Under the pieces are notes generated by a model. It was not told the DNA's origin. It did no database searches and saw nothing but the letters and a program-made list of their open reading frames with translations. Below, piece after piece: positions 1 through 64,000 of a DNA stretch of 64,000 nucleotides. Source of the stretch: Euzebyella saccharophila (lineage in GTDB: Bacteria; Bacteroidota; Bacteroidia; Flavobacteriales; Flavobacteriaceae); the NCBI RefSeq assembly GCF_014855495.1, contig NZ_JACYFJ010000002.1, positions 868,001-932,000 on the forward strand, written 5' to 3'. The position numbers were made by a program, and so were the translations under genes. Each line of letters starts with the position of its first letter. The first letter of the stretch is position 1.

Positions 1-2929
1 GGGCCGATTTAAAATATTTATCCAAACTTGGTATGGTATAACCTAAGGTAATGTTTCTGATATTGAAATAAGATGCATCTGCCACAAAACGGTCGTTGAT
101 CCAATCTCGTTCAATACCAGTAACATTGCCACCTCCTACAGTGGTACCATAAAACCCTCTTCCAGGATTTTCTACCGATCTAAAACGGTATTTTACATCA
201 TCCAAAAGGTTGAACACACCATCAAGGTTCGTTGTACTGTACAAATGCCTTACCAATAGCTCGTTGCCTTGTGAACCTGTTCCGACTACTGAAAAATCCC
301 AATTGCCATAAGTAACCCTATTCGTAATACCGTAGGTAAAGTCCGGGAACGGATTACCAGTAATAGCGCGATCGTCATCTATACCTCCTCTAGTGATGAC
401 CCCATCACCATTCACATCTATAAGTTTTATACTTCCTACCGTAGATCTACCCGGTACTTGGGGCGAATTATCCAAATCTTGTTGGTTTAAATAAACCCCA
501 TCAGATAGGTGTCCATAAAATTGGGCAAAGGGTTGCCCCACTTGGGTAATATGCCAACCACTGGGACCAAATACCTGATCGATACCATCGGCCAATGCTA
601 CCACCTCGTTCCTGTTAAACGATATGTTCGCACTTGTTGTCCACCTGAACTTTCCGGTCGTATTCACGGTGTTCAGTGAAAATTCATGCCCCCAAAACTT
701 AATTTCCCCAATGTTGTCACTAAAGTTTGAAAAGCCGGATTCTCTAGGCACCTGAATATTAAACAATAAGTTTGTAGTGTTCTTGGTGTAATAATCGTAA
801 ATAAAAGAAACTCGGTCATTAAAAAGACTTAAATCGAGTCCAATATCAAATTGTTTGGTAGTCTCCCATCCCAAATTAGGATTGGACAATGAGTTTACCG
901 CGGCACCTTGGGCAAAAGTATCGCCAAAGACGCCATTCACCGTTCTACCAAATTGCTCGTTACCTACCAAGGCATATTGCGTATAATTACCAATATTATT
1001 GTTACCGGTAACACCATAGCTTCCTCGGATTTTCATTAAGGATATGGTCTCGGAATTTTCCAGGAATGACTCATCGGATACTACCCATCCGGCAGAAACC
1101 GATGGAAAGGTACCCCAGCGATTCTCTGACCCAAATCGAGAAGAACCATCGCTTCGTATAGATGCGGTAAATAAATATTTACCCATATAGTTATAGGTCA
1201 ACCTTGAAAAGGCAGAAACGAGGGTATTTTCCTCAATTTGATCAAAAGTGCCATTTCTATTGATATCTGCTGCACCTTGAACAACAGGAAGCCTATCATC
1301 GGCAAAATTGGATGCTTCAAGCCTGTTTCTATCCAAACGGAACTTTTGGAAAGCAAAACCACCAAGCAAGGAGAAATTGTGTTCACCATAAGATTTGTTG
1401 TAGGTGGCAATATTTTCGTTCAACCAAGAGAAGGTATCTCTATTGTCCCACACCCCTTGATTATTGGTAGGTACCGGACGGTTGATAGCAGAAGTTGCAT
1501 TGGTAGGGCTAAAATACTCGTAGCGCTCCCGGTAGAACTCCGCATTTAAGCTTGATCTAATACTTAATCCCTCAATTGGTCGCCATTCCATATAAGCATT
1601 GGACAATAAATTCAAATTTCTTGTCTCATCCTTAATACGCTCGGCTGAATTTAACCAGTTTGCGTACGCAAAGATATTTCCGGTTTCCGCTGGAAACCTA
1701 TTGAATTCTGTTCTGGTACCATCTTCATTATAAATAGGCATAATGGGCCAAGTATGTAAGGCATTGAATAAAATACCTGTACCCCTGGTACCATCAGTAC
1801 GGGGTGTTCTATCTATGACCCAGCTAGGGGCTACGTTCAAACCTATCTCAACCTTATCCGATAGATTATAGTTTAAATTCGCTCGCAAAGTGTATTGCCT
1901 CCAGTCACTGCCCAAAACAACTCCGGTACGATCGGTAAAACCGGCTATCATGGAACTGCGAAATTTTTCATTACTCGAGGAAACCGCAAGGCTATAAATG
2001 GATTGAGGTGCCGTACGAAGCATGGCATCGTACCAATCGTTGGTTTGCCCCTCATATTGAGACGGGTTTTGAAAGATTTCGGGAACGGGATCCCCTTGAT
2101 CTTCGTAGTACTCCTTTTTAAATTGAGCGAACTCCACGGCATCCATCATATCTATTCTACCTCGTTCGGGTACGTTTTGAATACCAGTGGAAACATTAAA
2201 ACTTACATTGGTCTGCCCGGGAACACCTTGCTTAGTGGTCACCAATACAACTCCATTTGCGGCCCTTGAACCATACAAAGAAGTGGATGCAGCATCTTTT
2301 AAAACTGAAATACTTTCAATTTCTGCAGGGTTTAGGGTATTGATATTCCCTGCTATAGGAAAACCATCCACAACATATAGAGGGTCACTACCCCCTGAAA
2401 TTGATAATTGACCCCTAATTCGAACATTAATACCTTCGCCAGGCTTACCCGTAGTTTGGTTGATTTGAACCCCTGCCAATTGACCTTGGAGTTTCTGGGT
2501 TACCTGAGTAACGGGTATATCGGCCAATTCTGCAACTTTTACGGTTTGTACAGACCCGGTAACCTCTCTTTTAATTTGTGTACCATACCCTACCAAGACT
2601 ACTTCTTCCAAAGCTGTAGCGTCTTCAGTCATGGTAGCATTGATTACCGAAGCTCCATTGATCGGTATTTCCTGGGTGGTAAAACCGATATAGGAAAAGA
2701 CCAGGATTGCATTACTGTTCTCTACATTAAGACTGTAGTTACCGTCAAAATCTGTTACGGTACCATTGGTAGTACCTTTTTCAATTACGTTAACTCCAGG
2801 AAGACCGTAGCCATCATCAGCAGAAGTTACATTTCCCGAAACGGAAGAACTTTGGGAATAGGAGTTAACAGATAGAAACAAGGCTAAAACCAAGTACAAG
2901 GTTTTTAACCCAAATCGATTGTGTTTCAT
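1..2929 (-). CDS. SusC/RagA-family TonB-dependent outer-membrane receptor, C-terminus cut by window edge
   Basis: This reading frame starts at the ATG at 2929 and stays open to base 1, so only about 976 N-terminal residues are visible and the last barrel strands lie outside the window. A signal peptide (ending near SVNSYSQ) is followed by a carboxypeptidase-regulatory-like beta domain with VSGNVTSADDGYGLPGVNV and the DFDGNYSL turn. A TonB plug with LEEVVLVGYGTQ, GVQINQTTGKPGEG and SLYGSRAANGVV comes next, then a beta-barrel rich in aromatic residues. These are hallmark SusC features: ligand-gated import of oligosaccharides across the outer membrane, energised by TonB, normally with a SusD lipoprotein. 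The expected susD partner would lie further left, outside the window. It is a second SusC, distinct from the one at 13884-16931, in the same orientation as the rest of the locus but separated from it by an opposite-strand response regulator. The family call is firm; the glycan is unknown. Confidence 0.93.
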   Translation of the reverse strand, partial: MKHNRFGLKTLYLVLALFLSVNSYSQSSSVSGNVTSADDGYGLPGVNVIEKGTTNGTVTDFDGNYSLNVENSNAILVFSYIGFTTQEIPINGASVINATMTEDATALEEVVLVGYGTQIKREVTGSVQTVKVAELADIPVTQVTQKLQGQLAGVQINQTTGKPGEGINVRIRGQLSISGGSDPLYVVDGFPIAGNINTLNPAEIESISVLKDAASTSLYGSRAANGVVLVTTKQGVPGQTNVSFNVSTGIQNVPERGRIDMMDAVEFAQFKKEYYEDQGDPVPEIFQNPSQYEGQTNDWYDAMLRTAPQSIYSLAVSSSNEKFRSSMIAGFTDRTGVVLGSDWRQYTLRANLNYNLSDKVEIGLNVAPSWVIDRTPRTDGTRGTGILFNALHTWPIMPIYNEDGTRTEFNRFPAETGNIFAYANWLNSAERIKDETRNLNLLSNAYMEWRPIEGLSIRSSLNAEFYRERYEYFSPTNATSAINRPVPTNNQGVWDNRDTFSWLNENIATYNKSYGEHNFSLLGGFAFQKFRLDRNRLEASNFADDRLPVVQGAADINRNGTFDQIEENTLVSAFSRLTYNYMGKYLFTASIRSDGSSRFGSENRWGTFPSVSAGWVVSDESFLENSETISLMKIRGSYGVTGNNNIGNYTQYALVGNEQFGRTVNGVFGDTFAQGAAVNSLSNPNLGWETTKQFDIGLDLSLFNDRVSFIYDYYTKNTTNLLFNIQVPRESGFSNFSDNIGEIKFWGHEFSLNTVNTTGKFRWTTSANISFNRNEVVALADGIDQVFGPSGWHITQVGQPFAQFYGHLSDGVYLNQQDLDNSPQVPGRSTVGSIKLIDVNGDGVITRGGIDDDRAITGNPFPDFTYGITNRVTYGNWDFSVVGTGSQGNELLVRHLYSTTNLDGVFNLLDDVKYRFRSVENPGRGFYGTTVGGGNVTGIERDWINDRFVADASYFNIRNITLGYTIPSLDKYFKSA

Positions 2930-3597
2930 AATAATAAATAGTTAGTTAGTGAAAAGTTGAGTAATCAAATACGTTCAGCTTGTAAATGATTATGACCAAA
3001 TTTATCTTTCTCAAACGTTTTCGCTATCCTGTACTATCCTGCTAAAATCATAATTTAGCTTATGTAATTTTCATAACAACCCGGTTTTTATATAATTTAA
3101 TTATTGAAAACATACCTAAATAGGAAATTAAGTGTCAATTAATCAATTATAAACATAAAAGCTCACTCCAAGACTTCTAATCAGCAGTCTCCCAATGATT
3201 TTAGAAAAAAAACTTATATAGGAGCTGCATTAAAAATGTCAATATTCCATTAGTTTAAGCTATAATAATTGTATTTTACAGTATATGAGAATTTGCTGTT
3301 TGTTTAGCTTAAAACACTTAATTTTCCCATTTTACAAGGATTGATTTTTAGATATTTTTCTAATTCAAAAACGTAATTTAAATTGTGTTTTAACTATAAA
3401 TCTGAACCTTTTTTTAATAACCTGTTTTATAAATTCTCTTTAAAAGGTAATATTAGAGCTGCTGATTTCATTAAAAAACACTTCAAAAAATGATTTTTCA
3501 GTTAAATTTTATTTTTATTGATTATTGAGGCTGATACTTATAAAAATTTATTTTAATTTAGATTTATGTAAGAATAATACTATAAAAATCCTACCCT
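2930..3597. promoter_or_regulatory. AT-rich divergent intergenic region between susC and a response regulator
   Basis: 668 bases without a convincing gene separate the susC start (minus strand) and the response regulator start (plus strand). On the minus strand a TAAATTTG box (3004-2997) matches the Bacteroidota -7 consensus TAnnTTTG and lies about 70 bases ahead of the susC ATG. I see no good -33 partner at normal spacing. A tandem repeat of CTATCCTG (3024-3041) sits just upstream of this box. The remainder is low-complexity A/T sequence with no other feature I can support. Confidence 0.45.
3024..3041. repeat. Tandem CTATCCTG direct repeat, 10-base period, possible regulator site
   Basis: Two exact copies of CTATCCTG occur at 3024-3031 and 3034-3041. 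Their starts are 10 bases apart, close to one helical turn, so both copies face the same side of the DNA. They lie 20-40 bases upstream of the -7-like box of the minus-strand susC gene. AraC-type regulators, such as the output domain of the hybrid sensor at 4038-8072, usually bind direct repeats near the promoter, so this is a plausible site. That link is inference. Confidence 0.35.
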
Positions 3598-4011
3598 ATG
3601 AATCCCTTAATACTTTTAATCGATGACGATCTTGTATCTCAGTTTGATATGAGAATCAAGCTGCAGCGTCACGGACAGCCGTGCGAAATATTGTCCTATG
3701 ATTGCCCTATTGAAGCATTAAGCTGGTTTGAAGATTGGAAATCATCCAATGGGGCACTTCAATTACCGGATATTCTATTGTTGGACTGGCAAATGCCCAA
3801 AATGGACGGTTTTGAATTTTTAGGGGAAGCTTTGGACAGAGGAATTCCCTTAAAAGACATGGATATTTATATGGCCTCATCCTATAGCAATTGCCTTGAA
3901 AGAGCTGAAGAAGAAGTAAAGTCAGTTGTAAAAAGGCGATTTATCAAGCCTTTGAGCAGAGCAAATGTGGATATCATTTTTACCAATCAGGCTTTAAAAG
4001 AAAAAGTATAG
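3598..4011 (+). CDS. Single-domain response regulator (receiver only)
   Basis: 137 residues forming one receiver domain and nothing else. The acidic pocket is D9-D10-D11, the phospho-acceptor is D63 in LLLDWQMPKMDG, and the conserved lysine is K117 in FIKP, so phosphotransfer chemistry should be intact. There is no DNA-binding or enzyme output domain; such proteins act by phospho-dependent binding to a partner or as phosphate relays. It lies on the plus strand between a minus-strand susC and the minus-strand hybrid sensor, and converges with the hybrid sensor across only 26 bases. A functional link to the hybrid kinase is possible, since that kinase has its own receiver and this one could compete for phosphate, but the sequence does not show it. 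A -7 box was not found. Confidence 0.88.
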   Translation: MNPLILLIDDDLVSQFDMRIKLQRHGQPCEILSYDCPIEALSWFEDWKSSNGALQLPDILLLDWQMPKMDGFEFLGEALDRGIPLKDMDIYMASSYSNCLERAEEEVKSVVKRRFIKPLSRANVDIIFTNQALKEKV

Positions 4012-4037
4012 ACAGAAAACTACACTCACTAATTTTC

Positions 4038-7000
4038 TTATTTAATCAATTTACTGGGAGGATAGCCAAATTGTTTTTTAAAGCATCGGCTAAAATATAG
4101 GGGGTCGTTGAAACCAATAAGGGTAGTTACTTCCGAAACATTGTATTTTTTGGTTTTTAACAATGCAGCCGATTTCTTTAAACGTACCGTTCTAATAAAT
4201 TCTTTTGGAGCCAAATCTGTAAGCTCCTTTATCTTTTGGTAGAGTTTGGAAGAACTCATACCCAATTCTTGACACAAAAAACTGGTAGACAAATCCGCAT
4301 TATCCAAATTTTTATCAATTAATTCGGTAATTCTACGCATTAAATTTTCATCTACTGGGGAATGGGTCAACAAACTAACTTCACTTTCTGTTTCTTCAGC
4401 AAACTTTGCTTTAAGGTCCAATCGTGATTTAATGATATTTTCTATCATCATTTTCAACAAGGAAGGGTCAAAAGGTTTAACCAAATAGCCATCTGCACCG
4501 GTACCATAGCCTTTTTTCTTGTCCTTATTGTCACTTAATGCTGTCAACAATACTACTGGAATATGGCTTATGAACTGATCGTTCTTAAGGGTTTCACAGA
4601 ACTCAAATCCATCCATTACGGGCATCATCACGTCAGATACGCAAACAATGGGTTTTATCTGTCTACACAGCTTAAGGCCTTCTTCTCCATTTTCGGCTTC
4701 ATACACTTTGTAAAACCCAGATAAATAGTCAACCAAGTACTTTCGTAATTCCAAGTTATCATCAATTACCAATACTTTTTGTTTTAGATTGGTATTCTGT
4801 ATGGTTTTTCTGGGGATTTCATTCGCTTGCGGATGATCGACCACTTCGTTGGGAACGGTAATTTGAAATATCTCCTCGGGATGATAAAAATGTTTCTGAA
4901 TAGGTATTTCCACCGTAAATACGCTCCCCTTTTTGGGTGCGCTCTTAACCGTTATTGTACCCTTATGCAAACTTATCAGGGATTTAACCAAAGATAAACC
5001 TATACCGGAACCTGTATTATTTTGCTTGTTGGGCGAATCTTGATAAAACCTATGGAAAATTTTTTCCTGACTTTTGACCGGTATCCCTATTCCATCATCA
5101 CTTACTTCTGCGGTAAGCAATCCTGTTTCTTGATTGTATCTTAAATAGAGGTCCACATTACCAAAATCCGGAGTAAATTTAAATGCGTTGGACAATAAGT
5201 TGTAGAGAATCTTATCATACTTGTCCGTATCTATATATCCAAGAATGCTTTCGTTTTCTGTAATAAACTGAAAGGTGATGTTCTTGTTATTGGCCAACTC
5301 TTTGTAAGAATCAAAAATATTCTTGGAGTATGCCAAAATATCCGTTTGGGTTGTTTTTAATTTGAGCTCACCACTTTGTGCCTTTCTAAAATCCAATACC
5401 TGATTGACCAAGGAAAACAATCTATTTGCGTTTTGGTGAATAAGTTTGTACCTACTTTTTTGATAATCTGTAATCATCCCTCCATTTTCTTCCATTAACT
5501 GTTTGATGGGACCTAAAATTAAGGTTAAAGGCGTTCTCAGTTCATGTGAGATATTTGTAAAAAACCGCAGCTTTTCATTGTTTAGTTTTACGTCATGTTC
5601 CCTGTTCACCTTTTCTGCCATAAGCTCTCTACGCAATTTCAGTCGTTTATCAAGCTCTCGCCTAATGAGATAAAAGGAAAGCCCAAGAATTACAAAGAAC
5701 AGAACAAAAGCTTCCCAAGTAAGCCAAAAAGGTTTTAAAATTTTAATATCATATTCCACCGTGTCGCTCCAGGGACCATCCCCATTTCTGGACCTTAATT
5801 TAAATGTATAATCTGTGGGGTATAAATTGGTATACTGTACATTTCTTGCATAACCATCCGTAGTAATCCATTCTTTATCAAAACCCTCCAATTGATATTG
5901 AAACTTATTTAATTTCTCGTTTGCGAAGGACGGAATGGCAAACTGTAACGCGAAGTTTCTATTGGCGTATGAAAGTTCTACCTCTTTACTATAATTAATA
6001 TCCTTTTTTAGAGGAACTTGCCCATTGATTTCCATGCCTGGTCGAACTTCCCTATTGGCAATTCTAAATTCAGAAATCACCGGTATAGCTTCTTCTTTAT
6101 GGGCCTCAAGTTTATCTGTTTCAAAGTGTATGACCCCATTTTTTGCGGCCAGATAAATTTCTGTTCCATTGGGGGAATAAAAGCCTCTGGAACTAAAAAC
6201 ATCTAACCTATTCCCACTATTCACATGGTAGGTGTTCAAACTTCCAGAAGCACTGTTCAATTTGGCTACACTATTATTGTTCAAGTTTAACCATAGATTT
6301 CCTGAAGCATCGGATAACATATCCGTCACCCATTTGCCCACTAGCTCCTCTGGCTCCTTCACCACTTCAAAAAGTCCCTTATCCGCATTTAATCTACTTA
6401 GTCCGTATCTGGAAGCCGCCCAAACAGAACCTTGGCTATCTAAAACAATATCACTTACATCTTTGGCATCTGCATTATTAAATATTCCCTCTCTATTTAC
6501 TACATACAATTTATAGCGAAGTTCTTTGGTATTTAATTGTACAGCTCCGTCTTCCGTGGCCAACCAAACTATATCTCCTTCTCCTTTACAAATGGCATTG
6601 ATTTCAAACCCATCTAACAATTTACCCTTAGCTACCACTTGTTTTTTTTCTTTGGTATTCCAATAAACTACGCCTTCCCCAAAAGACCCCAAAAGTATGG
6701 TCTCCTCATCAATTTTAGCTATGGCTATAACCGGAGCATTGTGAAAGCCCGTATCAAAAATGGTAGCGCTGTTACGCTCATGATCATACACTAGAAGTCT
6801 ACCGTCCCATAATCCACAGTAAAAAAGCTTTTGATCGTAAGTATAAATAGAAGCAATGTCCGCCTGATTATTAGCTAACGATCTGTACCCGGATTCGTCG
6901 GTGACAAACAGGCCATTATGTCTAGTGGCAATTAAAATTTCACCATCATAAGTTTTGGCAAAACCCCTTATCCTTGGAGCCTTGTTTCCTATAAACTTGG

Positions 7001-8072
7001 AAATATCCTTATCCAAGCTAAACTGGTTCTCAAAAGAGTCAAATTTATCGAGTCCATCTTCGGTACCGATCCACAATACACCAGAAGCATCAAAGAACAA
7101 GGAAGAAACCAAATTATCCGTCAAGGAAGCATCATCCGAAAGAACAGATTGAAACAATTGAAAATTACCACTGGAAATATCCTCCAATTGATCACAAACC
7201 AGAAGTCCCCCCAAAGTGCCTACCCAATATTTATGGTCCGGTGCTTGGGCCACAGAAAGGAAGTAAGGTCCTAAATTATTTCTAAGTTCATTATCGGAAA
7301 TAAAAAGGTTGACAAAGGAATTGGAATTACGGTCATATTTATAGAGTCCTTCACGCGTACCAACGAACATATCTTTTTTGGCATCTTCATAAATGAAATT
7401 GACATAAGGATTTTTCTGATTTGAATTAGGTATGGGCAGTTCAAATTTGGTAATCTGAACAATCGTGCCTTTAGAGTTCAACTGCACTTTTGCCACCCCG
7501 CCGGTCTCAAAACTACCGATCCAAATATTACCCTCACTGTCCTCAAAAATCTCCTTTATGTATTCAAAGCCTTGTATTTCAATTCTTTCAAAGGAATCCG
7601 TATCAACATTTAAAATGGATAGTCCTTGTGTTCTAGTTCCTACCCAGACTCTTTCCCATTTATCTACCCAAACCGATCGGATTTCCCTTTCCGGCAAAGC
7701 CGTATTTTTTTGAGAATCTGGCAAATACGTTCGAAAAGTATGCGTATCTGTTTCCAGTAGTGTAAGCCCGCCACGTGTACCGATCCAGAGGTGGTTGGAT
7801 TTTGCATTAAACTCCAACGCGGTGATGTCATCATTTAAAATAGAAGAGGACTCCTTATCTGAACTTACATACGACTTAAACTGATAGCCATCAAAACGAT
7901 TGAGTCCCGCAAAGGTGCCAAACCATAAAAAGCCATTTTCATCCTGAACTATGTGCCGAATAGAATTATGGGAAAGACCATTGTTATCATTGTAATGGGT
8001 AAACTTTACGTCTTGGGCTATCAATGGCCCCCATACACAAAAGGATACTAAAAGAGCGTAGAAAATTCTCAT
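4038..8072 (-). CDS. Hybrid two-component system: propeller sensor, histidine kinase, receiver, AraC-type output
   Basis: 1344 residues in the classic one-protein sensor-regulator (HTCS) layout used by Bacteroidota to control polysaccharide loci. A signal peptide (to about residue 20) leads into a periplasmic double propeller, with repeats such as NGFLWFGTFAGLNRFDG and VLWIGTEDGLDKF, and a Y_Y_Y domain (about 695-775). A transmembrane helix follows at about 785-802. The kinase has phospho-acceptor H843 in SHELRTPL and an ATP-binding domain with DDGIGIP and GSGIGLSLV. The receiver has D1104/D1105 and acceptor D1147 in SDVMMPVMDG, and an AraC helix-turn-helix ends the protein (about 1245-1344, with FSRCFKKQFGYPP). 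It is the last gene of the susC-susD-GH92-GH28 run, 63 bases after GH28, so it probably senses a breakdown product of the same glycan and activates the locus. All key phosphorelay residues are present. Confidence 0.97.
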   Translation of the reverse strand: MRIFYALLVSFCVWGPLIAQDVKFTHYNDNNGLSHNSIRHIVQDENGFLWFGTFAGLNRFDGYQFKSYVSSDKESSSILNDDITALEFNAKSNHLWIGTRGGLTLLETDTHTFRTYLPDSQKNTALPEREIRSVWVDKWERVWVGTRTQGLSILNVDTDSFERIEIQGFEYIKEIFEDSEGNIWIGSFETGGVAKVQLNSKGTIVQITKFELPIPNSNQKNPYVNFIYEDAKKDMFVGTREGLYKYDRNSNSFVNLFISDNELRNNLGPYFLSVAQAPDHKYWVGTLGGLLVCDQLEDISSGNFQLFQSVLSDDASLTDNLVSSLFFDASGVLWIGTEDGLDKFDSFENQFSLDKDISKFIGNKAPRIRGFAKTYDGEILIATRHNGLFVTDESGYRSLANNQADIASIYTYDQKLFYCGLWDGRLLVYDHERNSATIFDTGFHNAPVIAIAKIDEETILLGSFGEGVVYWNTKEKKQVVAKGKLLDGFEINAICKGEGDIVWLATEDGAVQLNTKELRYKLYVVNREGIFNNADAKDVSDIVLDSQGSVWAASRYGLSRLNADKGLFEVVKEPEELVGKWVTDMLSDASGNLWLNLNNNSVAKLNSASGSLNTYHVNSGNRLDVFSSRGFYSPNGTEIYLAAKNGVIHFETDKLEAHKEEAIPVISEFRIANREVRPGMEINGQVPLKKDINYSKEVELSYANRNFALQFAIPSFANEKLNKFQYQLEGFDKEWITTDGYARNVQYTNLYPTDYTFKLRSRNGDGPWSDTVEYDIKILKPFWLTWEAFVLFFVILGLSFYLIRRELDKRLKLRRELMAEKVNREHDVKLNNEKLRFFTNISHELRTPLTLILGPIKQLMEENGGMITDYQKSRYKLIHQNANRLFSLVNQVLDFRKAQSGELKLKTTQTDILAYSKNIFDSYKELANNKNITFQFITENESILGYIDTDKYDKILYNLLSNAFKFTPDFGNVDLYLRYNQETGLLTAEVSDDGIGIPVKSQEKIFHRFYQDSPNKQNNTGSGIGLSLVKSLISLHKGTITVKSAPKKGSVFTVEIPIQKHFYHPEEIFQITVPNEVVDHPQANEIPRKTIQNTNLKQKVLVIDDNLELRKYLVDYLSGFYKVYEAENGEEGLKLCRQIKPIVCVSDVMMPVMDGFEFCETLKNDQFISHIPVVLLTALSDNKDKKKGYGTGADGYLVKPFDPSLLKMMIENIIKSRLDLKAKFAEETESEVSLLTHSPVDENLMRRITELIDKNLDNADLSTSFLCQELGMSSSKLYQKIKELTDLAPKEFIRTVRLKKSAALLKTKKYNVSEVTTLIGFNDPLYFSRCFKKQFGYPPSKLIK

Positions 8073-8135
8073 TACAAAAACACCGTTTATTCTACATCCA
8101 TATCTATTCTTAGGATGGATATATGGGCTAAGTTA

Positions 8136-9704
8136 CTACTTCTTCAACCATTTTTGGGCATGAGCATCCAACTGCCACTGCTCTGTATCCTTCAATACAA
8201 TTTCTTCTTTACCGGTATCAGTAAGTTGAATGGAAGCCATATTCAATTCTTGAACATCATCAAAAACAAATGCCGGCCTGTAATCCTTTTCTTTTAAGCC
8301 AAATTTGATATTGGACATCTTAACGTTCTTGGCATGCCTAACATATAACCCGTACGCCGGTAATTCACCGAACATGGAAAACTCCGGATACCCTTTTCTT
8401 TCTTCGGGAACCCTGTCCAAATCGCTTAAAGGAATGTAAGCCATACTTTTGCTAGAACGACCGGGATATATAATTTCTATATTCTCCAAGGTAATATTTT
8501 CAATTGGGTGCCCTTCTATTCCTGCAATGGAAGAAGGGAAAGGGTTATGAAAGAAATTTACTTCCGGCCCCCTTAAATCATAATCGATATCTGGCCTACC
8601 AAAAGGTACTTCTACTTTCATATTGGTAATAGAAATGTTTTTAACTACTCCGGGGTTTTCTCCAGCTCTATGTCCCAATCTTACAAAAAGTGCATTGCCC
8701 GTATTTTCTGCCACCACATTGTTCACTTTGATATTTTCAATGTGGGCCCCATCTACAGATTCTATGGCTATGGCAGAACGAAACGTATCGAAAACCTTAA
8801 TGTTCTCTATAGTCACATTTTTAAATCCGCCAAAGGAAGCCGAACCAAATTTAATGGCACTTGCACTGGAACGTATCGTACAATCGGCTATATAGATACT
8901 ATCATTACTATACCCCGGATAATAGGATTTTAAGCAGATTCCGTCATCAGCAGAATTAACGTCACAGTTGGTAATACGAACGTTTTTACTATCCGTAATG
9001 TCCATCCCGTCATTGTTCCAATAAGAGCGGTTGGTAACCGTGAGATTATCTATAATCAAATTATTGCACAGCTCAAAGGAAAGCCCCCAACAAGCCGCTT
9101 CCCCTACTTTTAAGTCCGTTATTTCAATATTTTCACATTGTGAAAACCGAAACAATTTAGGTCTCATGGTCTCATTGGGCCTGTTTCTCCTAGTGTTATA
9201 ATTAGGGTCTATGGCAACCCCGGCGTGGTGTAGGCTGTCAATATGCAAAGCCAATGGTAGCCCCTGCCCATCAATACGGCCCTTACCACTTAGTTTGATA
9301 TTTTTGGCCTTGTGCGCCAAAATCAAAGCCATTTGGGAATTATCGTCCTTTTTGGGACTTTCGGGCCTACCTGGAAATTCCATTTTATGGTAGTCAACAG
9401 GATCGGTACTTCCTAACAATTGGGCATTCTCCTCAAAATAAAGGTGAACGTTGCTTTTTAATTGAATACTTCCCGATAGGTAATTCCCGGAAGGAAATAC
9501 AACCTTTCCTCCATTTTTTCGCTTATGTGCGGCGTCGATTGCTTTTTGAATGGCTATTGTATTTAGGGTCTTACCATCTGGCACCGCCCCAAAATCCGTT
9601 ACCAGAAACTCCTTTACCTTCCCCTTATCCAATTCGGGAAAAGGCTGGTTCATAGCAATTAATAAAGCAACAACCGGTAAAAAAAACCAGATTTTAGTTT
9701 TCAT
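8136..9704 (-). CDS. GH28-like parallel beta-helix glycoside hydrolase with altered subsite residues
   Basis: 522 residues with an N-terminal signal peptide. The start FLVTDFGAVPDGKT is the usual beginning of polygalacturonase-type (GH28) beta-helices, followed by many helix coils with N-I-x-I-x-N patterns. The three catalytic aspartates of the family are visible: D232 in NNDGMD, and D253-D254 in SADDGICLKS. By eye alignment to fungal polygalacturonase II, the conserved GHG histidine is replaced by S282 in ASAIKFGS. The conserved RIK pair is replaced by A313 and E315 in SAIAIES. Catalysis of inverting hydrolysis therefore seems possible, but plain galacturonic acid may not be the substrate; rhamnogalacturonan or another uronic glycan is an alternative. 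The gene starts one base after the GH92 stop region, so the two enzymes are co-translated in the locus. The protein is probably periplasmic or surface-exposed. Confidence 0.86.
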   Translation of the reverse strand: MKTKIWFFLPVVALLIAMNQPFPELDKGKVKEFLVTDFGAVPDGKTLNTIAIQKAIDAAHKRKNGGKVVFPSGNYLSGSIQLKSNVHLYFEENAQLLGSTDPVDYHKMEFPGRPESPKKDDNSQMALILAHKAKNIKLSGKGRIDGQGLPLALHIDSLHHAGVAIDPNYNTRRNRPNETMRPKLFRFSQCENIEITDLKVGEAACWGLSFELCNNLIIDNLTVTNRSYWNNDGMDITDSKNVRITNCDVNSADDGICLKSYYPGYSNDSIYIADCTIRSSASAIKFGSASFGGFKNVTIENIKVFDTFRSAIAIESVDGAHIENIKVNNVVAENTGNALFVRLGHRAGENPGVVKNISITNMKVEVPFGRPDIDYDLRGPEVNFFHNPFPSSIAGIEGHPIENITLENIEIIYPGRSSKSMAYIPLSDLDRVPEERKGYPEFSMFGELPAYGLYVRHAKNVKMSNIKFGLKEKDYRPAFVFDDVQELNMASIQLTDTGKEEIVLKDTEQWQLDAHAQKWLKK

Positions 9705-9705
9705 A

Positions 9706-12018
9706 TTATTTGGTTTTTGATTCCGATTTCATATTCATAATTAACGTACCCCCATTGGTAATATCCTCGTGTTTGATGGTAAAATCAGTTAAGCTGGTTC
9801 CGTTAAAAACGGGAGCATCCGAGTACACATTTGTTGTACTATTGTTGGAAGCATCAATAACAAAGGTTCCGCCTTTATAATAGTCTGGATGCAACTTAAT
9901 GGTTACCTTTTTGAAAATAGGACTGCCGATTTGATATTCGGGATTTTCCTCTGTACCCCCGTTCATCTGAAACAGGCCAATCTTGTAAAGCACGTTTAAA
10001 CTGCCCATGAGACCCTGGTCCTCATCGCCGTTATAACCAGTATCCGGTGCCAGGCCACTAAATGCTTTTTCCACCACTTTTCTTGTCCAATATTGGGTTA
10101 GGTCTGGCCTACCCAATTTATTGAATACGAAGGGGGTTTGAATCGATGGTTGATTTCCTAAATTGATGGGGATTCTTCTGTACTCCGGATGCAATTCACT
10201 TTCGTGCGAGCTACCGGAGGTAAAATTTAATTCTTCCGCTTTTGTAAACTGTTCCTGTAATTTTTCAATTGCTTTTTCCTTTCCCCCCATTAATTTGGCC
10301 AAACCATCCAAATCATGGGGTACAAACCATGTTGCCTGTGCGGCATTACTTTCTACAAATCCGTTTTCATATGCATAGGGGTCAAAATCTTCTTTCCATT
10401 CCCCTTTTTCATTTCTGGGGCCCATCCAACCTTCCTCGGTATTAAAGACATTCGTATAGTTCTTAGACCGGTCCATAAAAATTTCTACCTCGGAAGACTT
10501 TCTTAATTTCTTTGCCAATTGCGCCAAAGTGTAATCTTGATAGGCATATTCCAATGTTTGGCCAGAGCCATCTAAATGTATTCCATATTTGCCCTCCGGA
10601 AGAGGATTGGGAACATACCCCCTTTCTAAATAATAATCAAGGCCACCACCTATTTCAGTTTTGTGTTCATACCCGGCCCTACCCATAATACCTCCTTTTT
10701 CGTGGTTCTTTTTAAGGGCGGAAAAAGCTTCTTGCAAGTCTCCTTTATAAATATTCTTTTGAATGGAGGTTACCACAAAGGGGGTACTGGAAGCTCCTGT
10801 CATCACATAGGTGTAATTGCCCCCGGATGGTCCTCTAGGAACCAAGCCACCATCTCTATAATATTGCATTAAGGAATGGGTAAATTCATGCATTATCTCA
10901 GGATATGCCAACCCCCATAAGGTATTAATGGTCCATTGCGCACCCCAAAAACTATCTGAGTTATAATGGTTAAATTGAGGTTCTTCTTTTTCATTTAACG
11001 GAAGCTGACCAATTCTGAAATCCTCTCCCGTATTGTCCGGATAGGCCCCATTTACATCACTGATTGTTCTTCTACCTTGTAAAGCGTGCCACAAATCGGT
11101 ATAAAATCTTTGCTGCTCTTGGTCAGAACCTCCTTCTACTTGAATTCTTGACAGCATCTTGTTCCACTCCTCTTTGGATTCTTTTACCACTTGTTCAAAA
11201 CTCCAATGGGGAATTTCTTTTTCCAAGTTTAGGGCCGCATTTTCTTTTGACGTATAGGAAATACCCACCTTCATTAAAACGGCATCTTCCGTTTTGTTCA
11301 AATGCACTACAGCATTTTGGGTAATTTCATCATGTTCAATGGAAGCAATTGGCGTATTTAAAAGTACTTTAAAGTACATTTTTAAAGGCTTGGGTCTTCT
11401 AAACGTAGGTTCCATGACCAGACTACCGGAGAGTGCCATATTACCGTCCATTTCCAGGACACCTTCGGAATTATCACAGGGTCCCAATGGGGTATGAAGG
11501 TTAAATAGAATGGCTCTTTTCTCTCCATCCTCCGCTCTAAAGTTGTATTTATGAAAACCAACCCTTTTAGTACTAGTGAGCTCTACTTCAATATTATTTC
11601 TATCAAGTTTTAAATAATGATACCCGGGAGTTACTTTTTCAGATTCATGGCTAAATTTTGAATAGAAATCCGTAAATGGATTTATAGAATCCCTATTGAC
11701 TACGGGCATCACGGAGAGGCCGCTCATTTGCCAAGCATGCACGTGGCTAAATCCTTTTACAGAGTCAACTTTGTAGCGATAACCACTTCCCCATGCGCCA
11801 TCAATCTCCGTATCCGGGCTAAGGTTGACCATCCCAAAAGGTCTACTGGCAGAACTGAAGAAAAACCATCTGGAATTCTCCGAATCCAACCAAGGATATA
11901 CCCTATCCACATAGTTAATTTCCAATGGTTTTTTTACCTCCACTTTCTTCTCACAAGAGACAAAAAGTAAAAGGCTAAGGGTAGAAACAAAAAATAATAA
12001 CTCTTTGATGCGAAGCAT
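9706..12018 (-). CDS. GH92 family alpha-mannosidase-like lipoprotein
   Basis: 770 residues. The N-terminus is a lipoprotein signal with the lipid-accepting C22 in LLFVSC. The N-terminal beta domain contains PFGMVNLSPDT and GFSHVHAWQMSG, and the (alpha/alpha)6 domain follows, the arrangement of GH92 calcium-dependent exo-alpha-mannosidases. The family's general acid corresponds to E490 in TLEYAYQDY, and the base-side acidic cluster to D665-E666-D667 in GDEDQG. These enzymes invert the anomeric centre and usually remove alpha-1,2/1,3/1,4/1,6-mannose from glycans. The lipid anchor suggests periplasmic or outer-membrane location. It sits between susD and GH28 and shares their operon, implying a glycan that carries mannose as well as uronic acid. 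Linkage specificity cannot be read from the sequence. Confidence 0.93.
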   Translation of the reverse strand: MLRIKELLFFVSTLSLLLFVSCEKKVEVKKPLEINYVDRVYPWLDSENSRWFFFSSASRPFGMVNLSPDTEIDGAWGSGYRYKVDSVKGFSHVHAWQMSGLSVMPVVNRDSINPFTDFYSKFSHESEKVTPGYHYLKLDRNNIEVELTSTKRVGFHKYNFRAEDGEKRAILFNLHTPLGPCDNSEGVLEMDGNMALSGSLVMEPTFRRPKPLKMYFKVLLNTPIASIEHDEITQNAVVHLNKTEDAVLMKVGISYTSKENAALNLEKEIPHWSFEQVVKESKEEWNKMLSRIQVEGGSDQEQQRFYTDLWHALQGRRTISDVNGAYPDNTGEDFRIGQLPLNEKEEPQFNHYNSDSFWGAQWTINTLWGLAYPEIMHEFTHSLMQYYRDGGLVPRGPSGGNYTYVMTGASSTPFVVTSIQKNIYKGDLQEAFSALKKNHEKGGIMGRAGYEHKTEIGGGLDYYLERGYVPNPLPEGKYGIHLDGSGQTLEYAYQDYTLAQLAKKLRKSSEVEIFMDRSKNYTNVFNTEEGWMGPRNEKGEWKEDFDPYAYENGFVESNAAQATWFVPHDLDGLAKLMGGKEKAIEKLQEQFTKAEELNFTSGSSHESELHPEYRRIPINLGNQPSIQTPFVFNKLGRPDLTQYWTRKVVEKAFSGLAPDTGYNGDEDQGLMGSLNVLYKIGLFQMNGGTEENPEYQIGSPIFKKVTIKLHPDYYKGGTFVIDASNNSTTNVYSDAPVFNGTSLTDFTIKHEDITNGGTLIMNMKSESKTK

Positions 12019-12210
12019 TTTTAGATAGTTAAGAAGGATGGCAAAGTGAGTACAATAGTGGTCAATATATAGAAAATACCCATAAATTTTAAAAATTTAT
12101 TGAAGCTTAGCAGGTCACCCCATAACAGTAAATGTAAGTTGGGCGGGCCTAAGCCCGCCCTACCAAACAATCAGCTGTCAACTCAACTAAACTTAACAGA
12201 AGCAAAAATT
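12019..12210. promoter_or_regulatory. Spacer between susD and GH92 carrying a strong GC hairpin
   Basis: This 192-base gap is the longest inside the susC-to-HTCS run. It holds a perfect 8-bp GC inverted repeat, GGGCGGGC at 12141-12148 and GCCCGCCC at 12153-12160, with a CTAA loop, in otherwise AT-rich DNA. No T-tract follows on the minus strand, so it is not a standard intrinsic terminator. A mRNA-stabilising or processing hairpin that lets susCD be expressed above the enzymes, or a REP-like repeat, are the likely readings. An AT palindrome near 12083-12101 also exists. Confidence 0.5.
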
Positions 12211-13854
12211 TTATTTGTAATTAGGGTTTTGCGTTATGCTACCACCGGTATTATCTATTTCTGCCTGAGGAATAGGCCTCAGCAAGTGATATTCCTGTAA
12301 TGCATTGTTCAAGGCAACATGCGGGTTGTGCTCCCTTACACGCTCCAACAACTTACCTGTTCTTTTAAGGTCTGCCCAACGATTGACCTCACCTATGAGC
12401 TCTCTTGCCCTTTCATCCAAGATAAAGTCGATATCCACATCACCGGCGGTCACCTCTTCTGTAATTCCGGCTCTGCTTCTCAATGAGTTCAGCAGGGTCG
12501 CCGCTTGACCTGCATTTCCTAATTGAAGATAGGCTTCAGCTGCAATCAAGTAGGCTTCTCCTCCTCGCATCATAACCATATCTCTTTCTCCTTGAGAAGA
12601 TTGATCTGGCTGCGTAAAAGGTACCCCGGGATCTTCAAACTTCGTAAAGATGGGAAAATGTACAGGAGTAGTACCGTTATTGGTAAAATAGGTTCCGGGG
12701 TTAATAACCGCATAGGGCACCGCATCTATTTCTTCTTGTGTCCAAGTCTCTTTTGGAAGCAATATTGCCAATTCTCCTGCAGCAACCGTAACGGTAGAAC
12801 CATTTACCTCAGCTTCATAATCCTCATGCGCATATATCTCACGGGTAAAAGTAGCTTCGGCCCTTTGGTCCTCATCAGAAAATAAACCGTAAAAGAAAGG
12901 TGTTGGCATATTTCTTAGACCTTGAACGGTCCTGATCAACCCGGGATAATCATAAAAACGGAACTGGTACATCATGTGTCTGGAGTTACCCCAACCACGA
13001 CTTACCGAGTTTCCTCCAAATAAATATGAGAAAACAACTTCCTGATTTCTTTGGTTACCTATAGCTACCAAATCTGCAAACGAACCTTCCAATGGATGGT
13101 TTGCCATTACCGTTTCGGCAAGACCGATTGCCTCAGTAAAATCAGCATCGGAACCAAATGATTTATACCCTCTAGTCAATAATACTTTGGATAAAAGATG
13201 TCTTACCGCATCCTTTGAAACCCTACCATAATCAGCTGGATTTTCATCAACACCAGCCAATGACGTTTGTAAATCAGTAATTATCTGGGAGTACACTTCT
13301 TCCTCGCTTGCACGGCTATAATCCGTATCCGAAGTAGTTACTTGGTTCAACACCAATGGCACCCCCCCGTAATTGACTACTAATTTAAAATAGGACCATG
13401 CCCTAAAAAATTTTGCTTCAGCAACTCCTTTGGCCAATTCGGCCGCCGATAAATCTGGAATTGCAACTTCACCGCTCTCCAAATCTGCCACAACATTGGC
13501 AGCGGAGATTACTTTATATTGATTGGTCCAGAAAACTCCAACAGCCCAATTCAAGGAGTTAAAGTTCACGTAGTCATTCACATCACTAGTACCGTTTATG
13601 GCGGTAGCCCTTGTAACGATATCCGTTCCCAAATCCTCTAAAGCATAGTAAAGGTCAGAGGTATAATAGGTGCTGGTTTCCCTTGCCCGCTCGTATACGG
13701 AAGCTACCAATTGATTAAAAATCTGTGGGTCTGATTCTACGGTTTCTATACTTAAAGAGGAATTATTTTCTTCCTCTAAATAGGTGTCGCAACTGGCTCC
13801 TAAAACTCCGGCCAATAACAAACCACCAATTATTTTGCGATTAATATATTTCAT
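12211..13854 (-). CDS. SusD/RagB-family glycan-binding outer-membrane lipoprotein
   Basis: 547 residues. The lipoprotein signal peptide ends at C22 in LGASC. The SusD signature is visible throughout: the N-terminal tetratricopeptide-type helices with AEAKFFRAWSYFKLVVNYGGVP, the central R-x-x-x..LL.R region, and the C-terminal ERARELIGEVNRWADLKR box and PIPQAEI near the end. SusD proteins cap the SusC barrel on the cell surface and bind the oligosaccharide before import. It lies 29 bases downstream of its SusC partner (13884-16931) and is transcribed with it. Assignment is firm; the ligand is not readable. Confidence 0.96.
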   Translation of the reverse strand: MKYINRKIIGGLLLAGVLGASCDTYLEEENNSSLSIETVESDPQIFNQLVASVYERARETSTYYTSDLYYALEDLGTDIVTRATAINGTSDVNDYVNFNSLNWAVGVFWTNQYKVISAANVVADLESGEVAIPDLSAAELAKGVAEAKFFRAWSYFKLVVNYGGVPLVLNQVTTSDTDYSRASEEEVYSQIITDLQTSLAGVDENPADYGRVSKDAVRHLLSKVLLTRGYKSFGSDADFTEAIGLAETVMANHPLEGSFADLVAIGNQRNQEVVFSYLFGGNSVSRGWGNSRHMMYQFRFYDYPGLIRTVQGLRNMPTPFFYGLFSDEDQRAEATFTREIYAHEDYEAEVNGSTVTVAAGELAILLPKETWTQEEIDAVPYAVINPGTYFTNNGTTPVHFPIFTKFEDPGVPFTQPDQSSQGERDMVMMRGGEAYLIAAEAYLQLGNAGQAATLLNSLRSRAGITEEVTAGDVDIDFILDERARELIGEVNRWADLKRTGKLLERVREHNPHVALNNALQEYHLLRPIPQAEIDNTGGSITQNPNYK

Positions 13855-13883
13855 TGAAATCTTTTTAATGTGTTAGTAACTGA

Positions 13884-16800
13884 TTAGAAGCTTAGGTTAA
13901 GACCGGCCATAAAAGTTCTGGACATGTATGCGGCTCCCCACTGATTTCTTCCTGCATTTTCAGGATCCCAACCATCGTAATCTGTAAAAATGAACGGATT
14001 TTGAACGGTAGTATATAACCTTAGGTTACTTACGTTAAGTTTCTCCAATATGTTATTACCTAAGGAATATCCTAAAGTGATAAACCCAACCTTGGCGTAG
14101 GATACATCCTTGTAATGCGCTACATGCCCGTAAGGACCGGGGTTACCTGGTTGATACCATGAATTGATCGGATTATCCGGTGTCCAATAATTCACATCAT
14201 AACCATTAAATGTCCTCTGTGGTTGGTCTTGCCATCCCCAAGAGTAGTTACTATGGAAATTACTTCTGTAGGTATTTCCTTGGCTAAAGTTGATCAAGAA
14301 AGAGAAATCAAAGTTTTTATAATCCATATTACTGGTAATACCACCAGTCCATTTAGGAGCAACTTGACCAATTACCTTTCTGTCCTCATCCGGAGTAATT
14401 TGTCCATCACCATTCACATCGGTAACTTTTACCTGGCCTGGACGTTGTCCAAAAGTGGCTGCTTCCGCTGCTTCGTCAATTTGCCATATACCGGCATATT
14501 CGTAATCATAAACAGAACCAACTGGCTCTCCTACTCTATGGATTAGGTTCGTGCCCCCAACATTGAATACTATTTCATCATTCTGATATAGTTTTTCCAA
14601 GGTATTTTTATTGGATGCAAAATTGAAGTTGGTAGACCAACGGAAATCCTCTGTATCCACATTTACCGTATTCAACATTACCTCAATCCCTTTGTTACTA
14701 GATTCTCCTACATTATTGAATGTACCTGAAAATCCGGTTACTGTTGGTAATGGAGTAAAGAAAATGATATCATTGTTCTGTCTTTTATATACATCTACAG
14801 AACCGTTGATCTTGTTATTAAAGAAACCAAAATCTACCCCTACGTTAATTTCCGTAGTAGTTTCCCAAGTAAGGTCCTCATTTGCCAAATCCGTAATATA
14901 GGAAGTAGCCACGGAAGCATCCCCAATATTGGTGGCACTCGCCGCCAATAAAGATTGTGATTTAAGTGGCGCTAATCCACCGCCTTGACCGTTATTACCA
15001 GTTTGCCCGTAACTCAATCTTAGTTTAGCATTGGAAACCGCACCAAGATTTTTCATAAAGTTTTCATCTATGATTTTCCAGGCAAAGGCAGCCGATGGAA
15101 AAAATGCCCATTTATTTTTTTCCGAAAGTATGGAAGCTCCATCATATCTACCTGTAACAGTGAACAGGTATTTATCGGCCAAGGTATAATTTAATCTACC
15201 AGTATAAGACTCCAAGGTCATCTTACTAAAATCACTGGAAACATCCCTGATATCCAAACCTGCTCCTATATTGTAGAAACTATACTCATCTGTGGTAAAG
15301 TTCCTTACTTGGTTATAATACCCTTCAGACCTTTCCAAAAACCTTGAAACAACGCCGGTAAAATTAACGGCATGGACATCCTTGCTAAAGTTGTAGTTAA
15401 GAATATTATCCCAAGCATATGAAAAGTAGTTACCGTGATTTACCTGAGCCCTTCTATTGGATTCATTGGCACTAACGCTTTTGGAATATAGCCCGCGGTA
15501 TTCTCCATACCTATTATATTTAATATTTGGCGAAAACTTGGTGGTAAAGGTTAGACCGTCAAGAGGTTTGAACTTTACGGCAAAATCCGCAATGTATTGA
15601 AGAAATTTATCTTCCCTTGTAATATTATCCGCTTCAAACAATGGATTGGTTATCTGTGTTTCTTTAGATGTTGGGAAAAAACGTAAGGTCCCATCCTCAT
15701 TGTACGGCCTACCAATGGGCTTTAACCTGTACGCACTCCTGAAACCCTCAAAACTACCTCCATTTTGAATGGCCGTTGTAATGTAATTGCTAAAGGAAAC
15801 GTTTACCCAGTCTGCCAAATCACTGCTTAGGCTGGCCCTCACATTATATCTAGTAAAATCTTCACCGTCCGCAGTACCTTCATCCTTGGTATACGCTAAA
15901 CCTGCCGAGTATCTAGTGGTTTCAGTACCTCCACTTAAACCAATAGTGTGGTTTACTTGAAGTCCGTTTTTTAACATAAGGTCTATCCAATCCGTGTCAA
16001 CGCCATCTGCCACATTTTGTAATTCCTCAGCGTCCAAAAATTCACTTAATTGAACATCACTGGAACGGTAGGTCAAATCGCCTTCAGGCTGGGAAAACTC
16101 ATTTCCAACAACGGCTTCTTTCACCATTTGTAAATACCCTTCCGTATTAAAAACTTTTGGCAAGTGGTAAGCCTGTTTAAAGCCCGTGTAGTTGCTATAG
16201 TCTACCTTTAATTTTCCGCTCTTACCTCTCTTTGTTTCAATAAGAACCACCCCGTTACTACCTCTAGAACCGTAAATAGCTGTAGCAGAAGCATCTTTAA
16301 GAATGTCCATTCGGCTAATATCCGCCGGGTTAAGAAAGGATATATCATCAACAAAGATTCCATCAACAATAAATAAAGGGTTTTGACCAGGATTAAAACC
16401 ATTACTGTCATTTTGGTTAATGGTACTAGCCCCTCTAATACGGATGTTAAATCCACCACTCCCTGGCTTATTATCTCCACGTTGAATAACCACACCGGCA
16501 GATTGCCCTTGTAAGGCAGATACCGCATCTACCTTGTTGGCCTGTTCAATCTGTTTGGCACTAACGGTGGCAACAGAACCGGTTAAATCACTCTTTTTAA
16601 CGGTACCGTAACCAATGACCACCACTTCGTCCAATTTAGCGGCATCTTCTTCCAATACCACATCAATGGTCTGCTGACCATTATAACTTACTTCGGCATT
16701 CTTAAAACCAAGATAAGAGAAGACCAATACGTCTCCATTTTCGACACTAATTTCATAATTGCCATCAAAGTCTGTGGCCGTACCCTTAGAAGTACCCTTA

Positions 16801-16931
16801 ATCATAATGTTCACCCCGGGAATGGGCATGTTGGTATTGTCATTGACAACACCTGTCACTTGTTCTTGTGCCAGAAGCGTCGTGCCCGTACACATACAAA
16901 TGACCAACAAAAGTTGTTTTAGTCTAATCAT
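13884..16931 (-). CDS. SusC/RagA-family TonB-dependent outer-membrane receptor
   Basis: 1015 residues, complete. A signal peptide ends near TTLLAQ, then a carboxypeptidase-regulatory-like domain (about 25-100, with GVNIMIKGTSKGT and DFDGNYEI), and a plug domain with LDEVVVIGYGTV and ATAIYGSRGSNGVV (about 105-225). The remainder is beta-barrel ending in a terminal phenylalanine (MAGLNLSF), as barrels inserted by BAM normally do. It is the first gene of the run susC-susD-GH92-GH28-HTCS and so the probable promoter-proximal gene. The 340-base region upstream contains paired ATATGGA repeats. It imports the oligosaccharide bound by the SusD encoded immediately downstream. Confidence 0.97.
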   Translation of the reverse strand: MIRLKQLLLVICMCTGTTLLAQEQVTGVVNDNTNMPIPGVNIMIKGTSKGTATDFDGNYEISVENGDVLVFSYLGFKNAEVSYNGQQTIDVVLEEDAAKLDEVVVIGYGTVKKSDLTGSVATVSAKQIEQANKVDAVSALQGQSAGVVIQRGDNKPGSGGFNIRIRGASTINQNDSNGFNPGQNPLFIVDGIFVDDISFLNPADISRMDILKDASATAIYGSRGSNGVVLIETKRGKSGKLKVDYSNYTGFKQAYHLPKVFNTEGYLQMVKEAVVGNEFSQPEGDLTYRSSDVQLSEFLDAEELQNVADGVDTDWIDLMLKNGLQVNHTIGLSGGTETTRYSAGLAYTKDEGTADGEDFTRYNVRASLSSDLADWVNVSFSNYITTAIQNGGSFEGFRSAYRLKPIGRPYNEDGTLRFFPTSKETQITNPLFEADNITREDKFLQYIADFAVKFKPLDGLTFTTKFSPNIKYNRYGEYRGLYSKSVSANESNRRAQVNHGNYFSYAWDNILNYNFSKDVHAVNFTGVVSRFLERSEGYYNQVRNFTTDEYSFYNIGAGLDIRDVSSDFSKMTLESYTGRLNYTLADKYLFTVTGRYDGASILSEKNKWAFFPSAAFAWKIIDENFMKNLGAVSNAKLRLSYGQTGNNGQGGGLAPLKSQSLLAASATNIGDASVATSYITDLANEDLTWETTTEINVGVDFGFFNNKINGSVDVYKRQNNDIIFFTPLPTVTGFSGTFNNVGESSNKGIEVMLNTVNVDTEDFRWSTNFNFASNKNTLEKLYQNDEIVFNVGGTNLIHRVGEPVGSVYDYEYAGIWQIDEAAEAATFGQRPGQVKVTDVNGDGQITPDEDRKVIGQVAPKWTGGITSNMDYKNFDFSFLINFSQGNTYRSNFHSNYSWGWQDQPQRTFNGYDVNYWTPDNPINSWYQPGNPGPYGHVAHYKDVSYAKVGFITLGYSLGNNILEKLNVSNLRLYTTVQNPFIFTDYDGWDPENAGRNQWGAAYMSRTFMAGLNLSF

Positions 16932-16984
16932 AGTAGTTTGTTAAGTAGTTTACTGCACTAAACTATCGCAGACCCTTCAAGAGC

Positions 16985-17012
16985 ATATGGACAAAACAAC
17001 AGGAAATATGGA
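16985..17012. repeat. Paired ATATGGA direct repeats upstream of susC, 21-base spacing
   Basis: Exact copies of ATATGGA lie at 16985-16991 and 17006-17012, 21 bases apart (two helical turns), 54-81 bases upstream of the minus-strand susC start. A further copy on the other strand (8103-8097) lies upstream of the hybrid sensor gene. Direct repeats at helical spacing near susC promoters are typical of HTCS/AraC binding, so these are candidates. A 7-base word recurs by chance, so confidence is low. Confidence 0.3.
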
Positions 17013-17216
17013 TTTATATAGGTACCAACTAACCAAAACCCACTTAAAAAACTAATATTCAATTAGTTAAACAGAATTTTAAATTTTAAGTTTTTTTTAT
17101 GTTTTTAATGTTTTGAAACCAATCCCTATTGAATTCAAACTTAAAATGTTAAGGTTTTTGATGCATTCGCATTAAAAGGAAATGGTTTTAAAGCACCCCA
17201 TAGAGATGCAAGACCC

Positions 17217-17224
17217 TAATTTTG
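17217..17224 (+). promoter_or_regulatory. -7-like box TAATTTTG ahead of the response regulator
   Basis: TAATTTTG matches the Bacteroidota TAnnTTTG -7 consensus and lies 48 bases ahead of the ATG at 17273. No clear -33 TTG element occurs 17-23 bases upstream, so this is a partial match only. Confidence 0.35.
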
Positions 17225-17272
17225 TATTTAAAATTTTCAGTTGATTTGTTAGAAAGAATATTTGGGCAGGAT

Positions 17273-17710
17273 ATGATAAGTCAAAATAAAAAATTGGTGT
17301 ACTTGGTAGATGATGACCATGAGGATCAAGAAATCTTTTGCGATGCTTTGGAATTGGTTGATTCTGAAGTTGAGTTAAAAATGTTCGATAATGGGGTTGA
17401 CCTTATGGCAGATTTACATTCTGAAAGTAAACTTCCAGACCTTATTTTTCTGGACCTTTTTATGCCAATGATGAACGGTGAGGAGTGTTTACAGGATATT
17501 AGGGACAATGAACGTTTTGACGAAGTTCCGGTCATCATTTATTCTACCGTGCTGGACATGACCAAAATTGAGGATCTGTTTGCCATGGGTGCCAATCGCT
17601 ATTTGCATAAACCCTCCAACTTTCACAATTTAATTTCTGCATTGGAGCGAACGCTTAATTCTGTAAAAAGAAACAAACTAGGTGGTACTGCCATCATTAA
17701 TGTTGTTTGA
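17273..17710 (+). CDS. Single-domain response regulator (Rcp1-like receiver)
   Basis: 145 residues from the ATG at 17273; an in-frame TTG at 17222 would add 17 residues with no receiver homology, so the ATG is preferred. The protein is one receiver domain with the acidic pocket D13-D14-D15 in LVDDDHED, acceptor D61 in IFLDLFMPMMNG, and K113 in YLHKP. No output domain is present. This layout resembles the phytochrome-partner Rcp1 type found downstream of many sensor kinases. No kinase is adjacent; the nearest are the hybrid sensor of the polysaccharide locus and the large CheB/CheR hybrid at 19183-23634. Its C-terminus converges with the DoxX gene across 10 bases. Confidence 0.87.
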   Translation: MISQNKKLVYLVDDDHEDQEIFCDALELVDSEVELKMFDNGVDLMADLHSESKLPDLIFLDLFMPMMNGEECLQDIRDNERFDEVPVIIYSTVLDMTKIEDLFAMGANRYLHKPSNFHNLISALERTLNSVKRNKLGGTAIINVV

Positions 17711-17720
17711 TAATGTAAAT

Positions 17721-18101
17721 TTACTTTTTGGGAATATTACTATAATCCTGAGCAAAAAGTAAAAGACCAAAATAAACAGCATGCACCAACTGCACCCCTA
17801 CTGCACCCCAATTTTCTATAGAACAGCTTCCCAAAATTAACAAGGACATCACCACAAGACCCGCCACAAGCGCATACTTCACTTGGATGGATAGCAACAT
17901 AAGTAACCCAATGCCAAATTCTACGATGGGCAAGGCATAACTAAAAGGTATTATTAAGAAGGTAGGTATTGCGGATTCCGTCGTAGTTTCCACCATCCAC
18001 GTTCTAAAACCGTCAAGTTTTGTCAGACGAACTGTACCATGACCGAACATGCTTACCGCCAGCGGTAACCTTAGTAGATAAAACAGGGTAGTTTTCTTCA
18101 T
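17721..18101 (-). CDS. DoxX-family small integral membrane protein
   Basis: 126 residues with four hydrophobic helices (about 8-25, 48-68, 74-92 and 100-117), matching the four-helix DoxX layout. LPLAVSMFGHGTVRLTKLDGF at the N-terminus, with G-H-G and basic residues, is the usual first-helix pattern. Members of the family have been tied to quinone oxidation and to redox stress; the actual role here is unknown. The gene is 54 bases downstream of the aldo/keto reductase, on the same strand, and probably in the same transcript. Confidence 0.75.
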   Translation of the reverse strand: MKKTTLFYLLRLPLAVSMFGHGTVRLTKLDGFRTWMVETTTESAIPTFLIIPFSYALPIVEFGIGLLMLLSIQVKYALVAGLVVMSLLILGSCSIENWGAVGVQLVHAVYFGLLLFAQDYSNIPKK

Positions 18102-18155
18102 TGTTCAATTTTAAAAGTTAAAGAGCAACATTTTAATTATGTTGCCCTCATTCTT

Positions 18156-19037
18156 TTACGCTTGTTTACCTATAATATCCGGCCATTCATTTGGAAGTTC
18201 TCCGCTAAAGCCCATTTTAGGAAGTTGACTAATGGTATGTAAGTCTTCCCCGGTAAGTTCAAAGTTGAAAATATCAATATTCTCCAAAACCCTTTCCTCG
18301 GTAGTTGACTTGGGGATGGGCACCGCACCATGCTGCACAATCCACCGTAAGGTAATTTGTGCTACGGTCTTGTTGTATTTTTTGGCTATTTCCTTCATTG
18401 TACCGTTTTTAAAGACGGCACCTTTCGCAAAGGGCGACCAAGCTTCTACCCTTATATCACGTTCTTTACAGTAGGCAAATACCTCCGGTTGCCAATATCC
18501 CGGATGAAATTCTATTTGATTGACCGCAGGCTTCATTCTCGCCGTTTGTAATAATGGCTCCAAATGCTCCGGCCAAAAATTACTCAACCCCAACGATTTA
18601 ATTTTTCCTTCCATCTGTAAATCTTCCATGGCTCTCCAGGTCTCCGAGTTGATTTTCTGCCAATCAGCTCCAAAGTTCTTCTCATTTGCCGGCCAGTGTA
18701 TCAGGTAGAGGTCAATATAATCTAATTGGAGCCTTTCCAAAGATTCAAAGAACGCCTTTTTAGTTTCGTCATACCCCAAGCGATCTCTCCAGACCTTTGT
18801 GGTTACCATAATTTCTTCACGAGGTATTCCACTTTGAATTATTCCTTTCCCTACCGCCTCTTCATTTTCATACCTAGCGGCCGTATCCAATAGTCTGTAT
18901 CCGTTTTGTAACGCAAATTTAACGCTCTCAATTCCTTCTTCCTCTGTGGCTTGGTACGTTCCAAAGCCCATGTAGGGAATGGTCTTGCCATCATTTAAGG
19001 TATAAAATTCTATTTTGTGGTCCTTTGTAATGTCCAT
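18156..19037 (-). CDS. Aldo/keto reductase (NADPH-dependent, AKR5-like)
   Basis: 293 residues with the full (beta/alpha)8 aldo/keto reductase signature. The catalytic tetrad is D51 in LLDTAARY, Y56, K81 in TTKVW and H114 in YLIHWP. The cofactor-binding end reads IPKSTTEERVLENI, typical for NADPH recognition. GLSNFWPEHLEPLL and NQIEFHPGYWQPE are also family motifs. The enzyme reduces carbonyl groups of aldehydes or keto-sugars to alcohols; the true substrate is not readable. It lies between the polysaccharide locus and a chemosensory hybrid protein, and probably shares a transcript with the DoxX-like gene. Confidence 0.94.
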   Translation of the reverse strand: MDITKDHKIEFYTLNDGKTIPYMGFGTYQATEEEGIESVKFALQNGYRLLDTAARYENEEAVGKGIIQSGIPREEIMVTTKVWRDRLGYDETKKAFFESLERLQLDYIDLYLIHWPANEKNFGADWQKINSETWRAMEDLQMEGKIKSLGLSNFWPEHLEPLLQTARMKPAVNQIEFHPGYWQPEVFAYCKERDIRVEAWSPFAKGAVFKNGTMKEIAKKYNKTVAQITLRWIVQHGAVPIPKSTTEERVLENIDIFNFELTGEDLHTISQLPKMGFSGELPNEWPDIIGKQA

Positions 19038-19182
19038 AAATGTAATTTGAAATTTAAAATGCTAGAAAATAGGAATTAAAGATTGCAACCCTTATTGCAA
19101 ACAACATGAATTTTTGTTCGTTTAAACCTATCTAAAATTAAGGTGTTCTTGCTTGAACCATATTGATTGATGCTCACCTAAA

Positions 19183-22100
19183 TTAATTAGGAATCCATTT
19201 GGAAAGGATAGTGAACATTTCATCCTTTGAAATAGGTTTCGCCACATAGTCAACAAATCCTTTTTCCAGACAATTCTCACGATCACTGGTCATGGCATTG
19301 GCGGTTTGGGCGATAATCCGTGCCTCCGGATTGATTTTCAGGATGGCGTCTGCCGCTTCATAACCATCCATTACCGGCATACGTATATCCATTAATACCA
19401 ATGAAAGGTCCGATTCATTTTTGAACAACTCCACGGCTTCCTTACCATCCATGGCCCAAGAAATTTTCATTTTTAAAGGTTCAAATAATTTTTTGAGGTA
19501 ATGCTTATTGGTAGGGTTGTCCTCGGCGATTAAAACATGTTTGTTTTCAAATTTAGAGGTATCAACGATTGTCTTCCCATTCTTCTCTTTTTGTTCTGAA
19601 TGATATGCTTTATAAGGAATATCAAAAGTAAATGTAGTACCTACCCCTTTTTTGGAAGCTACTTTTATAGAACCTCCCAAAAGACTTAAAACCCCTTTGG
19701 AGATGGCGAGACCTAAACCGGTACCATCGTATTGTTTTTTGTCTTTATGCTCTACCCGTTGAAAGCGGTCAAATACGATTTCCAAATCTTTTTTGGAAAT
19801 ACCAATGCCCGTATCGGTCACCTCAAAAATTACCCTTCCATCTTCAATTGTAAATCCAAACCTGATGCTTCCCTTTACCGTAAACTTAAGGGCATTGCCC
19901 ACTAAGTTGATCAATACTTGCCTTAACCTAGAGGAATCTGTTTCTACAATATGTTCGCCATCATCCGGAACATAACATTCAATAGAAATTTTATCCTTTC
20001 TTCGTTGCTTACGTATAGCTTCAAAAGTTTTATGAACCTCAGTGGTAAGCTCGTTTAGATTACAAGCACCAAACTTAAGGTCTAGCTCGCCGGCTTCTAT
20101 TTTGGACAGGTCTAAAATATCATTCACCAGATCTAGCAATTGCTTACTGCATTTTTCAATGATACCTACATATTCTTCCCTAGTACTTTTATCCAAACCA
20201 TCTTCCTTTAGGAACTCTGCAAAGCCCACCAATCCGTTTAGTGGGGTGCGGATTTCATGGCTCATGTTCGCCAAAAACTGATTTTTGTAGATATTGGCGG
20301 AGTTAGCCTTTTCTAAAGCCAATTTTAGTTCCTTTTCTATCTTCTTCTTTTCTGTCATGTCTATGAAAACTCCAATAATACTAGTGACGTTTCCATGTTT
20401 ATCATGCTCAAATGGCGTATCTATGGAATAACACCAGACCCAATGCCCATCTTTATGTTTAACCCTGGCCTCTGTTGTACACAGTTCTTCACCAGCCATC
20501 AGCTTTTTCATGTTACTACTGAACTTTTCACGATCCTCAGGATGAAAAAGTTCCCAAAATTCGCCGGGTTCCATTTCCATAATTTCTTGAACCGAGTAAC
20601 CTAAAATCTTTTCAAACTGTTCATTCATAAAGGTGTTGATACCCTTTTCAAAACTATGGACATAAATACCAAAAGGGGAAAGCTCTGCTATTTTATTGGA
20701 GAACTCCTTTTCATGCAGCATGTTGTCATATAACTCCTTACGCTCGGTTATATCTTGGGCAATCCCGCGTAAATGGGTAATTTCTCCCATTTCATCATAG
20801 AAGGCATTGCCCGAAGCAAAAATCCATCCTTTGGAACCGTCTCTTTTAAGCATCCTTAATTCCAAAGCATAAGGTGTTCCATCTTGGGCGGTTTTTTCCA
20901 CCGCTTTACTCAGTTCTTCCCACGATTCCTTGGTAAAAAGCTTCATGTGCTCTGTATAGGGAGGTGGGGGCAAATTTGGGTCAAAGCCGTACATTCTATA
21001 GAGTTCTTCTGTCCAGAATACCTCGTTGGTAGCCACATCTAAACGCCAACTACCCATTCGTGCAACCTGTTGGGCTTTGGCCAATTCTTCGGACTTTAAT
21101 TGTAAGGCCAGTTCATTTTCCTTGAGGTCGCTTATACTAACAAACGTAACTACTACCCCCTCTATCCTTTTCTCAGAAGTTACAAAAGGAGTAATCCTAC
21201 TTAGATACCACTTTTTCTTCCTATCACAAATTTCCTTTTCAAAAGACTGTAATTCTTCCAAGGCCATTTGGCAATCTTCTAGAAAAATTTCTCTTGTTTT
21301 ATCATCAAATTCGGTGTCAAAACTTTCAATAGACCTGCCCAGGTCCCCATCCTCCAAATTGAAAATTCGTTTGACCGCTGGGGTAAATTTTCTAATTTTT
21401 AGGTTCAGATCAAGAAATAAGGTGCCAATATCCGTGGTATTGAGAAGATTGACCATGTCATTATGAAGGTCTTCCAATTCCTTGTTTTTCTCTTGAAACT
21501 CCGTATTTACGGTGTACAATTCTTCATTGACAGATTGCAGCTCTTCATTGGAACTCTGCAGCTCCTCATTAGAGGACATCAACTCTTCATTGGAACTCTG
21601 TAACTCCTCATTGCTGGTTTCCAGTTCTTCAATGACATTTTGAAGCTCACCCTTTTTTTCCATAAGCTCGTACTCCAAATCTGCAATACGCTCTTTGGAT
21701 ATATTGGATACATCGTCATTTGAGAGGTAAATCTCTTCTGCGGGCCTAACCTTTACACTTTCTCCAAATTGTATTAAAAAGATATTTTGACTATGCTGTA
21801 CATTGTTAACCTGCTCAAAGTATAAATCCGTGGTTATATCTACTTCAGCGGTTTTAACTACCAAATTTTTAATGGTGATAGGCCCATTGGATTTCATAGT
21901 TCGCCTTACACCGTTGCGTATAACCGTAGATAATTCTTGTGGAACTAAACTCATTAGATTGTTAGAGAACATTCCATCTGTCTGGCTAAACCATCTCTTA
22001 AATTCGCCTTGAATGAATTGTACATTAAAATCCTCATCGACAAAAACGGTTACCGGGGCGTATTTTTTACTGAGGTACCTATAATAAAACAACTCATTAT

Positions 22101-23634
22101 TAGCGGTTGGTTCTTTTTCTTTTTTAGGCCTAGCCTCTGCCCCTCCATAAAAATCTAATTTCATATTAGAGATATCATTATCATAAATTGATTTTCTTCT
22201 AAATTGTTTTTTCTCCTTTTTGATAACCTGAAATATTCGATGTTTGGAATCAATAGCTCTAAAAGCGCTGTTCATTCTGCCTAAGGATTCACTACTTCCC
22301 AAGAACATAAATCCGTTCGGATTAAGGGCAAATTGAAAATTGGATAGTATATTTTGCTGTGTTGCTCCCGTAAGATAAATCAAAAGGTTTCTACAAGTAA
22401 TTAGATCTACTTGTATAAAAGGGGGATCATTGGTCACATCATGATAGGAGAAAACTACTTTTTCCCTAATACGCTTAATGATTTGGATTCTGTTGCCCGT
22501 TTTTAAGAAATATTGATCTAGATAATGTTTATCTATCTCCTCTGCATCGTTTCCATTATAAATACCGGCACTTGCCTGCCTTAAAGCATTTTTATCAATG
22601 TCAGTTGCAAAGATTTTAAAGTCGATATCCAACCCGTTGGTGTGTATATAATCATCAAACAACATGGCTATGGTATACACCTCTTTTCCATTGGAACAGG
22701 CCGAAACCCAAATTCGTATACCCTCAAACTTATCCTTTTCCTGACAAATCTGTGGAATTACGCTTTCCTTTAAAATTTGAAAAGCTTCTACATCCCTGAA
22801 GAAATTAGTGACACCAATTAAAAATTCTTGTTTGATGATATCTATTTCCTCCTCTTTTTTCTTTAGGTACTCCAAATAATCTTCTAAAGAATTGATGTTG
22901 TGAAGGCTCAGACGCTTGGCCAATCTTCTAAGTAAGGTATTAGGCTTATACTTCTTAAAATTGATTCCGGTCTTTTTCTGAATTTCGAACAAAATAGCCT
23001 GATAGCTCTTTTCATCGTAAGGTTCTTCCTCCCCGTCTACTTCCAAAACAATTTCATTGTTGACAAAATTGAAGATTTTGTCCGCTATACTTCCGGGTGA
23101 CAACACATAATCCACCAAGTTGGTAGAAATTGCCGACTTGGGCATGCCGTCAAATTGAGCTGTTTCCGGTTCTTGGACAAAGATGGTGCCACCACCTTCC
23201 TTTATATCTCGCAAACCTCTAGATCCATCTGATCCGGTACCTGATAATATGACCCCAATGGATTTATCTTGGTATTCTTGCCCCAACATTTTAAACAAAA
23301 TATCTATAGGCAAATTCAGGTGGTCCTTAGGTGCTTTTTTAAGCAACTCAAATTTACCATCTTTTATACCCAAATTTTTATTACGCTGATTAAGGTAAAT
23401 GCAATTGGGTTTAATGACCTGGTCCTGATCCGCGGTAAAAACTTCCATTCCCGTATGGGAAGACAACAGCTCGGGCATTAAGCTTTTAAAATCTGGGGAA
23501 AGATGTTGCACAACGACAAAGGCTACACCTGAATCACTGGGCATATTATCAAAAAAACTACGCACTGCTTTTAGCCCCCCGGCAGAAGCACCAATTCCTA
23601 CCACATAAAAGTCTTGAGGTTGTTCTTTGCTCAT
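19183..23634 (-). CDS. CheB-CheR-PAS-histidine kinase-receiver fusion protein
   Basis: 1483 residues combining chemotaxis-type modification enzymes with a hybrid kinase. Residues about 9-190 are a CheB methylesterase domain with the catalytic triad S17 (GASAGGL), H44 (VVQHLSPD) and D136 (GTGSDG), but without CheB's own receiver. A CheR methyltransferase domain follows (about 210-480, with [14 protein letters not shown]). A long coiled coil of SNEELQS heptads spans about 641-728, then three PAS domains reach to about 1105. Kinase acceptor H1126 in SHEIRTPL and an ATPase domain with GTGLGLAIS come next, then a C-terminal receiver with acceptor D1416 in [10 protein letters not shown]. There is no transmembrane helix, so it is cytosolic. 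No chemoreceptor, CheA or CheW gene is nearby, so its targets are unknown. The layout is a known family in Bacteroidota and proteobacteria. Confidence 0.95.
21490..21620 (-). repeat. In-gene tandem 21-base repeats encoding SNEELQS heptads
   Basis: Within the CheB/CheR hybrid, about five imperfect 21-base units encode successive heptads of the type [14 protein letters not shown], ending in [10 protein letters not shown]. They form the parallel coiled coil linking the methyltransferase to the PAS domains. The repeat is a normal feature of this protein family. The DNA copies are close enough that heptad number could vary by slippage. Confidence 0.75.
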
Positions 23635-23891
23635 AATCAGTTTAGATTTGCAAGATTGACTTTCTAAGAGACCTCGTTAACGTAACAAACATGTAAACTC
23701 AGGTAACCCTTTGAAGATCGATACTTCTATAAAATTATACTTACGAAAATCAACCAATCCAGATAATTACATTCCAAAATTTAGTCGATACAAACTTCAG
23801 TATGTTAAAATTACAGCTTTTTTAAGTGATTGAGCACACATTATACCCAATTAATTCTATAGGGTTAAGAAGATTTAACCTACAATTGAAA
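23635..23891. other. Intergenic, no supported feature
   Basis: 257 AT-rich bases between the hybrid sensor start and the transglutaminase-like gene stop, both on the minus strand. A 6-bp inverted repeat (GGTTAA at 23863-23868, TTAACC at 23875-23880) follows the transglutaminase gene but has no T-tract. No gene or RNA is recognised. Confidence 0.4.
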
Positions 23892-24791
23892 TTAGACCGG
23901 TTGCGTTGCCCTAATATCCACCATTACCTTGAGCTTGCTTTTTCCACTCCCGAACACCACTCCCTTTAAAGGAGGAACGTCATAATAATCCCTTCCCCAA
24001 CCCACAACTATATGCTGGTTCATGGGTATCATATTGTTGGTAGGGTCAAAATCTACCCATCCAAAACCAGGAATGAAAATAGAGAACCAAGCATGGGACG
24101 CATCTGCGCCCACTAATTTTTCCTGGCCTTCTGGAGGAATGGTCTCTATATAGCCGCTCACGTACCTCGCTGGCAACCCCATAGAACGTATACAGGAGAT
24201 GGCAATTTGTGCAAAGTCTTGGCAGACCCCTTTTTTCTCCCTCATAACCTCCTCAACCGGCGTAGAAATACTGGTAAAGCCAGAAACAAAATCAAAGTCT
24301 GTGTAAATACGCTGCATGAGTTCAAAGGCCGAATCAAAAACCGAGCGGTTGGGCAGAAAGGAAAGTTGTGCATACTCCCTGATTTGGGCATTGGCCCGTC
24401 TTATAAATATAGAATCCAAGATGTATTGCTTGGCGTCCAAAAGTTCTGGTGTGGTGGCCCCCTTTAATGCAAAGATTGCTTGCGAGTTGGTAACTCCCTT
24501 GCAACTATTGCTATTCATCTGTTCTCTGAATGGCGTAAAGTCCCTTTCTATCTTACTCTTGGTGGTTACTTTAAGCTCCTTATGTTCTGTTTGGATGGAA
24601 AATCTAGTGATAAAATTTCCAAAGAAATCCTTCCTTTCAGAAATTTCCGAAGGAAGGGGACTTATATCTATCTTAAAATCCAATAATTGTTGCCCTTGGG
24701 AATCACGCGGTCTCAAGGTGGCAATATTATGACAATAGCTAACCGGTGCATTGTACTTGTAAGCAGTTGTGTGGGTTACATTAAAGACCAT
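23892..24791 (-). CDS. Transglutaminase-fold protein (short form), third gene of the ATP-grasp operon
   Basis: 299 residues. An N-terminal beta domain (about 1-85, beginning VTHTTAYKYNAPVSYCHN) precedes a transglutaminase-like cysteine-peptidase fold. The catalytic triad is C190 in GVCQDFA, H233 in ASHAWFS and D249 in DFDPTN. There is no signal peptide, so the protein is cytosolic. In this family the enzyme could hydrolyse or transfer an amide, and the partner genes suggest action on a peptide or amide made by the ATP-grasp enzyme. The start lies one base after the stop of the ATP-grasp gene, so the two are translationally linked. The two transglutaminase-fold proteins in this operon are distinct: the other (27358-30681) has an extra large domain. 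No substrate is known from sequence. Confidence 0.9.
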   Translation of the reverse strand: MVFNVTHTTAYKYNAPVSYCHNIATLRPRDSQGQQLLDFKIDISPLPSEISERKDFFGNFITRFSIQTEHKELKVTTKSKIERDFTPFREQMNSNSCKGVTNSQAIFALKGATTPELLDAKQYILDSIFIRRANAQIREYAQLSFLPNRSVFDSAFELMQRIYTDFDFVSGFTSISTPVEEVMREKKGVCQDFAQIAISCIRSMGLPARYVSGYIETIPPEGQEKLVGADASHAWFSIFIPGFGWVDFDPTNNMIPMNQHIVVGWGRDYYDVPPLKGVVFGSGKSKLKVMVDIRATQPV

Positions 24792-24792
24792 A

Positions 24793-27351
24793 TTAAAAAG
24801 GAAAAGATTGAACTACCAACTGGTTTTGCTTATCTGTATGGTTAAAATAGGTACTGGTTAGTGATTGACTGGTTTGATATAATAAAGTGGAAAGCTCGTC
24901 AAATAACGCATCGAGGTCTTTACGCACGACATCTTTATTGGATTTCGTTTTGATCAATTCTAATGACGATGCCAAACGAAGTTTGGAAAATGCTTCCAAA
25001 ATATATTTCTGATAATTGGCCAAGTTATTGTCCTGCCTTGAATGCGGCAACCTTACAATATCCTTTTGTATTCTGTTAAGCATAAAGGTTAAGGACCTAG
25101 GATATTCCAAATCCAAAATCACCAAATCCAACACATGCTCCAGTTTAATATAGGAACGGTAACTATAGCGATAAATATTAAGGCTTTCATGACTGGTTAG
25201 CAGATATTCAAGTAATTCGTATTCTACCTGCTCATCATATGCGATGGTCAGCAACGACCTGCATTTGGTAATAGTAAGAATACTTTGCTCCAACTGAAGC
25301 CCTATAAAATACAGAAGTAGTCCTTGCTGCACCAATATGCTCTCTTCAATAAGTCCCATAAAAGCTATCAACCTCGTAATTAACTGATTGAGCACCTTTA
25401 AAATCCTGTTGATGGACCGGTCCTCACTTTTTTCAAAAGTCTTCCATATGTTCTGAATATTCTCAAAAACCCGCCACATATCCGTAGACCAAAGGTTTCT
25501 TATGGAATAGTAAGAATTGCTGAACATCCCCAGAGTATGGGCCAAACTACCGGGTCTATTTCTATCTAGCAGAACGGAAAGCATTTCTTGCATAGGATGC
25601 TCCATGGCTTTTGGTTCTTTACCTTTTTCGCCCACAAAGCCGGGATAGGTGCCCGTTAAATTAGTAACCGCGCGGAACAAAACCTCCAATTTTTCCGTTT
25701 TGGGTTTCTCGTCATTGTTCTGTAGTAAGGCCATTTGCCTAAATACCATCCTTAAAAAGCGGGCATTCACCAAGGTTCTACCCACATATCTCCCTGCCCA
25801 GAACAGATTTTCCGCTGTAAGGCTAGGAAGGTCATTTAGCCCTGAAATTGCGATGGAGCTTCTAGTTTGCCAGTGCTTTGCCTCCTCTACAGAGGCTTTT
25901 TCCTGAATGACCCAAAAATCCTTGCTGGTTCCCCCTCTTTGATTGGAAACTCTAATGGTCTCGCTGCTGGGCGCCACCCTTACCAGGCCACCGGGCATAA
26001 CATGATAGGCATCCTTACTGGCAATACAAAAAGAACGGCTTACCAAATGCCTTGGCTCTACCGTATTGCCCGATAGGTTGGGTGCCGTAGAGAAATTGAT
26101 TTTTTCCTGTGCAACATACCTATAAGGCGTCCGCCTGATTTCGAGCTTTAATTTTTCCAATTCCACGGCACTTAAGAACTCCGCAAAATGAATGCTCTCC
26201 CTATTCGTACGGTCTATCCTTTTGATGACCAGCTGCGACAAGTTTTCGAGAACATAGTTCATTTCCTTCTCCTGCCCGCACCACCATGAGGCAATTTGCG
26301 GCAACATCAAATCCTCGTTCAAGAAATATTTACTTATGGAGGGCATAAAGGGAATTAAGCCAGGGTTTTCCATTACGGCACTGCCAACGGGGTTCACGAT
26401 GGCCACATTTTGCCTTCTAACAACATCTAAAAGGCCGGCCACACCTAAATGGGAATCTTCCCTTAACTCCAATGGGTCTGCAAATGCGTCATCTACCCTA
26501 CGCCAAACAACATCTACCCGTTTTAAACCTTGTAAGGATTTCATCCAAAGGAATCCATCACGTACCACCAAATCATTGCCCTGAACCAACGGGTAGCCCA
26601 AAAAGGAAGAAAGGTAAGCATGCTCAAAATACGTCTCGTTATGCGAGCCCGGAGTTAAAATGACTATATACGGATTTTCCTTTTTTACGGGAGAAGCCTC
26701 CATAAGCATTTGGTGCAGTTCAAAGAAAAAACCGGACAAACGCTTAACGTTCATTTGGCTGTAGATTTCGGGTAAAATCCTGCTTACCGTAGAACGATTT
26801 TCCAATGCATAGCCCATACCGGAAGGAGCCTCCGTACGGTCATTTACTACCCAAAGACGTCCATCGCTGCCACGGGCCAAATCCGCGGCATATATAGATA
26901 GAAATTTGTGGTTGGGATAGGTGATGCCATCACATTGGCGTAAAAAACCCCTATGACCATAAATGACCTCACTAGGGATTATCCCTTCCTTGATCAATTT
27001 TCTTTCACCATACACATCTTTCAAGACCAAATCCAGAAGGCGGCTTCGTTGCATGATACCTGCTTCTACCTTTTTCCATTCCTGCTCCTGCACCAGGAAA
27101 GGAAAAACATTCAGGTTCCAAGGACGGTGCATTCCTTTGGGATCGTTGTATACATTGTACGTAACCCCATTCTCCCCCAAGAGCCAATCAATATCTTTTT
27201 GGCGCGCCATGAGCCCCTCGGGTCCAAATTTTTCAAACTCTTTGAGAAGTTGGTTCCAATAGGGTTTTATTTGCTGCTGAGCCGTAAACAGCTCATCATT
27301 CTTGTGTTGGGTATGATAGGTATTGATCCAGTTGGTAGTGGTTAGCGGCAT
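24793..27351 (-). CDS. Circularly permuted ATP-grasp domain fused to alpha-E domain
   Basis: 852 residues from the ATG at 27351, which is preferred over the in-frame TTG at 27357 because the upstream gene stop ends at 27358. The N-terminal half is a circularly permuted (type 2) ATP-grasp domain, with GVTYNVYNDPKGMHRPWNLN, AADLARGSDGRLWVVNDRT and ILTPGSHNETYFEHAYLS. The C-terminal 300 residues, from LPSLTAENLFWAGRYVGR, are the all-helical alpha-E domain that in many genomes is a separate gene. ATP-grasp enzymes of this class are predicted ligases that form amide or peptide bonds using ATP. The fusion with alpha-E and the neighbouring transglutaminase-fold genes is a repeated bacterial arrangement predicted to make and process a small peptide-like tag. 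Substrates are unknown. Confidence 0.92.
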   Translation of the reverse strand: MPLTTTNWINTYHTQHKNDELFTAQQQIKPYWNQLLKEFEKFGPEGLMARQKDIDWLLGENGVTYNVYNDPKGMHRPWNLNVFPFLVQEQEWKKVEAGIMQRSRLLDLVLKDVYGERKLIKEGIIPSEVIYGHRGFLRQCDGITYPNHKFLSIYAADLARGSDGRLWVVNDRTEAPSGMGYALENRSTVSRILPEIYSQMNVKRLSGFFFELHQMLMEASPVKKENPYIVILTPGSHNETYFEHAYLSSFLGYPLVQGNDLVVRDGFLWMKSLQGLKRVDVVWRRVDDAFADPLELREDSHLGVAGLLDVVRRQNVAIVNPVGSAVMENPGLIPFMPSISKYFLNEDLMLPQIASWWCGQEKEMNYVLENLSQLVIKRIDRTNRESIHFAEFLSAVELEKLKLEIRRTPYRYVAQEKINFSTAPNLSGNTVEPRHLVSRSFCIASKDAYHVMPGGLVRVAPSSETIRVSNQRGGTSKDFWVIQEKASVEEAKHWQTRSSIAISGLNDLPSLTAENLFWAGRYVGRTLVNARFLRMVFRQMALLQNNDEKPKTEKLEVLFRAVTNLTGTYPGFVGEKGKEPKAMEHPMQEMLSVLLDRNRPGSLAHTLGMFSNSYYSIRNLWSTDMWRVFENIQNIWKTFEKSEDRSINRILKVLNQLITRLIAFMGLIEESILVQQGLLLYFIGLQLEQSILTITKCRSLLTIAYDEQVEYELLEYLLTSHESLNIYRYSYRSYIKLEHVLDLVILDLEYPRSLTFMLNRIQKDIVRLPHSRQDNNLANYQKYILEAFSKLRLASSLELIKTKSNKDVVRKDLDALFDELSTLLYQTSQSLTSTYFNHTDKQNQLVVQSFPF

Positions 27352-27357
27352 CTTCAA

Positions 27358-30300
27358 TTACTTTTTACGTAAATCCAAAACATGTGGGTATTCCGGGTTC
27401 ACGGGTACTTCTTTGAAAACAAATGTACTGGAAGCATTTTTAGGCTCCACCAATCTTCCCACAAAATTTGTATTTGTTTTAGGTTGTGCAGGTAAAACCT
27501 CATCTTGGGTATGGCCAATTTCCCAAAAGCGATTGATTCTTCGTGATTCCGCCTCCAAACTGTTTACGGGATAGGTATCATAAGAACGCCCTCCGGGATG
27601 TGAAACAAAATAGGTACAACCTCCAATGGATTTTTTGTTCCACATATCGACGACATCAAAAACCAATGGAGTGTCTACCCCAATTGTAGGATGCAACGCG
27701 GACCATGGCTGCCAAGCTTTGTAACGCACCCCGGCCACATACTCCCCTTTGGTTCCTGTAGGACTCAGTTCTATTTTAACCCCATTGCAGGTAATGCTGT
27801 ACCGTTCTTCCGTAAAATTTTTCACCTTTATCTGTACCCGTTCCAAGCTCGAGTCTACATATCTGGAAGTTCCCCTTCCGGACATTTCTTCGCCTAAAAC
27901 GTTCCATGGCTCAATAGCCATTCTTAATTCCAACTGCATGGAATTGATTTCCACCATCCCATATAAGGGGAACCGGAATTCAAAAAAGGGATCGAACCAT
28001 TCCAACTTAAAGGGGTATCCGGCATCGTTTAATTGGGAGACCACATCTGCAATATCCTCTTTAACATAATGCTCCAATAAAAACTTGTCATGTAGTTCCG
28101 TTCCCCAACGTACCAAATCATGTTTGTAAGGCTTTTTCCAAAACCAAGAAACCAAGGTTCTTACCAGCAACATTTGCATAAGGCTCATTTGGGCATGTGG
28201 TGGCATATCAAAAGCCCTAAGCTCCAAAATTCCCAAGCGGCCAGATGAGCTATCCGGGGAATACAGTTTATCGATACAAAATTCTGCCCGGTGCGTATTA
28301 CCTGTAATATCGGTCAAGAGATGCCTAAACAGCCTATCCGTTAGCCAAAAAGGTACTTCCTCATCTTCAGGTATCTGCGAAAAAGCAATTTCAAGTTCGT
28401 ATAAATTTTCCAAACGGCCCTCATCCACCCTGGGTGCTTGACTGGTAGGCCCAATAAAAGCTCCGGAAAAAAGATAGGAAAGCCCTGGATGATGCTGCCA
28501 AAAAGTTAATAAGCTCCGTAATAACTGAGGTTTACGTAATAATGGACTATCGGCCGGGGTTATACCGCCCAAGGTAACGTGGTTTCCGCCGCCGGTACCA
28601 GTATGCTTCCCGTCCAACATGAATTTCTCGGTTCCCAATCGGGATTTTTTCGCTTCCTCATATAACAACAAGGTATTTTTGGTAAGCTCCTCCCAATTTT
28701 TTGCAGGATGGACATTTACTTCGATTACACCAGGATCGGGGGTAATCTTTAAAACCTCCAACCTATTGTCCCTAGGAGGTTCATAACCTTCTAAAATAAC
28801 CGGGATTTCCAATTCTGAAGCGGTGGACTCAATTGAAGCTATCAAATCCAAAAAGTCCTCGGCAGAATCCAAAGGTGGTAAAAAGAGGTGTAATTTATTT
28901 TCCCTAACCTCTGCACACAAAGCGGTACGTACATAGGGCTGATTTTTTGAATGACTTGTTTCACCCTTTTGCAGCCTTTTTTGTAAGGCTTCCCCATACG
29001 CTGGAAGTTCATCTTTAGCTTCAAATAATTCAGGCTCAGCGGTAGGTTCCGAAGGTATTTTGGGGTTTTTAGGCAGCGATTCCAAAGGTAAACGTAATCC
29101 TATGGGCGAATTTCCAGGTGCCAACACCAAGTTACCGCCCCTAAATTCCCAAGGATTGGTAATCCATTTACCTCCAGATTTTGATAAGGGTATTACATGA
29201 CCCACCACCTCACCTGTGCCCTGCTCCAATACTTCGCCCAGTTTTTTTCGCAAAGCGGAATCCTTTTGGTCGTAAATTTTTCCATCTACATCCACCGGTA
29301 ATTTTCGTTCTTCCCACAAAAAGTAAAAGGCATCTTCATAGGCAGGCATCACAGAATCCGAAGGACACAAAAGTTTGTCCGTAAGTTTTTTTAAGAAAGT
29401 GGACGTGCAAGCCTCAGGAAGCTCATATTCCTGTGAAAACGAAGCCAGCCATTCAGGATTTTTCCAGATGGCTTCCCCATCTTTTCGCCAGTGAATACCT
29501 ATGAGCCAACGTGGTAAGGCTTCCCCCGGATACCATTTTCCTTGAGCATGATGGAGCATCCCTCCTTTTCCGAAAGTCTCAAGCAACCTACCGGAAAGAT
29601 GAGAGGCCAATTCTCTTTTGTGGGCACCATCCGCGGTGGTATTCCACTCTTCGGCCTCCATATCATCAACTGATACAAATGTAGGTTCGCCGCCCATAGT
29701 GAGCCTTACATCGTTTTGTTGCAACTCTTCTTCTACCTTAAAACCCAAATTGTAAATGGCATTCCAATGTTCTTCTGTATAAGGTTTGGTAACACGAGGA
29801 GATTCAAAAATGCGGGTGACCTTGTTTTCGAATTCAAATTGGGTTTCACAAGGGTCCGTTAAACCGTAGACGGGTGCTGCACTTTCATAAGACGGGGTAC
29901 ACGCCAAAGGAATGTGTCCCTCTCCCGCTAAAAGTCCTGAGGTAGCGTCCAGTCCTATCCAACCGGCACCCGGCAAATACACTTCTGCCCAGGCATGAAG
30001 ATCCGTAAAGTCCTCCTCGGGTCCAGACGGGCCGTCCAATGATTTTTCATCGGCCTTTAACTGCACCAGATATCCGGAAACAAAACGCGTGGCCAACCCT
30101 AAATGTCTAAGGGTCTGTACCAACAGCCAGGCAAAATCCCTACAAGAACCCAACTTTCTTTCCAAGGTCTGTTCACAGGTTTGTACACCGGGTTCTAAAC
30201 GCACCGTATAATTTAAATACTCGTACAATTTTTGATTAAGCCCGGTAAGGAAATCAATAGTGCGTTTTTTGCTCAGGTCTAATTGTGATATCCATTGGGT

Positions 30301-30681
30301 AAGCAACGGACCGTCCTCCATAATTTCCAGATAGGGGCGCAGTTCTTTTTTTAAAGCTTCGGAATATGTAAAAGGATAATCTTCCACGGCCTCCTCCACA
30401 AAAAAATCAAAAGGATTGATGGTTTTCATATCCGCAATGATTTCCACATCTATGGAAAGTTCATCTGTTTTTTCCGGAAATACCAATCTGGCCAAGTAAT
30501 TACCAAAAGGATCTTGTTGCCAATTAAAAAAATGGTTCTCAGGTTTAATTTTTATGGAATAGGCTTCAATGGGAGTCCTACTATGGGGAGCAGGCCTTAA
30601 CCTAAAGATATGAGGGGAGAGATGAACCCTGCGGTCATATTTATAAACGGTCTTATGCTTAATCGCTACTTTTAATGCCAT
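27358..30681 (-). CDS. Long transglutaminase-fold protein with DUF2126-type C-terminal domain
   Basis: 1107 residues. The first ~300 form an N-terminal beta domain plus transglutaminase fold with the triad C180 in LGSCRDFA, H229 in LHAWAEV and D245 in GLDATSG. Residues about 310-1100 are the large DUF2126-type domain, with LTMGGEPTFVSVDD, GGGNHVTLGG and ELRAFDMPPHAQMSL, a region resembling amidoligases of the glutamine-synthetase class. No signal peptide is seen. It is the first gene of an operon with the ATP-grasp/alpha-E fusion (6-base gap to its ATG) and the short transglutaminase-fold protein. The set is predicted to synthesise and trim an unusual peptide or amide, but nothing in the window says which. 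Confidence 0.92.
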   Translation of the reverse strand: MALKVAIKHKTVYKYDRRVHLSPHIFRLRPAPHSRTPIEAYSIKIKPENHFFNWQQDPFGNYLARLVFPEKTDELSIDVEIIADMKTINPFDFFVEEAVEDYPFTYSEALKKELRPYLEIMEDGPLLTQWISQLDLSKKRTIDFLTGLNQKLYEYLNYTVRLEPGVQTCEQTLERKLGSCRDFAWLLVQTLRHLGLATRFVSGYLVQLKADEKSLDGPSGPEEDFTDLHAWAEVYLPGAGWIGLDATSGLLAGEGHIPLACTPSYESAAPVYGLTDPCETQFEFENKVTRIFESPRVTKPYTEEHWNAIYNLGFKVEEELQQNDVRLTMGGEPTFVSVDDMEAEEWNTTADGAHKRELASHLSGRLLETFGKGGMLHHAQGKWYPGEALPRWLIGIHWRKDGEAIWKNPEWLASFSQEYELPEACTSTFLKKLTDKLLCPSDSVMPAYEDAFYFLWEERKLPVDVDGKIYDQKDSALRKKLGEVLEQGTGEVVGHVIPLSKSGGKWITNPWEFRGGNLVLAPGNSPIGLRLPLESLPKNPKIPSEPTAEPELFEAKDELPAYGEALQKRLQKGETSHSKNQPYVRTALCAEVRENKLHLFLPPLDSAEDFLDLIASIESTASELEIPVILEGYEPPRDNRLEVLKITPDPGVIEVNVHPAKNWEELTKNTLLLYEEAKKSRLGTEKFMLDGKHTGTGGGNHVTLGGITPADSPLLRKPQLLRSLLTFWQHHPGLSYLFSGAFIGPTSQAPRVDEGRLENLYELEIAFSQIPEDEEVPFWLTDRLFRHLLTDITGNTHRAEFCIDKLYSPDSSSGRLGILELRAFDMPPHAQMSLMQMLLVRTLVSWFWKKPYKHDLVRWGTELHDKFLLEHYVKEDIADVVSQLNDAGYPFKLEWFDPFFEFRFPLYGMVEINSMQLELRMAIEPWNVLGEEMSGRGTSRYVDSSLERVQIKVKNFTEERYSITCNGVKIELSPTGTKGEYVAGVRYKAWQPWSALHPTIGVDTPLVFDVVDMWNKKSIGGCTYFVSHPGGRSYDTYPVNSLEAESRRINRFWEIGHTQDEVLPAQPKTNTNFVGRLVEPKNASSTFVFKEVPVNPEYPHVLDLRKK

Positions 30682-30926
30682 ATAAAAAGCTAGTTTTCAA
30701 TGTATGTAAGTTAAGCGATAAAAAGAGGAATCCCTATCGATATCAATAGATAAATTAAAACTTTAGCTTCTATAAAATAATGGCACCCCTATTTTGTAAT
30801 TATGATAAATTAAGGCTTAACAAACTGATAAAATCTGAGGATACAATTGATTTTAGCTAATAGAAAAACCTCCTATTTCGCGCAACCCTCCTACAATCTC
30901 ACATCTATTCTTAAAAATGGTCAATT

Positions 30927-31367
30927 ATGCGATTCTACACAGCACTATTTGTGTTACTTTGTTTGATTTCCTGTACAAGCGAAAATTTAAATACCCTTGA
31001 ATCTGATTTTACAGAAACACTACCACAAGAATGGGAACTAAGCAGTATGACCTTGGGCATGCAACCCGGAAGCGTATCTGGAGATGACCTCCCATATCAA
31101 GAAACACTGGTTTTAAAAGAAGACAATAGCTTTTTAAAGACAAGGTTAACCACAGAAATAACAGTTACAGGAGAAGGAACCTTCAGGTTTAAAGAAGATA
31201 CGAATGGCTCGGTTTTAATTTTGGTATATGATTCTGAAACCATTTTAATTGAAAGTTGTACTGGCGAAAAAATTATAGAAAAATTCTTGGTAAAGAATGC
31301 TGATCAATTGGCGGGAGGCTCTGCTGCCTGTGATGGTCCCGGCCTTTTTTATATTAGAAAATATTGA
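30927..31367 (+). CDS. Small lipocalin-like lipoprotein, function unknown
   Basis: 146 residues. A lipoprotein signal with C16 in LISC is followed by a beta-rich body with WELSSMTLG, VTGEGTFRFKED and a C-terminal pair of cysteines (IESCTGEK, SAACDGPG). Alternating hydrophobic strands and the length fit the lipocalin-like lipoproteins common in Flavobacteriaceae, but I cannot assign a ligand. The gene stands alone on the plus strand, with divergent orientation to the transglutaminase operon and 245 bases between them. Confidence 0.7.
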   Translation: MRFYTALFVLLCLISCTSENLNTLESDFTETLPQEWELSSMTLGMQPGSVSGDDLPYQETLVLKEDNSFLKTRLTTEITVTGEGTFRFKEDTNGSVLILVYDSETILIESCTGEKIIEKFLVKNADQLAGGSAACDGPGLFYIRKY

Positions 31368-31653
31368 AACTTAGGTTGTGCGCGACCTCTAAAAAACAAG
31401 ACTCAAACAATTTGATTACATCCCCATCCTGTATCCTAGCAATCTTCAAGTAATGCAATCAATCCTATTTATTGAAAAAGGTACCATAACTTGATTTAGC
31501 AAAGCTGTTCTAATTTTCAGTTAAAACCTATGAAATAAGGAATTCATTCGTCGACACTTATCTTTCACTCATCTTAAGTATGAAGTTAGTTGCAGGATTT
31601 TCCTCAGGTTGTAACTCATAAACACCTAATTTTCCTTCTTAAACCTACTTATT
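31368..31653. other. Intergenic, no supported feature
   Basis: 286 bases between two plus-strand lipoprotein genes. No hairpin with T-tract or consensus -7 box is obvious to me. It presumably contains the promoter of the hydrolase-like gene. Confidence 0.3.
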
Positions 31654-33069
31654 ATGAAACTGATACCGAGAAATTCAGTGTTTTTACTGTGGAGCGCCCT
31701 ATTGATTGCCATGACCTCATGTGAAAAGGAATCACTTACAGAGGAAACCTCTACCAACGAAAAATTGGAATCTGTAGAAACCCTATTTTCCAATGAAATA
31801 AAATCTAACAGTGCCTATTACCAACTACCCCCTTTAGAGGGAAATTTTTCGAAAAAAGAGTTACAGAAAATTGTTGAAGAAGAGCTTTCCAATTTTAAAA
31901 AAGGTACTATTTCTGATAAAAACACGCCACCAATGTGGGTTGGAAAGAATAATAGCAAAAAAGTTTATGTACATTATATGCCATGGTTCCAATCCAGATC
32001 CTATGATGGTTACTGGGGTCAACACTGGACCATGGCCAATAAAAATCCCAACGTAACGGATGAAGATGGCAGACGGGATATTGCAAGTCATTACTACCCA
32101 TTAATTGGACCTTATTCGTCAAGGGACCCCTATTTACAGGAATATCACTTTTTATTAATGAAACTTGCTGGAATTGATGGGGTTATATTTGATTGGTACG
32201 GGAGTAGAAATGAAAATGACTATGGGCTAATTAGGGAAGCTACTGAGACCTTTATGGAAGAACTGAATTATATAGACCTTGATTTTGCCATTATGTATGA
32301 AGACCGAGTAGCTGACAATTCTTTTCAAAATACCTCTAAAGGAGAAGTTGAATTGTTACAAGAAGATATGAACTTATTAAACGAATCCTACTTTGTAAAG
32401 GAGAACTACATTAGGGTTCAAGATAAACCTGCATTTTTTGTTTTTGGTCCAAATTATCTTATGGAAGAGTCCACTTGGAGTACCGCTTTGGAGAATTTAA
32501 GCTTGAAAAGTAACATATCATTTTTAAGTTTATGGGGGTCAACGGAAAAACTTCCAAACGTGATAGATGGCGAATTTATTTGGATAAGCCCAGGTTACTT
32601 GGATGATATGGAGGGCTATTACAACTACAGTCCAAATCTAGATTACACAGTAGGTTCTGCTTATCCTGGATATGATAATTTTTATACCGAAGGTGGCTGG
32701 AATTGGGGGTCAGATTATTTTACCATTGCTCCGTCAAAAGAAACATTTCGGGAAACACTCTTTCTTAATCATCACGAAGACTCGGAATTTGTACAGCTAA
32801 TTACATGGAATGATTTTGGTGAAGGCACTATGATCGAGCCCACCTTGGAGTTTGGATTTGATTATCTAATTGAGATTCAGGATTACACAAAAGTGCATTC
32901 CAATTTAAAGGATTTGGAACTAGCTGCCCATCTTTATTTGGCTAGACAACTTTATCGAGATAACCAAGAGGTCATGTCACTCTTGGACCAATCCTACAAA
33001 TACTTTAAAAAGTTAAATGTGAAAAGAGTAAAAAGTATTTTAATTGCTATTGATCGCTTATATCAATAA
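31654..33069 (+). CDS. GH71/GH99-like glycoside hydrolase, lipoprotein
   Basis: 471 residues. The lipoprotein signal ends at C23 in MTSC. The TIM-barrel shows KKVYVHYMPWFQS, HYYPLIGPYSSRD, GIDGVIFDWYGS and TWNDFGEGTMIEPT, motifs shared with GH99 endo-alpha-mannosidases and GH71 relatives. In GH99 two carboxylates three residues apart in the EWHE-type motif are catalytic; here the matching positions are D387 and E390, so the first is an aspartate. That is common in this wider group but makes mannan activity unproven. A ~60-residue helical C-terminus (YLARQLYRDN onwards) completes it. It stands alone, so it may act on host or algal glycans outside the polysaccharide locus. The lipid anchor places it in the periplasm or on the surface. 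Confidence 0.82.
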   Translation: MKLIPRNSVFLLWSALLIAMTSCEKESLTEETSTNEKLESVETLFSNEIKSNSAYYQLPPLEGNFSKKELQKIVEEELSNFKKGTISDKNTPPMWVGKNNSKKVYVHYMPWFQSRSYDGYWGQHWTMANKNPNVTDEDGRRDIASHYYPLIGPYSSRDPYLQEYHFLLMKLAGIDGVIFDWYGSRNENDYGLIREATETFMEELNYIDLDFAIMYEDRVADNSFQNTSKGEVELLQEDMNLLNESYFVKENYIRVQDKPAFFVFGPNYLMEESTWSTALENLSLKSNISFLSLWGSTEKLPNVIDGEFIWISPGYLDDMEGYYNYSPNLDYTVGSAYPGYDNFYTEGGWNWGSDYFTIAPSKETFRETLFLNHHEDSEFVQLITWNDFGEGTMIEPTLEFGFDYLIEIQDYTKVHSNLKDLELAAHLYLARQLYRDNQEVMSLLDQSYKYFKKLNVKRVKSILIAIDRLYQ

Positions 33070-33545
33070 TCGTAGTTAGTAAAAGAAAGCAATAGCACCT
33101 TATGACTGGCACTTAAACATTAAAACTGCATTAATTAGAAAGAGTTGATTACGGTAATTCTGTTGCTTTTGTATTGATGCATTTGAGAAAAAAATCGTTG
33201 GATTCCTCCATAGAAATCGTGCATTCCAACCATTTTGTAAATCCATTACACCTGCTTTAAACATTTCGAGAACAAGGCCATGTTTATAGGCCTGTAACCA
33301 TTACCCCAAACCGGAAAAAAGTCTTTTTTCAATTTTATGGAAACCTGATGAAAGTCATAATCTATGCTATAAAGTAAACTTATTTTTACCATTAATAGAG
33401 ATTGCTCGCAACAAGTAGCAACTTGGTTTTAGTTGTTACCTTGTTTAAGGACTAATTGACTTTAGGGCAGAAAATAAATTCTGTCCCTTTTTACATTTTA
33501 ATCCAACCCATATAGACTAGGGTGATGTTCTAATACTCGAGAATA
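33070..33545. other. Long intergenic region with a terminator-like hairpin
   Basis: 476 bases without a gene between two plus-strand lipoprotein genes. Near its end lies a hairpin (AGGGCAGAA at 33464-33472 with TTCTGTCCCT at 33479-33488, one bulge) followed by T's. This reads as a plus-strand intrinsic terminator almost 400 bases after the hydrolase stop. Either the hydrolase has a very long 3' tail or a small RNA ends here. No RNA family is recognised. An A/T inverted repeat (33314-33330) is also present. Confidence 0.4.
33464..33493 (+). terminator. Terminator-like hairpin with T-tract
   Basis: The stem AGGGCAGAA / TTCTGTCCCT carries one bulged base and an AATAAA loop. It is followed by a T-rich tract (TTTTT) around 33488-33492. 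It is placed 53 bases ahead of the next gene start. Confidence 0.45.
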
Positions 33546-34181
33546 ATGAACCTAAAAAGACTTCTTGTAATTTTTACTTCCTTGCTAGCAGCTTGTTCCA
33601 ATACCAGTTTGGTGGAAAACTATAAAAATCCGGATATTGTACTTTTTGATGCCTATAAAGTACTCATCGTTGGTATGGCCCAAAACGAGGAAGCTCGTGC
33701 AAATTTTGAAAGCCGACTTAAAAAAGAGTTTGATAAGCGCGGGGTGGAGGCCATGCGGAGTATCGATGTTTTTGACCTTAACTTTACTGATTCCAAAAGA
33801 AGTGAGGAGGAACTGGATAATTTTGAACAAAGTTTGTTGGACAAAGGGTTTGACGCCATCCTATTCACCAAAATAACCGGGGCAACAGACCGTACCAGTT
33901 TTCGTGAAAGTGTAGCTTCTTGGAGCTCGTATGGTGGGAGCTTTCAAAATGATTATCATGACAACCAATCCATTTACTACGATGCCGATTATTATGACCC
34001 GTTTACCATTTACCACGCCCAAACCTCGCTTTATTGTATCTGCGAGGGCAAGGAGCGTTCGTTAATCTGGCGTGGGGCCATAGATATTAATGACCCCAAG
34101 AATATTGAAAAAACCACGGATCGGTATGTAGACCTCATTGTTTTGGCTATGGAAAAGCAAGATTTGATTTTTAGGAAGTAA
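33546..34181 (+). CDS. DUF4136-like lipoprotein, function unknown
   Basis: 211 residues. The lipobox LAAC places the lipid on C17. The body has an N-terminal segment with YKVLIVGMAQNEEARANFESRL and a central GFDAILFTKITGAT, patterns seen in lipoproteins that assemble as small beta-sandwich or ABC-type domains with a DUF4136-like fold. A tyrosine-rich loop (YYDADYYDPFTIYH) and CICEG follow. Convergent with the DUF4174 gene, 18 bases away. Role unknown. Confidence 0.68.
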   Translation: MNLKRLLVIFTSLLAACSNTSLVENYKNPDIVLFDAYKVLIVGMAQNEEARANFESRLKKEFDKRGVEAMRSIDVFDLNFTDSKRSEEELDNFEQSLLDKGFDAILFTKITGATDRTSFRESVASWSSYGGSFQNDYHDNQSIYYDADYYDPFTIYHAQTSLYCICEGKERSLIWRGAIDINDPKNIEKTTDRYVDLIVLAMEKQDLIFRK

Positions 34182-34199
34182 CTAATTCTGGGGAGCTAG

Positions 34200-34661
34200 C
34201 TAGTTATTTCTTTTCAATTCATTCGCCCGCATGGGCATGGAATCTATTAATTGAAAAAGCTGTTCCTTAGTTACTAATGAAGATTGACGAAGTTTTACCC
34301 CTCCGTCCAAGCCAATTAGGATAACTTCAAAATTTTTTGAAGCTTCTAAAATTTCATCTTTAAATTTAATAGTAATTTTTTCTGTGGTATTTGCATTTGG
34401 CTTGGTATAGTTCTTTAACCAAAAGTCATCACCCACAATCTTATAGAGCGCTATTTTTCTTTCTTTTAATTCCGCATCCGTAGTTTCAAATTCTCCCAAT
34501 TGCTTTTTAAAGAGCTCACTTTTCTTATCTTCAGATTTAATAATCAAAACTCTATTTTTCCATTGATGGGAAGATAAATTTTGGGAATGAAGTGGAGCCA
34601 TAACGACCAAATTAAATAGTAATAGAATAGGAAGAAAAATGTTTTGGGAAAAAGTACGCAC
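34200..34661 (-). CDS. DUF4174 domain protein, exported
   Basis: 153 residues. A signal peptide ends near LHSQ and is followed by the compact DUF4174 fold. The family hallmarks are visible: VLIIKSEDKKSELFKKQL, the central VILIGLDGGVKLR and the C-terminal IDSMPMRANELKR box. The fold resembles thioredoxin-like strands but has no CxxC, so it is not a thiol oxidoreductase. No function is established for the family. It stands alone with its own start, 80 bases before the deaminase gene in the opposite direction of reading along the strand. Confidence 0.85.
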   Translation of the reverse strand: MRTFSQNIFLPILLLFNLVVMAPLHSQNLSSHQWKNRVLIIKSEDKKSELFKKQLGEFETTDAELKERKIALYKIVGDDFWLKNYTKPNANTTEKITIKFKDEILEASKNFEVILIGLDGGVKLRQSSLVTKEQLFQLIDSMPMRANELKRNN

Positions 34662-34744
34662 CTTGAAAATTTTACCTTAAAAGTAAAGACAGTATACTTT
34701 TTACAATGACTCAATCAATTCATTTTTAAACCAATACCAAAAAT

Positions 34745-35221
34745 TTAGTAATCGGTTCGGTCATTTTTTTCGGCCCAACTTTGAAAAACGGGTAGTGCTT
34801 CCTTTCTTAGCAATTGCACAAAAGTCATCTTTCTGGCATCCATATCCTTTTCCAATTCGTCATAGATAAAACGGTCATCAAAATCAATGGCCTTGGCATC
34901 TTCCTTGGTGCAAGCAAAATAAACAGCCTTAGGCCTCGCCCAATAAATGGCCCCTAAACACATGGGACAGGGCTCACAGGAGGTATACAGAATACAATCG
35001 GTAAGTTGAAACGAACCTAGTTTTTTACAGGCCTCTCGAATAACCACCACTTCTGCATGGGCTGTTGGGTCATTGGTAGAAGTAACCTTATTATGACCTT
35101 CGGCAACAATCTCACCGTCTTTGACCACTACCGCTCCAAAGGGACCTCCCGCATTGGAGTTCATTCCTTTAGCCGCCATTTCAATGGCCCTTTTCATAAA
35201 AAACTCATGTGAATCGTTCAT
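34745..35221 (-). CDS. Nucleoside/guanine deaminase-like zinc enzyme
   Basis: 158 residues from the ATG at 35221, preferred over the in-frame TTG at 35254 because it gives the ~156-residue length of bacterial guanine deaminases. The zinc site is H55-x-E57 in TAHAEVVV and C85-xx-C88 in EPCPMC, with E57 the proton shuttle. The GPFGAVVVKDGEIV N-terminus and the C-terminal region after FIYDELEKD also match the guanine deaminase subgroup of the cytidine deaminase fold. The reaction is hydrolytic removal of an amino group from a purine base, probably guanine to xanthine. It has no operon partner. Confidence 0.88.
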   Translation of the reverse strand: MNDSHEFFMKRAIEMAAKGMNSNAGGPFGAVVVKDGEIVAEGHNKVTSTNDPTAHAEVVVIREACKKLGSFQLTDCILYTSCEPCPMCLGAIYWARPKAVYFACTKEDAKAIDFDDRFIYDELEKDMDARKMTFVQLLRKEALPVFQSWAEKNDRTDY

Positions 35222-35355
35222 ATAATGAATTGTATTTTCGTTATTTTTTATCAAAGATAGAACTTGCCTTTTACATACTTCCCCTATCCATCAAATGATA
35301 AATTATACTCTTGGAAGCAACCAATTAAAATAAATGCATCCTTCTAAAAAAAGCT

Positions 35356-35805
35356 ATGATCAAATACCTATTCATTATCCCCCTATTGTTTTTATCCTTT
35401 TGCGAGTCGGACGAAGTAGACTGTTCCACCACTGTATGCGAAGGTGGTATTTCAGAACTCCTTTTTCAGCTACGAGACAGCACTACAAAAGAAAATGTAC
35501 TTACCAACGAAATTTTGACTTTGGAGGATATTACCTTGGAGGGAAGCAACTCGGCCCAGCTTTCTATTGAAAATATTATAGAAACAGACATGCTCGTTCT
35601 AAGAGATAGCAATTGGAAGGAAGATATGTTTTCTTACCAACTCATTATTAAAGATTCTATTATTTACGATTTAGACCTAGAACTAAACCGAACACCTAAT
35701 GGTGGATGCTGTGGCGGTATCTTAAAGACAAATTCGTTAAAAATAAATGACGAAACAAAGGAGATCCAAGAAATTTATAACGGTAGTATACTTTTGCTTC
35801 CCTAG
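35356..35805 (+). CDS. Small lipoprotein, function unknown
   Basis: 149 residues. The lipobox LSFC puts the lipid on C16, just before ESDEVDCSTTVCEGG. Beta-rich body with a cysteine-glycine motif NGGCCGGILKTN near the C-terminus. No family recognised. It converges with the outer-membrane barrel gene across only 6 bases and has an upstream AT-rich gap. Confidence 0.65.
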   Translation: MIKYLFIIPLLFLSFCESDEVDCSTTVCEGGISELLFQLRDSTTKENVLTNEILTLEDITLEGSNSAQLSIENIIETDMLVLRDSNWKEDMFSYQLIIKDSIIYDLDLELNRTPNGGCCGGILKTNSLKINDETKEIQEIYNGSILLLP

Positions 35806-35811
35806 TACGAT

Positions 35812-38571
35812 TTAGCGCCTTCTAAACCTGCCTCCCCGGGGTGGTTTCGCGCCCCCAAACTGGTCAAATTTATAGGTAAAACTTCCCATAAAATAGCGCT
35901 GCAACACCGTCCCCTGAAAATCTTGGATAAAGTCTTCGCCCGTAGTTCTTCTGGTGTTGATATTTTGGTCCAAAAGGTCATAGGCCAGAACCTTGACAGT
36001 TCCTTTCTTATTAAGGATTTCAAGCCCTAGACTCATATTCCAAAAAACTGCATCCTTTTTAAAACCGTGGCCTACATTTCCGTTGTAGGTATAGCGAATA
36101 TCATTACCAAAAATCACATTTTTTGGCCAATAGGTCGTCAATCTAAGACTGGCATTCTGAGAAGTGAATTTAATATCCTCTACACGCTCCAAATTGTACT
36201 GGGTGTTATTAAAAGAAATACCATAGCCAGGCTCAATCTCCAAAAGCTCCTTGTAATTATAAGTTACGGAAAGGTTGGGAGAAACATCCATACTTTTGGC
36301 TTCCAACCTCACCCCATTGGTAAAACTTACCTGTTTGCCAAAGCTCATACCCGGCCTTAAGTTGAATTTGGCCGTAAAAACACTGTCTTTCTTGATCTGT
36401 TTGGAATAACCAAATCCCGCCCATCCATTGTAATTTCCATCAATATTGGTAAAACGGGTAGTCCTTAGAAAATTTTCATCTGTTGTGGAGATGGCAGATA
36501 CCCGGTCTTTTTGAATGTTCATATTGAAATAGACATACACACCGGTTCGATCTTTCCAGTTAAAATCATTGTAATTAAAATTCACATTATGGTTGACCCC
36601 CGGAGAAAGTTCTGGATTACCGATAACCACATTGAGTGGATTACTAACATTGGGAACCGGTTGTAATTGATTTACGGAAGGCAAATTTAAATTAGAACGA
36701 TACCGTGCAAAAATCCGCTTATTTCTGCCCAAAGAATAGCGCATCCTAGCATTGAAAAGCAGATTTTTATACGATTTGGAGAAATTTGAATTTTGCAGAA
36801 AATCTTGATTACTCAAATCCGTTAGCTTATACTCCGTTCCAATCCTAAAATTGAGCTTTTCACCATTTCGGCGAATACCTATGGCCGGTGTTTGCTGAAT
36901 ATTTTTAAAATTAAAGTTAGAACTCAATTCTTCGTTGAACAAAATATAATCCCCTTGTTCCTCGTCAAAATCATTTATTTGCTTGCTATTATCCCGGTCT
37001 TCATGGCTATAGGAATACTCCAAATCCAAAAAGAATTTTTCGGTAATTGGATGGCGGTACTCTGCCTGTACTTCATAGCTGTTACGTTTATTGCTTACCT
37101 CTGTCAGTTGGTTAAGCTCTTGTGTTTCGGCATTATCCCCATACACTTCCCTTAGTGATTCCAAGTTGGAATTATTTCTGTTCTCGTTATTGTTATTGGA
37201 AAACCGAATACTTACAAACCTGCCTATTGTATCCAACTTTTTAATAATCTCCAATCTGTTGGAAAAATTTCTTTGAAAGCCGTCACTAACGGTGGTCCTA
37301 TTGTTTTCATTGATCAAATTACCAGATGCATCCGTAGTTACCGATGTGTTAAAATTATAACTGTCCGTCCTATTGATACTCATAGAAGGTTCAACCGAAA
37401 TACGTAGGGTTTCATCAATGTCAAATTCCAAATTGGCCGCACCTCTATTGGAATTGGTAGTACCCAAAAAATTGCTCTCACTATCCGAAAAGAAGCGCCC
37501 GTCAGGCAAAATATTTTCCCGGTTGGTCTTTTGGTCATTAAAAGAATCGCTGTAACCAAAAAAATAATTCCCATCTACTTCGTATTTTCCTTTTTTGGCA
37601 TTGGCATAGCTCCCCCCAATATTGGAGGATGTGGTAATTCCATTCCCAAAATTATTGATGAGTCCAGATTCGCGTGCGCCGTCATAACCGCCACGTGTAT
37701 TACCGACCATATCATAAATTTCATCAAATGAAAAGCCGGAGTTATTGATGTTATTGCTACTGGCAATAAAACTCATTCGCTCCGTATCATTAAAATAGTT
37801 GACCAAGCCGTTAAGTTGGTAGCGCTCATTGGTTCCGTAACCAGCAGCCGCCCTTCCCAGTATACCTTTATTCTTATCTTTTTTGATTGTCAAGTTGATA
37901 GTCTTGGTTTCCCCATCTCCCTCTTCTCCGGTAAACTCCTGAGTTTTGGTCTTGGAATCCGTAATCTGGATTTTATCTATTACTTCCTTTGGAAGGCTTT
38001 TGGTAGCCACCTTGGGGTCATTGCTAAAGAACACCTGCCCATTAACCAACACCTTATTTACCTCTTTCCCATTTACGGTAATCTTTCCGTCACTATCTAC
38101 ATCTACACCCGGAAGCTTTTTTAAGACATCCTCTACATTGGCATCGGGCCTGGTTTTGAACGAATCTGCATTGAACTCAAGGGTATCCTTTTTCACTTGA
38201 ATGGGCACACGTTCGCCAACCACATTTACCCCTTTCAATTCCTGCGCTTGAGGCTCCATTTGAATGGTTCCTAAATTAATAGACGGTTTTACCTCCAAAT
38301 TCATGGTTAAAGGTTTGTAGCCGTTATAAGAGACAAAAAGGTTGAATCTTTTTAAGGAGGTACGCTCTTCCAGTTCAAAATACCCGTTCTCATCAGAAAT
38401 GGTATAAGCTACCAAAACGCTGTCCTTTGGAGACTCTGCATAAATAGTGGTTGCTTCCAACGGGTTTTGGGTACTGGCATCTTTGACCGTACCGGAAATC
38501 TTAAATTCTTGTGCCGTTAAAAAGGGGGATAAAAAAATGCACAGAACAAAAGCAAAAAAGGCTTTGTTCAT
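35812..38571 (-). CDS. Outer-membrane beta-barrel receptor (CarboxypepD-reg/TonB plug family)
   Basis: 919 residues. A signal peptide ends near LTAQ and is followed by a carboxypeptidase-regulatory-like domain (about 22-115) and a TonB-plug-like domain with DVLKKLPGVDVDSDGKITVNG and VNGQVFFSNDP (about 135-240). A large beta-barrel then runs to the end. This is the short barrel receptor class rather than SusC: no SusD gene lies nearby and the plug has no SusC-type GSRG motif. After the last strand (YFMGSFTYKFDQF) comes a tail, GGAKPPRGGRFRRR, of Gly and Arg instead of the usual terminal aromatic residue. Ligand unknown. The gene is isolated, with a 134-base gap to der. Confidence 0.88.
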   Translation of the reverse strand: MNKAFFAFVLCIFLSPFLTAQEFKISGTVKDASTQNPLEATTIYAESPKDSVLVAYTISDENGYFELEERTSLKRFNLFVSYNGYKPLTMNLEVKPSINLGTIQMEPQAQELKGVNVVGERVPIQVKKDTLEFNADSFKTRPDANVEDVLKKLPGVDVDSDGKITVNGKEVNKVLVNGQVFFSNDPKVATKSLPKEVIDKIQITDSKTKTQEFTGEEGDGETKTINLTIKKDKNKGILGRAAAGYGTNERYQLNGLVNYFNDTERMSFIASSNNINNSGFSFDEIYDMVGNTRGGYDGARESGLINNFGNGITTSSNIGGSYANAKKGKYEVDGNYFFGYSDSFNDQKTNRENILPDGRFFSDSESNFLGTTNSNRGAANLEFDIDETLRISVEPSMSINRTDSYNFNTSVTTDASGNLINENNRTTVSDGFQRNFSNRLEIIKKLDTIGRFVSIRFSNNNNENRNNSNLESLREVYGDNAETQELNQLTEVSNKRNSYEVQAEYRHPITEKFFLDLEYSYSHEDRDNSKQINDFDEEQGDYILFNEELSSNFNFKNIQQTPAIGIRRNGEKLNFRIGTEYKLTDLSNQDFLQNSNFSKSYKNLLFNARMRYSLGRNKRIFARYRSNLNLPSVNQLQPVPNVSNPLNVVIGNPELSPGVNHNVNFNYNDFNWKDRTGVYVYFNMNIQKDRVSAISTTDENFLRTTRFTNIDGNYNGWAGFGYSKQIKKDSVFTAKFNLRPGMSFGKQVSFTNGVRLEAKSMDVSPNLSVTYNYKELLEIEPGYGISFNNTQYNLERVEDIKFTSQNASLRLTTYWPKNVIFGNDIRYTYNGNVGHGFKKDAVFWNMSLGLEILNKKGTVKVLAYDLLDQNINTRRTTGEDFIQDFQGTVLQRYFMGSFTYKFDQFGGAKPPRGGRFRRR

Positions 38572-38704
38572 GGGTATATCTGTTTAGTGGTTTTCGTTGT
38601 TTTTTGGTATGGACCAAAAATAGAAATCCCTTAACAGTATGTAGTACACTTAACAAAAGTTTGTGTTTTTCACAAAATGTTTGAAAAGGCTAAAAGTGCA
38701 GCAC

Positions 38705-40009
38705 CTATTTTTTCCTCATGAAAACCGTAACGGGAACGCCGGTAAAATCAAAATGTTCACGCAATTTATTTTCTAGGAAACGCTTGTACGGGTCGCGAAC
38801 ATACTGTGGTAAATTACAGAAAAAGGCAAACTGCGGATAAGGAGTGGGCAATTGGGTGATAAACTTGATTTTCACGTATTTATCTTTGTATGCAGGAGGT
38901 GGAGTTTTCTCAATGATGGGGAGCATGACATCATTTATCTTCCTGGTCTTAATTTTTTTGGAACGATTTTTATATACCTCCACCGCTGTTTCAATGGCTT
39001 TATAAATACGTTGTTTGGTCAGGGCCGAAATAAAGATAATAGGCACATCTACAAACGGCTCAATGGCTTTTTTAATCTGCTTGGTGTACTGCTTAATGGT
39101 ATTGGTCTCTTTATCCTCTACCAAATCCCATTTATTCACTAAAATTACAACGCCCTTATTATTACGCTGTGCAAGCCAAAAAATATTCTCCACCTGCCCG
39201 TCAAAACCACGGGTAGCATCAAATAACAAAATACATACGTCACTGTGCTCTATGGCCCTAACGGAGCGCATAACCGAATAGAATTCAAGGTCTTCTTTTA
39301 CCTTTCTTTTTCTGCGAATACCAGCGGTATCCACCAAATTGAATTCAAAACCGAATCGGTTGTACTTGGTATCAATACTATCCCTCGTTGTACCGGCAAT
39401 ATCCGTCACAATGTAACGGTCCTCACCGATCAAGGCATTGATAAAAGAGGATTTACCCGCATTTGGCCTTCCTACCACAGCAAAACGAGGCAATTCACTT
39501 TCTTCATTCACTTTCTCTGGGAGCACTTCCACTAAGGCATCCAAAAGTTCCCCGGTTCCACTACCATTTATACTGGAAAGTGTATAAAACTCACCTAGAC
39601 CAAGAGCGTAGAACTCCACAGCATCTTCTTCTCTCATGGCGTTATCAACTTTGTTGATTGCCAAGAATACCGGTTTATCCACTCTACGGAGCAATTTTGC
39701 TACATCCTCGTCCATACCTGTAACCCCGGTTTCTACATCCACCATAAAAATAATGGCGTCCGCTTCATCAATGGCCAGCTCTACCTGCTTATCAATTTCC
39801 TTCTCAAATACGTCATCACTACCCACTACGTAGCCTCCAGTATCAATTAAGGAGAACTCTTTTCCGTTCCAATCACTCTTACCATAGTGCCTATCTCGTG
39901 TAACGCCGCTAACGGCATCAACAATAGCTTCCCTCCGCTGGATCAAACGGTTAAAAAAAGTGGACTTTCCCACATTTGGCCTTCCCACAATAGCAACGAT
40001 AGCGCTCAT
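38705..40009 (-). CDS. der: Ribosome-assembly GTPase Der (EngA)
   Basis: 434 residues with two tandem GTPase domains, unique to Der. The first has GRPNVGKST (9-17), DTGGYV and NKVDN; the second has [17 protein letters not shown] and NKWDLVE. A KH-like domain closes the C-terminus ([10 protein letters not shown] onward). Der binds the 50S ribosomal subunit and is essential in most bacteria. The gene is on its own, facing left, with a divergent membrane protein gene 81 bases upstream. The residues look complete. Confidence 0.99.
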
Positions 40010-40090
40010 ACCTGCAATAATTTTGCGACAAAAGTACTACTAATATTTTAACGAATTGTGTATCTTCTTCTATCTTAAAAGTCCCTGACC

Positions 40091-40597
40091 ATGAAAGCCT
40101 TGCCCAACGACATAGTTTTAAGACCGAGATTTCAATTGGAACTGGCGCAAACGAAGGAAACACTACTGTCCGCCTTTGAGAAATCCGAAGAAAAACCCTT
40201 TATTATTAAAAGATTGGACGACCATGTTTTTATTAAATTCAATACAAAACACATACACTTTTGGTCTCCTCAATTACATCTGGAAATTAACGATACCGAA
40301 GACGGAAACAGCAAGCTTTACGGACTTTTTGGTCCCAACCCTACCCTATGGACTTTTTTTATGTTCCTGCATTTTGGCGTCGCTACCGTTTTTATCATTT
40401 TAGGTATTTGGGCGTATTCCAGCGCCTCATTGAATCGCCCGTATGTACTCCAACTCAGTTTAATGGTGCTTATGGTAATCATTTGGTTGGCACTTTATGC
40501 TTTTGGGCGCGTGGGTAAACACAAAGGCAAACCACAGATGCATGAGCTTTACATTTTTATGCAAAGAGTACTTAACGATTCCATGAATCTCAGTTGA
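40091..40597 (+). CDS. Hypothetical two-helix membrane protein
   Basis: 168 residues. The cytosolic-looking N-terminus (about 1-85) holds ALPNDIVLRPRFQLELAQTKET and a beta-rich stretch. Two transmembrane helices lie at about 93-112 and 119-139, with a short C-terminal amphipathic segment RVGKHKGKPQMHELYIFMQRVL. No family recognised. It is divergent from der with 81 bases between starts, and is followed immediately by the terminator hairpin shared with the next, convergent gene. Confidence 0.7.
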   Translation: MKALPNDIVLRPRFQLELAQTKETLLSAFEKSEEKPFIIKRLDDHVFIKFNTKHIHFWSPQLHLEINDTEDGNSKLYGLFGPNPTLWTFFMFLHFGVATVFIILGIWAYSSASLNRPYVLQLSLMVLMVIIWLALYAFGRVGKHKGKPQMHELYIFMQRVLNDSMNLS

Positions 40598-40606
40598 ATA
40601 AAAAAA

Positions 40607-40628
40607 CCCTTACCAGAATGGGTAAGGG
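40607..40628 (-). terminator. Intrinsic terminator, strong in the minus direction
   Basis: The 8-bp perfect stem CCCTTACC (40607-40614) / GGTAAGGG (40621-40628) has a 6-base loop. Read on the minus strand it is followed by a run of T's (complement of the A-run at 40600-40606), ending transcription of the choice-of-anchor I gene. Read on the plus strand the flank is weaker, but it may also stop the membrane protein gene. Confidence 0.85.
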
Positions 40629-40662
40629 CTTCTTGTCCAAAAAAAAGTGTACTAAAAATTTA

Positions 40663-42186
40663 CTATTTAATCTCGTAGATAGAAACAGTATTGCTCACCT
40701 CGTTGGTAATAATCAACAAATCTTCCTTAGTAGGACTATCTTTTGCTGGCACTACCAACAAACCTTCGGGAGCTACATCTTGCGCATCAAATACCCAATT
40801 GACAAACTCAGGGGCGTACGGATTGGAAATATCGTACACCATCACGCCACCGGTACGCTCCAAACCAACGAACAATAAGGTTGAGCTACCTACTTTTAGG
40901 GTAGTGACCGCTTCCGGCTCAGCACCTTTATCGTCGCTACGACCGTCAGCTTCTCCTTCATCGGCGTTGAAATATGAAGGATTCAATTCAAAAGTTTTCC
41001 TTCCTAGGTCGTCACCACTATCATATACCTGTGTTCCGTAAGTATCCCATATCGTGAAAGAACGCGCACCGTAAGAATAAATCTTATCAAAATCTCCATC
41101 GCCATCGATATCGCCATTGGCTGTCGTGGTTTTTAACCTTCCTAAATTCTCATCCATTTGAAGTTCTTCGGCATTGGGGAAGACGGTGGCATCCAATTCT
41201 AAATCTTTTACCCTTTCTTCTTCAGAATAACCGTCGTAATCCCTTGCATCACCCTCATTTGCGGTAATCAAGTATTCGCCTCCTTTAACCTTAGCAAATG
41301 CAATGGCATCGGGCATATAGAAACCGTATACCGGCCAATTCTGGAAGTTACCCACCATATCATCCTCATTACTGGCATCCAGACTGTTCATGGGTAATGA
41401 ATGGTCTTTTGTTCCCAAGCCGTATACATTGGTGATGCTCATGGACTTTAAGTCTACTACCGCAATTCCGTTGTTCTCTTGTAAGGTTATGTAAGCATAA
41501 CGGCTATCATCAGAAATAGCGACGAACTCTGGCTCTACATCTTGGGCAAAGCTTGCTCCAGGACCAAAAACCCTAAAATCGTTACCGATACCTTCTTGGC
41601 TGAAATTGGCAAAGTACAGGGTAGCCACTTCGTTCTTTTTTAAATCGATGACGGAAATAGACCCCTCAGGATCCACCGTATAATCATCATTAGGCTCCCC
41701 TTCGTTTGCGGCAACGATATAGTTTCCATTGGGTGAGAAGGCAACCATATCAGGAAGCGCACCTGCGGTATACGCTTCGACCATCTGAAGGGTTTCGGTA
41801 TCATAGGTTACGATGCTTCCGTTTGCCTGCTTGTTGGCATCTTCGACCGCTACGGCCAATAGGCCTTTGTGAACTGCCACGCTGTTTGGAGTACCATTCA
41901 AGGGTATACCCGAAAGTTTTACGGACATAGCCGGATTTGAAATATCCCAAACCGAAACCTCATCTTCATTAGGGTTTACAATAAATAGTTTGTTCGTTTT
42001 GGCATCAAAGGCACTGATTTCGGCAAAGCCCTCGTCACCTTCGCCATTAGTAAAGGTTCCTAGTTTCTCAAAGGTAAGGGTGGATACGTCCTTGTCATTA
42101 TCCTGACCAGGCATACCAATGTAATCTTTAATGCAAGAAGAAAGTGTAGCTCCTGCAACGAGGGCTACCAATAGTGATTTTTTCAT
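40663..42186 (-). CDS. Choice-of-anchor I family lipoprotein (beta-propeller)
   Basis: 507 residues. A lipoprotein signal ends at C18 in TLSSC. The body is a WD/YVTN-type beta-propeller with blades such as GFAEISAFDAKTNKLFIVNP, PNSVAVHKGLLAVAVED and PEGLLVVPA. YIVAANEGEPNDDY and YLITANEGDARDYDG are typical of the choice-of-anchor I family, often annotated as alkaline-phosphatase-like. Acidic calcium-like motifs (DIDGDGDFDKIYSYGARSF) are visible. It is probably a surface or periplasmic protein; the family has no agreed reaction. Its 3' end is closed by the terminator at 40607-40628. It follows the era gene by 86 bases. Confidence 0.88.
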   Translation of the reverse strand: MKKSLLVALVAGATLSSCIKDYIGMPGQDNDKDVSTLTFEKLGTFTNGEGDEGFAEISAFDAKTNKLFIVNPNEDEVSVWDISNPAMSVKLSGIPLNGTPNSVAVHKGLLAVAVEDANKQANGSIVTYDTETLQMVEAYTAGALPDMVAFSPNGNYIVAANEGEPNDDYTVDPEGSISVIDLKKNEVATLYFANFSQEGIGNDFRVFGPGASFAQDVEPEFVAISDDSRYAYITLQENNGIAVVDLKSMSITNVYGLGTKDHSLPMNSLDASNEDDMVGNFQNWPVYGFYMPDAIAFAKVKGGEYLITANEGDARDYDGYSEEERVKDLELDATVFPNAEELQMDENLGRLKTTTANGDIDGDGDFDKIYSYGARSFTIWDTYGTQVYDSGDDLGRKTFELNPSYFNADEGEADGRSDDKGAEPEAVTTLKVGSSTLLFVGLERTGGVMVYDISNPYAPEFVNWVFDAQDVAPEGLLVVPAKDSPTKEDLLIITNEVSNTVSIYEIK

Positions 42187-42272
42187 ATTACGGTATAGTT
42201 ATTTATCTGAAAACGAATATGATCAAATACCGTAACCAAAAAGTAAGCTCAATAATAAGCTAATGTTATGAT

Positions 42273-43160
42273 TTAGTTTTGGTTGTACCCAAAACGCTTG
42301 AGTTGACGTACATCACTACGCCAATTTTTGTTAACCTTTACATAGAGTTCAATATGAACTTGTTTACCAAAAAATTGCTCCAAATCTTTACGGGCTTCTA
42401 CCCCTACCTTTTTTAGAGCGCTGCCTTTATGGCCTATAATAATTCCTTTTTGGGAATCTCTTTCTACCATAATCACAGCTCGCATGCGAATGATATCTTC
42501 ATCCTCCATAAATTCTTCGGTTTCAATTTCTACCGAATACGGAATCTCTTTTTTATAATTCAGGAGGATTTTCTCACGGATGGTCTCATTGACAAAAAAA
42601 CGCTCCGGTTTGTCGGTCAGCTGGTCTTTGGGGTAATAGGCCGGCCCTTCGGGAAGCAATTCAATAATCCGCTCAAATACGTTTTTAATATTAAAATTGC
42701 TCAAGGCCGAAATAGGATGAAGCTCTACCGTGGGCAAAAGGTTTTGCCAGTATTGCACTTGCTCCTCCAACAATTCTTGGGTAGCCGTATCCACTTTGTT
42801 CAAAAGTAACAGTACCGGAATCTTACTATTCTTTATTTTTTCAAAAAAAGCTTCGTCCTTTAGCGCCTTCTCCCCTATTTCTACCATATAAATAAGTACA
42901 TCAGCATCTTCAAAAGCCGTTTTCACAAAGTTCATCATACTGGATTGAAGCTCATAGGCAGGTTTGATGATTCCCGGAGTATCGGACAAAATCACCTGAA
43001 AATCTTCTCCATTGACAATACCTAGAATTCGGTGTCTGGTGGTCTGTGCCTTGGAAGTAATGATGGACAGTTTTTCGCCCACAAAGGCATTCATCAAAGT
43101 AGATTTACCCACATTGGGATTTCCTATAATATTTACAAATCCTGATTTATGCTTCTCCAT
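42273..43160 (-). CDS. era: GTPase Era
   Basis: 295 residues. The GTPase domain carries GNPNVGKST (13-21), DTPGI and NKVD, and the C-terminal KH domain includes IGHKGSALKKVG, which binds 16S rRNA near the anti-Shine-Dalgarno end. Era checks 30S subunit maturation and is usually essential. The ATG lies 3 bases after the stop of the SpoU methyltransferase gene, so the two are translationally coupled. All five GTPase motifs are present. Confidence 0.99.
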   Translation of the reverse strand: MEKHKSGFVNIIGNPNVGKSTLMNAFVGEKLSIITSKAQTTRHRILGIVNGEDFQVILSDTPGIIKPAYELQSSMMNFVKTAFEDADVLIYMVEIGEKALKDEAFFEKIKNSKIPVLLLLNKVDTATQELLEEQVQYWQNLLPTVELHPISALSNFNIKNVFERIIELLPEGPAYYPKDQLTDKPERFFVNETIREKILLNYKKEIPYSVEIETEEFMEDEDIIRMRAVIMVERDSQKGIIIGHKGSALKKVGVEARKDLEQFFGKQVHIELYVKVNKNWRSDVRQLKRFGYNQN

Positions 43161-43163
43161 ACC

Positions 43164-43634
43164 TTATCTTTTGTTAAACCTTGGTTTTGGCAAGTTTCTA
43201 TCGTACATCACGATACTTCCAGCCACGGCTACATTCAAACTTTTAACCGACTTAAAACGAATCAAATGGTGCGATTTTTTACAGGCCTGAGCGGTGAGCC
43301 CGTGGTCCTCTGCCCCTAATAAGTAAACACACCTTCTGGGGTGGTGAAAGGTCTCCAGATCCACCGCATCCTCGGTCATCTCGACCCCTACCAACATGGC
43401 TCCTTTTGGTAAATTTCCATAAAAATCGTCAAATGTATCATAGTGGAAATAGGGCATGGCCTTTACCGCATGGTGGGTATCGCTCGACTGTTTGGCGTAC
43501 CTGTTTCCGATGGTAAAAATAAAACTGGCGCCCAAATTTTGGGCCGTTCGCCAAAGCACCCCTAAATTTTCCGGTGTTTTTCCGTTCTGGATGCCAATTC
43601 CAAAAAATTCATGTTCAAAATTATCCGTGCTCAC
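43164..43634 (-). CDS. SpoU/TrmH-type tRNA or rRNA 2'-O-methyltransferase
   Basis: 156 residues with the SPOUT knot. The three SpoU boxes are NLGVLWRTAQNLGA near the start, VYLLGAEDHGL in the middle and SLNVAVAGSIVMYD near the end. These bind S-adenosylmethionine and carry the catalytic Arg and Asn. The modified nucleotide cannot be read from sequence. The gene overlaps the symporter by 14 bases and precedes era by 3 bases in a run of symporter, methyltransferase and era. Confidence 0.9.
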   Translation of the reverse strand: MSTDNFEHEFFGIGIQNGKTPENLGVLWRTAQNLGASFIFTIGNRYAKQSSDTHHAVKAMPYFHYDTFDDFYGNLPKGAMLVGVEMTEDAVDLETFHHPRRCVYLLGAEDHGLTAQACKKSHHLIRFKSVKSLNVAVAGSIVMYDRNLPKPRFNKR

Positions 43635-44985
43635 CTTTTAACCTCTGAAAATACTTTTTAGCTTCCTTATTTACTTTAGGAGCCAACAAAAGTACGGCAA
43701 TCATATTGGGAATTACCATTAATGCATAGGAAAGATCAATGAGGTTCTTTACCAATTCCAGAGATGCCACCGCCGCAAAAACAATCATGATGACGAAGTA
43801 CCAGTTGTAATACTTACCTATTTTAGGATTCGTTAAAAAGGACAAACACTTCACCCCGTAATAAGAATAGGTAAACAAGGTGGACAAGGCAAAAGCGGTA
43901 ACGATGAGCATTAATAAATCATCTCCATAACCAAAAAGGGTCTTTTCAAAAGCGGATAGCGTCATAACGATGCCGCTACCATCCTCTAAATAAGCCCCAC
44001 TTAAAATGATGACGACCGCGGTGAAGGTACATACCAAAATCGTATCAATAAATGGACCTAGCATGGCCACGAGCCCTTCTTTGATAGGACTATCGGTTTT
44101 TGACTGGCCGTGATACATGGGGGCACTCCCCAAACCGGCCTCGTTTGAAAACATGGCCCTTCGGATGCCGATAATTACTAGCCCCCAGAAGCCTCCAGTA
44201 ACCACCGTTTTGAAATTCCAAGCTTCGGTAACGATCATTTTTAAAGAAGGAATTATTTGGGAAGCATTTAAAACCATCACCACCACAACAGCCAATAAAT
44301 AGACCAAAACCATAAAGGGAACTATGGCCGAGGCAACTTTTGCAATTTTTGTGAGTCCCCCGAAAATAACAAAAGAAGTTACCACGGCAAGCACAAAACC
44401 AATACCCAACTGCCAATTGAAGATTCCGAAATTGGCAATGGTCTCATTAGGCTCTATAACGGTCATAAAAGTATCGGTGAACTGGTTTGCCGTAAATACA
44501 CCTAAAAAGCCAAAAAGTCCGCACACAGCAAAAAACAGGGCCAGAGGCCGAGCCTTCTCCCCTAGGCCTTTTGAGATGTAGTACATGGGTCCGCCTTGCA
44601 ATTTACCATCGGCATCCGTAGTACGGTACATCACCGCCAAGCTACATGAGTAAAATTTGATACACATGCCAATGAGGGCCGTGACCCAGATCCAAAACAC
44701 CACCCCCGGACCGCCATCATGAATGGCAATGGCCACCCCGGAGATATTTCCCAATCCCACAGTTGCAGCAACTGCAGCCGATAACGCTTGAAACGAACTC
44801 ACATCACCCTGTGCTGTTTTGTCATCATATTTACCTGCCGTTATAGCGATTGCATGACCAAAAAAGCGATAGGGTAAAAACTTGGAATAGAAGACTAAGA
44901 ACAGTCCCCCACCGATTAAAAGAATAAACATGGGCCACTCCGTAAAAGGTAGCGCTCCCGAAATTAGGTCGTTAATTAGTTCCAT
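43621..44985 (-). CDS. Sodium:alanine symporter family transporter (AGCS)
   Basis: 454 residues from the ATG at 44985; an in-frame upstream start at 45108 adds 41 residues without membrane character and is not preferred. The protein has about ten membrane helices. AGCS motifs include SFQALSAAVAATVGLGNISGVAIAI, GGPGVVFWIWVTALIG and RAMFSNEAGLGSAPMYHG. The transporter uses sodium flux to import alanine, glycine or related amino acids; the substrate is not certain. It is the first gene of a run with the methyltransferase (14-base overlap) and era. Its right flank is the initiator tRNA gene on the other strand. Confidence 0.94.
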   Translation of the reverse strand: MELINDLISGALPFTEWPMFILLIGGGLFLVFYSKFLPYRFFGHAIAITAGKYDDKTAQGDVSSFQALSAAVAATVGLGNISGVAIAIHDGGPGVVFWIWVTALIGMCIKFYSCSLAVMYRTTDADGKLQGGPMYYISKGLGEKARPLALFFAVCGLFGFLGVFTANQFTDTFMTVIEPNETIANFGIFNWQLGIGFVLAVVTSFVIFGGLTKIAKVASAIVPFMVLVYLLAVVVVMVLNASQIIPSLKMIVTEAWNFKTVVTGGFWGLVIIGIRRAMFSNEAGLGSAPMYHGQSKTDSPIKEGLVAMLGPFIDTILVCTFTAVVIILSGAYLEDGSGIVMTLSAFEKTLFGYGDDLLMLIVTAFALSTLFTYSYYGVKCLSFLTNPKIGKYYNWYFVIMIVFAAVASLELVKNLIDLSYALMVIPNMIAVLLLAPKVNKEAKKYFQRLKGEHG

Positions 44986-45172
44986 AGGCAATGTAGCAAG
45001 TCTCGAAGGTATACATTTTAGGGGTTTTATGGGCGGATAAAAAAGATTCTGGAATATGTTTTGATAATACAATAAATCGGTTGTATATTTGCTGCCCGTT
45101 ACGAACAAAGTAGCGGTCTTCTTGGCAGGGTAATGAACTGCAGCAGTAATGCAAGTGAGAAGAAACCCACAT

Positions 45173-45245
<73 letters not shown>

Positions 45246-45251
45246 CTACAT

Positions 45252-45302
45252 AACCCATTGATTAACAGCTTTTTAAAACTGTTGTCAATGGGTTCTTTTT
45301 TT
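45252..45302 (+). terminator. tRNA-fMet terminator overlapping the integrase start
   Basis: The arm at 45252-45268 pairs with 45279-45294: a 10-bp stem AACCCATTGA/TCAATGGGTT, a small internal loop, and a 5-bp stem AACAG/CTGTT, with a 10-base loop. Seven T's follow at 45296-45302. This is a textbook intrinsic terminator for the tRNA transcript. The integrase ATG (45288) lies inside the right arm, and the in-frame TTG (45258) lies in the left arm. Confidence 0.85.
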
Positions 45303-46568
45303 GATATATTGCAAAGCGCATACGCTACCGCATACAAAAACGGATTGAAGAAGAAAAAATACACGGAACCGAAAATCTACCATGGCGGGGACAATTTTGA
45401 CCTTTCCAAAAGGTGGTACGTCTATTTTGACTATGCCAGTCCGGACCTTTTTGACAAACTTGGAAATCCCGTGCTGGTCCGTCAAACGCCAGTAACAATG
45501 AGCGTCAACAAAAACTACAAAACAAAAAAAGAAAGATTATTTCATCTTGGGATAATCAAGGAGGTTTTGCTGGAAATGCTGAAAGAAGGGTATTCTCCTT
45601 ACAAAGACAAGCTTAAACTCAATTCAAAATCCTTGGAATATACGGCCGGAGCCGCATTGGATTATGCCTATACCCTAAAACTCAATGAACTTTCTGACAC
45701 TTCCATTAAAGATTACAAAAGCCGATACAATCAGTTTAAAAAATACCTGAATAAAAAGAACTTGCTCGATAAAAGCATCCTTAGCATTACCAAACAGACC
45801 GTCAACAATTATCTACAAAGTATTGTCAAAAAAAGCAGTGCAAGAAACAGGAACAACACCCGCATCGTATTGAGCTCCCTATTTGGTGAGCTTGAAGACA
45901 ACGATATTATCCCAAGAAATTTTATCGAGAATATCAAAGTACTCAATACAAAATCGGTAAGCCATAAGACCTATTCGTTAGAAATCTTGGAAGGTCTGTT
46001 CGCTTTTATCAAAGAAAACGACCCACTTCTGTTGCTTTTCATAAAATTTGTCTCCTATAATTTTCTACGCCCAATTGAGGTATGCAGGCTAAAAGTCAAG
46101 GATATTTTTCTTGCTCAAAAGCTATTACGGGTTCAAGCAAAGAACAAACCTGAAAAGACCAAAATTATACCGGATATCGTCCACCATGAAATCAAGGATT
46201 TGGACTTCTCCGTACAAAATCACTTTTTGTTTACTCCTGCTGGTATTGGAGAATGGGAAGCTACGGAATCAAGTAGAAGGGATTATTTTACCAAACGGTT
46301 TTGGAAACTTAAAAAGAAATACAACGAATATCTTCTTTCACAAGGAAAAACGATGCAATTGGGAGGTGAATATACCATCTATTCTTTCAGGCATACTTTT
46401 ATAACATTGCTTTTTAGGAAGTTCAGGAAAGAATTTACCTATACAGAAACTTGTGATAAATTGATGCTGATTACGGGTCATTCTACATTGAAGGCACTTA
46501 AATCTTATTTGAAGGATATCGATGCGGAACTCCCCGAGGATTATAGCGGTTTGTTATCCTTAACCTAA
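45288..46568 (+). CDS. Tyrosine recombinase (integrase) of the mobile element
   Basis: 426 residues from the ATG at 45288 (436 from an in-frame TTG at 45258). The N-terminal arm-binding part and a SAM-like core-binding domain (about 110-210) precede the catalytic domain. Catalytic residues by position from the ATG: R261 in FLRPIEV, the second Arg R368 in YSFRHTF, H in TGHST, and nucleophile Y407 in KSYLKD. The usual HxxR histidine is Y here, a common Bacteroidota variant. It catalyses site-specific integration and excision at the tRNA. Because its start codon lies within the tRNA terminator hairpin, expression may depend on readthrough from the tRNA promoter or on excision. Confidence 0.93.
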   Translation: MGSFFDILQSAYATAYKNGLKKKKYTEPKIYHGGDNFDLSKRWYVYFDYASPDLFDKLGNPVLVRQTPVTMSVNKNYKTKKERLFHLGIIKEVLLEMLKEGYSPYKDKLKLNSKSLEYTAGAALDYAYTLKLNELSDTSIKDYKSRYNQFKKYLNKKNLLDKSILSITKQTVNNYLQSIVKKSSARNRNNTRIVLSSLFGELEDNDIIPRNFIENIKVLNTKSVSHKTYSLEILEGLFAFIKENDPLLLLFIKFVSYNFLRPIEVCRLKVKDIFLAQKLLRVQAKNKPEKTKIIPDIVHHEIKDLDFSVQNHFLFTPAGIGEWEATESSRRDYFTKRFWKLKKKYNEYLLSQGKTMQLGGEYTIYSFRHTFITLLFRKFRKEFTYTETCDKLMLITGHSTLKALKSYLKDIDAELPEDYSGLLSLT

Positions 46569-46641
46569 TTCAGGATTAGCTAATGAAAATTACTATTGTA
46601 ATAATTGAATTTTGTATAGCTAATGACAACGAATCCTATTT

Positions 46642-46839
46642 TTATAAGTGAAGCTTGCCCATGGAAATGAAAAGGTTTCTATAATGTTTTTTTAGTTTTT
46701 CCCTTTCGGTCATTGGTTTTGGTTTATGGTCAGGACATTCCTTGGTTATCTTCTGGGACAGAATAGATTCCAAATCCTCGACGGATAAGCTATCCAACAG
46801 GGCATTCAACAATTTATCGCTGACCAAGCCTCCTTCCAT
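46642..46839 (-). CDS. Small hypothetical protein downstream of the relaxase
   Basis: 65 residues beginning MEGGLVSDKLLNALLDSL with a helical, basic C-terminus (TEREKLKKHYRNLFISM). It starts 6 bases after the relaxase stop on the same strand, so it is probably the third gene of the mobilisation operon. No family recognised; an accessory transfer role is only a guess from position. Confidence 0.55.
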   Translation of the reverse strand: MEGGLVSDKLLNALLDSLSVEDLESILSQKITKECPDHKPKPMTEREKLKKHYRNLFISMGKLHL

Positions 46840-46845
46840 GATACA

Positions 46846-47874
46846 TTATAAACTCATTCCTTTTTTCTTCTTCTTCCGCTCCCAACGGTCGAAATCTTCC
46901 AGTTCCATCTTGAACGGAGTGAAAGATTCGTCATCTAGGCCATCCTTTTGATTGCCTCCCAAATCGTATTTTGGTTTTTCACTAATTTGGACTGTCCCTC
47001 CCTCAGCATCTTTTGCTTTTCCGATAGTGTTCCTTGATGGGCCTGAATCCGGAGCAACAACTCCTTTATTTCCTTGTTCTGCATGATTATTTTCGAGAAT
47101 AACTGTACGGTCTCTGATTTGTTCATAATCGATTTGTTTTATGATGTTGTTCCATGAATATTTTCGGCCTAGGCTGCTGCCCTTATAAATCACTCCTTCA
47201 TATTTGAAGGAGATACCGGAAACCCGTCCCGTTGTTTTACTGATATTGAACTTTGGCCAAATATCTCTTGAACGCAATTGATTGAGAAATTCCTCTGTAG
47301 TAGCTGAACGTTTTAATGCCTCCCTCAATTGATGTTGAAGCAGGCTTTTAATTGGTGGGTTACCCGTCCTGAGCGATTTCTCTATCTCTTTTTGAGTTAG
47401 TGCCGCCTCTCTTTCCAAGCTTGCGTCTGGCAGTTGTGAAAGACCATATTTCTTTTCCAGCTTTCGCACCAAGCGTTCGCTGCGCTCATAGTCTCTGCTA
47501 TCGCTGACCAATGCTCCGGATAGTTTTACCCTATTGGCAACGATATGGATGTGTTGGTGGCTTTGGTCGTCATGGCGGTACATAATGTATTGGTTGTCAT
47601 CGAATCCCATTCCCTTTAGATAGTCCAGTCCCATCGAAACGAATTCACTATCACGCATCTTATCGCCAGGCGGCAGGTTCAAGGACACATGATAGACCGC
47701 TTTACCAAGCCTAGGGCGTAACTGCCGAACCAAATTGAACTCCTTGGCCATATCGACAGAACTGCCCAAATCAATATTCGCATCCAACACAACGGCCTGG
47801 CCCAGCTCCACCTTTTTTTGGTTGTAGGCCAACAGTCCGTAAAAATCCTTTCCCTTTATCTGTTTTGCTATCAT
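46846..47874 (-). CDS. Relaxase/mobilisation nuclease (MobA/MobB-like)
   Basis: 342 residues. The relaxase domain (about 1-170) includes the metal-binding three-histidine motif in HDDQSHQHIHIVANRVKLSG, and catalytic tyrosine candidates near the N-terminus (DFYGLLAYNQ). The protein nicks one strand at oriT and leads transfer. The C-terminal 170 residues are coiled and charged. It overlaps mobC by 4 bases (ATGA), so the two are co-translated. It belongs to the relaxase group widespread in Bacteroidota conjugative elements; I do not assign a MOB type. Confidence 0.9.
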   Translation of the reverse strand: MIAKQIKGKDFYGLLAYNQKKVELGQAVVLDANIDLGSSVDMAKEFNLVRQLRPRLGKAVYHVSLNLPPGDKMRDSEFVSMGLDYLKGMGFDDNQYIMYRHDDQSHQHIHIVANRVKLSGALVSDSRDYERSERLVRKLEKKYGLSQLPDASLEREAALTQKEIEKSLRTGNPPIKSLLQHQLREALKRSATTEEFLNQLRSRDIWPKFNISKTTGRVSGISFKYEGVIYKGSSLGRKYSWNNIIKQIDYEQIRDRTVILENNHAEQGNKGVVAPDSGPSRNTIGKAKDAEGGTVQISEKPKYDLGGNQKDGLDDESFTPFKMELEDFDRWERKKKKKGMSL

Positions 47875-48212
47875 TTGTTGGTAATGTTCGACTTTAGTTC
47901 CTGTAAAAGGTGCTGTAGCTCTCCCAATTGACGATATAAGATTTTAGGTGAATGCATACGTAAATGGGAATTTTTAGTCAGTTGGTTGATGTTGTTGCCG
48001 ATTCGGCTCAACTCAATGAACAATCTTCTGTCCTCTGGCGTAACCTTGGTTCTGGGAAGGGGTCTGCCCGTAACTTTTTTCCGGATGTAATCCGGTATGC
48101 CCATGCCCAACGTGGCTGCATTTCCGGAGACGATTAGGTATTCATTGACGGTCATGCGTACATTGACCCGTATCGCCTTGAGTGATTCAATATCTTTTTT
48201 TGGCCGTGCCAT
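47871..48212 (-). CDS. mobC: MobC-like relaxosome protein
   Basis: 113 residues. An N-terminal ribbon-helix-helix-like stretch (RVNVRMTVNEYLIVSGNAATLGMGIPDYIRK) is followed by a helical part with IGNNINQLTKNSH, the hallmark of MobC proteins. MobC binds oriT and opens the DNA for the relaxase. It overlaps the relaxase gene by 4 bases and lies directly downstream of the inverted-repeat region proposed as oriT. Confidence 0.85.
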   Translation of the reverse strand: MARPKKDIESLKAIRVNVRMTVNEYLIVSGNAATLGMGIPDYIRKKVTGRPLPRTKVTPEDRRLFIELSRIGNNINQLTKNSHLRMHSPKILYRQLGELQHLLQELKSNITNK

Positions 48213-48223
48213 AATTCAGGGGT

Positions 48224-48375
48224 TTGGGGAGGATCCCCAACAAGCCTCGCGAACAAAGTGAGCGGTTTTTGCTTGCAAAAACATGGCTTGCTACGTGACC
48301 TCCGATTAACTTAGGCCAAACCTAAAACATATCGCAAGTCAATAAGGGCTTTGCCGTACACGGAGTGTTGTACGG
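48224..48375. other. Candidate origin of transfer: cluster of inverted repeats upstream of mobC
   Basis: Five inverted repeats sit within 152 bases: TTGGGGA/TCCCCAA (48224-48240), CAAGCC/GGCTTG (48241-48290, enclosing the next), GTTTTTGC/GCAAAAAC (48265-48282), TTAGG/CCTAA (48311-48325) and CCGTACA/TGTACGG (48354-48375). They fill the gap between the mobC start and the upstream hypothetical gene. oriT regions are typically rich in inverted repeats and lie next to relaxosome genes. The nick site cannot be assigned from sequence alone. Confidence 0.6.
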
Positions 48376-48384
48376 TAAATCGAT

Positions 48385-48870
48385 TCAGCAGAGTTTTACG
48401 TCCTCAAAAAGGATTTTAAGCGAAGCCTCCGCTTCAGGAACCTCAAAGTATCTATGGGATTCCAATACGAGATGCTTTAATGCGGATCTATAGCGTGCCT
48501 TGCCATGTGCGTTGTCCTCATAAAAAGTACAGGGGTCTTTAGGATGCACCTCCATGGGCGTTGTAAAGGATTTTACGTCTCTGTTCATATATTCGAACCG
48601 TTGGGAAGCCCTTCTGTGGATACCTTGAAGGGTAAGATCTTTGGGATATTTAGGGACATTGTAATAAAGTTCTTCCAAGATTACGATAAAGGCCCTCCTG
48701 CGGGAAAGTTTCGGTTTCTGCGAAGCGATGCCGATGGCATTTTGTACCTCGCGTACCAAACGCTCGGCCAATAGGACCTGTGATCGGGAATATTCCTTGC
48801 CGTTGACCTCGGGATGTTCCTCCTTGGCCAATTCCTCCAGATAGCTGAGCAGTTTTTCCGACGGAATCAT
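48385..48870 (-). CDS. Hypothetical element protein, overlapping pair member 2
   Basis: 161 residues, helical and basic, with LLAERLVREVQNAIG and RRRAFIVILEELYYNVPKYP. No family recognised. Its ATG overlaps the stop of the 262-residue gene upstream by 4 bases, so the two form a translationally coupled pair. Its stop lies only 10 bases from the oriT candidate. Position suggests an element-maintenance or transfer role, unproven. Confidence 0.7.
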   Translation of the reverse strand: MIPSEKLLSYLEELAKEEHPEVNGKEYSRSQVLLAERLVREVQNAIGIASQKPKLSRRRAFIVILEELYYNVPKYPKDLTLQGIHRRASQRFEYMNRDVKSFTTPMEVHPKDPCTFYEDNAHGKARYRSALKHLVLESHRYFEVPEAEASLKILFEDVKLC

Positions 48871-49655
48871 AATTTAGGGCCGCCCCTGCGTTTGTTTATG
48901 TTTGGTGTTCGCTCCATGGCATTTACCAAGGCCTTGGCAAGTTTTTCGGACCGGAGGGAGAGGCCCAAAATGTGTTGTTGTGTTATCGAACCCGCCAATA
49001 AATAATCGGCCATAGTAGTCTTTTTTGGCCAGAGCTTGGCCTTTACGATAAGATGTAGCAGTAATTGTTCGTGGGCATCGAGACCATAGCGGGCATTTTC
49101 CAATTCCTTACCAAGACTTTTGAGATAACCTTCGGGAAAGAGCTTCTTTTCTTTCACGGTTTTCTCCATACTTTCCCATCCGACATGCTTCGATAAATGA
49201 GCGGCCATGTAAACTACGGAGAATCGGCCATATTCCCATTTCCGGTACGAGGTGGTCTGATCCAAGAGTTCCATTTCTACAAAATCCACTAGCGGTTCAT
49301 TGGACAATGGCCGTTTAAAGTCATATTCGATATTTTTTAGTGCTTCCAGCTGTAATTTCGCGGAATTACCCAGGTTGTTCATCAGATGTCTTCCAAAGGT
49401 TTGGGACAGGTCAAACAGCGGTTGTTTATCTTCCAGAATTGCCTTTAACAGCAGTTCCCTTTGCTCTTTGGGGACTTCGTCATAATGAAGTCCATACGTA
49501 AAGATGGCCGCGATAAGGGTTTTCAGTTGCCCTTCTGAAAGCGCAGACTTTTTGTGGGAAGGGGAATGACCATCCAGTTCACTAATGACTTCCCTGAACG
49601 ACTGTCGGCCTATCGGCCGACTGAAATCCAGTACTTTATATAGGGTTTCCGACAT
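48867..49655 (-). CDS. Hypothetical element protein, overlapping pair member 1
   Basis: 262 residues, all-helical, with an acidic middle (EMELLDQTTSYRKWEYGRFSVVYM) and a basic C-terminus ending NKRRGGPKL. No family recognised. It is the first gene of the pair with 48385-48870 (4-base overlap). Just upstream lies a frameshifted short frame that may have been the previous gene in the operon. Confidence 0.7.
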   Translation of the reverse strand: MSETLYKVLDFSRPIGRQSFREVISELDGHSPSHKKSALSEGQLKTLIAAIFTYGLHYDEVPKEQRELLLKAILEDKQPLFDLSQTFGRHLMNNLGNSAKLQLEALKNIEYDFKRPLSNEPLVDFVEMELLDQTTSYRKWEYGRFSVVYMAAHLSKHVGWESMEKTVKEKKLFPEGYLKSLGKELENARYGLDAHEQLLLHLIVKAKLWPKKTTMADYLLAGSITQQHILGLSLRSEKLAKALVNAMERTPNINKRRGGPKL

Positions 49656-49664
49656 GGTATAAAT

Positions 49665-49828
49665 TTAATCAATGTAACGGAAAAGATTCAAATAATACAT
49701 CACTTCGTTCTTGGCCGTATCCACCCTTTTGAAGAGAACATAAATAGCAGAAACTGATTATCGCAATTACCCTCCAAAAGATAGTCTATAACTTCTTCCT
49801 TATAAATGGGAAGACCGTACAAATCCAT
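49665..49828 (-). pseudogene. Frameshifted remnant of a small gene upstream of the hypothetical pair
   Basis: A frame opens at the ATG at 49828 (MDLYGLPIYKEEVIDYLLEG) and stops at 49700. A second, overlapping frame continues in the +1 register with FKRVDTAKNEVMYYLNLFRYI and ends at 49665, 10 bases ahead of the next gene start. The joined product would be about 54 residues. A single frameshift or a sequencing indel would explain it. No family recognised. Confidence 0.35.
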
Positions 49829-49905
49829 CAAGGTATTCTCCTTGCTATTTTGACTTTACCTGTATGGAAAATTCGTCTTCTGGCATTCCTATTCGTTTTA
49901 ATTGC

Positions 49906-50130
49906 CTATTTGTACTTTTTTGGTTTTTCGAAAGAGAATAAAATTAACGGAACAATAATCATTAAAGTAATCATAACGAAAGTGAATGTTCTTATCATGT
50001 AGACCACTTTAATCTCATTAACCTCTAATTCAAAAACAAGTGGTGCGATCCAAGAACACAGCGACACGGACATTAATAGGGCGAATATCCTTAAGAAGGT
50101 GTCCGAATTAAATTTTTTAATTTTTCCCAT
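49906..50130 (-). CDS. Small two-helix membrane protein
   Basis: 74 residues with two transmembrane helices (about 12-30 and 44-66) and basic ends (MGKIKKFN, FEKPKKYK). No family recognised. It stands alone between the degraded frame and the AbiE operon. It may be a small accessory or toxin-like protein, but nothing supports that beyond size. Confidence 0.5.
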   Translation of the reverse strand: MGKIKKFNSDTFLRIFALLMSVSLCSWIAPLVFELEVNEIKVVYMIRTFTFVMITLMIIVPLILFSFEKPKKYK

Positions 50131-50268
50131 AACTCATTGATTCTTTAATCGATAACAAAGATGATTAAATTTAGGTGTTCATATCAAACATCATCCATTA
50201 TGGATTCCGATTATATAGTCTTTATTCCTATTTGATTCGTTTATATGGTTGTCCTGCCCAAATTGATC

Positions 50269-51306
50269 TCAACTTTTGGGTAAGGGAAATTCCACTCCCA
50301 TTCTCCAATCCAAAACATTCATCTTTTCTAAAAATCCTTGGATTCCCTTGACCAAATTTTCATAGGCTGGGGAATCCCCATAAATCATTTGCTCTTGCAT
50401 GGTTTTATAATCTGCCTTCCAATCGTCCTCATACTCAGGGGGTGGGATGGGCCGTATATCCTGAGGTCGATGCAGATTATAATCGACCCCACCAAGTTTT
50501 GTGAATACATATCTATGATTTACAATGGTTTCATATAAACCTTTGTCGTGGATGGCATTGACCGCAAATTCCGTTTTCGATAATTGGAAAATATCGTACA
50601 AATGACGGCTTAGCCTATCCACCCTTATCTTTTCCTTGGGACGTTGGAATTCCTCATGCAATAGAAAAAGTTTTTCTAAAAAAGTCCTTTCAGGGGTTAC
50701 GGATGGAACCTTTACTGGAGGCGCTACAAATTCGGCATCGGGATATTCTTCGTCCACAAAGGAGCTTATCGGTTTTGATTGAAATGGTTCCCTTAGAGAA
50801 CGACAGCCAATTTCAACTTGTACCCTTGGTTGGATGTATCCGGGGGATTTGGTCAGAAATGGATAATAGATTTCTATGATACGAGGGTCTTGGTCGCTTG
50901 ATTCGGCCGGAATGATATTGAAACCCACATCCTTAAATCCATTGCTCTTAAATCGCTGCTGCAACTCTGGATAAAATTTCCCTGAAATATAGGAACTCGT
51001 TTCTTTCCTCAGCTTGGTCAGCTGTTTTTTTGATAGCTCCCCTGAATATCCAAAAAATCCCCGGTCAACGGCAAGGTCGATATCTTCGCTAAATCGATCG
51101 ATCAGTTTCCAAGCCTTGCTTAGCGACGTCCCGCCCTTAAAGACCAAATGTTCCGCTATCCCCATTTCAAATATTATTCCCAATGTACTGACGACCCACC
51201 AGTCCTTTTCAACCGCAAAATCTGGTATTCCCGTTTTGCCTTCTACATTTTTAAAGATGGCAAGCCTATCTTCTTTGGGTATATCGTAAAATTTCATTTT
51301 ATTCAT
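50269..51306 (-). CDS. AbiEii-type nucleotidyltransferase toxin
   Basis: 345 residues. The nucleotidyltransferase core is clear: KGGTSLSKAWKLID (G58-G59-T60-S61) and RFSEDIDLAVDR with D75-x-D77 as metal ligands. AbiEii toxins use these to modify a target with a nucleotide and halt growth when the phage-sensing balance is disturbed. The remaining residues are helical. It lies 2 bases downstream of the antitoxin gene on the same strand, in the order antitoxin then toxin expected for AbiE. This is a type IV-like toxin-antitoxin defence pair carried as cargo of the element. Confidence 0.9.
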   Translation of the reverse strand: MNKMKFYDIPKEDRLAIFKNVEGKTGIPDFAVEKDWWVVSTLGIIFEMGIAEHLVFKGGTSLSKAWKLIDRFSEDIDLAVDRGFFGYSGELSKKQLTKLRKETSSYISGKFYPELQQRFKSNGFKDVGFNIIPAESSDQDPRIIEIYYPFLTKSPGYIQPRVQVEIGCRSLREPFQSKPISSFVDEEYPDAEFVAPPVKVPSVTPERTFLEKLFLLHEEFQRPKEKIRVDRLSRHLYDIFQLSKTEFAVNAIHDKGLYETIVNHRYVFTKLGGVDYNLHRPQDIRPIPPPEYEDDWKADYKTMQEQMIYGDSPAYENLVKGIQGFLEKMNVLDWRMGVEFPLPKS

Positions 51307-51308
51307 TT

Positions 51309-51911
51309 TTATTCATTGTCCAAGCTCTTTTCCATAATTTTCCGAATCCATGCCGGGGCCAGTGCTATATCGTGAAGCAGGTCTTTTTGGTCTTCTTTTT
51401 TCAAGAGGGCTATTATTTTAGATTCTTCCTCGTCCGTTACTTGTTCCTTTCCAATCTCGCGAAGGGCCTGTATGACAAGTCTGCTTATCTCTCCCTTGGC
51501 CGATAAATTCTTGGGAGTGGTCTTCTTTAGTTTTATGCTTCGTTTCCCCAATTTTATTTCCCGGGGAGCTCCATCGGTAAGAAAGACAAGTTTCATGGGT
51601 ACCTGTGTGCTAAGCCCCAATGCACTTAAAGCATATACCCCGGTAGGTACCAACCTGATCTTGTCCCTTTTGGCTATGGCCATGGCAATCTCCTCTGCCG
51701 TTGGCAATACCTCTCCCGCATATTTACTTATCTTGGGACGGACATAGATTCCTTGGGCCACTCTTTTTATATAACCTTCTTTTTCAATCCTGTGGAGGGC
51801 CAACCGTATAGCTTCAGATGAACCTAATCCCCGAAAATCATCGGGGAACACTAATTCTCCCCGCTCCTTTTTGGAAATGGATTTTTTTATTTTGGACTCA
51901 ACACTCTGCAT
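51309..51911 (-). CDS. AbiEi-type antitoxin/DUF6088 transcriptional regulator
   Basis: 200 residues. An N-terminal winged helix (about 25-70, FRGLGSSEAIRLALHRIEKEGYIKRVAQGIY) precedes the C-terminal domain with ALSALGLSTQVPMKLVFLTDGAPREIKLG. The domain order and family match AbiEi-like antitoxins that repress their own operon and neutralise the AbiEii toxin. It is upstream of the toxin with 2 bases between. A palindrome just ahead of the start is a likely operator. Confidence 0.88.
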   Translation of the reverse strand: MQSVESKIKKSISKKERGELVFPDDFRGLGSSEAIRLALHRIEKEGYIKRVAQGIYVRPKISKYAGEVLPTAEEIAMAIAKRDKIRLVPTGVYALSALGLSTQVPMKLVFLTDGAPREIKLGKRSIKLKKTTPKNLSAKGEISRLVIQALREIGKEQVTDEEESKIIALLKKEDQKDLLHDIALAPAWIRKIMEKSLDNE

Positions 51912-51928
51912 AACACATTCATCTTATC

Positions 51929-51957
51929 TGTAACAAATTTAGTAAATTTTTGTTACA
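51929..51957. promoter_or_regulatory. Palindromic operator candidate for the AbiE operon with -7 box inside
   Basis: TGTAACAAA (51929-51937) and TTTGTTACA (51949-51957) form a perfect 9-bp inverted repeat with an 11-base spacer, 18 bases upstream of the antitoxin ATG. On the minus strand a TAAATTTG -7-like box (51941-51934) lies within the repeat. AbiEi antitoxins are known to bind inverted repeats upstream of the operon and repress it, and this placement fits. Confidence 0.65.
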
Positions 51958-51960
51958 ATA

Positions 51961-51968
51961 TACTTTTG
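51961..51968 (+). promoter_or_regulatory. Divergent -7-like box TACTTTTG
   Basis: TACTTTTG fits TAnnTTTG and lies on the plus strand immediately right of the palindrome, pointing towards the structured region at 52108-52256. No clear -33 partner at usual spacing. If real, the same operator would govern both directions. Confidence 0.3.
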
Positions 51969-52107
51969 GGATAATTATTCTATTCCTACCATAATTGCGT
52001 TCCAACTTGTTTACCTAAAAAAATCGGCCAAATATCTTACACACAGAAATGGATGGTAAAAACATTGAACAAAAATCTTATACGAATGGAACTACAAAAC
52101 ACGTTCC

Positions 52108-52256
52108 GCAAAGGTATGGGACCCCGATAGGGGCTTCCATACTTTTGCATCCCGTTTCGAGGGGGTTGAAAATCAGTAGCCGGAAAGACGACCGAATGCG
52201 AGCCAGCGCAGCGTGCTCGCTCGGTCAGGCTTGAAGGTGGAGGGTTTTCAATTCCC
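52108..52256 (+). ncRNA. Structured intergenic region, candidate plus-strand RNA
   Basis: Hairpin 1: GCAAAGGTATGG (52108-52119) with CCATACTTTTGC (52137-52148), with an inner CCCC/GGGG stem. Outer stem: GGGGGTTGAAAA (52161-52172) with TTTTCAATTCCC (52245-52256). Inside it, hairpin 2: GACCGA..GCGAGC (52190-52203) with GCTCGCTCGGTC (52215-52226). Three non-Watson-Crick positions read as G-U pairs on the plus strand but as C-A mismatches on the minus strand, favouring plus-strand transcription. No RNA family is recognised. It could instead be a replication or transfer signal. Confidence 0.4.
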
Positions 52257-52320
52257 GCAGAAACCATGGGGAGGGAGAGAAAAAGACGAACCAATAAGAA
52301 CGATCATTCCAATGGTAAGA

Positions 52321-52560
52321 TCAGGAATATGGCCTCGGCCATCTTTTAGCGATATAATATCCCCAGACCGATAGTTCCATTGCACCGAAGAGCCATACCA
52401 GATCTTTTATAAATGGAATGCCGACCATGATGAAAAGAAAAAGTAGAAACGGTATTCCCAAAAAACGTTTGAGCCTGAGAATTCCCTGTAAAATAATCCA
52501 TATAAAAATAATGAATCCCAAAAAGGGAAGTTTTTCGTAAAGAATTTCAAGCGATAGCAT
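52321..52560 (-). CDS. Small membrane protein at the end of the PRTRC operon
   Basis: 79 residues, about three hydrophobic helices (8-26, 36-51, 57-70) and a basic tail. It overlaps the ThiF gene stop by 14 bases, so it belongs to the same transcript. No family recognised. It may tie the cassette to the membrane, but that is only positional inference. Confidence 0.6.
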   Translation of the reverse strand: MLSLEILYEKLPFLGFIIFIWIILQGILRLKRFLGIPFLLFLFIMVGIPFIKDLVWLFGAMELSVWGYYIAKRWPRPYS

Positions 52561-53353
52561 GTATATTGGATTTTATGGGAAGCGGATTCGTCCTGCCCGT
52601 TTCAAGGTTTACGAATGCCCCGTGATATTTGATTTTTTTGTTCGTTAGTAGTTCATAAAGGCAATGGACGGCCATCGATGACAGGGCATCATTGATGAAC
52701 AGCGATTGTTCCTGCAACTTGTCCGCATAGCTACATCCCATTCCCTGTTCGACCTCTTTTTCCATCGCCAATAGGTCGGGGAACAAATCAACGATATGAT
52801 ATAACTTTTGGTTTTGCACCTCCCCATTCGAAGGCCGATCATTGTGTTGCAGATTTCCGAGGACATACTGACCAAAGTATTTTCCGTTGCCCAGATCCAA
52901 CCAATAATGTTGGTTCTCATAGGGATAGGAACTTGAGTGTGGGTGTTCCAAAACCTTTGCCAGTTCCAACCGAAAATCGGCACCGTCCACACAGCTAATG
53001 ATCAAATTGGCGTGCAATCTTTTATCGTCCGCACCTATCCGTTCGGGAACGGCATCCCATTGCAGTCCGAAGGTATGGTTGACCTTGGTTACGGCACAAA
53101 TGGCCTTGTTGCCCCCAACGTCCTGTGGGGCATAGAGCTGTCGGCCCACGTTCGAGGGCTGTACCAAGTCCCCGTCGAAAACGGTCACATAGAGGCCTGG
53201 ATGCCCCAACTGCACCAAGGCATGGTCGAGCCTTGACAAACGTGCCAATATAAGGGAACCGTTGCCCCCTGCCCCGACCAATGCAATGGTAATGGGATGT
53301 GTGGGAGCGAAAAAATAATTCGGGGCGTAGTGAAAATCAGTTTTCATAGACAT
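52547..53353 (-). CDS. PRTRC ThiF-family protein (E1-like adenylating enzyme)
   Basis: 268 residues. The Rossmann adenylation domain has GAGGNG (27-32), the acidic D60 and D62 in FDGDLVQPSNVGRQ with N68, R71 and Q72, K83 in GNKA, and D123 in SCVDGADFR. These are the ATP-binding and catalytic residues of E1/ThiF enzymes that activate the C-terminal glycine of a ubiquitin-like protein. A probable thioester cysteine is C207 in GMGCSYADK by position relative to the helix with FINDALSSMAV. There are no E1-type second catalytic domains. It overlaps PRTRC B by 17 bases and is the last of five PRTRC genes. A downstream membrane protein overlaps it. Known to be a ThiF family; the activation of PRTRC C is inference. 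Confidence 0.9.
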   Translation of the reverse strand: MSMKTDFHYAPNYFFAPTHPITIALVGAGGNGSLILARLSRLDHALVQLGHPGLYVTVFDGDLVQPSNVGRQLYAPQDVGGNKAICAVTKVNHTFGLQWDAVPERIGADDKRLHANLIISCVDGADFRLELAKVLEHPHSSSYPYENQHYWLDLGNGKYFGQYVLGNLQHNDRPSNGEVQNQKLYHIVDLFPDLLAMEKEVEQGMGCSYADKLQEQSLFINDALSSMAVHCLYELLTNKKIKYHGAFVNLETGRTNPLPIKSNIHAIA

Positions 53354-54047
53354 GCTGTAAAAGTTGGTGGTTCGCGAGTAAAAGGGACTCCTCGAAATTC
53401 TGTATTCCCTGCATTTGGAGCATTAACTCCGTGTAGTTTCCGTTGAGCAGATGGTCGTGGTTTGTATGGGTAAACACGGACAGGAAAAATTGCTTTTCCA
53501 CAAAGGCAATGATGTCCTCATAAAAGTCCAAATGGCGATATTGCAACATCGCATCGCCCATGCACACCTTTCCAGAGGCATAGACGTTCATAAAAGGGGC
53601 ATGGTAGAGTTCCGTGCCGTCATGGATCGGCTTTTTTCGTGTTATGGCAAAAACGGAAAGCGATTCCCCCGAAAGGGAAAATACCAATTTGGGTATGGGA
53701 TATGTTCCCGTAGGTATGTCCAATTGCTCCTTAAAAAGAAGCCTTTCCGTGGTTCGGTCGCAAGACCAGACCAACTGCAACGTCCCCTTGTCCCTGAAAT
53801 AGAGCAACTGTTTGGGCAACCGGCCCTTAAAGGAAAACTCACTTTGGTCCACATCGACCAATTTGAGCATGTCCCTTACCATATCCATGGTAAGCGGGGA
53901 CCCTACCCCCAATTTCCCATTTCGAACGGTATGCCTTGAAAAGTAACATTCGTCCCGTCCGTAATACCCGTTTATGGCCTCATAACCTATGATGGCTATT
54001 TTGGGTTCAAAATGAAATTTCGGGTTGTGAAGGGTGCATTCTTCCAT
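53337..54047 (-). CDS. PRTRC protein B, E2-like fold
   Basis: 236 residues. The key region LYHAPFMNVYASGKVCMGD aligns with the ubiquitin-conjugating E2 motif HPN..G.VC: H149, N154 and C162 would match the histidine, asparagine and thioester cysteine. It is preceded by YPIPKLVFSLSGESL, like the E2 beta-sheet prolines. PRTRC B is described as a prokaryotic E2 family member, so the chemistry is probably transthiolation. Its stop overlaps ThiF by 17 bases and its start overlaps PRTRC F by 1 base, so the three are translationally linked. No experimental function for PRTRC is known to me. Confidence 0.85.
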   Translation of the reverse strand: MEECTLHNPKFHFEPKIAIIGYEAINGYYGRDECYFSRHTVRNGKLGVGSPLTMDMVRDMLKLVDVDQSEFSFKGRLPKQLLYFRDKGTLQLVWSCDRTTERLLFKEQLDIPTGTYPIPKLVFSLSGESLSVFAITRKKPIHDGTELYHAPFMNVYASGKVCMGDAMLQYRHLDFYEDIIAFVEKQFFLSVFTHTNHDHLLNGNYTELMLQMQGIQNFEESLLLANHQLLQHVYEN

Positions 54048-55090
54048 CAGAGTTTTTTTAAGAGTTCGTTCAAAAGATCCATAAAATTGAAAACGGCATT
54101 TACCTGCCCTTCCTCTCGCATTACAAAGGGTTTGATATCGTTCCCAAGGGTAAGGGATGTGTCGTAGATGGTATGGGAGTAGCCGTACTGTGCGATCTCG
54201 TTTACAAAGTTGATATAGCCATTCTCCAATTGGGAATCCTCCCTATCCAAAAAGACGATCAGGTCGTCCACTTCCATATCCATGTCATCTTCCAAAAAAC
54301 ATAGGTTGGCAAAGGCATTGAAATCAATGATAGGGGCTTCCAAAAGCAAATCCCGTATCATTTTGAACAAGGTGTTCTTTGGACGGTAGCCACGCATACA
54401 GGCCAGCCAATCGAAATCCTCGTACTCCGCATAATCGGAAGCATGGGCCTCGATAAAGCACAGGACGCATGGCCCCTCGGCACAACAGTCTGTCTCGGGG
54501 TCGGATTCGGATTCCGAAACCCCCAACGACCATTCGAACAAGCATTCCAAGAGGTAGCCCATCCGCTTGAATACATTGTCAAAGGGCAATGAATGCACAA
54601 AGGACAGCAGGCTAGCGAACAATTTTGGACTGCGGATTCGCAGCGAAAATATGGGGGCCATTGGAATCGCCCAAATATGGTGTGCCTCAAAAACGGGTTT
54701 CATGACAAGGATGCCATCATTTCCCTCTTGTGTACATACCTCCTTTACCAGTGCATCGGGAATTTCCATGTGCAATCGTTGCAATTGTCCGAAGAACCGC
54801 ATTTCAGGCCTCCCTTCCGTCAAGGCGGATGCCTTGCCCGTAAGCGTATCCAATGCATTTTTCGTCAGGGTGCCTAGCATGTCCCATCGATTTTCGTCCC
54901 CACCGTCGAATACCTCGAATCGGGGCAAGATCGGAATGGTCAGGTCAGAAAAAAACGATCCCCTTGTTGGACGTGTTTGGCTCTTCGGGTTCCCGATGAT
55001 GGCTTTGTCCGTGAATCCAGAATGCCGAACAAGGCCTTGTGGAAGTGCGACAGTTCCCTTTTTGATGGTATGTGCTTCTTTTTCATTCAT
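54047..55090 (-). CDS. PRTRC protein F-like
   Basis: 347 residues. The length and the place between C and B match PRTRC protein F. The body has a beta-rich start (LTIPILPRFEVFDGG), a cysteine cluster (ETDCCAEGPCVLCF) and a conserved acidic end (EDDMDMEVDDLIVFLDREDSQ). No catalytic motif is obvious. The gene starts 2 bases after the stop of C. Assignment rests mostly on synteny, so the family call is moderate. Confidence 0.7.
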   Translation of the reverse strand: MNEKEAHTIKKGTVALPQGLVRHSGFTDKAIIGNPKSQTRPTRGSFFSDLTIPILPRFEVFDGGDENRWDMLGTLTKNALDTLTGKASALTEGRPEMRFFGQLQRLHMEIPDALVKEVCTQEGNDGILVMKPVFEAHHIWAIPMAPIFSLRIRSPKLFASLLSFVHSLPFDNVFKRMGYLLECLFEWSLGVSESESDPETDCCAEGPCVLCFIEAHASDYAEYEDFDWLACMRGYRPKNTLFKMIRDLLLEAPIIDFNAFANLCFLEDDMDMEVDDLIVFLDREDSQLENGYINFVNEIAQYGYSHTIYDTSLTLGNDIKPFVMREEGQVNAVFNFMDLLNELLKKL

Positions 55091-55092
55091 CG

Positions 55093-55308
55093 CTATCCTT
55101 TGGTTCCCGCTATGGTCTTGAACATAATTTCATGACGCCCGTCGACAATGCCGTTATCCACGATCTTGGCGTTGGTCAGTTCGGGATACACCGAGGCATA
55201 GTGATCTTTGATCCGCTCCGGTGTCCAATTCAGGTCGATGTCGTCCAAGACGGATTCCCCCGAGACGTTTTTTATCATAAATTTTCGTTCCAATCCTAAT
55301 ACTTCCAT
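55093..55308 (-). CDS. PRTRC protein C, ubiquitin-like
   Basis: 71 residues of a small beta-grasp-like protein: RKFMIKNVSGESVLDDIDL, a helix HYASVYPELTNAKI, and a beta strand ending FKTIAGTKG. The protein ends in glycine (G71), as ubiquitin-like tails do, and needs no cleavage to expose it. The family is named Prokaryotic ubiquitin (Prok_Ub) in Pfam as I recall. Tight placement with E (12 bases upstream) and F (2 bases downstream) makes conjugation of this tail by ThiF and B the natural hypothesis. Confidence 0.88.
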   Translation of the reverse strand: MEVLGLERKFMIKNVSGESVLDDIDLNWTPERIKDHYASVYPELTNAKIVDNGIVDGRHEIMFKTIAGTKG

Positions 55309-55320
55309 AATGCTTGTGGG

Positions 55321-55806
55321 TTAAAAAAAGGTGGGTTGTTGATAGGCTTTCATATCCTCGATGGTCTTTTTTGCCAAAGCGTCGTTTTCATCGAGTTCCA
55401 GTACTTTGTTGGCCAGATTCACGGCCTTCCTGTGTTCAGCCATTGGGTTAAAGTTCTTGTCCTTCACCAGTTCCTTTAGGTCGGACAGCGCCTTTTTCTT
55501 TTTCTCCTTGCGGTCGTTCGCCATTTTGGTCTTTTCCTCTGCCTTTTTCAAGTTGCTGAGATAGCCGTTGGCATTGTCGAACAGGACTTTTGTTTCCTGC
55601 ATGGGTTTCCCCAACCGTTCCAAAAAGACGGTATCGATTTCCTCGATGCTGCCCTTGAGCGTGAAGGGCCGTATCGCTTTTAGGGCGTTATCCCCCTCCG
55701 ATGCCTTTGGGAGTAGCGAGACCGCACAGTCCGTACCGTGAAAGGAGACCGATATGGAGAATTGCCCGATGCCCGTCTTGCCCAAAGATTTAAAGAATGT
55801 TTCCAT
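55321..55806 (-). CDS. PRTRC protein E
   Basis: 161 residues. The N-terminal domain (about 1-80, with SISVSFHGTDCAVSLLP) matches PRTRC E. The C-terminal half is a charged coiled coil (EEKTKMANDRKEKKKKALSDL). It is the first gene of the cassette, with PRTRC C 12 bases downstream. The function is not known; it may be a scaffold or target. Confidence 0.85.
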   Translation of the reverse strand: METFFKSLGKTGIGQFSISVSFHGTDCAVSLLPKASEGDNALKAIRPFTLKGSIEEIDTVFLERLGKPMQETKVLFDNANGYLSNLKKAEEKTKMANDRKEKKKKALSDLKELVKDKNFNPMAEHRKAVNLANKVLELDENDALAKKTIEDMKAYQQPTFF

Positions 55807-56125
55807 AGATTTTGCTTTTAATTGTTGTTACAAGATACCCTCAAGAATCTTCTAATCATTGAAAATTAAGGATTTAAACCACAATCGACTTCTTCTTCCC
55901 CTCACCACAAAATACGCCCCGAAGGGGCGTTGGAACCGGTGTCCGCTTATTGGAGGCGGGCGGGAATCATTGCAAATTTTTGGATGGACTTTAGGTAACC
56001 GTAAAAATTTTTGCGGAAGTAGTTTACGGTATCTATGGCAGGCTGTGTTGCATACGAAGTAGGGCTTTCGTTAATTCATGCGCTTTTCGTAGTTGATAAC
56101 TGAGATGTATAAATCCATAGGAAAT
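55807..56125. promoter_or_regulatory. Gap between the PRTRC cassette and the kinase cassette
   Basis: 319 bases. A perfect 7-bp inverted repeat ACGCCCC (55914-55920) / GGGGCGT (55924-55930) with loop GAA lies 196 bases after the kinase-cassette stop, with only a short T-tract (ATTTTG) on the minus strand, so it is a weak terminator at most. The promoter of PRTRC E must lie in this gap; I see no full consensus. No gene recognised. Confidence 0.4.
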
Positions 56126-57325
56126 TTAAATAGAATCCCATTTGTGACTTAAGACCATTCCTCTTAATCTGTGAAAAACATTTAAAGCAGAAAGGTTGGA
56201 GTCTACAACATCCGAAAAATCCCTGTCTTTTCCTCGTATTCCATTGTCATTAAAATATTTGGTAAGTCTATCGGCTCCTTCCAGTCTTAATTTAATGGAT
56301 TCCTTAGTCTCAATATAAGATTCTTTCACGGTATTTTGGGCTTGCATTCGTAAACATTGTAGATAGTGCCGGAAAGACTCTCGGTCGCCATATTTGACAG
56401 TTGTTGGTTGCGCACCAGAAAAGAGAATATCGGCATAACCAGAAAGGTTTTCTGTATCCGTTCTTAAATCACTCAAAATACCCAAACGTCTCGCAATATC
56501 TAAAAACGGTATTTGATATTCCGATAGGCTCTGAGGACAATAGTACCATGTTGACCTCCTACTAACAGAATCCTCCGGATTGTTGAACTTATTGGCATTA
56601 AAGCTCCTAACATTGAGCCAATTTCCGGATGCTATTGCATCGGTTTTCGTAAGTGCCAAATTGAGCATTTGATGATTGGCGTAGCCAACAACAACCTGTT
56701 TACCTTGAAGTTTTAAACCTGCGGTTAAATCCATTAGATTGACAAGCCAATTTGGGTTGTCAACCAAATAGCGATTGTTAGATGGTTCTGGTACCACATA
56801 GCAGCCTTGCACATTCCAAGTATCCATATATTCTAAAACATCGTGAATTGCCTCCTCAGAATTCATAGCTTCTTGAGATAAACACAAAGTGAAATAAATG
56901 TTTTCATGAACATTTAAATTTTGTGCTTCATTGATAATTAAAGTATGGTAGTTATACCAATTATCATTGATTTCAGAGCTTCTGCTTCCCGGTAGGATGA
57001 AAAATGGCGTTTCATAAGGGCTATTATACTCGTCCCTTAATACTGCGAGCATTCTTCTGACGTCGACCGAATTAAAAAGAGCTGTTGAATAATCCGATGG
57101 CCAAAACGAATGGGATGTCAATCTTCCATGGTCAGCGTGCGGCACATAAAATTGAGGATCAAAGACAACTTGACCACCTACTTTATGTATGTCCGGAACA
57201 AAACCGTTCATTTGATCTATGTCTTGATCCCTTGGACTCAAAATTACAGTGCCTGATTGCCAGTTCTTAATAAGGTGCTTGCAATGCGCCATCATTCCAT
57301 ATCCAAATTGAAGGTATAGTTCCAT
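56126..57325 (-). CDS. Unassigned 399-residue protein, third gene of kinase/nuclease cassette
   Basis: 399 residues, no signal peptide, no membrane helix. Predicted alternating strands and helices (TVILSPRDQD, GGQVVFDPQFYVP, PFFILPGSR, NIYFTLCLSQEA, GCYVVPEPS, QVVVGYANHQMLNLAL, DAIASGNWLNVR) look like a (beta/alpha) barrel. The C-terminal third is helical and basic (ESIKLRLEGADRLTKYF). I do not recognise a family. The ATG comes directly after the kinase stop codon with no gap, so it is strictly co-translated. It could be a substrate of the kinase or the effector of the cassette. The base composition is AT-richer than the PRTRC and methylase genes on either side, consistent with later acquisition. 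Confidence 0.8.
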   Translation of the reverse strand: MELYLQFGYGMMAHCKHLIKNWQSGTVILSPRDQDIDQMNGFVPDIHKVGGQVVFDPQFYVPHADHGRLTSHSFWPSDYSTALFNSVDVRRMLAVLRDEYNSPYETPFFILPGSRSSEINDNWYNYHTLIINEAQNLNVHENIYFTLCLSQEAMNSEEAIHDVLEYMDTWNVQGCYVVPEPSNNRYLVDNPNWLVNLMDLTAGLKLQGKQVVVGYANHQMLNLALTKTDAIASGNWLNVRSFNANKFNNPEDSVSRRSTWYYCPQSLSEYQIPFLDIARRLGILSDLRTDTENLSGYADILFSGAQPTTVKYGDRESFRHYLQCLRMQAQNTVKESYIETKESIKLRLEGADRLTKYFNDNGIRGKDRDFSDVVDSNLSALNVFHRLRGMVLSHKWDSI

Positions 57326-58156
57326 TTAATTTAAAGTAAGTGTTTCCTTTAAAGTGTCAAAAACAATTTTTGCCTCATTAGCCGTATTCGGCCTTCTATT
57401 TCTTCGATGGTCTCCTAAAAGACTAATAAAGGTAGAGAGTTGGAATTGTCCATCGCCTTCTATTCTCAGAGGCGGTAAAGATATATTCTCCAGTTTTCTA
57501 AGAACCTTAAAAATATCATTATCGACATCGACCATATAAAAATTTTGCCCCCTTAACAATTCATAACAAACCACCCCTATTGAAAAAAGGTCTGCGCGTA
57601 TATCAATATCTTTTTTATAGTTTCTAAATTGTTCTGAGGATGCGTAACCCACTGTAAATAGGCCAAAGGGGTCATCAGACTTGGTTATGGATTCTAGATC
57701 AAGGTGTCTTGCTATTCCAAAATCAAGAAGCCAAAAGTTGTCATCATCGTCGAGGATAATATTCTCTGGTTTAATATCCCTATGCACCAGTTGTTTGTTT
57801 TCGGAATGAACAGCTATTTCGAGCATAGTGTCCAAAAACCGAACAATATCATTTATTAGGAACTTTCTGCCGTCATTTATGGCGTCCCTTAGATTTTGCC
57901 CTGAAATGTACTCTTCGACAATCCAAATAAATTCTGGGTCAGCTTCTTCGCAATTATGAGCGATGATTCTAGGTATATTCGGAGATTCGTCTAGTACGGA
58001 TACCGCTCTTATTTCCCTTTTTGTTCGCTCTAAACTGTCAGAATTTGGAAAAACTTTCTTGAATACGATTTGACCATGTTCATCATGTGTACCTTGGAAA
58101 ACTTCCTTTTGCCCCCCTTTTTTGATTAGATTTAAATCCTTTAATTCTTCTATCAT
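57326..58156 (-). CDS. Soluble Ser/Thr protein kinase
   Basis: 276 residues and a full Hanks-type kinase domain. G-loop KKGGQKEVFQG (12-22), the ATP lysine K33 or K34 in IVFKKVF, E48 of helix C in RTKREIRAV, catalytic HRD (H125-R126-D127) with N132, and DFG (D145-F146-G147). An activation segment precedes YASSEQF (171-177). No transmembrane, PASTA or extra sensor domain is present, so it is cytosolic. It sits between the nuclease-like gene (5-base gap) and the 399-residue gene (no gap). In phage defence systems such kinases act as switches that activate or sense; that use here is inference. Confidence 0.94.
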   Translation of the reverse strand: MIEELKDLNLIKKGGQKEVFQGTHDEHGQIVFKKVFPNSDSLERTKREIRAVSVLDESPNIPRIIAHNCEEADPEFIWIVEEYISGQNLRDAINDGRKFLINDIVRFLDTMLEIAVHSENKQLVHRDIKPENIILDDDDNFWLLDFGIARHLDLESITKSDDPFGLFTVGYASSEQFRNYKKDIDIRADLFSIGVVCYELLRGQNFYMVDVDNDIFKVLRKLENISLPPLRIEGDGQFQLSTFISLLGDHRRNRRPNTANEAKIVFDTLKETLTLN

Positions 58157-58161
58157 AAAAC

Positions 58162-58863
58162 TTACAAAGCTGATGCCAATTGACGGCCTATATATTCATT
58201 GATAATCCAAGAGAAATAAGACCCAGGTAGTTTGGCTTTTTTTGCCCTTACCTTCAATTTTGCGCCGTCTTCACTTTGAGATAAAATTCCAAGGTTGCCA
58301 TTGATCGAAGACACTACATTCTCGGTTATGGTTTTATCAGGAAGCAACACATAAGAATGTGAGGAAAAGTTTTCATTTAACTGTGCTTGCTTAAACGCAT
58401 TCTTCCAATCACTCATTTTAGCTTCGATGGAAATGATTTCACGTACAAAAAAGGAATTTTCAAAATCCTTTATTCTGGCAGTCATTCCGTTAAAGAATAT
58501 AAGCTCTGCTTGCACCAGCTTTTTAAGGGATTTCTGAGCGGATTTTTCGGAGTACCCAAGTTGTTGAAGTATTCTTTTAAAACGGATACCTCTTTTACCA
58601 TTTGAAGAAATATGGTGCAGGATTTTAATGTCTGTTTTATCGAGTTTGTTTCGCTTTGGCGACCAATCACTTTTATTAACATCTTCCCATACCACAATCA
58701 GAATATCTGGGATTCCTGTCTCAGCATAAACTTCCTTCATTATTTTAAACTTGTAATTTTTCTTCTCAAAGTTGTGAGTGTATTGATTTAGAAAAGTATT
58801 GACCAAGTCATTTTCAGGGCCTTCTTTTTCTTTCCTAAAGTTAAATTGCAAGTTATTGAGCAT
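58162..58863 (-). CDS. PD-(D/E)xK nuclease-like protein with winged-helix insert
   Basis: 233 residues. The nuclease motif is split: an N-terminal half with E44 and GIPDILIVV (D53), and a C-terminal half with IEAKMSDW (E147-A148-K149) and FKQAQ (Q159, Q161). Between them, residues about 73-133 form a winged helix with TDIKILHHISSNGKRGIRF and QKSLKKLVQAELIFF. The pattern resembles restriction-type or Holliday-type nucleases and suggests binding and cutting of DNA, with the winged helix giving specificity or a sensing role. It is the first gene of the cassette. I cannot say whether it is an active nuclease. Confidence 0.78.
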   Translation of the reverse strand: MLNNLQFNFRKEKEGPENDLVNTFLNQYTHNFEKKNYKFKIMKEVYAETGIPDILIVVWEDVNKSDWSPKRNKLDKTDIKILHHISSNGKRGIRFKRILQQLGYSEKSAQKSLKKLVQAELIFFNGMTARIKDFENSFFVREIISIEAKMSDWKNAFKQAQLNENFSSHSYVLLPDKTITENVVSSINGNLGILSQSEDGAKLKVRAKKAKLPGSYFSWIINEYIGRQLASAL

Positions 58864-58880
58864 ATAAATTTTGTTTTGAA

Positions 58881-58888
58881 CAAAGATA
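58881..58888 (-). promoter_or_regulatory. -7-like box TATCTTTG of the kinase/nuclease cassette
   Basis: On the minus strand TATCTTTG (58888-58881) matches TAnnTTTG and lies 17 bases ahead of the ATG at 58863, implying a very short leader. I see no clear -33 element. Only the -7 match supports it. Confidence 0.4.
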
Positions 58889-59239
58889 ACAACCTAAAGA
58901 TAATTCCTTTTTTGTATTTGAACAGGATAATAAAAATAAAGAGTTTATCGCTCTTTGTTTTCAAAGAAAGTGCTAATAATAGGTTCTGAAAGGGTTAAAT
59001 GAAATTTCTCCCTATTATATGCCGGACAAACAACTCCAATTTAATTTGAACTTCACAATCTCAGGAATCTCTGTAAGTTGCTTTTTAAAACAACCGCATA
59101 GCTATTGCCTAAGAAATATCCATTTTAAAGGGGCTAACTGTCAACATTCAACTACTTATTTATAAGGTAGTGTGGCTATATCTCACTTTAGGTGTGTTTA
59201 CATTCTAAATTGGAATTTACGAAATAGTCTTTGCCGTGG
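58889..59239. other. AT-rich intergenic region
   Basis: 351 bases between the kinase/nuclease cassette and the end of the methylase/helicase gene. No gene, RNA or strong hairpin is recognised. This junction matches the shift from AT-rich cassette to the higher-GC element backbone. Confidence 0.4.
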
Positions 59240-62200
59240 TTAGACTTTGACTGCCCTTTTTCGTTTGAGCTCTTTGATATCCTGTCTTAATACCTGCATC
59301 TTGGCCGTTTTTTCCCGAGGGAAGCCAATAGCCGTTTTCTTTTTATGGGTTTCCATCGAACGCAGGTTATAGTCCAGATCGAATTTCTTGGAGCTGATTT
59401 CCCGTTTTACCTTTTGACATAGCTTGACGAGTTGCAGGGCCACTTTTTCCGGATCGAACCGTTGCTGTTTTCTGCCAGCGATGTGGATATTCCTGAACTC
59501 TAGCCGATAGCAATAGAGATAATTGTGGTTTGAGGGAACATATTCCGCTTGAAAGACCAAATTGGCGTTCAGGGTTTGCAAGCGGGCAACTTGCTTGTGC
59601 TTTTGTATGTTCAGGTTCAAATTCGACCGTTCGACCATCGCCAGGCCCAATCCTTTGAAAAATGTTTTGGGTTCCCTTATGTTATGGACACTCGATTCGA
59701 GTTCGGAACCCGAAACGAGACCTAGCAAACTTCTTTGCAACTGGCCCATGTCCTCGGGTTCGATTTCATCCATGGGCAGGTTCAGCTGGCTGATCGTATT
59801 TTGCGCCCTCTCCAAATCGGCCACTTGGGAAACAATATGTTTGTTTTCCTTTTCGATGCGCTCGATGGCTTTGAAGGAATTGGCCTTGTTGAGCTCGTGC
59901 AACCGCTTTTGCGATTGTAGAAACTTTAGGTCATCCGAAAGCTTGACGAGTTGAAACTGGTCCATATCCCCAATCAACGCGGCCTGCATCTGTTCATAGG
60001 ACAGGCTCTTGTCATCGGGAACGAGGTCGTCATAAATGCGCTTGTTCGGATCGGCCTCCCTGATCTGTTCCCGAAATCTTTCTTTATGGGTATTCAACGA
60101 ATAGGAAAAGATGTCCGTGGAATCCTTGATGCCGTAAAATCGCTCCACCACCGTATTGCCATAGATTTGGGCCACTTCATTTCCCTTGCGCAGGCCCCGT
60201 CCGGCACGTTGGTCGAAGGCATCTGGGGAATAGGGAATGTCCATATGGAAGATGCCTACGACCCGTTTTTGGATATTCGTGCCCGTACCCAATACCTGTG
60301 TACTACCGAGTGCCACCCTAATCTCTCCATTTCGTATCTTTTCTTGCATGAAATCCGTTTTGTTCTTCGCCTTTTCCTCTTGGGCCAAGGCAATTTCATG
60401 GGCTGGAATGTCATAGTCTTCCCGAAGGATTTCGCGGACCGTGTCGTACGAGTTGTACTGTCCCGGTTTCCAAACATTCAGGTCGGAGAACACCAAGCAC
60501 ACCCCTTTGTGTTCCGATGTTTTTTTATAAAGCTCGGCAACATCCCGGCACAGACGTTGCAGTTTGAATTGGTCGAGTTCCGAAAAATCGATGGCAAGAT
60601 TGTCCTTTGCCAAAGGGTCGATCAAAAGGGAACGGTTGATGTTGAGTGCCGTTATGTGTGCGGACTTCATTTGGTCTGCGTTGTAAATGGGAACCTTGAA
60701 CAGGGCATTTTGGTTGAGATCCTTTGTAAACCTGAGCGAGGCCTGTTTGAGTTCTTCATAGGCTGGTGTCGACTCCAAAATGATAAATTCCCTGTCCACT
60801 TCAAGGTCATGGGTCTTGAAATGTTTGTCCCTACAGATATGGGTAAAGGAGTTGTACATCTTGCTCAATTCGGGCAGATTGGTATAGTATCGAAATCGCG
60901 CATGCATCCTCGGATCCCCGAAAATGTTCGGTTCGATGCTTACGCTCTGCTTCAGGAAAATCGAGGCCCAAGCATCGAAATTGAAGATGTTCTTGCGCTT
61001 CAGTGCCGCAGGGGTAAGATAGCGCTGGTAGGCATACAGTTCGGTAACCGAGTTTTTTAGAGGGGTGCCGCTATAAAAAAAGATGTTTTTGTCGGGACCC
61101 ATCCTGTGGTGGATGGATTTTATGCTGATTTCAAGGTCCAGGTTCCTTTGACTGTCCGAATGGTTGTTGAGGCCGGATACGTTCTGATGCCGGGTCGTGA
61201 AACCGATGTTCTTGAAATAATGGGCCTCGTCGATCATCAAAGCTTCGATGCCCAGATCGGTCAGTGTTGTCTCCGATTCCCCGGACCGTTCCTCCAATTT
61301 TTTTAAGGTCGCCTGCAACTTATCCTCCAAATGTTCCTTTCTTTTGATAAGGCCCTTAATCAGTTTCTTGGATTCCTTGATATTTCCGTATTCCCTTGCC
61401 GTTTGTAAGTCCTGTTCGATCATATCGATTTTTTCCCCGAGGATATTCAGGACGAAATGTCTTGATTTGGGAATCTGCTTTAAATGGCCATGCTCGGCGA
61501 TAATCAGGTCAATGGCCCTATGGTTTTTTATCGTTTTCAAGGTCCTGGCCCTTTTGCCCTTGGCCATGTTCTTCGAACTTAATCGGAGGATGTTCAACTG
61601 TGGGAAATTGGCCCTGATCTCGGCCTCGATCTGGGGGGCTACGCTTTTTAAAGTCAGTAACAGGGTTCTCCTGCTTTTCCCGTGCTGTTTCAGTTTATGG
61701 GCCAGCATGGCCATGGATAGGGTCTTGCCCTTTCCGACCTGATGATCGTTCAGGGCACTCCCTTTGGTAAGCCCGAAGAGGGTGGAGTCGATCTGATGCT
61801 GGTAGGGCGGGTAGACCAAGGTATCGGGAAAGGTGAGCCATCCCTTGGGCACCGTGATATTGACATCGGCCAAAAAGGCCTGGTAATAGTTGTTCTCAAT
61901 GGTGGCCTTCAACTCTTGCCGCCCTTCGATAAAGGACTTGAAGTGGAGCTGCAGCTCCTCGTAAAGATTTTGGGCCATCAAGGTGGCATCCTTGTCCAAT
62001 TTCCTAATGGTCTTTCCAGATCGGTCCTTGAACGAAGTAAAAATGACCGGATACCTATTTTCCGCAAAATGTTGCAATATCCGTTTATAGTTCGCCTTGA
62101 CCTCATGGCGGAGCACCACACTGAATCGTTCGTGGGCCTCTTGGTTAAAGTCCCTTGGGAACATAAGGGTCAGGGTGGAGTTGAACTGCGCCATATTGAT

Positions 62201-64000
62201 TTGTACCTTCTCGCCTATGAGTTCCTCCAAAAAAGACTCCTTCGCGGAAATAGGAATAAAATGGCTTTCGAAATTGAACTCGATATCGTCCAGGTCCAAC
62301 TTTGCGGGAAGCAGTTCCGTCAATGCCCGTTCCATCTTTTCCATTTCAATTTCGAATGGCGGAGGATGGTTTCGGACATATTCGATCTTGTCTTGGATAT
62401 AGCCACTGGAGAATAGAAAATAGGGCACCACGGCATATCCCGTTTCGGATTCCGTATCGGGCTCCAGAAAAAAAGAAAGGGTCTCCAACCCGTTCAGCAA
62501 CAATTGTTTTTCGTTGGTCTTAAAGGCTTTTGCCATGGCAACTATATCGATTTGTCCGTTATGGTCAAATTGATAACGTGCCATTTGTTCGGGATTCTCG
62601 AATCGGGGTTCCTTCGCGTCGGATGTATCTGGGCCGATTTCAGCAGGAACGGTTTCATCGGGTTTTGTTTTGGCGCCAGGAGCCTTCAGAAATCGTTCCA
62701 AGGCAAACGACGGATTTTTGCCATAATCCTTTCCCTCCACCTTTTTCTCGAACTGCTGACGGACATGCTCGAAATAATGGTCGTCCTTCAGAAATATGAG
62801 ATGCCCCTTTAGGAATCCCCACTTAAAATGGAAGGTGTCCAATTGGTAGTCCAGGTCCTGGAAGCGTCGGGCAACTTCTTGCTCCGGAAGTTCTCTTTTT
62901 TCGATATTGAGGTTGAGCAGGACAAGCTCGTTCCGCATACGGGCGTAGTCCGACACCAGTTCCTTGATTTTATGGGGTACCTTTCTTGTGCTCTGTGGGT
63001 CAGTGTAAAACAGCACCTCCCCTTTCTTGTTAAAATTGTAGGTGCCGAAAAATAGTCGGGAGTATTGTTTTGCATCGTCATCATGCAAGACAATCGGAGG
63101 TAAAGCCGTATCGACGATAGGAGGCGTTGGTGGTGCTGGCGTTTGTTCATCAGCCATGGCCTCCTTTGGCAAGGATTCCGGTTTTTTCGTTATATCGGAA
63201 GGTGCCGGACCGACCTCGAACTTGAAACCATCGGATTGTCCTTCCAGAAAACTGGACAGGAGTATTTCGTTGGGTTCAACGACCATACTTGGCCTACTGT
63301 GGAAAAAGCCGAGCTTGGGCGTACCGTGGACGTTCCCCGGATTGTTCTTGAAAAAACGATTGGTCAGAAAGGATTGACCTTCCAGTTCAACGGCTTCGGT
63401 ATCCGCAAAATCCATTTCGTCGGCGGACAGCGTTTTTTTGTTGGAAGTCCTTCGGTAAACCAATAGATCCGATACGACCTTGGTGCCCTCCTTTACGAAC
63501 AGATCGGTGTTGAAACGGTTGGCCAGGAGTAGGTCGTTCTCCAACAATATAGACTCCCTAAAGTCATTGTAGGCACTTCGCTCGGCAAAGGCCGAAGAGG
63601 TAACCAAGGCCGTGATACCGCCATGACGTACCATCTTCGGCGCATAAAAATTAAAATAATTGCCCACATTCTTGAGCGGACCTTCCGTCAGGTAATCGTG
63701 TCGATAGGCCTTGGTGATGGGAATGTCGCCAAAAGGGATATTGGTCATGACCAGATCGAAACGGGTCTTTTCCCCTTGATCCAGAAAAAAATCCTCAAAA
63801 GTGGTGTTCAATACGGTTACACGGTCGTCTTTTTGGTTGTTGGCCTTGAGGATCTCAAAGGATAGGATATCGGGTTCCATAGCTGTGATATGGGCTTCGG
63901 GGAAGGCCTTTTTCAATTCCTGCACATAGGCCCCATTGCCCGCCGAGGGCTCCAGTATGGTCTTGGGTTCAAACCCGTTCTTTTTTAGAAGACCGATTTT
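59240..64000 (-). CDS. Giant N6-adenine methylase/SNF2-like helicase protein, N-terminus beyond window
   Basis: The frame continues past the in-frame GTG at 63925 to the window edge, so the true start lies to the right. The N-terminal region has an AdoMet-binding motif EPSAGNGAY (63923-63955) and a methylase catalytic box NIPFGD (about 63727-63744), typical of N6-adenine methylases. The middle and end form an SNF2-type helicase with a Walker A variant DHQVGKGKT (about 61720-61750), the Walker B box MIDEAHYFK (about 61210-61240) and the QRAGRGLR motif VI (about 60195-60220). The fusion is standard for Bacteroidota conjugative elements and is thought to protect or remodel incoming DNA. At least 1586 residues are present. 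It is uninterrupted. Confidence 0.93.
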   Translation of the reverse strand, partial: KIGLLKKNGFEPKTILEPSAGNGAYVQELKKAFPEAHITAMEPDILSFEILKANNQKDDRVTVLNTTFEDFFLDQGEKTRFDLVMTNIPFGDIPITKAYRHDYLTEGPLKNVGNYFNFYAPKMVRHGGITALVTSSAFAERSAYNDFRESILLENDLLLANRFNTDLFVKEGTKVVSDLLVYRRTSNKKTLSADEMDFADTEAVELEGQSFLTNRFFKNNPGNVHGTPKLGFFHSRPSMVVEPNEILLSSFLEGQSDGFKFEVGPAPSDITKKPESLPKEAMADEQTPAPPTPPIVDTALPPIVLHDDDAKQYSRLFFGTYNFNKKGEVLFYTDPQSTRKVPHKIKELVSDYARMRNELVLLNLNIEKRELPEQEVARRFQDLDYQLDTFHFKWGFLKGHLIFLKDDHYFEHVRQQFEKKVEGKDYGKNPSFALERFLKAPGAKTKPDETVPAEIGPDTSDAKEPRFENPEQMARYQFDHNGQIDIVAMAKAFKTNEKQLLLNGLETLSFFLEPDTESETGYAVVPYFLFSSGYIQDKIEYVRNHPPPFEIEMEKMERALTELLPAKLDLDDIEFNFESHFIPISAKESFLEELIGEKVQINMAQFNSTLTLMFPRDFNQEAHERFSVVLRHEVKANYKRILQHFAENRYPVIFTSFKDRSGKTIRKLDKDATLMAQNLYEELQLHFKSFIEGRQELKATIENNYYQAFLADVNITVPKGWLTFPDTLVYPPYQHQIDSTLFGLTKGSALNDHQVGKGKTLSMAMLAHKLKQHGKSRRTLLLTLKSVAPQIEAEIRANFPQLNILRLSSKNMAKGKRARTLKTIKNHRAIDLIIAEHGHLKQIPKSRHFVLNILGEKIDMIEQDLQTAREYGNIKESKKLIKGLIKRKEHLEDKLQATLKKLEERSGESETTLTDLGIEALMIDEAHYFKNIGFTTRHQNVSGLNNHSDSQRNLDLEISIKSIHHRMGPDKNIFFYSGTPLKNSVTELYAYQRYLTPAALKRKNIFNFDAWASIFLKQSVSIEPNIFGDPRMHARFRYYTNLPELSKMYNSFTHICRDKHFKTHDLEVDREFIILESTPAYEELKQASLRFTKDLNQNALFKVPIYNADQMKSAHITALNINRSLLIDPLAKDNLAIDFSELDQFKLQRLCRDVAELYKKTSEHKGVCLVFSDLNVWKPGQYNSYDTVREILREDYDIPAHEIALAQEEKAKNKTDFMQEKIRNGEIRVALGSTQVLGTGTNIQKRVVGIFHMDIPYSPDAFDQRAGRGLRKGNEVAQIYGNTVVERFYGIKDSTDIFSYSLNTHKERFREQIREADPNKRIYDDLVPDDKSLSYEQMQAALIGDMDQFQLVKLSDDLKFLQSQKRLHELNKANSFKAIERIEKENKHIVSQVADLERAQNTISQLNLPMDEIEPEDMGQLQRSLLGLVSGSELESSVHNIREPKTFFKGLGLAMVERSNLNLNIQKHKQVARLQTLNANLVFQAEYVPSNHNYLYCYRLEFRNIHIAGRKQQRFDPEKVALQLVKLCQKVKREISSKKFDLDYNLRSMETHKKKTAIGFPREKTAKMQVLRQDIKELKRKRAVKV

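Follow-up and report, generated by a model that had tools for sequence, protein, structure and literature searches.

We identified a PRTRC cassette on a mobile element of a marine bacterium, within a 64-kb stretch of DNA (the window, from whose first letter all coordinates are counted). It consists of five genes in the order E, C, X, B, ThiF, all on the minus strand. A sequence-only reading had placed a PRTRC cassette at 52547–55806, and family matches bear its genes out; that reading was silent on X. Our reference for PRTRC is the set of NCBI models TIGR03735–TIGR03742, and the usual gene order is ParB-E-C-F-B-A-ThiF.

The first gene encodes PRTRC protein E (161 aa, 55321–55806), which matches PF19556 (E=1.6e-19) and TIGR03741 (38.6 bits, cut-off 37.95). 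The last encodes the E1-like PRTRC ThiF (268 aa, 52547–53353), which matches TIGR03736 (9e-73; 244.6 bits, cut-off 144.75); these are the two proteins that pass their NCBI cut-offs. Protein C (55093–55308) is a tailless protein of 71 aa ending in AGTKG and is predicted to be ubiquitin-like from its match to PF14454 (Prok_Ub, 2e-15). Protein B (236 aa, 53337–54047) is E2-like and matches PF14460 (Prok-E2_D, 5.2e-26). Both pass their Pfam cut-offs and fall under those of NCBI (C, TIGR03738, 37.4 bits, cut-off 45.95; B, TIGR03737, 88.4 bits, cut-off 131.45). A 79-aa ORF that overlaps the end of ThiF (52321–52560, minus strand) is also found beside the other cassette type (78% identical in loci L004 and L044). 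None of eight proteins searched against PHROGs gave a match.

The place of PRTRC F is occupied by protein X (347 aa, 54047–55090), which matches no family in Pfam or NCBIfam. Comparison of X with F gives a profile probability of 1.9%, and shuffled F sequences score equally high in the HMM search. The AlphaFold2 (AF2) model of X (pLDDT 72.8, pTM 0.70) has no usable match in the PDB (best Foldseek E=0.67, best VIA Z 2.6), and a search of BFVD returned one phage protein (E=3.5e-7). We also considered X as a degenerate JAB peptidase and rejected this, as profile comparison with four A proteins gives 0.2%.

Conserved residues of B and ThiF

Conservation was counted in the window together with relatives from 80 related loci. 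The sequence-only reading had described an E2-type motif H149..N154..GKVC162 in B. Two of its residues stand, since N154 and C162 are each found in 78 of 79 sequences with one gap each, while H149 is kept in only 29 of 79 and is therefore not a motif residue. A second histidine, H194, is present in 70 of 79. The distance from N154 to C162 is eight residues, the same spacing as in the HPN...C motif of eukaryotic E2 enzymes. These positions are retained in proteins that are only 24–45% identical to the B of the window.

The AF2 model of B has a pLDDT of 84.9. In VIA-align, E2/UEV chains make up nearly all of the first 36 rows, the best having a Z of 5.3 over 118 residues at 4.5 Å, where this tool typically gives 7–8 without a clear match. 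Foldseek returned nothing under E 0.001 for this model, with the best E2 row at E=0.98 and rank 35.

The adenylation motif and candidate thioester cysteine earlier claimed for ThiF hold throughout. GxGGxG, D60, D62, N68, R71, Q72, K83, D123 and C207 are present in 81 of 81 sequences. ThiF enzymes that feed sulfur carriers carry such residues too.

A ubiquitin-like/E2/E1 reading has already been published for operon type 6d (Iyer 2006, PMC1779556). That paper describes a ubiquitin-like protein with a C-terminal glycine, an E1, a rapidly diverging alpha-helical protein, and an E2 that lacks the usual histidine but has one downstream; its table lists Bthe. The window shares these components with type 6d, among them the glycine end of the ubiquitin-like protein, the E2 cysteine and the downstream histidine, H194 being the likelier equivalent of the latter. 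However, the JAB with JAB-N of type 6d was not found for this cassette, either in its own genome or among 42 others. The same paper describes the JAB protein as always fused or adjacent.

Proteins A and ParB and the glycine end of C

The absence of A (the JAB protein) between E and ThiF, noted from this sequence earlier, extends well beyond the locus. No match to TIGR03735 was found in the window's genome, in a search where no positive control matched either. An HMM built from four A proteins found none in the 80 related loci, and none was found in 42 other cassette-bearing genomes, where the same search matched 5 of 7 control plasmids. Only PRTRC A was sought in the 42 genomes, so another JAB peptidase acting in trans is possible there. 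As far as these searches reach, the absence of A is a trait of the whole clade rather than of a single locus. The sole Prok-JAB match in the window's genome (E=0.22) is part of a RadC gene located on a different contig; the genome has two RadC genes, neither on the window's contig, and RadC was rejected as the missing peptidase.

The lack of a ParB-related gene, also claimed from the sequence, is likewise general. Two ParB queries (phmmer) matched none of 94 Bacteroidota-type loci, among them L004 and L031, an identical copy of the window's element in another genome record. The same queries matched 17 of 24 plasmid and phage loci, a count that includes the two loci from which the queries were taken. 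The cassettes of proteobacterial plasmids share the order of E, C, B and ThiF with the window. However, they have A, between B and ThiF, and ParB, before E where annotated, and X, which holds the place of their F, has no detectable homology to it.

Protein C is short and ends in Gly71, as had been read from the sequence. Glycine is the last residue in 73 of 73 C proteins detected among the 80 related loci, and K70-G71 is conserved in 74 of 74 when the window is included. A tail was found in none of 57 C proteins from JAB-less viral cassettes, 56 of which end in glycine, whereas all 15 from JAB-bearing viral cassettes extend 62–100 residues past the glycine. Cassettes with JAB and a tailed C are those of Burkholderia phage BgVeeders33 (OK665841), a complete contractile-tailed phage, and 15 relatives in IMG/VR. 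These have homologues of C, B and ThiF in one row, as in the window, and BgVeeders33 has a 359-aa protein at the F/X place. Unlike the window, they encode A and a C precursor that continues past GTKG. A tree made by a quick method groups the JAB-less rows, from Bacteroidota and from viruses, in a single branch (77 of 112 rows, SH-aLRT 99).

The exposed glycine of C fits the expectation of lost processing. It had been proposed that it makes a peptidase dispensable, and the difference in tails between JAB-bearing and JAB-less cassettes agrees with this. However, the glycine is also exposed in 5 of 12 JAB-bearing plasmid cassettes, where JAB must therefore serve another job, probably that of taking C off again. 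The link between JAB and the tail is unproven because it rests on few independent changes; a phylogeny-corrected test gave p=1 from one independent pair on starred branches and four on all branches, and has no power. We consider it more likely that loss of JAB abolishes reversal rather than processing.

Two alternatives to protein conjugation bear on these results. ThiF could adenylate C and form a C thiocarboxylate with which B or X modifies tRNA or a small molecule, so that C is not joined to proteins at all. This would suit the kinship of ThiF and ThiS and the weak match of ThiF to thiamine ThiF models, and Iyer 2006 (PMC1779556) notes that JAB is also absent from thiamine and molybdenum operons. 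We consider sulfur transfer quite unlikely, given that B matches Prok-E2_D with an almost invariant cysteine, that the neighbours scanned include no sulfurtransferase or biosynthesis gene, and that related cassettes pair JAB with a tailed C. It is less probable still that the cassette in Bacteroidota is a leftover in decay, which no longer conjugates after the loss of A and ParB. B and C do fall under the NCBI cut-offs, A and ParB were not found, and a few loci (L035, L041, L110) have ThiF only or broken parts. However, the active-site residues and the glycine end are kept despite the low identity of B, homologues of C, X and B occur in 73, 71 and 78 of the 80 loci, respectively, and the element exists as an identical copy in another genome record.

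The host element and co-resident cassettes

The element carries a relaxase (342 aa) and a MobC/NikA-like accessory protein (46846–48212, minus strand; PF03432, 3.1e-36; PF21983, 2.5e-15), and a phage-type integrase near the relaxase end (45258–46568, plus strand; PF00589, 3e-05, under its cut-off). An AbiEi/AbiEii-like type IV toxin-antitoxin pair (50269–51911, minus strand; PF08843, 3.4e-38; PF19570, 2.9e-73; PADLOC AbiEi/AbiEii) forms the backbone genes adjoining the cassette and is 86–89% identical in L004. The window's genome contains two cassette types within backbones that are about 83–85% identical at the DNA level; the cassette was exchanged as a block between the two related elements.

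Such a pair could suggest that allelic cassettes let related elements discriminate self from other, as an incompatibility or exclusion determinant. In 8 of 9 co-resident cassette pairs, the two ThiF proteins share less than 85% identity (53–84.4%). X diverges fast and shows the lowest conservation among C, X, B and ThiF in 8 of 9 pairs; both figures are raw counts. However, Mediterranea massiliensis has two cassettes that are 96–99% identical, which refutes strict incompatibility by cassette type, and we regard an exclusion role as rather improbable.

A defence function, in which the cassette tags invading phages or elements, seems unlikely. Bil, CBASS type II and Bub architectures include a JAB and system-specific partner genes. 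The window has predicted E1/E2-type conjugation in common with these, and the ThiF profile matches Cap2 chains of CBASS type II (Cap2/Cap3). However, no JAB was found, a cGAS-like gene is lacking, and its E1 and E2 are small and separate (Bub architecture as given in PMC13373217). Next to the cassette lie the AbiE pair and a Ser/Thr kinase that is similar to those of defence systems, PADLOC gives a single weak match for E (PDC-M38B, E=0.0008), and protection against invading replicons is speculated upon in Iyer 2006 (PMC1779556). However, phages carry the cassette too, PADLOC models match none of X, B and C, ThiF covers only part of the E1-E2 models, and the neighbours across the family are replication and partition genes.

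Neighbouring genes and a proposed mechanism

JAB-less cassettes are present on related elements and phage contigs. Of the 50 viral records with a JAB-less cassette, 20 also contain a DnaN-like sliding clamp, compared with 1 of 33 control records without the cassette (terminase-picked, one terminase type, median about 31 versus 47 kb). The controls come from an alignment scan. No clamp gene lies beside the window's cassette, and only 3 of the 80 genome loci have one. Among the 94 Bacteroidota-type loci, SSB occurs in 25 and DUF932 in 22; DnaB is present in L137 and phage BgVeeders33, and DNA methylase/helicase genes are further family neighbours. Together, the neighbours (sliding clamp, SSB, ParB, DnaB, DNA methylase/helicase) suggest that the tagged proteins serve replication or maintenance, either of the mobile element or of its host. 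As the clamp gene lies beside many phage cassettes, the clamp is a concrete candidate substrate.

From the parts of the cassette, the conserved residues, the exposed glycine, the lack of a detectable A and the neighbouring genes, we infer that this JAB-less, ParB-less PRTRC variant is a mobile-element-borne ubiquitin-like conjugation system, probably one-way, that targets replication or maintenance proteins (probability about 0.55). The earlier description of a ubiquitin-like/E2/E1 set without JAB agrees with the adenylation residues, both candidate cysteines and the glycine end, although it relied on H149 and omitted X. C would be translated with its reactive glycine already exposed. ThiF would adenylate Gly71 using ATP, carry C on C207, and hand it to C162 of B. 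B would then couple C to an amine of its targets, and X and/or E would probably act as substrate adaptor. As a dedicated isopeptidase is missing, the mark would probably either be permanent or be removed by host factors.

A bolder version, which we hold to be a doubtful extension, sees in the JAB-less clade a ubiquitin-like system, minimal and irreversible, with which phages and integrative elements mark their own or the host's sliding clamp to switch replication. Here, the glycine-ended C would have permitted loss of JAB, and X would be a new adaptor fold, an E3.

We found no biochemistry on any PRTRC protein in the open-licence literature, nor any JAB-less, phage-borne or clamp-linked PRTRC cassette. 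Parts of the latter topic may reportedly be covered by Burroughs and colleagues 2009/2011 and Gong 2025. New here are the glycine end of C across the clade and its tail in JAB-bearing viral cassettes, the lack of conservation of H149, an X without a family or solved fold, the block swap, and JAB-less phage cassettes with a clamp. PRTRC-type ThiF genes occur on many plasmids, 377 of 72,556 plasmid records containing a ThiF relative. A set without a peptidase, only four to five genes in size, offers the simplest setting for asking whether a bacterial E1-E2-ubiquitin-like cascade works without reversal, and the natural pair of a tailed C with JAB and a tailless C without it opens the question of processing to direct test. 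Marking of the sliding clamp, if true, would be a bacterial counterpart of PCNA ubiquitination.

The cassette and its element

Five genes on the minus strand of the window (868001-932000 of contig C11, in a genome of 4.46 Mb) encode PRTRC E (55321-55806, PF19556), the ubiquitin-like PRTRC C (55093-55308, PF14454), a protein without a family that we call X (54047-55090), the E2-like PRTRC B (53337-54047, PF14460) and the E1-like ThiF (52547-53353, TIGR03736). B and C score above the Pfam cut-offs and below the NCBI PRTRC cut-offs. As the genes overlap or are at most 12 nt apart, E, C, X, B and ThiF very probably form a single operon. Given the surrounding genes for a relaxase, a MobC/NikA-like protein, an integrase (match below the Pfam cut-off), an AbiE-like pair and a methylase-helicase of 1671 aa, we read the region as a mobile element.

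Three genes at 56126-58863 encode a 399-aa unknown protein, a Ser/Thr kinase resembling the PD-T4-6/MAD6 models, and a 233-aa HTH protein. These are 97–100% identical in the related loci L034 and L036, where most other genes in common with the window are 86–99% identical and the relaxase of L036 reaches just 51%. They have no match in the 19 kb compared of a second element in this genome (L004), and constitute a candidate defense module that may have moved recently. Further away, 4038-23634 is an ordinary polysaccharide utilization region with two-component hybrid regulators, a SusC/SusD-type pair, GH92 and GH28.

The second element, on contig C12, shares 83–85% DNA identity with the window over 46863-49703 and 50267-51959, whereas identity across the cassette falls to 49–66%. 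A further 56-bp match lies just upstream of E (55887-55942). The L004 cassette proteins are 70–88% identical to those of two other loci, L037 and L044; outside the cassette, the 19 kb of L004 has no gene in common with L037 and only a 79-aa ORF with L044, which carries the window's methylase-helicase (78% identity). From the differing identities of backbone and cassette, and the cassette's kin in L037 and L044, the block from E to ThiF looks to have been exchanged as one unit. The co-resident Mediterranea cassettes L053 and L056, 96–99% identical, rule out a strict exclusion of equal cassettes.

A GTDB scan with a ThiF alignment confirmed 455 loci, from which the best 80 were taken. Their record titles place them in Bacteroidota, apart from L060, which is from a deltaproteobacterium MAG, and the pair L068 and L070, both from a single MAG labelled Clostridium. 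ThiF was detected at all 80 loci, B at 78, C at 73 and X at 71, with some absent parts falling beyond contig ends; because some loci are near copies, these counts are not independent. L035, L041 and L110 are probably broken cassettes, in which ThiF is present and C and others are missing or truncated despite available flanks. L031, from Maribacter sp. 4G9, matches the window at 100% identity in the 16 proteins compared, the last of which ends at the locus edge. Prok_Ub occurs in 11 of 395 sampled genomes of the class, including this one.

Conserved residues, folds and protein X

Much of the sequence-only reading of the catalytic residues holds among relatives. The proposed E1 adenylation motif and C207 of ThiF are invariant (G27, G29, G30, G32, D60, D62, N68, R71, Q72, K83, D123 and C207, each 81/81 including the window), and C121 is found in 80/81; we take the roles of these residues to be those assigned in E1 enzymes from work on MoeB and ThiF. 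In B, N154 and C162 are each present in 78/79, with one gap. However, H149, placed in the same E2-type motif, is found in just 29/79; H194 occurs in 70/79. K70 and G71 of C are present in 74/74.

A ThiF profile matched UBA6, UBA5, E. coli ThiF and Cap2 chains in the PDB, and profiles of B and C matched nothing relevant there. Foldseek with an AF2 model of B (pLDDT 84.9) returned no match below E 0.001, but when the candidates were re-aligned, chains from E2 or UEV entries occupied the top 36 rows (of which 19, 21 and 23 are complexes of unconfirmed chain identity). The best Z was 5.3 over 118 residues at 4.5 Å, and values under 8 in this tool can arise by chance. This run of E2 rows supports, without proving, an E2 fold for B.

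X is conserved in position and is the fastest-changing part of the cassette. Its identity between this genome's two cassettes is 31% over 68% of its length, versus 53% for ThiF, and in eight of nine co-resident pairs (the exception being L053/L056) it is less conserved than C, B or ThiF. Iyer 2006 describes operons of this type as including an alpha-helical protein that diverges rapidly. Fifteen X members gave only single weak matches to NCBIfam and Pfam. The X model (pLDDT 72.8, residues 1–57 mostly below 50) had no usable match in the PDB and one good match in BFVD (E=3.5e-7), to a protein of 384 aa from an uncultured Caudovirales phage, which led us to search phages for the cassette.

ThiF relatives were found in 4 of 50,697 phage records and in 120 stretches of IMG/VR, of which 80 were kept. 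BgVeeders33, a complete contractile-tailed Burkholderia phage, has genes for capsid, portal, terminase and DnaB, and its row (L209 16824-20747) reads C, a 359-aa protein, B, PRTRC A (the JAB peptidase) and ThiF. Terminase_6N matches occur in 10/50 viral records with JAB-less cassettes, nine above the cut-off. Fragments of prophages or mobile elements may be among the viral records.

The missing peptidase and the end of C

The searches agree with the noted absence of A: TIGR03735 found none in this genome, in a search where no positive control rang, and none in 42 genomes behind related loci, where the search covered PRTRC A only and 5/7 plasmids were positive; L077 and eight of the 58 records first chosen fell outside this second search. 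The pQBR55 and Deinococcus pDFI3 records were without A in this search. The Prok-JAB match in this genome (E=0.22) lies within a RadC gene and was rejected as the peptidase. In Pelobacter, A is situated past the record's origin and would therefore be overlooked by a narrow search. Among the 80 viral loci, A is present in 15 and none was seen in 65; whole-record searches found A in 0/48 JAB-less viral records and in both JAB-bearing controls. ParB-related genes, also noted as absent, were found by phmmer in 0/94 Bacteroidota-type loci, 1/65 JAB-less viral loci, 3/15 JAB-bearing viral loci and 17/24 plasmid or phage loci.

All 73/73 C proteins detected in the genome loci end with G[TV]KG directly at the stop. 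In the viral loci without A, C was detected in 57/65 and never has a tail (56 Gly ends, one Ala end in L174). All 15 viral loci with A have 62–100 residues beyond GTKG, and BgVeeders33 has 62, these 16 being close relatives of one another. Among plasmids with A and a detectable C, 7/12 have tails (3, 3, 3, 3, 61, 69 and 82 residues, the last from a weak match) and 5/12 end in Gly; in two further plasmids with A, C was undetectable. Six plasmids without A in view, which for four meant 6 kb on each side, showed no clear tail. C of four ends at the last model position, and for Deinococcus and Aeromonas (a weak match, E=0.015) the model stops 3 and 9 residues short of the final Gly, respectively. 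The Pelobacter C ends in GTKA; this ending was noted at the loci L113 (4816-5019, with A elsewhere in the record) and L174 (5972-6187, without A). No clear tail was seen in any JAB-less cassette.

The sequence-only reading proposed that an exposed Gly71 may spare C a processing peptidase. The tail pattern agrees with this but falls short of proof, as a tree of the window, 19/80 genome loci, the 72/80 viral loci in which C was found, and 20 named loci from plasmids or phages contains only 4 changes of A, with 77/83 JAB-less rows in one branch (SH-aLRT 99); a paired test of A against tail had no power. As the Gly is already exposed in 5/12 plasmid cassettes with JAB, the peptidase cannot act solely as a maturase on plasmids.

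Neighboring genes and the role of the cassette

A DnaN-like clamp gene was found within the flanks covered (at most 8 kb) of 23/80 viral loci, all on the cassette strand and all among the 65 without A, versus 0/15 with A. In 17/23, the distance between the end of the clamp gene and the start of an E-like gene is -10 to 109 nt, and clamp, E and C are consecutive with gaps of at most 200 nt in 10/23. On the phage contig L137 (3030-7518), a DNA polymerase III beta clamp overlaps E and is followed by C, X, B, ThiF, a DnaB helicase and terminase. Its placement is unusual in two loci: the clamp lies between C and X in L176 (4326-5420) and overlaps the end of ThiF in L184 (8762-10147).

Across whole records, the clamp is present in 20/50 JAB-less viral records (~40 kb from the cassette in one, G458) versus 2/34 controls (p=3.7e-4), with related phages not independent. 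These controls, drawn from two scans, have one terminase type and are at least 16.9 kb long (median about 31 kb versus 47 kb for cassette records); records below that length were dropped, as were the five weakest matches of one of the scans. One of the two positive controls has a PRTRC E2 ~3 kb from the clamp on the same strand; with that record left out (1/33) the Fisher p is 7.8e-5. Elsewhere, the clamp is near the cassette in 3/80 genome loci and three plasmid loci; there is also a weak match in L226 and an annotated Xanthomonas clamp cut by the edge. None was found near the window's own cassette. SSB is near the cassette in 25/94 and DUF932 in 22/94 Bacteroidota-type loci by phmmer (e.g. 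L020 7018-8557), a few loci being counted twice, from two collections. The Cupriavidus plasmid cassette likewise has an annotated DUF932 gene upstream.

The general idea of this conjugation cassette was established by Iyer 2006 (PMC1779556), which in its account of these operons describes the JAB protein as always adjacent or fused. For B. thetaiotaomicron, the gene listing in PMC10434189 includes PRTRC E (BT2645), a hypothetical protein (BT2647), and E2 and ThiF (BT2648-49), with conjugative-transposon genes (BT2596-98) in the same locus-tag range; this published listing, our one source for the locus, suggests the same JAB-less order.

Homology and the conserved residues indicate that the cassette probably conjugates, and a target in replication or maintenance follows only from the gene neighbors. 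The account that fits best is a mobile-element cassette for ubiquitin-like conjugation from which the peptidase is gone, and we infer that this loss chiefly removes deconjugation.
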